This document shows, one piece after another, positions 1-64,000 of a stretch of DNA of 64,000 bases (position 1 is the first letter of the stretch; the number at the start of each line of letters is the position of its first letter). Where the stretch lies: the NCBI GenBank assembly GCA_034620365.1, contig JAQGEQ010000048.1, forward strand, positions 558,001 to 622,000, written 5' to 3'. Position numbers and translations under genes: made by a program. The DNA is from Pegea sp. RAD2-039. Taxonomy: Eukaryota; Chordata; Thaliacea; Salpida; Salpidae. Under the pieces are notes generated by a model, which saw only the letters and a program-made list of their open reading frames with translations, did not search any database and had not been told where the DNA came from.

Positions 1-1779
<1,779 letters not shown>

Positions 1780-1842
1780 ACTAAACCGGAATTTATTAAA
1801 AGTTTATTCAAATGAAAATTTAAGCAGAATATAAAAAGTCAA

Positions 1843-3444
1843 CTATTTCAGCATTTCCTCAATTATTGTGTTGACCACCTTTTCAGAGGTTATCGATTCA
1901 ACAAATTTCTTAAAAACTTTTTTATTTATTTCGTTTGATTCATCTGAAATTTTTCTCTTTTTACATGAATCACCATCAAAACTATTTGATTGGTCGAAAG
2001 TATTTTCACCTTTTAGTAAATTTGAATGTTTCAAACAAAATCTGAAATACAAAGTTGGGTTTACGTCAAGCAAACAAAATGTAAAATATTAGTTTCATCA
2101 ATGATATAAAATGTCAAATGAACCTTGGAACTAATTGTATTTTTGGTATTTCAACTATTTTTCCGTTTTGGCAGCCACACTCTTTCAATTCCATTTTTTT
2201 CTCTATTTCTTCTTTCTTATTTTCTTTTTTTCCAACTTTATTGAGGTCGATCGACTTATGGAGAAATTGTAAGTTTTCACTCAATAAAATTCCTTCCTCG
2301 TTTGGATTTACGAAATTTCTTTTCAACGAATCTTCAACATCAGTATTTGTACAAAGACTTACTACCAACCTCGTAACTGCTTCCATTACTCGGCTCGAGC
2401 AATCAATTTCCTGAAAGTTTTCGCTTTTGTACTTTATTTTTATCATTTTTGGAGACTTGTACTAACTAGTGGAAACCATGCATTGACGCTGCAACTATTC
2501 TCAAGATTTTCAACAAAATGCCACCATCGGCATGGTACATAAAGCATATCTCCAGCTTCTAAGGTTATTATATAAGGTTTGCTATCTCTAAATCTGGAGA
2601 TAAAAAAGTTGTAAGATCATGAATGATCTGATGAAGTTTGAAATTACTCTGGATGTTTGTTGATGTTGATATTTAGAATATCAACCTTGCTAAAAGTACT
2701 TGACTCTTCATAGGGTAGGCGGGTTGGGTACAATTTATCTGACGGATGAAATAAAACCCACTTTTTTCTTCCAGATACCTAAAATTTTAAAAAATTATCA
2801 AATCGATTTTTTTGCTATATTTAAGTAAATTTTTTAGTTCTATGATAAATGATTACTTAAGATTTAATCGATATACTGGCAGTAACCAATCAGAATAAAA
2901 TAACTGACTTGATAAACTAGATTGTATCCATAACTATCTTGATGACAAACTGTATGAGCTCCTTGAGATCCAATCCAAATTGATGAGTCAACACCTTCTT
3001 CTTTATTAAAACCCAACTTACTCCAGTCAATAATCTCTTTTAAATTGATATTCATATTTTCAAGTAGAGGTTTCAAATACATGTAATCAGCATATGCCCA
3101 CACCTTATTAGCATCAAATCTTTTGAATTTATTTTCATCATTAACATCTTTAAGTGTTGTCCACTGAATAAATTCACTAATAGTTGCGAAAATAACATCA
3201 CAATCTCTATCCCATTGAACTCCTGTCAAAATCAACTCTTTGTAATATTTGTTGTTTATAAATTGAACTAACCTTTATGAGTCTTTTTACCAATCCTGTA
3301 CTTTAACAATGTTTCATTAAATAAATCTGAAAGGTCATTAAATTTTTTCATTTTATTTAGTTTCCAATTCTTAATTTCTTTTATATTTTTAATTACAAAT
3401 GGACAAGAAACTGAATTTTTGTTAAGTAATTCTTTTAAATCCAT
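1843..3444 (-). CDS. HSPBAP1: HSPB1-associated protein 1 (JmjC domain)
   Basis: JmjC-fold 2-oxoglutarate/Fe(II) oxygenase-like protein; vertebrate HSPBAP1 binds the small heat-shock protein HSPB1, and its substrate is not settled. Six exons, transcribed from 3444 downwards: 3273-3444, 2909-3222, 2648-2778, 2467-2593, 2124-2410, 1843-2041, giving 409 residues. Diagnostic blocks are SSIWIGSQGAHTVCHQDSYG, GRKKWVLFHPSD..YPTRLPYEESS, AGDMLYVPCRWWHFVE and NAWF. The metal ligands expected of JmjC are present: HQD at about residues 151-153 and the distal His of RWWH at about 231, so catalysis is possible. The N-terminal 57 residues match the usual substrate-side extension; the last about 130 residues are Lys/Glu-rich and poorly conserved. 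A ninefold ambiguity at the exon 4/5 join was settled by skipping an in-frame stop: the donor follows CTA at 2467. On the minus strand an AATAAA-like signal lies at 1803-1808, 35 bp past the stop. Confidence 0.92.
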
Positions 3445-6400
3445 TTTGAATCTAAGAAAAATTACTTAAAGTAAACTTTAATTATAAATAAGAAAGTAGT
3501 AAAACCAATAATTATAAAATCATGTAAAGAAATAAGGTGAGTAGATACTAAACTATACAACTTTATGAATAATTCAGTTATAATATTAAAACTCATTTTA
3601 ACAAAAACCTACTTTATATTAAAAATATATTTTTCAGCACACTGATAGAAAACAAAGCACAATTTCAGTTTTATATAAAATTCTAAAAGGAAATTACTTA
3701 TATGTGTTTATAATTATAAATTAGATGATTTAACCAACAATGTAGAGTTATTTTAGAAAGTTGAACATTACACCATTGCTGAAAAACTAAATCTAACTTT
3801 TTACTGAAAAGCTTGTTTTAAAATGAATCAGTTACAAAAGTAAAGGTGATAAAAATGAATTACATTTTAAGATTATTAACTTTTTTATTTTACAGTTTCC
3901 TTTAAGGTAAAAGTGATTTACGCACAGATTGTTATATAATTGAAAGCATCAAGATTAGCAGATATTAAAGATGATTTAACGATTTCAAGATTCATAAGGA
4001 TAAAATCATTTCCAACATGAAAATTTTGAAATGAATATATACTTTACTTTCATTTTAGGGGAGTTTTTTTTTCATATTTGGTTGACTCACAATATGGTAT
4101 ATAAAAAACAAAATAATTTAAAAACTACATTTAATGTTTAAGAATTAATATTTACATTTTTTGAAGCTGACAAAACTTTGCGCTCGACAAAATATAAAGT
4201 ACAATAAGTCATTTAGCTATCTGGTATCATGGTATTATGCTATACTTTAAATGATTTAATTGCAAAGTTAAACTTTTAAGCTTTTCTTAAATCATTTTTT
4301 TTCTGAAGAAGTCTTTTGTTAGTCTCAAACATATGGATTAAGTCAGAGTTTCCAAATTTCAACCACATAATTGTTCAGGATAAGTTGTTCTAGTAAACTT
4401 TTTTTATATAACAAGATTGAAATAAACAAACGTAAAGTAAAAATATATTTATAAATATTAAAAATAACGCAAAAGACAGTAAAATGCAAAACAAATAAAT
4501 AGTTCTAAGGGTTCCTTTAAAGCTGGTTTTTCTTTTCTCCTTCATTTGGTTGCAAATTCTAGAGCGACATTTGGAGCGATTAGCTGCAATATCTTCCCAA
4601 TTGCTGGTATTGATGTTAAGCGATTTCATATCGCACTTGCATATGTTCTTAGATTGAAGGCAAGAACGATCGATTTTGCGTTAGATAGCTTCCCATATAT
4701 TCTTTTGATTTATAGATTCTTTTGAATCCGTCAGTCTTTCATCAGATGGACGTTTCTGTGGCAGCAAAGCCTTTGCTTAGCATGCTGTACATTATTGTCA
4801 GACCAATGCGTTTCATGATTTTATTATTTGAGGTCTTTTGCTGATACGTTTAAATACTTATGAATACCAGAATTTTTATGAAGACATCATTTAAAAAATA
4901 TTCATCAATGTGGTGAAACTGTAATTTTTACAATGAGACAATTATTTTAACCTTGTTACTTGTTGTACTTTCTCAAAGTAGCCAACCAGTTTCTTAAATT
5001 TTTTGCAGCTTACTTTTAAACACGGCAAGTTTAAAAACAATTTCAATTAAAATATCTTCTTAGATAAAAATCTGTGATGTAAGAAATAAATTATTTTCAA
5101 AATAGTTTCTCATAGCAAATTAACTTATTTTGATAAATTGTTTGTACAGCACGCATAATCATCATCGAGAAAGTTGATGGCATATCAGGTTGTGAAATCC
5201 TGTAATAGGGGTATTTCATTTCCTCAATCTGTTTCACTTGTTTAGCAAAATAGCTCATCAAAGCTAGCTACAGTCAACATGTAATAAATTATACAGATGA
5301 AACAAACTTTTATCAAAGTTTAAATGTAAAATTTTCTAACAAATAAGCCTGAATTGAGGAATGTTTTCTTGGTTTGATTATCTTAGACTTGATATTCCGA
5401 TATTACTTGTAAACTTTATTAATATTAAAAAACTTTCATTTTCATTATCTTTATTGGGCAATTGTATCCAAGTTGAGTTGTATTTAGTTAGATTTTAAAA
5501 CATTGTAACCAAAAACGATAACCAAAAAAGAAAATGATTGAGCTTAGTCAGATTTTCAGAATAAATGAATAAATAACTGAAGATAGCGATTGTAAGAGAA
5601 CCTGGTCCAGACAATCAACCTTTCTAAATAATGTATTTTTTAAAAATAAATCTTTTTATGCCTTTTAATTTCTTAATACCAACAACTTATATCAGATACA
5701 TAACTATTAAAGTGTCATGTTATTCATAGAGTTTGATTCAACAACAAATACCTCTGAAATTAGCATTTTTTGATGACAAAAGTATTATTAGCTTATTTCC
5801 ATTTTATTGAAGGATTTTTTTCTTTATTCTGATAAATTGTTTTTTATCTGTTCGTTTACTTTTCTCTTTCTATCATACCGTGTATCTAAGCTTTGAATGA
5901 CCTCATAATCTGAAGATGTTTTGATGACGCACAAAGTTTCTATTCAATCACAAAATTTGTTTTATAATATTAGACGGGAACATTAAATTACAGAATAAGT
6001 TTAAGTCCTTCAAATTTGATATGTTAAAAAGATAGATTGCTAATAAGTAAATAATTATACTTATAACAAAACTAATTTCACAGATTATTTCTAATTTCTT
6101 TTCTTTTGTAAACGATTCTCTTTTATCTATGAAATTGTGAATTACTTGAAGTATATTTACTGTCAAATTTAATACAGCCTAGTTAAGATACAAAATTAGT
6201 TTGAAAATTAAAAAGAAATCAATAAAATCTCACTTTATTTAAAGAGTAAAAAGGAAAATATGAATTAATAGTTCTACACGAGAAAAACCAAAAGGAAATA
6301 ATTTAAACGAAAAACAAAATTAGTCTTCAGAACTTTAAGGCGAAAGATTTTAAATATTTTGTAAAAAGATACATACAAAAATATCGAAAGATGAAGAAAA

Positions 6401-6807
6401 CAGTTTTTCCACCTTTAAAAGATTCAATTCTTTTCTTCTTGAAATTTTAAAACATTTTCTAACTACTTTTCTCAAACCAAAATGATAAGCTCTAAGTAAG
6501 TTTCATCTTAAAATCACAATATAATTTATAAGTTTAACTTCCAACTCGTCAAAAAAAAACGATGTTTATGATGAAGCTAATTTTAAATAAATGTAACGAA
6601 CAAATTCACAATGTTTACAAATACAAAATCAAGATTCACAGTAATAACTGGCTACTAGAATTCAATGTGAGATGATGCGGTTATAAGATGCTTGTTTTGT
6701 TCATCCAATCATCAGCAAATAACTCTTTCTTATCATGATTTAATATTCACTCCTCAACGTTGTTAGTTTCCACGTGACGTTGAGCACTAGTGCAACAGAC
6801 CCACAAA
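3445..6807. other. Gene-poor AT-rich stretch between HSPBAP1 and CCDC177
   Basis: I find no coding exon with splice-site support here. The stretch holds the decayed reverse-transcriptase fragment listed separately at 4530-4815 and otherwise low-complexity AT-rich DNA with short chance ORFs. The promoter of HSPBAP1 would lie just above 3444, but I recognise no motif in it. Confidence 0.6.
4530..4815 (-). pseudogene. Decayed non-LTR retrotransposon reverse-transcriptase 3' fragment
   Basis: Read on the minus strand, this segment carries broken pieces of the carboxyl end of a retrotransposon ORF in the order seen in intact elements. KRIGLTIMYSMLSK starts near 4815, then SDERLTDSK near 4745, and finally ICKCDMKSLNINTSNWEDIA and NRSKCRS at 4560-4650. 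The last block corresponds to the common K-D-x-x-K-x-x-L-K-x-x-x-I-x-x-x-x-W-E-x-x-A-x-x-R-x-x-W-R signature at the end of such proteins. The pieces are in different frames and separated by in-frame stops, so the copy is dead. No intact reverse-transcriptase catalytic motif remains in the window. It could be a truncated 5' insertion that then decayed. The element family cannot be assigned from so short a piece. Confidence 0.6.
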
Positions 6808-14697
<7,890 letters not shown>

Positions 14698-15698
14698 ATG
14701 GATACTTATAAAGGATTAGAGCAACCTACTTATGAAGTCTTACCAATTAGTTCAAAAGTAACTTATTTTATTTGTTAAGTTTTTAATATTTAATCTAAAT
14801 TCATGTTTATATCCTAAATTTGTTGCAAGTGTTATTGTTTAGAATTCTGCGTATCATAAAGTAGATAAGTCTTATTTGCTGCAGTATGGCTTATATAAAT
14901 ATTTCTAATTTATTTAAAAATTTATTTTCACCTTTGTTATATTTTTGTCCTCACTTATAAAACTATAACTAGTGTATAGTTAAACGAAAATATTTAGGTT
15001 GCTTTATATCTGTATAAAATCTAAAAATTTGTTTTATTTTTACTTTAGAGAGACTCGTATGAGTTGAGACATTACTTTAAATCAAAATGGACCAGTACCG
15101 AAATTACCAGTTCAACTTATGAAGAAGGAACCAGTCAGGGTTTCAGGAAGTTATTTAATTATATTCAAGGACAAAACTCGTTAAGTAAATATCCATCAAA
15201 ATATTTGATTGATAATTTAAATGATTAAACAAAATTTGTTAGATACAAACGTTTCAATGACAGTACCAGTAGTTACTTCTATCCAAAATACAGCTGATAA
15301 AGCTCATTTTTCTGGTTTGAAGATGATCAAATCTTTTTATTTACCTTCTTGTCATCATTCTAAGCCTCCAGCACCAACAAGAGAAGATGTTTTCACAGAA
15401 GAAAAATCTGATATCTATGTTTATGTCCGGTTAGTATTTACAATTTTAAGCGATTTAGACTTTACTTGAATTTATCAATTATTATTTTTACTAATTTTTG
15501 TTCTTTAACAGTCGTTTTGGTGGACATGCTAAAGGGAAGGACTTTTCTCATCACGCTGAAATACTTCGTACAGAATTACAACAAGATGGTGTTTCGAATC
15601 TTTTATCTGTTCCTATGTTTTATGCTGTTGCATATGATAACCCGCGTAGTAATGGTGAAAGACGAAATGAAGTTTGGATTAGTTGTAGCGCTCCATAA
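14698..15698 (+). CDS. SOUL/HEBP family haem-binding protein, HEBP2-like
   Basis: SOUL-domain protein; vertebrate members HEBP1 and HEBP2 bind haem or porphyrins, and HEBP2 also acts in cell-death signalling. Four exons: 14698-14757, 15049-15184, 15243-15429, 15512-15698, giving 189 residues. The domain is complete: YEVLPISS near the start, SYELRHYFKSKWTSTEI, GFRKLFNYIQGQN, VSMTVPVVTS, FYLPS, PPAPTREDVFTEE, IYVYVRRFGG, and the ending FYAVAYDNPRSNGERRNEVW. The order and spacing follow HEBP2 more closely than HEBP1 (IQG-N and NEVW blocks). There is no signal peptide, so it is probably cytosolic. The Met at 14698 starts just ahead of the domain and its exon ends in a clean gtaact donor. Intron phases are 0, 1, 2. 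All joins close in phase. Confidence 0.9.
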
Positions 15699-18600
15699 AT
15701 ATCAACATTTTCACTTCACTCATTTATTTTACTTTATTCTTAAATATTGCAAAGTTGTTTTCCTGAATAACTTAAAGTTGTTTGAGACATTATCATTAAA
15801 ATTTGTTGTCGAATTCCTTTTTAAATCATCTGAACTAAAGCAAAGTGATTTTTTGATGTTGTACTCACTAAATATAGCTTATTATTAAGTCTCTATCAGA
15901 TTTTGAATTTTTAGGGTCACTACTGATAAACAAGCTGCTATAGAAACTATTCAGAAAGATTAAATTGTTTTAAAATTATTTACTTTCAGTAGTCATCTTG
16001 TTTTAAGAACAAAGTTTTCAGTCTTTAATTTGTTAACCTTAAAGAAAATTGTTTAGTGATCTATTTAGTTTGTCTTATTAAAGTCTACGATCAACTTTAA
16101 ATCTTGCAGCTGAATTTGCTAATATCTTTTGTAGACGATCTATATATTAAGCTTTTATTATCGATACTACTTTTTATCTGAAATTTCCTATTTATTGTAT
16201 AGATTGTAATAATGAGAATATTTTTTTTACATAAACTAAGTAATATTCTTAAACTAAAAGCTCTTAAAGAATATTCAAACATTTTTTATTACCAACCGTT
16301 AACAAAAAAATTATACCAACAAAAGACTAAAAAAAGAAATCTACAAAATGAAATAGTTTCAAAGATTTGAAAGAATTAAAAAATCATGAAATCAATGTTT
16401 TTAATTCAACTTGCTCTTTGCTGGTTGTCTAGCTTGGGTGCTATGAATCCTCAAAAAACATAAATAAATATATTTTGACATGTCTTGAAATAAAAGCAAG
16501 CATTAAGATATTTAAAAAACTAATTCTAGTGAACCATACTTTAAAAAATAATTTAAATAAATATTCGTTGAACTTATAAATCAACTACGTTGTTTTATTC
16601 ATTTATTGTTGAATAAATTATTTCAATTTTTTATTTATAAAAGGTTTTTAGTTTATATAATATTTACCGTGAAGTTAAATAAAGTGTACAAAATATTTAT
16701 TAATTCAAAAAAACATCTAAGAAAAAAATATTAAACTTTATGTAAAACAATTTACCAAATATAAAACGAACTAAATTGAATGTCAATCCAACAAAATATC
16801 AGTTAAATGTCATTTGAAAGTATTTATTAGAATTATCATGAGCTTGCACAGACTTGTAAAAAGTTAATAAGGCTTAAGAAAAAAAAATTAAATATTTAAT
16901 AAGCTTTAGGTTAGTATAATTCTTTGTAAAATATATAAATATTTTCGAAGTACAATGGATTTAAAACAGTTATAAGTTTATATAAATAACTAGTTACTAT
17001 CTCACTGTTACATCTCTGTTACATTAATACACCTTTTTATCTTTCTAAATATGTTTCAATATTCTAAAAGTAAAGTCGTATAATCGAAAAAGTCGTTTAT
17101 AATTTCGCCATTATCTTATGCTAGGCTTTTTGGATATCAAATTTTAACTCTAGCATTAATCTCTTTAAAACTTGTTTAAAAACATTCCATTTTAACAACT
17201 TTTTTTAAAGAGGAAATCACAATAAAAATCTGACGAACATTTGTGACTTATTAATAATTTAGATTTCATTATTCTTATGTTAGACTATCATAAACTACAT
17301 TTAAATATTTCATTTTTTTTGGAACCAAATGATAATTTCTTTTATTGTTCGTGCAATTTCTACTTTTATAAATACTTTTTTAAAAGTTGTATGAAACGTA
17401 TTAAATCTTTCTAATCATTTATTATATAGTTATATTTTATGATTTCAATCAAAAGTTTATAAACTAAACTTTGGCTGAAGATATATTCACTTTTAAACAA
17501 AGTAAACATACCAAAATGTGTTTAAACAAACTAAAAACATAATTACAGCTTTCCTATAGATTGTTTTAGAGATATTATAAAAACTGCTTTTACAAATAAA
17601 ATTTGCTTTCAATAATTTTTTAACTAAATGTACTTTGAGACTATTTGACTATATACATGTGATTTAACAGTTTACTCTAAGTTGTTTTTCACGATTTTAT
17701 TGTGCAATAAAATTTTCCAAACTTTTTGTAACCTTAGTATATTTTAGTTATTAAGAACTTTTAGCTCAATTGCTATTTAAACTAAGATATGGATTTAAGC
17801 TTTTAACTTGGCAAATTAAGAACCAGCAAATCCATAATTACAAAACAATTAAAAAAAAATTTAACTTATTTTATTATGATAAAATAAATATTAATAAAAG
17901 GAAATGCTGATTATTTTATATAATATTAGGACCTTCTTTACGACTTCATCCTTAAATCAAAATCTATCACCTCTTTTAAATTTTGTTAAAACATTTTGAT
18001 ACAATTAGTTTCTTTAACAACTGTTATATAATGTTGCTAGTCTCTTTATTTAATTTTGTGATTCATAATTTTTTTTTACTCATACCTCTGTAATAATCCT
18101 ATTTTTTACATCAATTATTGCAAACTGTTATACTTATATCCTTTTCATCATCTTTTTGTACAATTTGTTATTTTGTTTACTAACAGGGCTGTTTAATTTG
18201 TCATTTGCAGCCATGCGTTGAATAAAATGAAATATTTTGTTTATTATGTTTTTACAAATTTGTATAAAAATGTTAAAATCCTGAAACAAATTAGTAAAAT
18301 GGAATTGAAAAAACATATTGTAATCCAAATTAGTCATTAAAAGGGCTTATGACAGAATTGAATAACGGAATGGACAACTACGCGAATAATTACTTACAGA
18401 TAAAATATTGGTTTTAATGATGACGAAGTTATAATTGTACTAAAAATGATTTTACTTTGAAGCGGAATAAATAACTTTCTCATCACTGTTTCAATGTCTG
18501 AAAATTGTTTACCAAAGTTTTATAGCAAAAGTTAAATAAATATTTTTTATCTAAAATAAATTATTTGATTATTAAACTTTTAAAAAATATGCTGCTTATA

Positions 18601-19812
18601 TATAAATGATGAAAATATTATTGTATTTTTATCTCATGTTGTAGCTAAGAGAAAATTATTATTCAATCTGTCTACTTTAATTCTAAATTTAAGTTTTTTC
18701 TTTAGATTAAATCTTAAACATTACATAATCTTAAAACCATATTTGATGATTTATGTATTTTTTACGTCACCAAAGAGCTTTTATCTTATTCACTATTTAA
18801 GGATTTGTTGTGGCTTAAGAGATTTTATCGAAAAAGTAAATGACTTTTTTTAGAAATAAAAACTTCATGTCAAACTATCTTGTAAAATTCTGATATTTGT
18901 CAGAAAAAATGTTAAAAACGTTTTGTCCAAATTCATGAGTTTATGCAAACCACTAACTTATGACCTTATCATCAAACCGTTTTTATTTAAAATTTGCACT
19001 TTAAAATAGTACAGAATGAAAATGCGAGATATTTAAAATTTTGATGTTTTTAACACTTTTAAAGTAAACTTGTAGTTAATGCTCCAGTTTATTTTTGTAC
19101 ACAACTGCTAGTTAGAAATACAAAATTATATTCATGTACTACTGAAAAAGTTCGTAGTTTTGATCCAACTAATCACAGCTCTATCTTGCAACTATTTCTT
19201 AAATATATAAAAAAGTATTCAACTCTTACATCATTTTTTCGGTTTCAGGATTCAATCTTCAAATTGCACTATTGAGTATTCTAGTTAATGTTTAAATAAC
19301 TAGACTATCAAAACAGGCTAACAAGAATAAATAGAAACTTTACAAGTACTGACAAAATGACTAATTTTTTGACAAATGTTAGCTTCCTGTAAGTCAATTC
19401 ATGGAAGAATTATTTCACAGAAAATTCAAATAGTCTCGCTCACATGTTTGACTGGAATAAATAATAAATTTACAAATACTCAAATAATTGTACAATCAGT
19501 TTCATTGGACAAAAAGTTGATAAATTTTTATTATGGAATCAAATACTATCAAAAGAATTTATACAATTGCAAAAAAATTTAGAAAAATAGAAAAAAATTT
19601 GGTTTGTACAAAAATTGGTAAATTTCAAACTTTAATTTAAAAAAGAAACTTTTGATGTTACATTTGCTGAAAAAACTATAAAAAATAAAAACATTGAAAA
19701 TGTCTCTAAACATGATGCAATTATACAGAGGCAAACTTTTTAATCAAAATATAAAACGATGATTAGAAAAGAAGATTTGAATCAGGAAAAGAATAGGGAG
19801 ACAACAGAGTAA
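15699..19812. other. AT-rich stretch without a firm gene
   Basis: About 4.1 kb of very AT-rich DNA between the HEBP-like gene and the CRIP gene. The only suggestive item is a 26-codon ORF at 16386-16466 that reads like a signal peptide (listed separately). No family, RNA gene or mobile element was recognised; the remaining ORFs are short and of low complexity. Confidence 0.6.
16386..16466 (+). other. Possible orphan signal-peptide exon or micro-ORF
   Basis: A short ORF of 26 codons, ATG to TAA, encodes a Lys start, a hydrophobic core (FLIQLALCWLSS) and small residues (LGAMN), which is the shape of a secretory signal peptide. A gt occurs in the Leu-Gly codons (TTG G, then gtgctatg), so it could be a first coding exon. 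I found no convincing downstream exon on the plus strand before 19800. It may be chance, a relic of a lost gene, or a micro-peptide. Confidence 0.2.
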
Positions 19813-20530
19813 TTAATATTTGTAGCTTTCAGTACCACCTCGACCAAAACCTATTAATCATAAATTATATAAGAACTGTATTTTTAAATGTATCATACAT
19901 AATAAATTCATAATAAATATTGTTCATAATAATAAATATTGTTAATAATGATAAATAGTTTAAATTAAGCTGGCAGATGTAAAATTAGATGATATAAAAC
20001 CAGAGTTTACATTAACAAGTAAAATTGAAAGCAACAAACCTTTTGGTCCAAACAGAGCAGCATAACATGGTTTATGACAGTAAGGAAGTTTATCATGCTA
20101 AAAAAGTTGGAAAGTAATTAATTATAAAAGTTTTTAAACTTTTTAAACAGCATAATGTAGTTTACATATTCAAGTTTTTACACAAATAATACCTCAGCAT
20201 GACTCCCAGATGAAAGAGTTTTCTTGCATCTTGCACATCTCAAACATGGTCTATGATAATCTTTTCCAAGAGAAGATACTTTTTCAGCTAAAAAATTTAA
20301 ATTAAATCTTAGAAAGTTTGAAATTGATTAAACTATTCAGTTTATAAACAAAACTTGATATATATATAGAAAGCTATAAGTTGAAAAGAATGTTAAAAAT
20401 TACACAAATTTTAAAACAAATGGTTTTAACTATTACAGATATAACGGATTTATACTAAATCATAAAGCAAATATGAAAAAGATTTCTTACCAAAGTAGAC
20501 TTCTTTATTACAAGTAGGACATTTAGGCAT
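19813..20530 (-). CDS. CRIP1: Cysteine-rich LIM protein (CRIP1-like)
   Basis: Small single-LIM-domain zinc protein. Four exons, from 20530 downwards: 20491-20530, 20193-20287, 20040-20097, 19813-19850, giving 76 residues (human CRIP1 has 77). The two zinc fingers are complete: [20 protein letters not shown] then [11 protein letters not shown] (finger 1), and [15 protein letters not shown] then [15 protein letters not shown] (finger 2). It ends with the family glycine-rich tail [12 protein letters not shown]. All CxxC, HxxC and CxxC ligands of a LIM domain are present. The start Met directly precedes PKCP as in all CRIPs. Introns of 95-205 bp close in phases 1, 0, 1. It is transcribed away from SPEF2, about 1.95 kb from it. 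Confidence 0.95.
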
Positions 20531-22483
20531 ATTGAAAGGCTATTTAAAAAAACAAAATCAAATAATATCCTAAATAAACAAAAATTGAAATTTAAGATTA
20601 CATTTTAAAATTATACTTAATTTTATAATTAAATTTTAGTTCACATTTAAAAGTTAAGTCAATAAAACAAATTGATGCTAGAAAAACTAAAAATGATAAA
20701 GGAAGGAAAATTTCTCTTAAAAATTCTACATTAACGCAGAAGGAGAAATGCTGAATACTACAGAAGTTTTTGGGTGTGAAAAAACTAGTAGCGCTACTAG
20801 CGATGAAGATTATTTATTCTAACACCATAAAAGTACGTCTTAAATTTTTACTAGTTTGGCAACCATTTATTACAAGTACTAAGGGCACCAAATATTTGTC
20901 TATATTATTCCTTTGAGAGAAAACCAGATGGTGAAAAAACAACAGTTTTTTTTAAACAAAACTCCTCAGTAAAGTTTATGATTCGCCAGAAATATATGAG
21001 AGAATGATTCTTCTGGTTTGCTTTCACTATGATATTTTTCTGTATCATACTTTACTGCTATAATAATAATAAAAAGGTTAATTTGTATATTTATTTACTT
21101 TTTATTTTCTTATTTAATTGCTTATTTATTTGTTAATTAATTTGTTTATTTATATATTTAAGGAATGGCTGTAGATAATAAAGCTCTTACAAAAACAAAG
21201 TAATATGACCGCAGAAAGACAATGAAAAAGCCTCAACTTTAACACAAATTGAAGCAAAGTGAATATACGTTATGAATCAAATACACAAGTAAGCAGTGAA
21301 AGTAAACAAACTGGCGGCATATATGTTGTATTATATATATATTATATTACAGGATATGCTAACAAAACTAGATAAATAATTATTTTAATCATAATTTTTA
21401 AAAAGGTAATAACATCCGATGATTTATGAAAGATCGCGATGATGCACTTATGAAAGATTGCGATCTTTAAAAAAATCATCAAAGTATTGATAAAAGAAAT
21501 CATTAATAATTTTAAATAGAAGATCGGAAAAAGGAATATTGATGAGATTTAATATTAATCCTATAGAGACGAGAGAGAAGGGTATGCCACATCTAAGAAA
21601 GGAAAACTTTTCCAGTAAACTGTATTCAAGCTGTATGATATCTTTTGAAGATGAAAATTTTATATACAGGATTTGAACTCTAACTTGGGACGGATGTATG
21701 TGGTGAAGATTTTCAACGGTGTCCAAATAATTCTAGTCTTAAAAGATTTATGAAGTAACTAAACAAATTCCGAATAAACAGTTTACGTAATGAGCCAATT
21801 TTAAGTAATAGGAGATGAAAATATTTAAGTTTGTGACTACAGAATATTGGGAAATTTTAATTCTGCTTAAGTAGAAATCAAGTGATGTTGAGCTCTAATT
21901 TAAAAATGGCGTATCAATTATTTGAAATACAATTCAAGGTATTCATCAGCTTATTAAAGTAATTGAGATTTGAAATTTATTAAAGGAATAGATTTCAAAC
22001 AGTAAAACAGTCATCAATAACCATACAAATTAAGAAATGTGTTTAGAAAAAATCATACCAGACATATAAAGGCGTAAAAAATGTTAAGAAGTATGAGTAT
22101 ATTTTCAAAGTGAACTTTTTTGGTCGTTTACATAATTTTTGCAGTTGCTATAGACTACTTAGGAAGCCTTCACGTTATATACAAAAAAATACTGAAAAGT
22201 GATATGTTGTATAAAGTTTCTATTTGCTTAATGAGCTTTTTAATCTTTCTTTTTAGAGATAATTAGTATCTCAATTAATTTAAATTTTATCATTTTATAG
22301 TTTAGTATAAATTTTTATTCTTTTTAATTTAAGTTTTGAGTACTTGCTATAAATCATTTCGTCATTTAAAAATATGTTCATAATTTTTAATAACTTAAGA
22401 TAAATTAAAAAGAAAATTAAATATTTTTATCTAAACATCAGATTTTAAAGTGTTGTTGCTGTAACATAGCAATATAATGAAAG
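20531..22483. other. Intergenic region between divergent CRIP1-like gene and SPEF2
   Basis: AT-rich spacer that should contain both promoters. It includes a perfect 16-bp palindrome at 20785-20800 and a 12-bp inverted repeat at 21429-21468 (see findings). A 92-codon minus-strand ORF at 21448-21726 has no recognisable family and no splice support, so it is not called. Confidence 0.55.
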
Positions 22484-25400
22484 ATGACTGAAATATTGTG
22501 CAAATGGTTAAATGATGATTTAGGGTTGTCAAAAAAATTTGGTCAGTATAATCGATACTTACTTTCTAAAATTTGTTTATACCTTCAAAAAACTGACCGT
22601 TATTTTCAGAAACTACGTTTTTGAAGTTATTTAATTAAATATATTTTGATTATTGTGTTGGTAAATTTTTTCAAACTGTTTTAATGTTATAATTGATCAT
22701 AAACATATTTCTAATAAATTAAAGCATTCTAACTAAACACAATTACAGACAAAAATAATTTTGTTCACGATTTTGCTTCTGGCTACTATTTGGGAGAAGT
22801 TTTTAACAAATATAACTTACAAAATGACTTCAAATCATTTTCACTATCAAATGCAGCTGGTGCCAAACTTAATAATTTCACTAGACTTGAACCTACTTTG
22901 GCATTACTCCAGGTGAATCACATTAGTTTTTGATAACAAAGATGTTTTGCTACCCCTTTGAACTCCTTTTGATAAAAATATAAGCAATTAAAAATATTTG
23001 TTAAATTTCTGTTTTAGATACCATTTGATAGTAATACAGCATATAGTATCATGATGAAAGAAAGAGGTATTGTTACCAGACTCTTGTACCAGGTAAATAG
23101 TTTCAATACGAAAGATAAAATAAATCTTTATTTGTGGCAAATAATTACATGAATTGATAAATAAAAGTTTTCAGTTATTAGAAGCTCTTATCTTAACTGT
23201 AATGATTTATTAAATTTTACTTCTAAAAATTATTTGTTAAATAACATTTAAAAAGTAAGATTTAGTTTTTGTAATATTTTTCAGATCTATGTTACACTTC
23301 AACGTTTAAATAAAAACAAGCTAACAGGAACTGCAATAGAAACCATGAAAGCTTCTGGACCAACCAATCTTAATCATGTGCAAAGCGGCTTATACAAAGA
23401 GGTTTTATTAATAAATTTTAAAGCTCATATTAGGGACTAGTTTATTAGAAACTAAATGATAATTATTTTTTACATAGAGACTGAAAACTTTAGTTCCAAG
23501 ACAAGTTGATATAAACCTGCAAAATGTATCAGAAAAATTTCGAGTTAGAAAAGATGAAATGGAAAGAAAAATCCTTGAAGAAAAGTAAATTATTCTTGAA
23601 TCGATTAAATAATTTTTTCTAATAAATCAAAATTGATTTTTGAATTTAGATAAGAATTGAAAATGTTTTTTTTTAAATCAATCGACTAAATAAACACATT
23701 TTTAAATTTTATAATTTTAGATATATTGCTGCTGAACAACAAAGAAAGGCGATTGAAGAAAAGCGTAAAGAAGCAGAAGTGATTAATAAAGAAATTGAAT
23801 TACAACGAAGCAGATTTCTGGCAAAATTTGATGCAAATAAAGTTCAAATTACTAAAACTTCTCCTTCAAAAGAAAATAAAGTTTGTTGATGTATTATTTC
23901 ATCAGATTCTATCTTATGAAAAAGATCTTTAGACAGCTCAACGTAGAAAAGATTTAAAGAAAAAAGCTGAAGCTGAAGAGATGGAAAGTGAAATTAGAAA
24001 CTTTGAGAAGAAAATAAAGACTCAACTGACTGCTTCTGTAAAAACGGAATCACTTTGGTAGATTAATTGATTATTTTTATCTAAATAATTATTTTATATG
24101 TATATAAAAAAAGCAAAAGAAGTTTTAAAAATGAGGATAGTTTATTACCAAAAAAAGTGATTATAAATTATTCAATTAAATATTTTTAATTACTCAGTGA
24201 ACAAGAAGAAGCTACAAATGTTAGAATTAGACAGAAAAGTAGCGATGAATTTATTAAAAAGATTAAAACTCGTGTAGAAGAAGATACTATTGCAAGAGAT
24301 GCACGATCAAAAAGAAGGAGAAAAGTTCTTATGGATCAAATGAAAGCTCATTATCATCAACAAGTAATTTTTAATCAATATTTAATTTATTTCCAACTCC
24401 ATCATTTTTTCTTGTTTATAGGAAGTACAACGACAAGAACAAATTGTACAACGGCTGTTGAAACAATCACAACAAGAACGAAGAATAACAGTTCAATTGA
24501 TGCAGGTAAATCCTATTCAAAGATTCATGATGAAATAAATAATTAGATTAATTGCTAGACAAGAAGAGAAAAAGAAATACTTCAAAAGAACAGAATTTTT
24601 CAAGAAAAACAGTTTGAAGAAAGAAGATTGAAAGATTACCAAGATGCTCTTGACAAAGAAGCTGTGAGATCAGTTCTAATGTTTTGTTTCTATTTGTTTC
24701 AATTTGTTTATTTTAGGAATTGGTTAAATTGATGAAGATTGAATACTCAGAAGAAATTGACCGTGAATTTGAACTTCATAAGATTTTAATGGAAGGTAAA
24801 AGAAGAGAGAAATATGAAAAGAATTTTGCCGAATGTAAACTACTAACTGAAAACTTGCTGAATTTTGCAATGAAAATTGCTGAATACAGGCTAATCACCG
24901 AAAAGTAAGTTCTTCAATTCTATCATTTTAAGTATATTTTATGATCATGCTGAATCATTAGAAATGTTCCTGATAAACTCATACGAGAATGGAAAAGATT
25001 AATGATTGAGAATAAGTCTCTGTACAAAGTGTCATCAGATACTACTGACACCGACAATGATGAATTCGAAGAAGAAATTAATTCAATTTTAGACAAACAA
25101 GATTTTGAAGAATATCATGTAAGTTCAGAAAGTTGATTTAAACTTCTGATGATTCAAACATCTCTTCAGCACACTATTGGTGAATGGAACATAGATGATG
25201 AAGTTTCACAACAACTTTCAAACAATAATATTTTTGGTCATCTTCTTTATAGACTCTTTAAAATCTACCAACCGCCTAAAGTAAGTGCTTATTCCTTTTT
25301 AAATTTCAATTAACTGAATAAATTAGAAGTAAAACTGATTGATTTTCAATTATAGATACCAAACCTGTTGCCTGAATTACCCAAGTTCCCAGTCAAAGCT

Positions 25401-28400
25401 GCAATCTTGGGGAATAAATTTTCTGGAAAATCGACTGTGGTAAGAAGATTGACATCTGAGCACCGGATCGTTTCAATTTGTGCCGAAGAACTCTTACAAG
25501 AAGCATTACAAGAAGCAGAAGATTTAGATGAGATGAAATCTGATGATTGCTTGCAAGAAAATCAACAAGTTGAAGATATTGAGACATTAGAAGAAGAACA
25601 TGAAGAAGATGAACAAGAAAACGGTTTGAATTCTTTAAAATGTAAATTATCAAACTTCTAAGTTAAACTTTTTTCAAATTTCGCAGAAAAAACTAAAAAA
25701 GAAACCAAAGATACTTCAAAACTTATTTCAACTAAAGCTCGTTTAGGATGTATCGCTTTAGTGAGTCATCTTTTAAATGAGATACTTACAACTGATCTTT
25801 ATAAAAAATCTTAGGAACATTTGAAATCTGGAAGAGCTGTTCCTGATGAAGTTTTAGTTGCTTTAGTTGTAGAAAGAATCAAACAGCTCTCAGATGATTA
25901 TGGGTACATCTTGGATGGTTTTCCAGCAACCTCTAATCAAGCTGCTATTCTTGAACTTGCATTAAGCGGGAGAGAGTTTTCTCCTGCAGATGGTAGTGTC
26001 ATCAATCGAGTAGTTGTCAAGTAATTAAATAGATAGTCGAAAAAATATCACTTAAAATACTCTAAAATTATTTTTACAGAAAGTCTGCTCTAGTTAAAGA
26101 TCCTAAACCAGCACCAACCCAACAATCAGCTGGTCCTGCTCTTCATGTGGTTATTATTCTAGATGTCGACGATGAGTTAGTGATTAAAAGGGCACTGGGG
26201 CGTTGGGGTGAGTCAGTAAATGACTTGTGCTTGTTTGTAACTCATTTATGATGTCAACAGTTTCAAAGAATAATCATGAAGAATACCACACCGAGTTCAA
26301 TCCACCTCCATTTGGAAGTTTAACAGGAATAGCAGCAGATCAAGTTGAAACTCTTGAAGATGTAGGATTCGATAAAGAACAAATTCAAAATAGAATCATC
26401 AGTAAATTAGCTTGACATCGAAGTAAGCTTCAATTTAAATCTGAAATTTTCATTTGAAAGGTTACCATGACAACATCAAGCGGTTGGAGAGCTTTTATCG
26501 ATCTGCATCAATTGTTTGTCACGTGAACGGGAACTCGGAGTCGGAAGCAGTCTTTAAAGATGCTGAGTTGTCGCTGTTTGAAATGTTGGAGATGGTACCA
26601 ATGTCCTGAGGATGAACTAGATGAAGATTTTGTCGGTTTCTGTAATTTCAGATCCAGCAAATGAATCAACACAACAATGTGATTAGCTTGGTAGAATCGA
26701 AGGAAGCAGAAGCCACGAATCTTCCCGTTTCTACACCTTCTCCTGCTCCTCCGGTTGAAGTTGAAGTGGTTGAGAAAGTTGAGAAGTTGGTTGAGAGCTT
26801 CATCTCAACAGATCTTTCATCTAATCTTTGCAGAAAGTCTCCAAAATCTTCTGGTAGAGGGAGGCAAAAATCTGCAAAGAATAAGAAGCGAGAAAAGAAT
26901 TCAAATTCAAGAAGTAGCTCCGGCAAGAGTAAAAGGTGATCTTCATCCATTAGACATCAGTATAACTCTCAAAAATCTTTCTTATAGTAGACCCAGTTCT
27001 TCACCAGAAAAATACGAAACTGCTACTGAAGCAGTTGCTCCTCCAAAATCTCAACCAGGAGATCCAAACTGGTCCTACATCGAAGACCCAATAGACTTGA
27101 CTCTTGTCAACATGCTTGTCCCATTTTGGGATCGAACTGAAAATCTTTATGTGGCTACTTTGCAACATATCTTCCGAAAGACTCGCAAAGAACGAGAAGA
27201 GATATTAAAGTAATTTTTTGGAAGATAAATAAATGTTTCAGAGATTAAAGAGGATTTTATTTTTAGATATTTTTACAAGATTCAAATGAACTTCAAAGAT
27301 TTTCTTCAAAGATCAGATCAGAAGCAGCCGTTTGTTCATTCTTGGCAGATGGATTACAATAGTTTTGATGAAGACCTTCGGGAAGATGAAGAAGCTAAAA
27401 ATGAGATGCATCAAAGAGTGGAGGTTTGAATCTCATCTCTTTGTTTGATTGATTTGTTCAATTCGTTGATTAGGATTTGTGTGAACGACTGTGGGACATT
27501 TGTGATTCAAAAAAAGAAGAAAATGAAAATGAAAGAAATCAATTGATGACTTCTGGTTGGCTAGAAGATCATCTTTGTATCTTGACTAATCTCTACATCA
27601 TGATGATGCAGGTTTGTGTCATTTCTTGCTAAATCAACTTGAGATCTTCTTCTTCTATAACCAGAGTGAATTGGATCGCTTCCAAGACACAATAAACGTG
27701 ATGCGAGACTACTACACTGGAATTGCAGGAAAAGTCTTGTCAGAGGTTAACTCTGCAAGCAACTTCCTGCGACTTCCTATCTACGATCTGAGCACTGAAT
27801 CAAGTAAAGAAGGAAATAACTCTCAACAAGTTGGAAAGTATTTGAGATTTTTGTAATGGAAAGAATCAGTAACAAAAGTTTGTTTTCAGTGATGCTACAA
27901 CAACATCATCTACCAGTGAAGTGAACAAGCCATCTGGTAATTAGTTATTCAATTAGTAAAGATCGTTTTTGAAACATTCCTTGATGGCTTAGATCTTGGA
28001 AATGCTGCTGGAGTCGTCGATAGCCGTACAAAGATTCCTTTAATACCAAGAGGAAATTCGATTAGTTCACAAGCCCTGGAGCAAGAAACCTCAAAGAACA
28101 GAAAAGCGAAAACAGCAGCTGCAACATCTGGAACTGGAAATGCGTTGGACTACAGTTCATCTATGACGAAACAAGCGCGCGATGCTGAAGATAAGATGCT
28201 GGTTGAAGTCAGTCTGTTTGCTTGTAATGCTGTTGGAAACATGGTGACATCATATATAGCTGAAAAAGAAGTTGAAGATAATGAAGAAGAAAAGCGAAAA
28301 AGAGAAGAGAGTGAAGGACCTCAAGTTCAAGCGAAAAAAGGTCCTCTTCTATCTTGATGATCTTTTAAAACAAGATTTTATTAATTCAGGAAAGAAAAAT

Positions 28401-30862
28401 GATAAAAATAGCGCAAAGGGTAAAAAGGGGAATGATAAAAAAAGTCCGAAAAGAAACAAAAGTGGAAAGAGTAAAAAAGGAGCCTCATCAGCTTCTGATG
28501 ATCAATTTCTTGCAAATAGTCCTCCTGTGTTTGATCCAGTCGCTGAACTTCGTAAAAAGAAGATTGATCAGATGAAAGATGAATATATAATCGGTCTTCG
28601 TTTAGAAGAAAATAGAATCAAATTTCGACTAGACTTGATCAGGTTTCAACTTCTAAATCTTCAATTACTCTTCTACTTGAAGCAAAATAGTTTAAAGACT
28701 TTTGATGATTTTTAGAGACAAAGGCCGGGCAATGCTCAAATATTTGAACGAACAAGTTTCAAAAACTTTTGAGCATATGGACCAATGGATTGGACAACAA
28801 TATAAGCAAGAGATGTCTGCTATACATCTCTTGAGTGACGTTGCAAGACAATATATTGAAAAAAATGAGCCAATCACAGAAGAACTCCGTTTAGAGCAAA
28901 ACGTTTGTTTTCAGTTTAATTTTTTTTGTATTTTTTAGTTTCTAACTTTTGAATAAAAATTTTTCTTCACAGCGGAACTGTTTATTCAATACACAAGTGA
29001 AGTTGGTTGCCTCACCACCTCCACCTCCTTCGTCTGTACCAGAAGAAGATATTTGTCCAGATATCTTTACAATCTCTCAGCTTTATTTCTTGTTAGATTA
29101 CTTTTATGGTAAAAACTTTTAATTTCAGATTAATTGTCATTTTAATGAATATTTAAAAAAATGTTAAAAAGTTTTTTAGATGTCAGTAAAAGTGATTTTT
29201 TTTACAATCTTTTAGAAATTAATCCTGATGGTCTGATGGCTGCAAAAGAGTTTCAGAATATAATCTCAACTTCAACCTCTTTATCTTATGAAGGAAACCT
29301 CTTTCCTAGTATATGGGACAGTTTAAGTTATTCACAAGTAAATCTATTCTACTTCAACTTTATAATTCAATAATTATTTTTTAAACTACAGATGAAAAAC
29401 CTTTTGAAAATACTTGAAGTTGACCCAAATACAACTGTGGACTGGAGAAAATTTCTTTTTATTGCATCTGACCCTCCTAAGCCATCGATTGAAGAACTTC
29501 TAGACATTCGAGACGATTACATCAGAGCTGATATCGCTGGTAACGGATGGGTTCTTGAAGATCAATATTCAAAGGTTTGGTGTCCTTCAAAACAAAGTGA
29601 TTGTCTCAATATTTCATTGATATACTCAGATTCGATTATGGCCTTTCGTAAAAAGCCTCAACAAAAATGATAACTTTGCCACCAAACCAAGCTTGTTCAA
29701 TAGAGAAGAAAACCTCCGGAAATTTTACTTTCAGTTATTTGCTGATCATGAACAAGTGATTATGATACAGACAACCTAATAGCTTTTAACTTGTACTTTT
29801 TATAGAGCCCACCACGCGTCAACTATATCAACATGTTGATGTATTTTGCGATGAATACTGATTCTGTTATTGGCTTTTTTAAGTAAATTTCCTTCACAGT
29901 TGTTGGTTTTTTATTAAACTTTTTATATAATTTTCATAGCGCGTTATCAGTTGCATCAGGAAAGCCAATGCCGAATGTAAGTACAATAAAAACTCCTCTA
30001 AAAGAAGGGGTGTTGGAAGGGACTAGCTGCATCCCACAGGTTATTATTTCTTTTATAGAACTTCTTTTTTGTAAAACATTTTCTATTTTTGTAATTGATC
30101 GATCAGAACACAGAAATGACTCCTTCAGAAGAAGAGTTGGTGAAGGTGTCTCAAAATTATTCAGCTGATAAAATAGGAGTTGATACGATTCCTCCAACCT
30201 TGGTTCTTCCTTACTCTTGGTGGTTGACTCTTCATTACAACAGCACACAGCTTAGTGGTCAACATCGGTTTTCGAAATCCTTTCAATCAATTGACCCATA
30301 TTCGATGGTTAGAAAATCAGCTTTTGTAGAGAAAGGGAGTTTTTTATTTGAAAATTTGACTATTTTAGAACAAAATTTTGGAGATATACGCAGAATTAAA
30401 CAGTTTGAATGGAGAAGCTCTCCCTATACAAGTTTTGATGAAAAATCTTGTGTTGCAAGATGTAGTTCTGGAAAATAAACGATTCCAAATCATAGTGAGA
30501 TAATTTGTTTTATTCTAATTTTTATTTAAGATTATAAGAGAGTTGGTATCAACAACTTTTGTGTTTGGCTCCAATATTGTTGCTCAATTTGTCATGACGC
30601 TACTTTTGAAGTAGCTTTTTTATAAAAAAGTTCTATTATTTCAAAAATTTGAATATTATTATGCTTTTTTGTTGATTTAATACTTAATAAAAATCAGTAT
30701 TTTATTGCTTACTTTATCATGAATTTATTACTTAACGAATTAGTGTTAGATATCTAATTACTAAATTGTTGAACTTTTTAGGATTTGAAATCAGTTTTGA
30801 ATCTACCAACAGCTGAAGACAACGGCGAAAAAGATGATACCTTCTACCCATTTAAAACATAA
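22484..30862 (+). CDS. SPEF2: Sperm flagellar protein 2 (SPEF2)
   Basis: Axonemal protein of the central-pair C1b projection, needed for sperm flagella and motile cilia. I trace 37 exons, first 22484-22541 and last 30782-30862, totalling 5,565 nt or about 1,854 residues (human about 1,822). The N-terminal CH domain reads MTEILCKWLNDDLG..., SGYYLGEVFNKY, AKLNNFTRLEPTL. Then come a coiled coil (KTLVPRQVDIN..., RRRKVLMDQMKAH, QNRIFQEKQFEERRLKDYQD-like block) and an adenylate-kinase-like domain with P-loop GNKFSGKST at about residue 558, DGFPAT at about 687 and LID motif YHTEFNPP at about 773. The Pro/Lys-rich linker, PNWSYIEDP, ELDRFQDTINVMRDYY, VDWRKFLF, and the FYFQLFADHE and IYAELN blocks follow in human order. 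Two joins are uncertain. Exon 34 is given as 29940-30039, but a stronger donor (gtaagt) after 29976 is also in phase. The exon 35 donor at 30307 was chosen to reach the IYAEL frame. Confidence 0.95.
25356..26594 (+). other. SPEF2: Adenylate-kinase-like domain of SPEF2 with near-canonical motifs
   Basis: Exons 25356-25623, 25687-25760, 25815-26020, 26080-26207, 26261-26401 and 26461-26594 encode the nucleotide-binding domain. Visible motifs are Walker A (G-N-K-F-S-G-K-S-T), a GRAVPDEVL segment, DGFPAT (adenylate kinases have DGFPRT), a lid Arg pair in ALGRW, YHTEFNPP (closely matching the AK2 lid), and a closing IKRLESFY helix. Between Walker A and the DGF motif lies a Glu-rich insert. Whether it binds or turns over nucleotide cannot be told from sequence. 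Confidence 0.75.
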
Positions 30863-33409
30863 TTTGTTTAATGTATTTAGATATTAGCTATTTGTAAAAT
30901 GTTATTGTTTCTCTTATCGTTTCTATTGAAACTATTTCACTGTGTGAGCTTTAATCTTAGAAGGAAAACCTTTTTCCATAGAAAATATTGAACAAATAGT
31001 TTTGTACTTTTATAAGGTAAGCTGTTGAATGTAATTTCTTTGTACAGTTTATGTATCTGCCGAATAAACTAAGCATTCGTGTACGTGATATGATTTTAAT
31101 GAGAATGCTTTTTAGTCTTATACTAACAGTGATTGATGTTTAAATTAGAAAATGTTCCGCAGACTTTTTACAAACACCCAAAATATTTCATCTAATCTAA
31201 TAAATTATGTTTTGCGGCTTGTAATTTAGGTTTGACATATCTTAAAATCAAATTGTTGATAAATTTTATAAAACAAGCAAATCAGCATTTTCATCTATAA
31301 AATTCAAAACTGCCAAAGTCTGAAAACCATAAAGAAACCAAAGAAAGCTTTTGTTGAAATTATTTTACAGTTTAAAAATATATTTTCTTAAACTAAATTA
31401 TTTCTATAATATTATATATAGAGATTATAATATTATTTTTGATATTAAAAAAAACGATATAAAGATAAAACGTAATCAAGTGAAATAATCAACAACTCAT
31501 TAAATTATTAAATAACTTTTAAAGCTAAACAAATAAATACTTTTTTTAATCAATTCCTTGATACCAAATGACAAATCTAAATGATGATTAAAGTTAATTA
31601 TTACATTTAACACTTTTACTTACTTCTTTATACATTATAATTGTATATGTATTAAAATACAATATAAATATATTTATTCATGAAATCTAAAGTTCATTTT
31701 CGAAATATTTTGCAGAATAGTCTTTAGCTGGTTTTAATTTCAGCTCAATCATTTTCGTCTAATAAATATCAGAATATTGTTTTTAAAATTATTTGATTAT
31801 TGTATTTATAAAACTTTTAAAACTAATTTACAATTTATAAAACAAATTAAATATAACTTTTCAATATCTTTGATTTCTTAATTATTCTAATAATAATGTC
31901 AATAATAATCAAAATAAGCTTGAAGGGAAAATTTTTTAAGCTTTCTCAAGTTCTAGATGCAAAGTTTACCAAAATTTAATTTCTGTAATGATAATACTTT
32001 TAAAAAGAGTTTTATTAAATTGCAAAATGTAACTAGCAACAACAATATACGCTACGATACAGTCAGCTACAAAATGAATTAGGTATATAAAGTAGTAAGG
32101 AATGAAACATTAACGTAAGCGACAAAATATTCTACTGTTACCAAATTCAATTATACCACGCTTTCTTTTCTAAACATCTAGAACTTTGAAAATGCTTAGT
32201 TTGCTATCAAAAGTTTATTATCACTGATAAGATTAATAATGATTTTTTAAAAGTTGTAAATCCGGCAAAATTTTCTTTTTTTTCTTTTTCTTTTAATTTT
32301 GTATTTCTATATTTTCCTTGGTAAAAAATTGAATTAAATGTTAGTTTTCCTAGTTTATAAGATCTTCATTGCCAACAAGATGCAACATTTAAGATCATCA
32401 TAACATTTTAAAATTTTGTGGCTAAAAAATTGCAAACATTAATTAATGGACCAAAATTTTAAATTACAAATATTAAAAATATTTTATGAAATCACTTACT
32501 AATAAAAAAATATTTAATTAAAACTTTAGTGTTAATTTTTTACAGTCAATTGTATCGTTTTTTTTGTAGAAAAATTTTTTAATATTCTTAAATAACCTTT
32601 TTTTATCAAAATTAATTAAATAATTGATTTAATTTATAATTTGCAATTTCTTTAGCTTCCTCATAGTTGTATTTGATTTTTAAGAAACAATCGGGTATTT
32701 GTTCTGAAACTTTCTGAATAAATCAAACATTTGCAGTAAATCAAACTTACAAACGTATTGCAGCACATTTGTGAAAAATTCTAAACCAGTTTTAAGTAGA
32801 TTGGTAATTGCAGCTAGAACAGTTTAAAATAAATCATAAAGTTTTAAAGTCCTTTTTACTTTTTGTTAATTTTTACTAAATTACTTTTTCTTTCAATTTT
32901 TGTGACTTAATTTATACAAAGTTTAATGATTACATCATTTTTGCATGGCGCAATTTTCAAAGAAAACTTTAAAAGGAATCTATTATAGTATAACTTCTCT
33001 AAAATAATTTAAAAATAAAATCTTAACCTTATAATTACTTTAAAAAAATTGATGCTTTTAATCATGTTAGTTTGAAGTTTACTAGATTTTGAGACTTTTA
33101 AATTGAAAACTTGAAAAAAGACTGGTACACCTTGTTATTTAAAATGTTTTATACATTTCAAGCATACGTGACTTTCCTAAACTTTGTCAGGCTACTCGTT
33201 CACAATCCAAAGCCAATGTTACATATTTATGGCTTGTTGAGTAATTTTCTTTGGTAATTTTGATTTTTTAATCTCTTCTTGATGTGGCTTTACTTAAATT
33301 AAATTTTATTTTACTGGCTTATAAGTTTTCTATTCACATCACCATTAAATTCTTTAAACTGTTTATTATTACTATAGTAGGAATATTTTCATATTTAAAT
33401 ACAAATAAC
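30863..33409. other. Intergenic region 3' of SPEF2 and 3' of the LU/sushi gene
   Basis: Convergent spacer of about 2.5 kb, very AT-rich. A canonical AATAAA at 31063-31068 may serve SPEF2. No exon, RNA gene or mobile element was recognised. Confidence 0.6.
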
Positions 33410-36400
33410 TTAAATACAGCGAGAATGTGAAGTCCAATCAGCTGTTTGTGAAAGTTTATCAAACTTGCAAATGCTGATACTTTTTTTGATATCTTCTATT
33501 TCATATCCTTCCTCACAAGTAATTTGACAAAATGAGTTTACCATTCTATCTCTAGTGCACGAAACTTTTTGGCCTTCAAGCTTTTCGAATGGAGCACACA
33601 ATGCTGTCAACAAACATGAAAAGAGTCGAAGGTAAAACAAAAAAAACTTTTTACGAATAATTGTTTTCGTTCAGTTAGATTACAATAATATTTATTTTAA
33701 TTTATTTTATAAAAACTAATAACAGTAATTTATATGTACACTAATAACAGTGTACAACCAACTAACCAAAAGTAAATTAGTTTTCTATCGGGCAGACATC
33801 TACTTACGTAAGCACAAAGGAGGAGGTGATGACCAAGCAGATGCTCCTGATAGACTTTGAATACACATAACCACTCCTATTCCTTGTAAAGTGTAATCAT
33901 CATTGCACTTAAATGTACAAGTTGATCCAATTTCTTCCCCATTATTGCATTCCATTTCAGCGTTAATAATTTTTGGAATTTGTTGACATTTTGCTAAAAA
34001 CCAACACACAGAGATAGATACCAGAAACCCAAAATATTTGACCTCACCTTTGCATTTTGGAGGTGAAACCGACCAACTGAGAGACCCATGTTTATCAGTT
34101 TGGCATTTGCTTACAACAGGAGTATCTCCATCATTACAAGTGAAGACACAAATTGAACCGAGAAAATATGATTCAGTACAAAGTTGGTGTTTCATATTAA
34201 GTACTAATGGACATCCTAAAACAAAGAAAGTAGATCATTTATTTGTTTACATAATAAAAAATAAACTAAAACTGATGAAAAATTTTGTGGTAGTTTACTT
34301 GTGTTAAAAATACTCCACAAAAATGTCTTAAAATTAAGATTCAGATGATTTTGTTCAGTATGTAGGAAAAAGTATGATTAAAATATCAATCATATCCAAA
34401 GCTGGTTTTGATTATTTGATAAAAAAATTGATTGAGGATTTTAAAAATCTAAAATGTTTCATAGCATGTTGAAAAAAAGGAAGACACAAAACATACTTTT
34501 CATGCATGTTGGTAGCTGAGGTAACCATTGTGGAACATGACTGGTACCAGATAAACACTGAACACTTGTGCTTCCAATCAATTCATGGTTTCCACTACAT
34601 GAAAACGAACAAGTTGAGCCAATAAAATTATCATTAGAGCAGAAAACATTTCTGTCATCGATTTCTTTAATAAGTTTGCATGTTGCTGAAATAAAAGCAT
34701 GCTAAAAAATGGTAACCATACAAACCAGCTTAATACTCACGCAAACATTGTGGAAATGCTGGTGTCCACATATTACCAAAAGCTGTATTTTGACAATAAA
34801 TAAATGTTGAACCTACCAGTTTGAATCCAGAATTGCATATAAATTGGCAAAATGAGTTTATCTTGTTTTCATTTGAACAAATAGTTTGACCATTCTCAAT
34901 TATTTTAGCAACATCACAAATTTGTACACATGCAGGTATTGTACTATTCCAATTAGCCTGCTTTTTACTTTTGACCTGACCGCAACTAATTGTTTTTGAA
35001 CCTTCCAGTTTGAATCCTTTATTACAAGAAAACGAACATACCGAGCCTCGTAATCTAGCCTTTGTGCAGTGAACTGAGCCATCTTCAAATGCATTTAAGT
35101 TTTTGCACATAGCTAAAAATTAAATTTCCTCATTAAAGTTCTCAAAAAGCAAAATATATTTTTAGAACTTGCTTACGAATACACTTTGGCTTTTTATTAT
35201 CCCATTTAAAGTTTCCTTCTATTGTTGAATAACAGGAAGATTGCTGGGGTCCCTTTAATTGAAAATCTGTTTGACATGAGAACTGGCAGCTAGAACCGAC
35301 GCGGAATCCATTATTACAACTAAAATTGAGACCTAAGCTTCTCGTAAGACTTTGACACTCAAAATATTCTATCAAAAAAGATAACTTTCTTAGATATAAG
35401 TTTCATTTTATGAAATATATCTTACTTTGACATCTAGGCTTTTTATTATCCCAATTAACACTTTCATCATCAAATTGGGTACATGTGGAAGTATTTTTGC
35501 CAATCAAATCATATTTTTCATCACAGCTGAAGGTACAAGTTGATCCTTGAAAATTTTTCTCGGAGCATTCTACCTGACCATTGCTAATTGATCTCATTTT
35601 GCGACATTTTTCTAAATTCAAATTAAACCAAAAATTATATTTATTAAACAGTTATTTGAGTGAAGATGACACCTTGACACACTGGAGGATCTTGACTCCA
35701 TTCTGCAAAGTCCTTTTTTCTTTCGCAGGTAATTTCATCAGCTCCAATTAAGTGGAATTTTTTTGGACATGAAATGTAGCAAGTAGAGTTGGAAAGATAT
35801 TTACTTGTGCAAGATATTTCTGCTTTTTTGACGTTCAAAGATCTACACTGGGGAATTTCTTTTTTGTGAAAGCAAGATTTTATTAAATTTATATCATGTA
35901 AAGTAACTTCGATTTGATATTTACTTTTGCAAGTTGGTTGTGGATTGCTCCAAATATGTTTTGCATCTTCTTGTAATTGACATGTAGTTTTTGGTTCTCC
36001 ATACATTTCAAAGTTTTCATTGCAAGAAAATTCGCATTTAGATCCAATAAAGAATGAGTTGGAACATTGAATATCGCCGTTAATGACTTTGTGTAGACTA
36101 TCACAGGCAGCTTCAAAATAAAAGCAGTTGGTCGATACATTGTAACTATTATTATATTTAAATGATTTAACTAAGTGAGATTATATCAAAACTTTTATCC
36201 AAAAAACCTAACACTATTTTCCATAACTTATAACAAACAATTTAATCACTCAAAACACTTTTAATTATATTAAAATTGATTGCTAAAAAATATGATGATT
36301 TTAAGAAATTTTAAGAAATTTATCTTTTTTAAGTTTTACTGGTTCTTAAGAATATTTTAAAAGATAGAATTAGAAACAACCTTTGCAGATAGGCATCGAA

Positions 36401-39400
36401 GAGTTCCAATAACTTTCACTGCTCATGTTTTGTAGACAAGAAACATATTTGTTTCCAACTAGCAAGTGTTTTTCGTCACAGGAAAACTCACAAGTTGAAT
36501 TAATATAATTTGAATCAGTGCAAATCGACGTGGCGTTTGTCGTTGTACGATCAACACAAGTTTTGCGAACTTAAAAATAAATTGGTAAGTATTAATTTTT
36601 GAAGAAAATATTAAAAGCTAATTTTTAAATGCTTTATAATAAAATAACTTTGATTTTAAGGTTATAAACTATCGTCTGAACCTTTACAAATAGGTGAGTT
36701 GTTATTCCAGTCGGCAGTTCCATTTTGTTGCAATAAACAAGTAATTTGTAAATCTCCAATAAGCTGAAATCGATCAGATTTACACTTGAAGCTACAAGTT
36801 GAGTTAGTATAAAAACTGTCTGAACAGTTCATATGGCCATCAAGTATAGTTGGTATATTTCTGCATGTTTCTAGAGAATAAAACGCTGCATGAGTTTTTA
36901 TTTATTTTTTTACTGCACACTCATAAATATAATATTACCACAAAAAAAAAATAATTAATTTAAATGTTTTCACATCAAACTTTAAAATTAATATAAAGGT
37001 TACATAAGAAAGATCTACATAAACTATAAGCTTGACATTAGTTACAATTTTCTTAAGTTCAATACCACTAAGTAACACCTTAAAAGTAAATTAGTTGAAT
37101 TTATTAAACGTTGTACAAAAAATACAATAAAAGAAATGATGCAACAAGAACGTAATTAAGTTTGAATCAAGTTGGAAACTTTATAAGAAACTAAATAAAG
37201 TATGCAAAATGTTAGATTCAAATGAAATTATGACTTTGATAAAATGTTTACTAATTTTCTTTTCATTCTGGGTTTAAGTAACGGTACATTTTCTAGTTGC
37301 ATTGTTGTGTAAACACATGTTTAGTATGAATAGAACTTAGATAAATCTACTTAAAAGTTGAATCTTATGAAGCAATTGTACAAAACAGTTTTACGTTTGA
37401 TAGCTTATACATTTTTGGTATATGTTTGACAGTTTATAAATTTTCTGAAGAGTTTTCAATTTATTTATAAAACATAAAATCTTATGATAAGCGCATTTTT
37501 CGAAATTATTAGCAGATTTTTTGCTAATATTTTGTTTTCTTGTTTAGAGATTATAGCTGGTTAAAAAAATTTCGAAATATTTTAGTTAAAATAGAAACAA
37601 AGAATAAAATATCAAAGGATTGATGAACCGGCGAAACTATTACTACCTTGTAGCACCCATTATAGTTCTTAATCAAAAATTAGGAAAGTAAAAACCTCTA
37701 CAATAAGGCAAAATATTATTCCAATTTGCTTTGTTTTTCCCGATACATGATAAAACATTTTCTCCAATTAATTTATACCCAGCCAAACAGGAAAAAGAAC
37801 AATTACTTCCAAGATAAAACTCGTTTGAGCAGCTCATCAACAAACTATCTTCTTTTCCAAGAAGTCCAATGCATCTTGGTTTCACTTGTGAGCAAGATAT
37901 CGGTAATTTAATCGATATTTTTATTCATCATTTTGTTAAAAGGTTTTATTCCTTTTTCATATCACTTCAATAAGATAGTTAAAAGCTTACTTTTGCATTC
38001 CGGTACTCTTTCATTCCATTCATATAAATCATTTCTCGATTTAGAACAAACTATTGATTGTGGACCAATCACTTCAAAATTTTTATTGCAGTTAAATGTA
38101 CAATTTGATTTATGAAAAAGTCCATGTGAGCAATTGAAGCTTCCATTATTCAAGTTACTAATTTCTTTACATTTACCTTACAAGAGAAAAAAGATAAAAT
38201 TTACGAAGTTTTGTGTAAAATATCTAAAACCAAACCTTTGCAAAAAGTTGAAGATGTATTCCAAATAGCTTTTACATCATCTAAGTTATTGCAGGCGACA
38301 GTTTCTGCTCCAACTCTCTCATATCCAAGCTTGCAGTGTAAGCTACATTTAGTTCCCGAATATAGAACTTCATTGTCACATTCTATAATCAACCCTTCCG
38401 TCTGTTTGATTGGTGTACATTTTGGCTTTTCTTGAAAATGTTTGCAGGTAAAATATTTTAATCGCGAAGAAAACAAATCCTTAAATGATTTATTTATTAC
38501 ATTGAGAGAATAAAAGTACATCATAGTTTGCAAAATATAGTTTTAATGTCTAACCACGACAGAATGGAACGCTTTGTGTCCATTTATAATTTTTTTCATT
38601 AACTTGAGAGCATGATGTAGTGTTTGATCCAACTAAATCATAGTTTGGTTCACATTTAAATCTACAAACTGTTTTTTCCCAAAAACGATCAGTACAAGTC
38701 ATAATACCATTATCAAAATCACTGATATCCAGGCACTTTACTGTTTAAAGAATCGTTTACCTAATAATTCTGAATGAAAAACGAGCAAGAACTGATTTAG
38801 CTTACTTTTACATTCTGGTATAGTTCCATTCCAACTTACACCTCCCAAGATATCAGTTGTACATCTTAATACTTCATTTCCAACAAAAGTGAACTCAGAA
38901 GGACAAGCAAACCGGCAAAAAGAGTTGATATAAAACTCATCTGAACACTTCATTAACAGTGAGTCACTTTTTACTAAGTTTTTACATTGAGGACGACCTA
39001 AAGATGAGTTTATAACAGTTATAGAGATTAGATGATAGTATTATAAACAAAATATCTGATTTAAAAAAAGTTTGCTGTGAATTTTCGACCAATTGTCAGT
39101 ATAATGTTTCAAAAAGATTAAAATTATAAATAAATACAAAATATCTTAAGATTGAATAACTTACTTTTACAAGAAGGAGATTTCCTACTCCATCTGTATA
39201 AGTTAGCTGAATATTTGATACACTTAATAGTTTCATAGCCAATTAATTTGTAATGTTTATCACAGGAAGCTTGACATGTTGATTGAAAGTACGAAGAATC
39301 GTTGCATGTTATTGCTCCATTTTCTATTATTGGAAGCTTGTTACAAATACCTGCAAGTAGATTAAACACGAATTGTTATTTGCTTTTTATTAAAATCAAC

Positions 39401-42400
39401 CACATACCTTTGCAATGCGGTTGCTTCATATTCCATTTTGTAGAACTTAAAAGTGTAGTTATACAAGTAAGTTTATTCTTGCCTATAAGTTCATATCCTT
39501 TTTCGCATTCGAACTGACAAATTGTGCCAACTCTAGAAGTTTCGCTTGAACACTTGATAATTAACCCTTCAGTTTTCTTTATTGATAAGCATCTTGGGGT
39601 TTCTTAAACGAAGCAATATTTTCAAGCTTTTCAAAGTTGTTACAAAAGATTTGAAAGTAAAGTATTTAAATGATTGAAATAATATAAGATTAGAGATTTT
39701 GATAAGATATTCTAGTAGATTGTTCTCTGCGAGTACCAGAGCTTTTAAAACACTTAAATCAGTTAAAGTTAATGACTTCGATAACATTTATTTTAATTGT
39801 TTTTCATATTTAGTTTGATGCAATTTTAGTTATTGTACTAAAAGCAAAATTTTACAAATTGTTTAGATCCAAAATGGTTTTCATTACAACTTTGCGATTG
39901 TCTTTAGATAACATAAATCTCATCAACTTAAGCTTGTGGTCAAAACAAAAACTATTCTATTATATTAGAAAAGTTAAAAGTAGAGATTTAGTTTTAATTT
40001 GGGTTAACTATTTTTATAAAAGCAATTTAAGATTTGCATTGTAAGCACGCTTATATTTATTTTGTATACAATAAAAATCTAATAATTTTTCATACTTGAA
40101 AATTAGCCACTCATTAATCATAAATATTGTATTATAAATTTGAATTTGAAGATTTATGTATTTTCAATTTGATGCCTTTTAATAAAACCTAAACCACGTT
40201 TTACTGAGTATTTTTTATACAATCTGCAGCATACTTTTAGAAACAAATGATTTGTATTTAAAATATTTCTGAAGTTTAAAGTAATCCTTTTTTGAAAGTC
40301 AAAGAATTTTGCTGTTTACAAAGCAACTAAAACTGTTAGATGGCTAGATTAGTAACCAGAACCTCATCCACTAGGATTAAGCTAAGGCACCTTTGCATTC
40401 TGGAAAGTGTCCTGACCACATAAAAGTTTTTTTATCTGATGTTTGAAGGCAAGTAGTAGAGGATGATCCGATTAAACTAAATACTTCATTACAAGTAAAC
40501 TTGCAAATCGAATTATTCATTGCTTTATCGGAACAAATTGTTGCTCCATGCAAAAGTTTTGGCAAGTCTGGACATTTTCCTAAAATCAATTTAATAAAAA
40601 TTATGACTCTTCAAATAGGCGATTAAATTGAATAGATTCAGAAGATTTATTTTCATGATATAATCCGTAATACTTTTAGTATTTACATTTAATTTAAATA
40701 TTTTCTTGATTCAATTTTGACACTAAAGCTTAGAAATTCAATTAGAGAATCTAAATAAACTAAAAAAAGTTTAAATATTTGAGTTCGTTTAATTTATTCA
40801 CCTCTACAAGAAGGAATAGTAGAACTCCAACTTACTCCCCCTTTATTATTTGGAGCACATGTTCTCACCTCAGATCCAATAATCTTATAATTTGATGGAC
40901 ACGAAAACTTACAGGTTGAATTGATGTATGATTCATTGGTGCAATCTGATTTTATCGTTGAGTCGTTTTGTTTGGGAGTAGAACAACGTGGAACAACTAA
41001 TGGAAAGCTCAATTCAAACACCTGATTAGAATGGACTCACTAGAAATTTACTTTTACAAAAAGGTTTGCTTTCATTCCATCTGTTTTTTGCATTTTCAAC
41101 TTGAATACATTCTAGTATATTTGAACCAATTAATTTATAGTGAAGATTACAGGTGAATTGGCATCTGGATGCTATAAACGATTTTTGATCACAAATAATT
41201 CTTCCGTTTTTCAACTCGCCAAGATCTTCGCATTTACCTGCGATAATATTGAACTTAAAATAAATTTTAGTGAAATTATCAATCTAAAAACCTCTACAAA
41301 TCGGCTGTATCCTATCCCACATTGCATATTTTATTCTTTTTTCATTACAAAATGTTATTCTTTGTCCTATTAAATCAAATCCACTAGAGCAAGAAAAAAT
41401 ACATTTCGTACCAGAAATTAGCTGAGAGTTTGTGCAATTGACGCTTAAAGCTTCAGTCAGTAGATGCTGTTTGCACTTAGGCCGAACTGTCAATTAAATA
41501 AATAATTATTTTACATCTAAATAAATAGTTTAGACTTGTACTGGTATAAGCTTCTATTGCAAGCTTATGTACAAAGTAAAATAAATGAAATAATCTTATT
41601 GGAGATAGAAATTAGTCTTTTCAAAGGTTGGGTCACTATTGATTATTACCTAGGCATTTTGGTTTTGTTCCACTCCACAGAAAAGTATTCTGGTTTCTTT
41701 GTATACAAGTACGGTAGGAAGAGCCAATTAAAAAATAATTCTCATCACATGAGAAAACACAAACTGATGAAATCGAATTATTTTTGCTACATGTTAGCTT
41801 CCCGTTTGAAATAGATAAAAGTGGTTTGCAAACTCCTAAAAATTAATAAACTGCTCAAAAATACTTGCATAAAATGTTTAAGTTGTTTCGTTTAATATGG
41901 ATTAGATACTAAGAAATTGAAAAATTATGAAAAAATGAACCAAAAATACCACAAAATAATCAAGAAAAGTTGTATGCAAAATTTATTTTCTTTAAATAGA
42001 AATATAGAAGTTTGAAATTACTTTCACAATTAGGGTGCTCTCCACCCCAAGTTACAACTCCATGTGTGTTGTTAGAACAAGTGACTTCAGTTGAAAAATT
42101 AGTTGTGTTACATTTAAGTTTACATCTAGAACCCAGATAAAAGCCATTTGTACAATTATAGGTAATTGAAAAAGACCAACTAATTTTACATTTGGGTTTT
42201 TCTGAAACGTGACAGTAATGCTTTTTAAAATCATAAAGCAAAATTATTCATACGAACATTTAGATTTTATTTGTAATCTTTATTCAACTCTTTTCCTTAA
42301 TCGTTTTTTTAAATGTTTTTGTTAAAATTGATTTTTATTCTCAGCAGCTTATTTAGTAAACTCTTATCGACCTTTGCATAGAGGTTCTTGATTATTCCAG

Positions 42401-45400
42401 TTTGCAGTTCCATCTTTATTATCTTTACAAGTTAATCTTCTGGGACCAACTCTAAAATATTGAGGAGAGCAGATAAAAATGCAATGAGAACCGATCATAG
42501 AGTTTTGTGTGCATTTTCTAAGCATTCCTTCTTTTACAGCTAGAAGCTTACAAGTCGGTGAATTATCTAAACAAAAAACAACAACTTCAATGTATACGAT
42601 AGTTTTAATCAAAATTTAAAGGTATTTATTAAAATTTAAGCTAAATGATATTAACTTTTGGGAAACTTTTCAAACTGAATCTCTTACTTATGCAAACTGG
42701 TAAAGGCCGAGACCAGCTTGATTCTTTGTTATTGATGGAACAACTGGACATTGGAGACCCTTTAATCTTAAAAGACCAACGGCATCCAAATCTAATTGCA
42801 GAGAAAAATGTTTAGTTACAAAATCTTCTGAAAAATTGCAAAATAATAACTCATACCGACAAATGACTTTAGTTGAACCTTCTTGCTTGCAAAATGAATA
42901 CCCGTTTTTGATACTATCGGGACGTGGTCGACATTGTATAGGAGTGCAAACAGGAGGATTATCATTCCATTTACCTTCTTTTTCTGTATCAGTAGAATAA
43001 TTCCAGACATTAAGCATCATTTAATGTTTTTGAACAAAAATCTCAATACTTGCAATTTTCTCAATTAACATATCTAAGCTGGGTTGGAAACTAAATAACT
43101 TTTGACAAGAAGCTCACGAAACAGAGGCATTTAAAAATATTAGAATTACACGAAGTTCAATTTAAATTCTTAATGTGGTTTTTAGTGTTATATGCAGTGA
43201 AAAAGTGTTAAAAAGTAAAACTAATTTATTCAGATTTTATCAAATGGGTAAAAGTATATTTTTATCGCATAAGTTAATTTAATTAAATAGTATTTGTAGA
43301 TATTAATAACTTAGTATAAAGTTTGACAAATTGAAAAATTTTTTGAAAATTAAATCTTACTGCAATAGATTAGCTTTGCTCCTTGCAAAATGAAATTTTT
43401 TTCACATTTGAATTGACAACTGCTTCCAACTTGAAAACTTGAGCATACAACTCTTCCATTAGATATTTGTTCAATTGGCTCACAAGAAGACAAAGCTGCA
43501 ACCAATCAGGACTCAAAAGTACATTTCATATATTGCTGTTTGATAAGATTTCTAAATATGTTATCTGGTTATTAATGAAACTCATTAACAAACTAGAATT
43601 AATCACGTAATCAACTCTTGCAAACTTCAGTTTCGGTTGAAAACTGTTTTTAATTATCGATAATTAGAAATTTTTTAAGTTATCACAAACTCACCAACTA
43701 AAATATGCTTTGACGATCTATAAACAATGTGTTACAAGCTTGTTTTACTCTAGAAGGTTACAAGTAAAATTTATACAGATGCTTGTGTAATAAAAATACT
43801 TTTTTACTTGTTAACAGGAAGTTTTATCTGTTTTGAACTTTCAATATTTAATTTGAATAAAACAAAACTTAATTTATCGTGGTGACCCCATATAATTAAG
43901 CCTTATGTAAAGTTATGTCGATTTGATAAAGTCAAAACTGAAATAATTTACAATAAATCTAACTTAAAACTAATATTACAATTAGGTTTTATTTGATTAG
44001 CGATTAATAAAACTTTCAAACCTTGAAAATCTTGCCTAATAGATTTGTGTCTCACAAAACTTGATGATACATATTCAGTTTGATTTTGTTTATGGACTGC
44101 CTGTGCAAACTTTTTACGATTGCATTTATTTTCAGAACAACAAAAGTAGGCGACGGAATTTAGAGTCTGTCGTGAGCCTAGCCAAGGATTCTATAGATAT
44201 AGAGTTACATTAAACATAATTTTGAATTAACCCAGAGTCTTATGTAAGATATTCAACGATGCATTGGTTTTTAATTCTTATAAATCAATTATCACATTCT
44301 TAAAATTATTTGTCCTTATTATAGCAAATTGAATTTATAGCATGACTCAGTTTTGAATTAAGCTCTTAAGTATTAGTTTTGCTAATTTCTTGTCAAGTTA
44401 AATTTCATATTTTTATTTAGTATGTAGCTGAAGTTAACAAGCAGTTTTCAAACATTAGATTTTTGTTCAATATAAAACTACTTCACTATTTTTCTAATTT
44501 TGATAAAATTTCAAAAAATCAAATTTATCGAAAGTAAAAATCCAAATTGTTACTTTTTGACTTTCAGCCAGACATGCAGCATTTTGTTTACATGTTTTTG
44601 TAATTTGTATTCTCCCACGATAACTTCCAATTCTTTTTTCCATCATACATACATCCTATAAACAAAGTTTTTAATTTTTTTAATCATTTTTTTAGACTAA
44701 TGACCAGAAGTACGCTAAAATAAAAAACTAAAGATACTGTCAACTTTTTTGTGAATTTTACAAAAGTCACCCACTGTTGGACGCATACATTTGATTAATT
44801 TCCCTTTCAATTGACATTCATATTCAGATTTCGCTTCTTTACATGTGTAGCATAGTAAACCTGTTCATGTAAAAAATTTCTAAAAAGGTATGATTAAAAT
44901 AAACTTTTGAAGTCGAAACTAGAAATCTTTAGTTTGGAGCTAAAAGTTTTATTATAACATTTATAAGAATTTATTGTCATAATATCAAGTAAACTTCCTA
45001 AACAAGTTAAGACTGTTTGAGTGTTTAACTTAGACAAAAATGCTGAAAATTTAATACATGAAAGAATTTTATAAACATATTTCATTAAATTATACAAACA
45101 AATGGTTCGTTATAAATTTTCTTTCAGAAATAGAATCCACCAGTTAAGTAGGTTCAAAAGTGTTTGGAAGAAAAAAAGAACTCCACAAAAAATTAATCGA
45201 AAGTTGAATTAACTTTAAACTCAAAAACCTTCTAGTCAAATTAAAATAAGTCTTGGTATATTAGAAACTTATCCTACAGACGACCCTCGCGTTTAGTGGT
45301 CAAAAGTGGTTTAATAAAATTATCTTCATCCTAGTAATGGTTGCTACTATTTCGTAATGAATGAATCAATGATAGATGTTCTTGAACTAAATAGTTACTT

Positions 45401-46609
45401 ATCAGATTATAAAGAAAGTTGCGCTTATTCAGTCTATTACTAGATTAATTTAATCTTATTACTAAGCTATTATGGTAACTTAATGATGCTTACAGCTTTA
45501 ATCTTATCTCAAATCATTTGATATAGCATTATTTTATAAATATCTTAGTACTTTGTGATCGTTTTATTTCAAAACTTAGCATCAATTAATACATGCTCAG
45601 AAAAATGTTTTTCTTCTGTTAACTTATCGATTTTTTCAATAAAAAATCTCAACATTTTGAATAATAAACCATTTAATTACTAAACACACATATAGTAAAA
45701 AAGTTTATTTTCAAATAGTTTGTAAAATTTTATTTTAATTTCAGTAACTTGTGGTTTCGAGTAATTAGTTTAAGTTTTTAGTCTATACAAATTTTGAAGA
45801 CTTTATTTACTTTTTATTTTCATACATCAATCAAAATGATGATACTTGAAAACTTCAAGTTTATTTACAATTTACAAGTTTTAAATGAAATATTTTGCAT
45901 ATAAGAATAATTCAGTAGCTTTCTTACTTAGTTTTAAATTAAAAAAATTATAACTATTATTTTAGATTTTCTATCGGCACCATTGCTTTGTTTTGTAAAA
46001 ATTCAGTTTTAAAGCTTTCAGAGGTATTTTAAACTTTGGCGTAAACACTTATAAAAGATTTGAAAACTTTAGGATTAATACAAATTTAAGGGTACAAATT
46101 ATACCAGATAAACCCAGGAAGGCAGCCTTTTTTAGTTAAACTTAAGTATATATCAAAACTGACAGAAATTTTGTGAAAATTTAATTATCGATGGTTAAGA
46201 AGCTAATTTGTTTCGTTTAAATCTTGCTTAAATTAACAAGTTTTACAATTTCAGTCAAAAGTAGAAGATACCTAAAAAAGTTAAGCTAAAACAGAAAGTA
46301 ACTTTAATAATTACTGGAAGTGAAAAAAGTAGGAACAAGCTAGTTAAATTATTAACTAGAAAAAGTTTCTTAAAAGTTTTGTAAAGAAGGTATTTCAACT
46401 TTATTGCTTTAATAGAAAATAAACCTAATGGTTAGTTCATTTAATTTACTGATCTTAGTAAATTATCTATCGCATAAGTCAAGGTCTTCTTTCTAGACAC
46501 TTTAGTTCTTGACTAGAAGAAGTTTACAAAAATAAGTTAATTAATGTTACTTACTATTAATTTGTGTTATATAGATTAACAGAACTAATACGATAAATGC
46601 CAATTTCAT
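33410..46609 (-). CDS. Secreted protein: signal peptide, Ly6/uPAR (LU) domain, 28 sushi/CCP modules
   Basis: I trace 32 exons (5,574 nt, about 1,857 residues). Exon 1 (46555-46609) encodes a signal peptide (MKLAFIVLVLLIYITQIN). Exons 44775-44860, 44554-44655 and 44118-44190 form an LU domain with ten cysteines, from LLCYTC to the hallmark CCSENKCN. The next exons are sushi modules: 43361-43495, 42857-42983 and 42688-42791 encode modules 1 and 2; then 42372-42566, 42022-42201, 41650-41835, 41292-41486, 41052-41237, 40802-40996, 40391-40579, 39408-39602, 39165-39350, 38806-38997, 38555-38740, 38236-38430, 37991-38176, 37696-37884, 36682-36870, 36381-36569, 35925-36110, 35673-35858, 35426-35611, 35177-35368, 34741-35112 (two modules), 34497-34685, 34048-34215, 33808-33993, 33410-33603. 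Each has four Cys, LIG before Cys3 and a Trp before the last Cys. There is no transmembrane segment or GPI signal at the end. It may be an adhesion or complement-like protein; the function is unknown. The intron 1 join and the donor at 44118 are the weakest. Confidence 0.88.
44118..46609 (-). other. Signal peptide and Ly6/uPAR three-finger domain of the LU/sushi protein
   Basis: The four exons 46555-46609, 44775-44860, 44554-44655 and 44118-44190 encode the secretory leader and a complete LU fold. It has CxxC at the start, single cysteines in EC, KC, VC, TC and AC contexts, and the terminal CC....CN pair: ten cysteines in all. Exon 2 to 3 joins in phase 0 using a gtgggt donor. The next exon (43361) begins the first sushi module, joined in phase 1. 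Because the LU fold ends cleanly at the splice junction, this could instead be an independent LU gene whose last exon ends at a stop further into intron sequence. The phase match to the sushi exon favours one gene. Confidence 0.7.
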
Positions 46610-47479
46610 TTTTCAGTGGTCTTCAATTCGTACTTTTATCCAAACAAATTTTCTTCTTTTCAAGGAATTTCATAAAATCCCAAACTTATTTTAATAGCTG
46701 TTTGTTTAATAACTTTCAACAATAAACAATTTCTTAAATAATTTTTAAATATTCAACAATGTGACCAAAAATAATTTTTAGCAGATTACCTTTCCTTGTT
46801 TCAAAGAAGTTGAATTAAAAATAATTTAAAGTTGCAAAATGTTTTAATATCTTAATCAAACTATTTTAGTTTATGAAAGTTTGCTAGTAGAGACATCTAG
46901 TGATTGAATAAAGAATAACTTTCTTAATCTGAAAACAATATTTTAGTTATTTAAAGTCGACCACTAAAACTTTATGTGTTCAAATACTTTCAACAAAGTA
47001 TTACCAGATATTAATAGTTTTCATTTACAAAATAAGTGAACAACAATTTTACAGATTTTGTGCTTGGATGTAATTTTCTTTGTGATTTTTACTTTTATCT
47101 TGTGAATCCTTAAGATTTAGTTTATACATCAGTATTAAAGTATGCAAAAGTTAAATTTCAGTTCTTTTTTATTATTTTGAGTGAAGTTAACAGTAAAATT
47201 CTAAATCTTTATATTCTGCACAAATTACAGCTTCTTCTACAGTTTAGATGCATGAAAGGAATATATTTGAAATGAAGACAAAACCCTTGTAACATCCAAG
47301 AATAACACAACATATTTGTATCTTCACAAGCTATAACCAAAAAAAATAGTATGAAATTATAAAAAAAGTCTCGTAACATTTATTTTAACTAAATTCTACA
47401 TAATTGTTAAATAAATACATTGAAAAAGAGTACAATAGATATCAACTGTAATATAATTTAAAGATTTGATTTAAATAAA
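46610..47479. other. Spacer between LU/sushi gene and astacin 1
   Basis: AT-rich, no exon seen. It lies upstream of the LU/sushi start and downstream of the astacin 1 stop, so it likely holds the former gene's promoter. No motif was recognised. Confidence 0.6.
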
Positions 47480-49445
47480 CTAACTTCGATAATCAACTCC
47501 ACAAAGCTTAGAACAGTTTTCTAACATGAATCTTGGGAAATATTGGCATGCGCCTACTCTGTGAAGCTCATTACAAAGATTGTGAAGATTTTGACATGTG
47601 TCAAACTTTTTTTGTGTTTTCATGCCTTTTACATCACATTGATACAATGCGTTAATTTTTTGAACATCTTCAAAAGACAAACCTTCACGCTTAAAGTAAA
47701 GTTTTATTAGAATGAAAACTAAGGTATTCAAAAGTATAGTTTACAGAAATTCGAAATCTATTAGTTGTTGATTTTCAAAATTTTATCGAATTAAGAAGTT
47801 ACTTGTGTTTTTAATATGCTTCCGTACAAGTCAGTTATTGTTGGTTTACCATTAGAAGAATATTCAAAGCTTGTTCCATGCATTATAGAGTTAACATCAT
47901 ATTCACCTATACTTTTGATTATTTGCTTGTTAAAATTATACCCCATATCTATAAGTTATTGTGTCAAAATTTTAATTTAATTGTTGACAAATACCATATT
48001 GAATATTTTCAAAATGAACTTTTATATGCTGGTCACGGTCATCTCTTGACTGTTCATGCCAGAAGCCAAGTGAATGCATAATTAGATGAATTACAATCCC
48101 TTTAATTTGACAACCACGTCCTAAAGATATCTATAACAGAAGTATGTCGTCTGATTACAGTTTTTTAGAACGCGGTGAAAAGTTATATCTGTCCACTTAT
48201 AACTACTTGCTCCATAAACCATTTAAAATAGATTATTTTTGTAATACTTATAGTTTAATTTTTTATAGATTACATTTAATATAACGTAATAACTGTACAA
48301 ATTACTAATGCTTAAAATAAATGCGATGATAAACATCAAAACGTGGTTTGGAACGCATACCAGCTGCTGTTGCTTAACAGCACCAACAGATGAATAGCAG
48401 ACACCTCCATCGACAAAAGTTAAATAGTTGTCTTCATCACTTCTAACTTTAAATTTTAGACATATTTGTTGTACTTCAAACTCTTGCAAGGCCTCATTGA
48501 TAACTAACCTCCCTTTTATTCCTATAATAGATAAAAAATTAAGAAGATTTTCATACAGTATGTACGTTACAATTAGAGTTGGTGCAAACAGTTACATGTT
48601 TATTAAGTATCCACGACCACTAAGCATAATTTCGACTGTAAGATAAAAACTTTTTGAAAAAAAAGCTTTTGTTTGCTGAAGAGCCTTAAAGGACATAGTA
48701 CTAAACCTATTATAAAGAACGAATTTATTAAACTATTAAATTAGCACAAAATCGAGCAGTAATTTGTTAGGTATTCATATAGATAGCTATTTTATTCACT
48801 GACCTATTGAGCTGTCAATAATGTAGGGAATCACATTAAAGTTGTCTGTCTTATATAAATTCCAAATAGGTAGATCAAGCGAGATGTTTGTATTATTTTC
48901 TTTTTGTGGCTTTTCTAAAACATTTTCTAAGTATTCTTTCATGACTCCTACTACTTTAATATCTCCTTCAAATAAAGCTGAAATTGCAAAAAAATTTGAT
49001 TATCACTTAGAATTGATTTAGATAATCTTTAAGATCTTACAGTTTTCATCAATGCCTGCACATTCGCATGTATAGCACCCTGATTCATGTTTAATCCAAC
49101 CAAACAGACAAGTTTTAGTACAGTGGGAATAAAGACATTTTATAAATCCCTTCTCTCGTAATCGATCCTCTTCACTGAGTCCTGAAGACAATTTTCAAAT
49201 TAAAAGTTACATTTAAATCAAATTTGGTTAAATTCTTACGCTTGGAGCACTCGTTGATTTGATGTAATGGATACAAAGAAGGATTATTCAAAATCAAAAA
49301 ACAATCGTCTTGAGTATATGCTGCATATCGGTGAATCGAAACGAGAAAAACTGAAAAGTAAATAAATAAATGCAATCTGATGAGGATAAACTGATCAAAT
49401 ACATAAAAAACTTAACATACTAATCAGCCAAAGAAGTATCTTCAT
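47480..49445 (-). CDS. Diverged astacin-like secreted protein, probable pseudoprotease
   Basis: Eight exons, from 49445 downwards: 49421-49445, 49240-49350, 49041-49181, 48804-48977, 48361-48521, 47995-48130, 47803-47948, 47480-47689; 367 residues. Order: signal peptide ([19 protein letters not shown]), an antistasin-like cysteine module ([15 protein letters not shown], then GCYTCEC), propeptide with the aspartate-switch FEGDI, astacin domain, and one ShK module (TCQNLHNLC to NCSKLC). In the zinc site the three histidines and the [12 protein letters not shown] sequence are kept. The second position, the catalytic Glu of HExxH, is Leu ([11 protein letters not shown], about 219-229), and the Met-turn is SIMHG, where astacins have SIMHY. 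Both changes predict loss of peptidase activity while zinc binding may persist. Same domain plan as the array genes next door, but only one ShK and no Thr-rich linker. Confidence 0.88.
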
Positions 49446-50181
49446 CTGCAAGTACTGTAGTTTAGAATGAGCAATTATTTATAAGCTTTGCTGGTTCAAT
49501 TGACTTCATGCCGAACCTCTACACAAGTCAAAACTTCTTTATCGATGTGTTCTTATCACTGTTAGATTCTTATCGCATATAGGTCTTCGCATGACATCAT
49601 ACACACAGTATTTGTATAATCAGTTTACTGAAGTTATTCAAGAGCTAAAAAGTAGTTATTGAATATCAAATCACAATTAAAAAACAAATTTTTGGACTAA
49701 AAATCTAATGGAACAAAGTATTAACAACATTTTTTAAGTATCCATTAAGGTTGATTTTTAGTATAACTTAAAATGATGCTTTTAGTTTTGTTGTGTGCTT
49801 TTAATATAAAGTCATTGATAAATATCAAGATGTTTAAACAGCTGTAAGGTTTTTATCATTTTGATATCTTTATTTAAATTCATATTCAATAATTGACTTA
49901 TTAAAATGTATAATTACAAACTTTTCTACTTTTAATGATAACTAAGGCTTATAAAAAGTGAGGTTTTTCTGAACTGCATGATTTTAACTTTTTATAGGAG
50001 TTTTTTGGATTTCGTTAATATTTCTGTAGCGTTAGAAAATTTGATAAAAGCACAATCATTTAAAAATGTTTATTTCTTACAAGTGCTTATACAAAATACT
50101 AGTAGTAGAAAACCGATTAATAAGACTCATGATCAAAATATTTGCTGAGTATGATACAAACAGATTCGACAAATTGAATAT
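49446..50181. other. Spacer between astacin 1 and astacin 2; start of the tandem array
   Basis: AT-rich. From about 49790 on the sequence is homologous to 54727 and 59617 onwards, so the first tandem unit begins here. No coding exon was seen. Confidence 0.6.
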
Positions 50182-53100
50182 TCAACAGAATTCACAACTT
50201 GATTGACAATATTTCGTCATGAAATAGGTGTACATCTTATCTTTACAATAACCTTTTTTACTCCAGTATGGGCAACTTCCAAAATTATCTTCACATTCTG
50301 CAAAATTTAAATATGTTAAAATATTGAAGAAATCATTTGTTTACAATAAAATAAACACATACTTGGCTTTGTTGTTATAGGTTTAGCTGTTGTTTTATTT
50401 TTGCAACTCAGACAGCAATAAGTCTTCAATGTTTTTTTGCACTGATGTAGCATAATATACTTACAACCACTAGATCTATCAACACAAGAGCTTTTTGTTA
50501 TTGTTGTAACAGGTTGAATTGTTGTTGTTGTCCGTTTTGTTGTTGTAATAGGCCGGGTTGTTGTTGTAAGTTTACTTGTCGTTGATTGAGTTTGTTTGCA
50601 ACTTTGACAACAATCTGCAGTCATAAAACCGGGAGTTCTCTGACATTCACCATTCTTGGCCCAATACTCGCAGTGTTTGTTTTTATCTTTGCAAAGCATT
50701 TCTTTAAGTTTAAAAGTAGAAAAAGTATTTCCTTCACATCCGTAAAGCTTATTAAGTAGTTCGATATCAGATTGAGCAAATTCTTTTCTCTAATAAAATA
50801 AACTTTTCATCACTTATTAGAAAAGATTTTGTTAATGCTTTTAATTGTTCTTTTTCTTTAATTCAAGCTAACATTTAGTAACACTCTCATTTACTATAAT
50901 GTATTAATGCTAATCATTAAATTTAAAAAATGATTAACTGCAAATAATTACAGTTAGTTACTGACAATGACTGATGAGAAGGAAGATAAATTACCTAGAA
51001 GTTAATAATAAAGAACAAAAATTTTACTAACCTGTGTTACAAGAGGATTACCGTTGATGTCAGTTATTGTGGGTTTATCGTTACTGCTAAAAGCATAGCT
51101 GCTATAATGCATAATTGATCCAACATCATAAGCAATGCCCAAGGAATTAATTATTTTTGTACTAAATTTGTTAAAATTGTGCTTTGCATCTGAATAAAAG
51201 AACAAAAGATTATGAAGAAACTTGACAAGACTTAAATAGTAAATAAAAAAAATTAAACCTACTTTCTTTGATGTTTTCTTCATGAATTCGAACATAATTA
51301 TCTCTATCAGGCCGACTTTGCTCATGCCAAAAACCTAAAGCATGTAAAACCTCATGTATTACCGTTCCTTTATACCAGCAACCGTATCCTAATGAAATCT
51401 ATAAAGTATTTTCGTTTTATTTAAAGTTTATTTAACAGACAAAGTTTGGTTTAATGGGGTGACCTGTTGTTTTTCCTTTACTGCTCCAACACTAGAGTAG
51501 CAACCACCACCTCTGAAAAACTCAATGAATTTGGTTTGTACAGTTCTAGGCTTGAGACGGATACAAGTAAATTTGTTGAAATCTTTAATAGCGGCTTCAA
51601 TTGCTTTTCTTCCTTCATCGCCTAAAGCATCACCATTTAATTTGAATACATTTTATCATTGAAAAATATTTTTTTAACTTACCAATATTACTTGAAATAT
51701 CATAAGGAACAATAAAGTTGTTGCCTGAGGGATACATTTTCCAGAGAGGAAGAACATTTGTCGCTTTTTTAGCTTCGACATTTGCTACATTTGTCGGATT
51801 AATATAATTTCTTTTTATATATTTTTCGACTTTTTCGCTAAGAATGATGTCACCTTCAAACATTCCTAAGAAATTTTTAGAAGTTATCGATTTGCAGTTA
51901 TAGCATCAGATTAAATACAAACCATCTGTTTTGCATTCACATGTCAAGCAACCGAATAAGTCCAAACGTCTTCCGAAAATACAACTTTCTTTACAGGTCA
52001 GTTTTGGGCAATTTGAATATGAGCGCATCTGTATGCTTGTTGAAGAGTCCAAGACTAAAAAATACTTCATTCAAACAGTTTTTTTTTTAGCGTCAAACTT
52101 TACACAAACCCTGGTTGCATTGATTGATGACAGACAAGGGGTACAAAGGTGGGTTTTCAAATACTTTTGTACACTCATCAAATCCTAATGGTGCTGACAT
52201 GGACTTTTCAAACACAAAAGTCAATAGTAAAAGACCTAAGGAAAATTTTCCTTAATTGTTAACTTTATGATCGTCACTTACTTATAAAACATATTTGGTA
52301 ATTTTTCATCCTGTTTGTTGCCATCAAATTCTTTAATTTTTGATTACAAATATTTTATCTCTGTGAAATAAATCGATATTGTTGTAATGCATTTCAATAA
52401 AAAAATATAAAAAAATGCTTCAAACCTTCGATATAGTTGCTATATCGTATTTAAACTCAAGTTCTTAAGGACTATATATAACAATGTTAGTTCTGATTCT
52501 TTGATAGAAGTTATTGAGCTTTTATAGCAAACAGGAAACACTTTCTGATATTTTTGTAATTAAAAAAAAAAACTTGTAGTCTGACTCAAAGTTTATCTTC
52601 AAAATAATCATGTCATGACAATAGAATATCGACATTGCTAACTTGTTTCGATTTCTGCTAAACTGATAACTGATATTTTTATTAATAAATTTCAAAATAA
52701 AGAGAAATATAATTTGCTTTACAAAAGCTCCTTATTTTTGCCAATAAGTCATTTCTACTGTAATGAAGCGTTTTCTGCCAAAACATGACAATAACATCCA
52801 GTGAAGAATTGTTAAAAAAACATTTTTGACTAATTGTTTGTTAAAGTGTCCCAAAAAATACTGATGATAAATTCGAATTAAAAACTAAAGTAGTAAATAC
52901 TAACACGTAGACCTCTAATAACTTGTTGAGTACAAAATACTTGAAAAGTACGAACATCATATTATATAAAGTTAAATACAATGATGCTTCAGGCAACACT
53001 GATCTAAAATTATTTTTGCCATAAATTTGAGGTACATAAATGGTTTACACATCTTTTCGATAAATAGCCAATATTGATATTATTTATTAAGGATTGATCT

Positions 53101-54745
53101 TTTGATACTAATATCATCAATCTGGTTTAAAATCATTCCTCTAATTAAATCATATCATTCGTTCTGAAGTTTTCCAAGTTATTCTAATTTTTTTTACTTT
53201 TTTGTTTACTTTCAGCTATCTTACATGAGTATGATATTACTAATCTATAGTCTAAAATGTATAGATGTATCATTATAGTAACTCCAATCAAGAAATAAAT
53301 ATTAAGATTTGGAATAACTTGGGATTGCTTATATGATCTTAAGACAACTTTTAAACGAAAAGTATAAAAATTATTGAAATTGAAATAATTGAGCATCATT
53401 TTCAGCTTAAGATGTTTGTCACTTAACTCATAAAAACAATTTTTTTTTTCAAATAGAATATTTATCAAACCCGATTAACTTCTACAAAAATAATATACCG
53501 ATTTCAAGGTACATAAGAAACTATCTGCAGAGCATAATCAAAAGAAACTTACATTTTATTATCGGGAAGAATTAAAATAAGGATGAATCTTTAAAATTGA
53601 AGAAAAACTATTTTAAAATTAGTATCAGATTTTATTTTTTCTAAAACTGATTTACGTCATTGTCTGGTTCTGACAAGCCACTAAAAGTTGTAGAATTACA
53701 AATAATTATGTAAAAAGTACATCCTATAGTTCTTTATATGAGATCATATCTTAAACGGACTTGAAGCAGCAAATTTACGAAAAATAGTTTTTCCAAAATA
53801 TACTAAAAAAAGCGATTCCCAATAAAGATTCCCCTTTATCATCTTAGCAAGAACAATTAGGTGAATTCCTGATAAACAAATTTGTAAATTATAACAACTT
53901 TTGGTAATATGTTTTTAAAAGAATAATTTGTCATTATTTAAATATTATATTATTAGTTGTCATAAAATACAATTTATTACCTCTTTGTATGAAAATGAAA
54001 TATTGTCTGGCCATTACATGACATTTGCTATATTAGTATTTGTAATCTATACGTTGATACCGTAATTAATTTTGTAATTCAAGAACTATGGTTGCTTTCT
54101 AGTCAGGAAGTCTTTTTTGAAAAAAATCTAGACCTAAAATACTTATTAAAAGCTGACAGTTAATTTGAAATTGAATTTCAGGTGATATGTCACTTTTTCA
54201 TGATATTAATCATCAAATTTGTTTAGCTATTCTAACTTTGGTGAACACTTTCTTATAGCAATTCATGGAAATCGTGAAAATCAAAATAGATGCAGCTCTT
54301 ATCCCGATCAGCTTTATTTTTAACGTCATTTATTTTCTCCTGAAAACAAACTTTCATCATATACTGCCAGCCCAAGTTTATTTGCAAATATTTTGAGAAC
54401 TCATGGATTCTTTTTAACGCTAAAGATGTTTTAATAAGTTGTAAGTATAATTTTTCTGATATTTATTTTTGTATTAAGCTTTTCAGTCAGTAAAAGCTTC
54501 ACGATATTCGAATTCATTTTTTAAAATTTGATTACTGGCCTGATTATTATGTTTAAAACAAAATTTTGTTGTGTTATTGCAACTTTAAAAAATTCTAATT
54601 TGTTAGAAGTTGAAAGAAAACGTTGATAACCACCGTGATGGAAATCTTACTTTAACCTTTTAGTTAACTGTTGTTGCATAGAATATTAAAAAAAATATTT
54701 GAATTTTGATATTAATTCAGCAAGTAATTGTGTGATTTTATTATA
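49795..54745. repeat. Tandem unit 1 (about 4.94 kb) with astacin 2
   Basis: First of three direct repeats. Using the shared mark aagtcattgataaatatcaa (49809, 54746, 59636), the periods are 4,937 and 4,890 bp. Homology covers the gene, introns and about 2.8 kb of upstream DNA with only scattered substitutions and small indels. The left edge, near a shared tgtgtgcttttaatataaag-like string, is approximate. Confidence 0.85.
50182..52309 (-). CDS. Astacin metalloprotease with antistasin-like module and three ShK domains (array copy 1)
   Basis: Secreted zinc endopeptidase of family M12A. Nine exons, from 52309 downwards: 52282-52309, 52110-52235, 51923-52054, 51683-51865, 51464-51621, 51263-51398, 51032-51189, 50363-50789, 50182-50297; 487 residues. 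Order: signal peptide ([10 protein letters not shown] core), Cys-containing spacer, antistasin-like module ([10 protein letters not shown]...GCLTCEC), propeptide with FEGDI aspartate switch, the [17 protein letters not shown] start of the catalytic domain, zinc site [11 protein letters not shown] (about 224-234) with EQSRPDRD, and Met-turn SIMHY (about 279-283). The tail has ShK 1 (LCKDKNKHC to CCQSC), a Thr-rich linker of TTT/TTK repeats that is probably O-glycosylated, ShK 2 (SCVDRSSGC to CCLSC) and ShK 3 (KCEDNFGSC to SSCEFC). All key residues are intact, so it should be active once the prodomain is removed. Confidence 0.93.
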
Positions 54746-55117
54746 AAGTCATTGATAAATATCAAGATTTTAAAACAGCTGTAAGATTTTTATCATTTTG
54801 TTATCTTTACTTAAATTCATATTCAATAATTGACTTATTAAAATGTATAATTACAAACTTTTCTACTTTTAATGATAACTAAGGCTTATAAAAAGTGAGG
54901 TTTTTCTGAACTGCATGATTTTATCTTTTTATAGGAGTTTTTTGGATTTCTTTAATATTTCTGTAGCGTTAGAAAATTTGATAAAAGCACAATCATTTAA
55001 AAATGTTTATTTCTTACAAATGCTTATACGAAATACTAGTAGTAGAAACCCGATTAATAAAACTCATAGTCAAAATATTTGCTGAGTATTATTCAAACTG
55101 ATTCAACAAATTGAATG
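52310..55117. other. Upstream spacer of array copy 1 and downstream flank of copy 2
   Basis: About 2.8 kb between astacin genes, repeated in each unit. A minus-strand ORF at 53184-53468 recurs in all units but lacks any recognisable domain or splice context. I take it as carried along by duplication. No other element was seen. Confidence 0.6.
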
Positions 55118-58100
55118 TTAACAGAACTCACAACTTGACTGACAATGTTTCGTCATGACGTAAAACTTATCTTTACAATAACCTTTTTTACTCCAGTATG
55201 GACAAATTGTAAGATTATCTTTGCATTCTGCAAAATTTAAATTTGTTAAAATATCAAAAACAGGCATTTTTTTACAATAATTTAAACACATACTTAGCTA
55301 TGTTGTTATAGTTTTACCTGCGGTTTTATTTTTGCAACTCAGACAGCAATAATCCGACCCGGTTTTTTTGCACTGATCTAGCGTAATATATTTACAATCA
55401 CTAAATCTATCAACACAATAGCTTTTTGTTGTTTTTGTTTTGATACGCCGAGTTGTTGAAAGTTTACTTGTCGTTGATTGAGTTTGTTTGCAACTTTGAC
55501 AACAATTTGCAGTCATAAAACGTGGAATTCTCTGACATTCACCATTCTCGGCCCAATACTTGCAGTGCTTCTTTTCATCTTTGCAAAGCTTTTCTTTTAG
55601 TTTAAAAGTAGAAAAAGTATTTCCTTCACATCCGTAAAGCTTACTAAGTAGTTCGATATCAGATTGAGCAAATTCTTTTCTCTAATAAAATAAACTTTTC
55701 ATCACTTATTAGAAAAGATTTTGTTAATGCTTTTAATTGTTCTTTTTCTTTAATTCAAACTAACATTTAGTAACACTCTCATTTACTATAATGTATTAAT
55801 GCTAATCATTAAATTTAAAAAATGATTAACTGCAAATAATTACAGTTAGTTACTGACAATGACTGATGAGAAGGAAGATAATTTACCTAGAAGTTAATAA
55901 TAAAGAACAAAAATTTTACTAACCTGTGTTACAAGAGGATTACCGTTGATGTCAGTTATTGTGGGTTTATCGTTACTGCTAAAAGCATAGCTGCTATAAT
56001 GCATAATTGATCCAACATCATAAGCAATGCCTAAGGAATTAATTATTTTTGTACTAAATTTGTTAAAATTGTGCTTTGCATCTGAATAAAAGAACAAAAG
56101 ATTATGAAGAAACTTGACAAGACTTAAATAGTAAATAAAAAAAATTAAACCTACTTTCTTTGATGTTTTCTTCATGAATTCGAACATAATTATCTCTATC
56201 AGGCCGACTTTGCTCATGCCAAAAACCTAAAGCATGTAAAACCTCATGTATTACCGTTCCTTTATACCAACAACCGTATCCTAATGAAATCTATAAAATA
56301 ATTTAGTTTTATTTAAAGTTTATTTAACAGACAAAGTTTGGTTTAATGGGGTGACCTGCTGTTTTTCCTTTACTGCTCCAACACTAGAGTAGCAACCAAT
56401 ACCTCTGAAAAACTCAATGAATTTGGTTTGTACAGTTCTAGGCTTGAGACGGATACAAGTAAATTTGTTGAAATCTTTAATAGCAGCTTCAATTGCTTTT
56501 CTTCCTTCATCACCTAAAGCATCATCATTTAATTTGAATACATTTTATCATTGAAAAATATTTTTTTAACTTACCAATACTACTTGAAATATCATAAGGA
56601 ACAATAAAGTTGTTGCCTGAGGGATACATTTTCCAGAGAGGAAGAATATTTGTCGCTTTTTTAGCTTCGACATTTTCTACATTTGTCGGATTGACATAAT
56701 TTTTTTCTATATATTTTTCGACCTTTTCGTTAAGAATGATGTCACCTTCGAACATTCCTAAGAAATTTTTAGAAGTTATTGATTTGCAGTTATAGCACCA
56801 GATTAAATACAAACCATCTGTTTTGCATTCACATGTCAAGCAACCGAATAAGTCCAAACGTCTTCCGAAAATACAACTTTCTTTACAGGTCAGTTTTGGG
56901 CAATTTGAATATGAGCGCAGCTGTATGCTTGTTGAAGAGTCCAAGACTAAAAAATACTTCGTTCAAACAGTTTTCTTTTTAGTGTCAAACTTTACACAAA
57001 CCCTGGTTGCATTGATTGATGACAGACAAGGGGTACAAAGGTGGATTTTCAAATACTTTTGTACACTCATCAAATCCTAATGGTGCTGACATGGACTTTT
57101 CAAACACAAAAGTCAATAGTAAAAGACCTAAAGAAAATTTTCCTTAATTGTTAACTTTATGATCGTCACTTACTTATAAAACATATTTGGTAATTTTTCA
57201 TCCTGCTTGTTGCCATCAAATTCTTTAATTTTTGATTACAAATATTTTATCTCTGTGAAATAAATCGATATTGTTGTAATGCATTTCAAACAAAAGTTTT
57301 AAAAAAAATATGCTTCAAACCTTCGATGTAGTTGCTATATATTATTTAAACTCAAGTTCTTGATGATCAAATATAAAAATATTAGTTCTGATTCTTTGTG
57401 GGAAGTTATTGAGCTTTTATAGCAAACAGGAAACACTTTCTGATATTTTTGTAATTAAAAAAAAAAAATTTTTCTGACTCAAAGTTTATCTTCAAAGAAT
57501 CATGCCATGACAATAGAATATCGAATTGATAACTTTTCTCGATTTCTGCTAAATTGATAATTGATATTTTTATTAATAAATTTCAAAATAAAGAGAAATA
57601 TAATTTGCTTTACAAAAGCTCCTTATTTCTGCCAATAAGTCATATCTACCGCAATCAAAAGTTTTCTGCCAAAAATATGACAATAACATCCAGTGAAGAA
57701 TTGTTAAAAAAACATTTTTGACTAATTGTTTGTTAAAGTGTCCCAAAAAATACTGATGATAAATTCGAATTAAAAACTAAAGTAGTAAATACTAACACGT
57801 AGACCTCTAATAACTTGTTGAATACAGAATACTTGAAAAGTACGAACATCGTATTATATAAAGTTAAATACAATGATGCTTCAGGTAACACTGATCTAAA
57901 ATTATTTTTGCCATAAATTTGAGGTACATAAATGGTTTACACATCTTTTCGATTAATAGTCAATAATGATAATATTACTTAAAGATTGATCTTTTGATGT
58001 TGATATCAATAATCTTGTTTAAAATCATTCCTCTTATCAAATCATATCATTTGTTGCGAAGTTTTCCAAACTATTCTAATTTTTTTTACTTTTTTGTTTG

Positions 58101-59635
58101 CTTTCAGCTATCTTACATGAGTATGATATTACTAATCTATAGTCTAAAATGTATAGATGTATCATTATAGTAACTCCAATCAAGAAATAAATATTAAGAT
58201 TTGGAATAACTTGGGATTGCTTATATGATCTTAAGACAACTTTTAAACGAAAAGTATAAAAATTATTGAAATTGAAATAATTGAGCATCAATTTCAGCTT
58301 AAGATGTTTGTCACTTGACTCATAAAACAATTTTTTTTTCAAATAGAATATTTATCAAACCCGATTAACTTCTACATAAATAATATACTGATTTCAAGGT
58401 ACATAAGAAACCATCTGCAGAGTATAATCAAAAGAAACTTACATTTTATTATCGGGAAGAATTAAAAGAAGGATGAATCTTTAAAATTGAAGAAAAACTA
58501 TTTTAAAATTAGTATCAGATTTTATTTTTTCTAAAACTGATTTACGTCATTGTCTGGTTCTGACAAGCTACTAAAAGTTGTAGAATTACAAATAATTATG
58601 TAAAAAGTACATCCTATAGTTCTTTATATGAGATCATATCTTAAACGGACTTGAAGCAGCAAATTTACGAAAAATAGTTTTTCCAAAATATACTAAAAAA
58701 AGCGATTCCCAATAAAGATTCCCCTTTATCATCTTAGCAAGAACAATTAGATGAATTCCTGATAAACAAATTTGTAAATTATAACAACTTTTGGTAATAT
58801 GTTTTTAAAAGAATAATTTGTCATTATTTAAATATTATATTATTAGTTGTCATAAAATACAATTTATTACCTCTTTGTATGAAAATGAAATATTGTCTGG
58901 CCATTAGATGACATTTGCTATATTAGTATTTGTAATCTATACGTTGATACCGTAATTAATTTTGTAATTCAAGAGCTATGGTTGCTTTCTAGTCAGGAAG
59001 TCTTTTTTAAAAAAAATCTAGACCTAAAATACTTATTAAAAGCTGACAGTTAATTTGAAATTGAATTTCAGGTGATATGTCACTTTTTCATGATATTAAT
59101 CACCAAATTTGTTTAGCTATTCTAACTTTGGTGAACACTTTCTAATAGCAATTCATAGAAATCGTGAAAATCAAAATAGATTCAGCTCTTATCCCGATCA
59201 GATTTATTTTTAACGTCATTTATTTTCTCCTGAAAACAAACTTTCATCATATACTGCCAGCCCAAGTTTATTTGCAAATATTTTGAGAACTCATGGATTC
59301 TTTTTAACGCTAAAGATGTTTTAATAAGTTGTAAGTATAATTTTTCTGATATTTGTTTTTGTATTAAGCTTTTCAGTCAGTAAAAGCTTCACGATATTCG
59401 AATTCATTTTTTAAAATTTGATTACTGGCCTGATTATTATATTTAAAACAAAATTTTGTTGTGTGTTAGCAACTTTTAAAAATTCTAATTTGTTAGAAGT
59501 TGAAAAAAAACGTTGATAACCACCGTGATGGAAATCTTACTTTAACCTTTTAGTTAACTGTTGTTGCATAGAATATTAAAAAAAATATTTGAATTTTGAT
59601 ATTAATTCAGCAAGTAATTGTGTGCTTTTATTATA
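54746..59635. repeat. Tandem unit 2 (4.89 kb) with astacin 3
   Basis: Second direct repeat of the array. Over exons 1-7 and their introns its coordinates equal unit 1 plus exactly 4,892, with no net indel, and coding differences there are few. The ShK-encoding exon is 39 bp shorter than in unit 1. Confidence 0.85.
55298..57201 (-). CDS. Astacin metalloprotease with antistasin-like and ShK modules, premature stop (array copy 2)
   Basis: Exons from 57201 downwards: 57174-57201, 57002-57127, 56815-56946, 56575-56757, 56356-56513, 56155-56290, 55924-56081, 55294-55681, then 55118-55227. Signal peptide, antistasin-like module, FEGDI propeptide and catalytic domain ([16 protein letters not shown]) are as in copy 1. 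The Thr-rich linker is the shortest of the three, with a [11 protein letters not shown] run. ShK 1 and ShK 2 are present. A TAG codon at 55298-55300, one codon before the usual donor, replaces the AAG of the other copies and would end the protein after 434 residues without ShK 3. The last exon still encodes an intact ShK 3 (KCKDNLTIC to SSCEFC). An in-phase gt at 55316-55317 would skip the stop and give 464 residues. Which is used needs transcript data. Confidence 0.88.
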
Positions 59636-60007
59636 AAGTCATTGATAAATATCAAGATTTTGAAACAGCTGTAAGATTTTTATCATTTTGTTATCTTTAC
59701 TTAAATTCATATTCAATAATTGACTTATTAAAATGTATAATTACAAATTCTTCTACTTTTAATGATACCTAAGGCTTATAAAAAGTGAGGTTTTTCTGAA
59801 CTGCTTGATTTTATCTTTTTATAGGAGTTTTTTGGATTTCTTTAATATTTCTGTAGCGTTAGAAAATTTGATAAAAGCACAATCATTTAAAAATGTTTAT
59901 TTCTTACAAATGCTTATACGAAATACTAGTAGTAGAAACCCGATTAATAAGACTCATAATCAAAATATTTGCTGAGTATTATTCAAACTGATTCAACAAA
60001 TTGAGTA
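57202..60007. other. Upstream spacer of array copy 2 and downstream flank of copy 3
   Basis: Same content as the 52310-55117 spacer, with small indels. The recurrent minus-strand ORF here (58076-58342) has a shifted start caused by a T-run length change. No coding exon is supported. Confidence 0.6.
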
Positions 60008-62125
60008 TTAACAGAATTCACAACTTGACTGACAATTTTTCGACATGAGGTACGTCATATCTTTACAATAACCTTTTTTACTCCAGTATGGACAAATTGT
60101 AAGATTGTCTTTGCATTCTGCAAAATTTAAATAAGTTAAAATATTGAAAAAAGCATATGTTAAAATAAAATAAACACATACTTGGCTTTGTTGTTATAGG
60201 TTTATCTGCAGTTTTATTTTTGCAACTCAGACAGCAATAAGTCTTTAATGTATTTTTACACTGATCTAATTTAATAGACTTGCAACCAATAGATCTATCA
60301 ACACAAGCGCTTTTTGTTGTTGTTGTAATAGGTTGAATTGTTGTTGTTCGTTTTGTTGTTGTAATACGCCGAGTTGTTGTTGTAGGTTTACTTGTCGTTG
60401 ATTGAGTTTGTTTGCAACTTTGACAACAATTTGCAGTCATAAAACGTGGAATTCTCTGACATTCACCATTCTCGGCCCAATACTTGCAGTGCTTCCTTTC
60501 ATCTTTGCAAGGCTTTTCTTTTAGTTTAAAAGTAGAAAAAGTATTTCTTTCACATCCGTAAAGCTTACTAAGTAGTTCGATATCAGATTGAGCAAATTCT
60601 TTTCTCTAATAAAATAAACTTTTCATCACTTATTAGAAAAGATTTTGTTAATGCTTTTAATTGTTCTTTTTCTTTAATTCAAGCTAACATTTAGTAACAC
60701 TCTCATTTACTATAATGTATTAATGCTAATCATTAAATTTAAAAAATGATTAACTGCAAATAATTACAGTTAGTTACTGACAATGACTGATGAGAAGGAA
60801 GATAATTTACCTAGAAGTTAATAATAAAGAACAAAAATTTTACTAACCTGTGTTACAAGAGGATTACCGTTGATGTCAGTTATTGTGGGTTTATCGTTAC
60901 TGCTAAAAGCATAGCTGCTATAATGCATAATTGATCCAACATCATAAGCAATGCCCAAGGAATTAATCATTTTTGTACTAAATTTGTTAAAATTGTGCTC
61001 TTTATCTGGATTAAAGAACAAAAGATTATGAAGAAACTTGACAAGACTTAAATAGTAAATAAAAAAAATTAAACCTACTTTCTTTGATGTTTTCTTCATG
61101 AATTCGAACATAATTATCTCTATCAGGCCGACTTTGCTCATGCCAAAAACCTAAAGCATGTAAAACCTCATGTATTACCGTTCCTTTATACCAACAACCG
61201 TATCCTAATGAAATCTATAAAATAATTTAGTTTTATTTAAAGTTTATTTAACAGACAAAGTTTGGTTTAATGGGGTGACCTGCTGTTTTTCCTTTACTGC
61301 TCCAACACTAGAGTAGCAACCACCACCTCTGAAAAACTCAATGAATTTGGTTTGTACAGTTCTAGGCTTGAGACGGATACAAGTAAATTTGTTGAAATCT
61401 TTAATAGCAGCTTCAATTGCTTTTCTTCCTTCATCACCTAAAGCATCATCATTTAATTTGAATACATTTTATCATTGAAAAATATTTTTTTAACTTACCA
61501 ATACTACTTGAAATATCATAAGGAACAATAAAGTTGTTGCCTGAGGGATACATTTTCCAGAGAGGAAGAATATTTGTCGCTTTTTTAGCTTCGACATTTT
61601 CTACATTTGTCGGATTGACATAATTTTTTTCTATATATTTTTCGACCTTTTCGTTAAGAATGATGTCACCTTCGAACATTCCTAAGAAATTTTTAGAAGT
61701 TATCGATTTGCAGTTATAGCATCAGATTGAATACAAACCATCTGTTTTGCATTCACATGTCAAGCAACCGAATAAGTCCAAACGTCTTCCGAAAATACAA
61801 CTTTCTTTACAGGTCAGTTTTGGGCAATTTGAATATGAGCGCAGCTGTATGCTTGTTGAAGAGTCCAAGACTAAAAAATACTTCGTTCAAACAGTTTTCT
61901 TTTTAGTGTCAAACTTTACACAAACCCTGGTTGCATTGATTGATGACAGACAAGGGGTACAAAGGTGGGTTTTCAAATACTTTTGTACACTCATCAAATC
62001 CTAATGGTGCTGACATGGACTTTTCAAACACAAAAGTCAATAGTAAAAGACCTAAAGAAAATTTTCCTTAATTGTTAACTTTATGATCGTCACTTACTTA
62101 TAAAACATATTTGGTAATTTTTCAT
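60008..62125 (-). CDS. Astacin metalloprotease with antistasin-like module and three ShK domains (array copy 3)
   Basis: Nine exons, from 62125 downwards: 62098-62125, 61926-62051, 61739-61870, 61499-61681, 61280-61437, 61079-61214, 60848-61005, 60182-60605, 60008-60117; 484 residues. Domain plan as in copy 1, with zinc site [11 protein letters not shown], Met-turn SIMHY and FEGDI all intact, and no premature stop: the codon that is TAG in copy 2 is AAG here. Exon 7 begins with a few changed residues ([10 protein letters not shown] where copies 1 and 2 have [10 protein letters not shown], counting intron-side bases). The tail has ShK 1 (PCKDERKHC to CCQSC), Thr-rich linker with [15 protein letters not shown], ShK 2 (ACVDRSIGC to CCLSC) and ShK 3 (KCKDNLTIC to SSCEFC). 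Probably an active secreted protease. Confidence 0.93.
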
Positions 62126-64000
62126 CCTGCTTGTTGCCATCAAATTCTTTAATTTTTGATTACAAATATTTTATCTCTGTGAAATAAATCGATATTGTTG
62201 TAATGCATTTCAAACAAAAGTTTTAAAAAAATATGCTTCAAACCTTCGATATAGTTGCTATATATTATTTAAACTCAAGTTCTTGATGATCAAATATAAA
62301 AATATTAGTTCTGATTCTTTGTGGGAAGTTATTGAGCTTTTATAGCAAACAGGAAACACTTTCTGATATTTTTGTAATTAAAAAAAAAATTTTTTCTGAC
62401 TCAAAGTTTATCTTCAAAGAATCATGCCATGACAATAGAATATCGAATTGATAACTTTTCTCGATTTCTGCTAAATTGATAATTGATATTTTTATTAATA
62501 AATTTCAAAATAAAGAGAAATATAATTTGCTTTACAAAAGCTCCTTATTTCTGTCAATAAGTCATATCTACCGCAATCAAAAGTTTTCTGCCAAAAATAT
62601 GACAATAACATCCAGTGAAGAATTGTTAAAAAAACATTTTTGACTAATTGTTTGTTAAAGTGTCCCAAAAAATACTGATGATAAATTCGAATTAAAAACT
62701 AAAGTAGTAAATACTAACACGTAGATCTCTAATAACTTGTTGAGTACAAAATACTTGAAAAGTACGAACATCGTATTATATAAAGTTAAATACAATGATG
62801 CTTCAGGTAACACTGATCTAAAATTATTTTTGCCATAAGTTTGAGGTACATAAATGGTTCACACATCTTTTCGATTAATAGTCAATAATGATAATATTAC
62901 TTAAAGATTGATCTTTTGATGTTGATATCAATAATCTTGTTTAAAATCATTCCTCTAATCAAATCATATCATTTGTTGCGAAGTTTTCCAAGCTATTCTA
63001 ATTTTTTTTACTTTTTTGTTTGCTTTCAGTTATCTTACATGAGTATGATATTACTAATCTATAGTCTAAAATGTATAGATGTATCATTATAGTAACTCCA
63101 ATCAAGAAATAAATATTAAGATTTGGAATAACTTGGGATTGCTTATATGATCTTAAGACAACTTTTAAACGAAAAGTATAAAAATTATTGAAATTGAAAT
63201 AATTGAGCATCATTTTCAGCTTAAGATGGTTGTCACTTGACTCATTAAAACAATTTTTTTTTTCGAACAAAATATTTATCAAACCCGATTAACTTCTACA
63301 AAAATAATATACCGATTTCAAGGTACATAAGAAACCATCTGCAGAGTATGATCAAAAGAAACTTACATTTTATTATCGGGAAGAATTAAAATAAGGATAT
63401 AAAAGGTAAATCCTATAGTTTTTTATATGAGATCATATCTTAAACGGACTTGAAGGAGTAAAGCTACGAAAAATACTGTTTCAAAAATGAACTAAAAAAA
63501 AGCGATTCCCAATAAAGATTCCCCTTTATCATCTTAGCAAGAACAATTAGGTGAATTCCTGATAAACAAATTTGTAAATTATAACAACTTTTGGTAATAT
63601 GTTTTTAAAAGAATAATTTGTCATTATTTAAATATTATATTATTAGTTGTCATAAAATACAATTTATTACCTCTTTGTATGAAAATGAAATATTGTCTGG
63701 CCATTAGATGACATTTGCTATATTAGTATTTGTAATCTATACGTTGATACCGTAATTAATTTTGTAATTCAAGAACTATGGTTGCCTTCTAGTCAGGAAG
63801 TCTTTTTTAAAAAAAATCTAGACCTAAAATACTTATTGAAAGCTGACAGTTATTTTGAAATTGAATTTCAGGTGATATGTCACTTTTTCATGATATTAAT
63901 CACCAAATTTGTTTAGCTATTCTAACTTTGGTGAACACTTTCTAATAGCAATTCATAGAAATCGTGAAAATCAAAATAGATGCAGCTCTTATCTCGATCA
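62126..64000. other. Upstream flank of array copy 3 to window end
   Basis: Repeated spacer DNA as upstream of copies 1 and 2, including the recurrent minus-strand ORF (62998-63282) and the 150-bp deletion. No exon seen. Confidence 0.6.

What the first reader, a model, noticed from the sequence alone, without database searches (positions are those of the whole stretch)
33410..46609. Secreted LU domain joined to 28 sushi modules: an architecture I do not know
Thirty-two phase-consistent exons give a signal peptide, a ten-cysteine Ly6/uPAR domain and 28 sushi modules, with no membrane anchor at the end. LU domains are normally single or paired small secreted or GPI proteins, and long sushi arrays belong to complement regulators, selectins and polydom-type proteins. 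I know of no described protein joining them this way. The large size, secretion and adjacency to secreted proteases suggest an extracellular-matrix, adhesion or humoral-defence role (inference).
Basis: partly seen in the sequence, partly recalled or inferred. Interest (0 to 1): 0.78.

Follow-up and report, generated by a model that had tools for sequence, protein, structure and literature searches.

The report
LU-headed giant sushi-repeat secreted protein
An animal gene encodes a long secreted protein made of one Ly6-type binding head on a stalk of 28 sushi repeats, and the same genome holds several relatives that join the same head to sushi repeats and often a von Willebrand A domain, so the odd-looking join is a real gene family rather than an accident of reading.

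Summary
32 phase-consistent exons (46609 to 33410, minus strand; 31 of 31 acceptors AG, 31 of 31 donors GT) give 1,889 aa: signal peptide, ten-cysteine LU domain, 28 sushi modules, no internal stop, no anchor. Each module has six cysteines; 10 + 28 x 6 accounts for all 178.

The LU-sushi join is not a chance neighbour. Six further loci of the same genome carry three LU exons followed by sushi exons on the same strand; five run on into vWA. In all eight LU units modelled (window plus seven) the first LU exon is 86 bp and the phases are 1-0-0-1. In one relative the modules behind LU also share split-intron positions and phases with the window gene.

Best reading: a branch of an LU-sushi-vWA secreted family built by shuffling phase 1-1 exons; here the array expanded in two-module units and vWA is absent. 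Function (matrix, adhesion or humoral binding) is inferred. No transcript was available. Nine on-topic searches of an open-licence paper library showed no description of the combination. The species was not identified.

The parts
46555..46609 (-). exon 1: signal peptide, MKLAFIVLVLLIYITQIN, ends in phase 1
   Evidence: found by the signal-peptide filter
44775..44860 (-). exon 2: LU domain part 1 (86 bp; donor ACA|GTGGGT), corrected from my first model
   Evidence: 86 bp also in seven relatives
44554..44655 (-). exon 3: LU domain part 2
44022..44190 (-). exon 4: LU domain part 3 (CC....CN end) plus a linker of about 34 aa; ends in phase 1 at a weak donor (CAAG|GTTTGA)
   Evidence: GTTTGA is also the exon 3 donor in the C116 and C18 (L041) relatives
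42688..43495 (-). exons 5-7: sushi modules 1-2, each split by an intron; same intron phases (1, 1, 2) as modules 2-3 of the C8 relative
35177..42566 (-). exons 8-27: sushi modules 3-22, one module per phase 1-1 exon
34741..35112 (-). exon 28: sushi modules 23-24 in one exon
33808..34685 (-). exons 29-31: sushi modules 25-27
33410..33603 (-). exon 32: sushi module 28 and stop codon one residue after its last cysteine; no membrane or GPI anchor, no vWA
   Evidence: no vWA found in the window

Best explanation
A single gene for a secreted, disulphide-rich mosaic protein: a three-finger (LU) head on a long stalk of 28 six-cysteine sushi modules. It belongs to a family in this genome in which LU, sushi, vWA and EGF modules were combined by shuffling of phase 1-1 exons; this member multiplied its sushi array in two-module steps and has no vWA. 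It most likely acts outside cells as a long multivalent binder in matrix, cuticle or body fluid, with the LU head and the array holding different partners. Shown: exon layout, domains, family, two-module periodicity. Inferred: one transcript, secretion from the signal peptide, the binding role, and loss (rather than never having) of vWA.
For: Exon chain and phases. All 178 cysteines accounted for as 10 + 28 x 6. LU by Pfam and by PDB profile. C8 relative: signal peptide, LU, sushi, vWA, 966 aa; C116 relative: signal peptide, LU, sushi, vWA, 413 aa. First LU exon 86 bp and phases 1-0-0-1 in 8 of 8 LU units modelled: window, C8, C116, L040 (two), L041, L042, L043. LU followed by sushi on the same strand at the window and six more loci (L017, L021, L040 second copy, L041, L042, L043) by profile scan, with vWA after the sushi in five of these six, all but L043, whose stretch ends inside the sushi part. 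Window modules 1-2 align with C8 modules 2-3 with matching split introns. Module similarity over modules 3-28: even lags 80.7-97.4, odd lags 65.6-73.0. For the one module pair tested (11-12) the eleven best of 42 genome matches, two of them itself, lie in this array.
Against: No cDNA. The donor after exon 4 (GTTTGA) is weak, and exon 4 read on reaches its own stop after 24 codons, so a short LU-only form cannot be excluded. Three of the four LU-related Pfam models that hit stay under their cut-offs, and the full C8 and C116 proteins show no LU family at E <= 1 in Pfam; their LU rests on 37-38% identity to the window LU and on the joint profile. Pfam UPAR_LY6 over the whole genome gave two matches, both under the cut-off, neither in this family. 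Three plain LU units (L023, L025) are not next to sushi. The LU profile was built from the window, C8 and C116, so only L039-L043 are independent finds. The vWA of C116 lacks the first Asp of DxSxS. No functional data.
Confidence: 0.85

Rival explanations
1. Two neighbouring genes: a small secreted LU gene (exons 1-4, own stop) and a separate sushi gene.
For: Weak donor after exon 4 and an in-frame stop 24 codons on; plain LU genes exist in this genome (L023, L025).
Against: LU is followed by sushi at six further loci by profile scan; LU ends in phase 1, the phase in which the sushi exons start, in 8 of 8 units modelled; no signal-peptide exon found in the LU-sushi intron by a simple filter (0 candidates).
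Confidence: 0.08
2. A humoral-defence or complement-like protein: LU and sushi arrays are the folds of CD59 and of DAF/CR1, and it would regulate or opsonise with thioester proteins.
Against: A shared fold shows no function, and PDB E-values of long arrays grow with repeat number; LU is nearer LYPD1/LYPD6 than CD59 in the PDB search; TED proteins are common in animals (recall).
Confidence: 0.3
3. A matrix, cuticle or adhesive-secretion component, polydom- or selectin-like in its use of sushi stalks.
For: Relatives carry vWA and one locus EGF modules (EGF read by eye), typical of matrix mosaics (established knowledge); the C8 vWA keeps DxSxS.
Against: The window member has no vWA and no EGF found; the C116 vWA lacks the first Asp of DxSxS; no expression data.
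Confidence: 0.5
4. A decaying or non-expressed copy.
For: No transcript evidence available.
Against: No stop in 32 exons and 168 of 168 expected sushi cysteines kept.
Confidence: 0.04

Closest known systems
SVEP1/polydom (recalled)
   Same: secreted mosaic with a long sushi array; relatives here also carry vWA and, at one locus, EGF modules
   Different: polydom starts with vWA and has EGF and pentraxin; this protein starts with LU and then has only sushi; relatives have vWA at the C-terminus
Ly6/uPAR family, nearest LYPD1, LYPD6, LYPD6B
   Same: LU domain by profile, ten cysteines, CC....CN end
   Different: those are small GPI-anchored or secreted LU proteins (recalled); here LU heads a 1,889 aa mosaic
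Complement factor B/C2 (recalled)
   Same: sushi followed by vWA, as in the relatives
   Different: factor B has no LU and a C-terminal serine protease; the window protein has neither vWA nor protease
[not shown]
   Same: sushi modules with six cysteines (selectin count recalled)
   Different: no C-type lectin, EGF or transmembrane segment here; by structure CD55 and other complement regulators rank above E-selectin
Complement regulators CR1, DAF/CD55, factor H
   Same: tandem sushi arrays; CD55 is the nearest structural match of the modelled module
   Different: four-cysteine modules (recalled) against six here; no LU

Membership tests
Ly6/uPAR (LU) domain | ten cysteines with CC....CN ending | tested here: met
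Ly6/uPAR (LU) domain | curated Pfam cut-off of a three-finger family | tested here: inconclusive
   Toxin_TOLIP passed (22.0 vs 21.2); UPAR_LY6, UPAR_LY6_2 and CD59 under their cut-offs; no LU family at E <= 1 for the C8 and C116 relatives
Sushi/CCP array protein | tandem PF00084 modules | tested here: met
   E 8.3e-124, 26 stretches; 28 modules; sushi fold of one modelled module
LU-sushi-vWA family of this genome | three LU exons with phases 1-0-0-1, first one 86 bp, then sushi | tested here: met
LU-sushi-vWA family of this genome | C-terminal vWA | tested here: not met
   no vWA found in the window; so a variant member
SVEP1/polydom | N-terminal vWA, EGF, pentraxin (recalled) | tested here: not met
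   Pfam scans of both halves found none
Selectin | C-type lectin and transmembrane segment (recalled) | tested here: not met
   no lectin by Pfam; the protein ends one residue after the last cysteine
Selectin | sushi module nearest to selectin sushi | tested here: inconclusive
   [not shown]
Complement regulator | control of C3/C5 convertases | not testable with these tools
   needs biochemistry

The most novel reading that the evidence does not exclude
An undescribed family of secreted proteins in which the three-finger LU domain became a phase 1-1 shuffled module, heading sushi, vWA and EGF mosaics, with one member that grew into a 28-module rod.
Probability: 0.6. Interest if true: 0.55.

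Novelty: new variant of a known kind. Interest (0 to 1): 0.48.

Why it matters
LU domains are known mainly as small stand-alone receptors, blockers and toxins (established knowledge). A family in which LU is a mobile module joined to sushi, vWA and EGF widens what the three-finger fold is used for and shows exon shuffling at work: module borders, intron phases and a two-module duplication step can be read directly in one genome.

Tried and rejected
Exon 2 ending at AAAAAA|GTTGAC gave 11 cysteines and weak LU hits; replaced. Separate signal peptide for the sushi part: no candidate in four introns by a simple filter. vWA hidden in the window: none found; best tblastn E 0.47. Structure of the two-module exon 28 from one sequence: mean pLDDT 39.3, useless. 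That the six-cysteine modules are nearest to selectin sushi: not borne out, CD55 ranks first. Rotifer genome papers, passages only (PMC10395877, PMC11954553, PMC6555955), did not settle it. Papers: ten searches, nine on the topic (33, 40, 41, 49, 50, 51, 53, 71, 72; one search listed 20 of 44) and one on rotifer genomes (34); listings only, apart from those three papers and passages of PMC13409769; no listing or passage that I saw described LU with sushi.

Full report

The LU domain. My first model ended exon 2 too late; LU hits were weak and the best Pfam hit was an unrelated family at 0.0021. The relatives showed where it ends: 86 bp. With that end, UPAR_LY6_2 reaches 1.7e-6, CD59 5.5e-6, UPAR_LY6 3.1e-4 and Toxin_TOLIP 2.9e-4; only the last passes its cut-off. 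A profile of three LU domains (window, C8, C116) finds LYPD1 at 4.3e-6, then LYPD6 and LYPD6B, in the PDB. The C8 and C116 proteins themselves show no LU family in Pfam at E <= 1; they are called LU by their 37-38% identity to the window LU with the same cysteine frame.

Is the join real? LU searches with the C8 and C116 domains find further LU exons on C13, C14, C18, C38 and C264. I read 14 LU units in all: eleven at the window, L017, L021, L039 (three), L040 (two), L041, L042 and L043, and three plain LU units in L023 (two) and L025. Of the eleven, seven are followed by sushi on the same strand by profile scan (window, L017, L021, L040 second copy, L041, L042, L043) and two more by eye (first copy in L040, first unit in L039); the other two, in L039, stand among EGF and vWA modules. 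Five of the six relatives among those seven run on into vWA; L043 does not within its stretch, which ends among the sushi exons. The three plain units have no sushi next to them and were missed by the scan. LU exons seen at C13:318618, C14:154444 and C38:508458 were not read. The profile contains the window, C8 and C116 domains, so only L039 to L043 are independent finds. Eight stretches with sushi but no LU (L027, L028, L030 to L035) serve as a negative control.

Same layout, and homology on both sides of the junction. In 8 of 8 LU units modelled (window, C8, C116, L040 twice, L041, L042, L043) the first LU exon is 86 bp and the phases run 1-0-0-1, so in these LU ends in the phase in which sushi exons begin. 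C8 sushi modules 2-3 align with window modules 1-2 (score 178), and the two introns that split them fall at matching places with the same phases; C8 has one more module between LU and this pair. LU and the first sushi exons have therefore been inherited together. A simple filter found no signal-peptide exon in introns 4, 5, 14 or 21 and found the true exon 1. Against this, the donor after exon 4 is weak (GTTTGA) and read-through meets a stop after 24 codons, so a minor LU-only form remains possible; but GTTTGA also serves as the exon 3 donor in the C116 and L041 models.

How it arose. LU and sushi modules are bounded by phase-1 introns, which lets them be shuffled without breaking frame (the principle is established knowledge). 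Module similarity alternates: over modules 3-28 mean scores are 80.7 to 97.4 at even lags and 65.6 to 73.0 at odd lags, so the array grew in two-module steps. The one pair searched against the genome (modules 11-12) matches its own array best. No vWA was found in the window, so this member has lost it or never had it.

What it does. A secreted rod with a three-finger head is best explained as a multivalent extracellular binder; matrix or cuticle use is my first choice and humoral defence the main rival. The rival has some support from 37 thioester-domain exon matches in the genome and from the structural nearness of the module to CD55, but a shared fold does not show function.

Known or new. 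Nine on-topic searches of the open-licence PMC library showed no paper, by listing or by the passages seen, that describes LU joined to sushi (searches; passages); subscription papers and protein databases were out of reach. The modules and folds are known; the combination looks new, and I rate it a new variant of a known kind.

Noticed in passing
47200-62000, minus strand: Four astacin motifs and four ShK motifs in a row, read as four tandem astacin-ShK genes; three motifs are [12 protein letters not shown] (61172, 56248, 51356), the fourth, next to the LU-sushi gene, reads [12 protein letters not shown] (48088), with Leu in place of the catalytic Glu: perhaps an inactive protease.
   Followed up: partly
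L039 (G000:C14:171001-177500): A mosaic with three LU units among EGF, sushi (both by eye) and vWA modules, possibly one gene.
   Followed up: partly
L040 (G000:C13:988001-996600): Two tandem copies; the first has LU and a sushi start but no vWA found, the second is LU-sushi-vWA; LU exons nearly identical, so probably a recent duplication.
   Followed up: partly
G000, whole genome: Rich in sushi exons (150 matches among 150 scored of 638 candidates), vWA (130 matches, 150 of 211 candidates scored) and thioester domains (37 exon matches).
   Followed up: no
24000-30500, plus strand: A convergent gene with a P-loop-like exon (GNKFSGKSTVV); Pfam hits all under cut-off (AAA_28 0.0057, ADK 0.078); resembles a cilia or flagella protein (recall).
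   Followed up: no
L037, L038 (G000:C1 and C278): Partial 18S copies: four pattern hits on C278, and one rDNA end next to a long simple repeat on C1.
   Followed up: no
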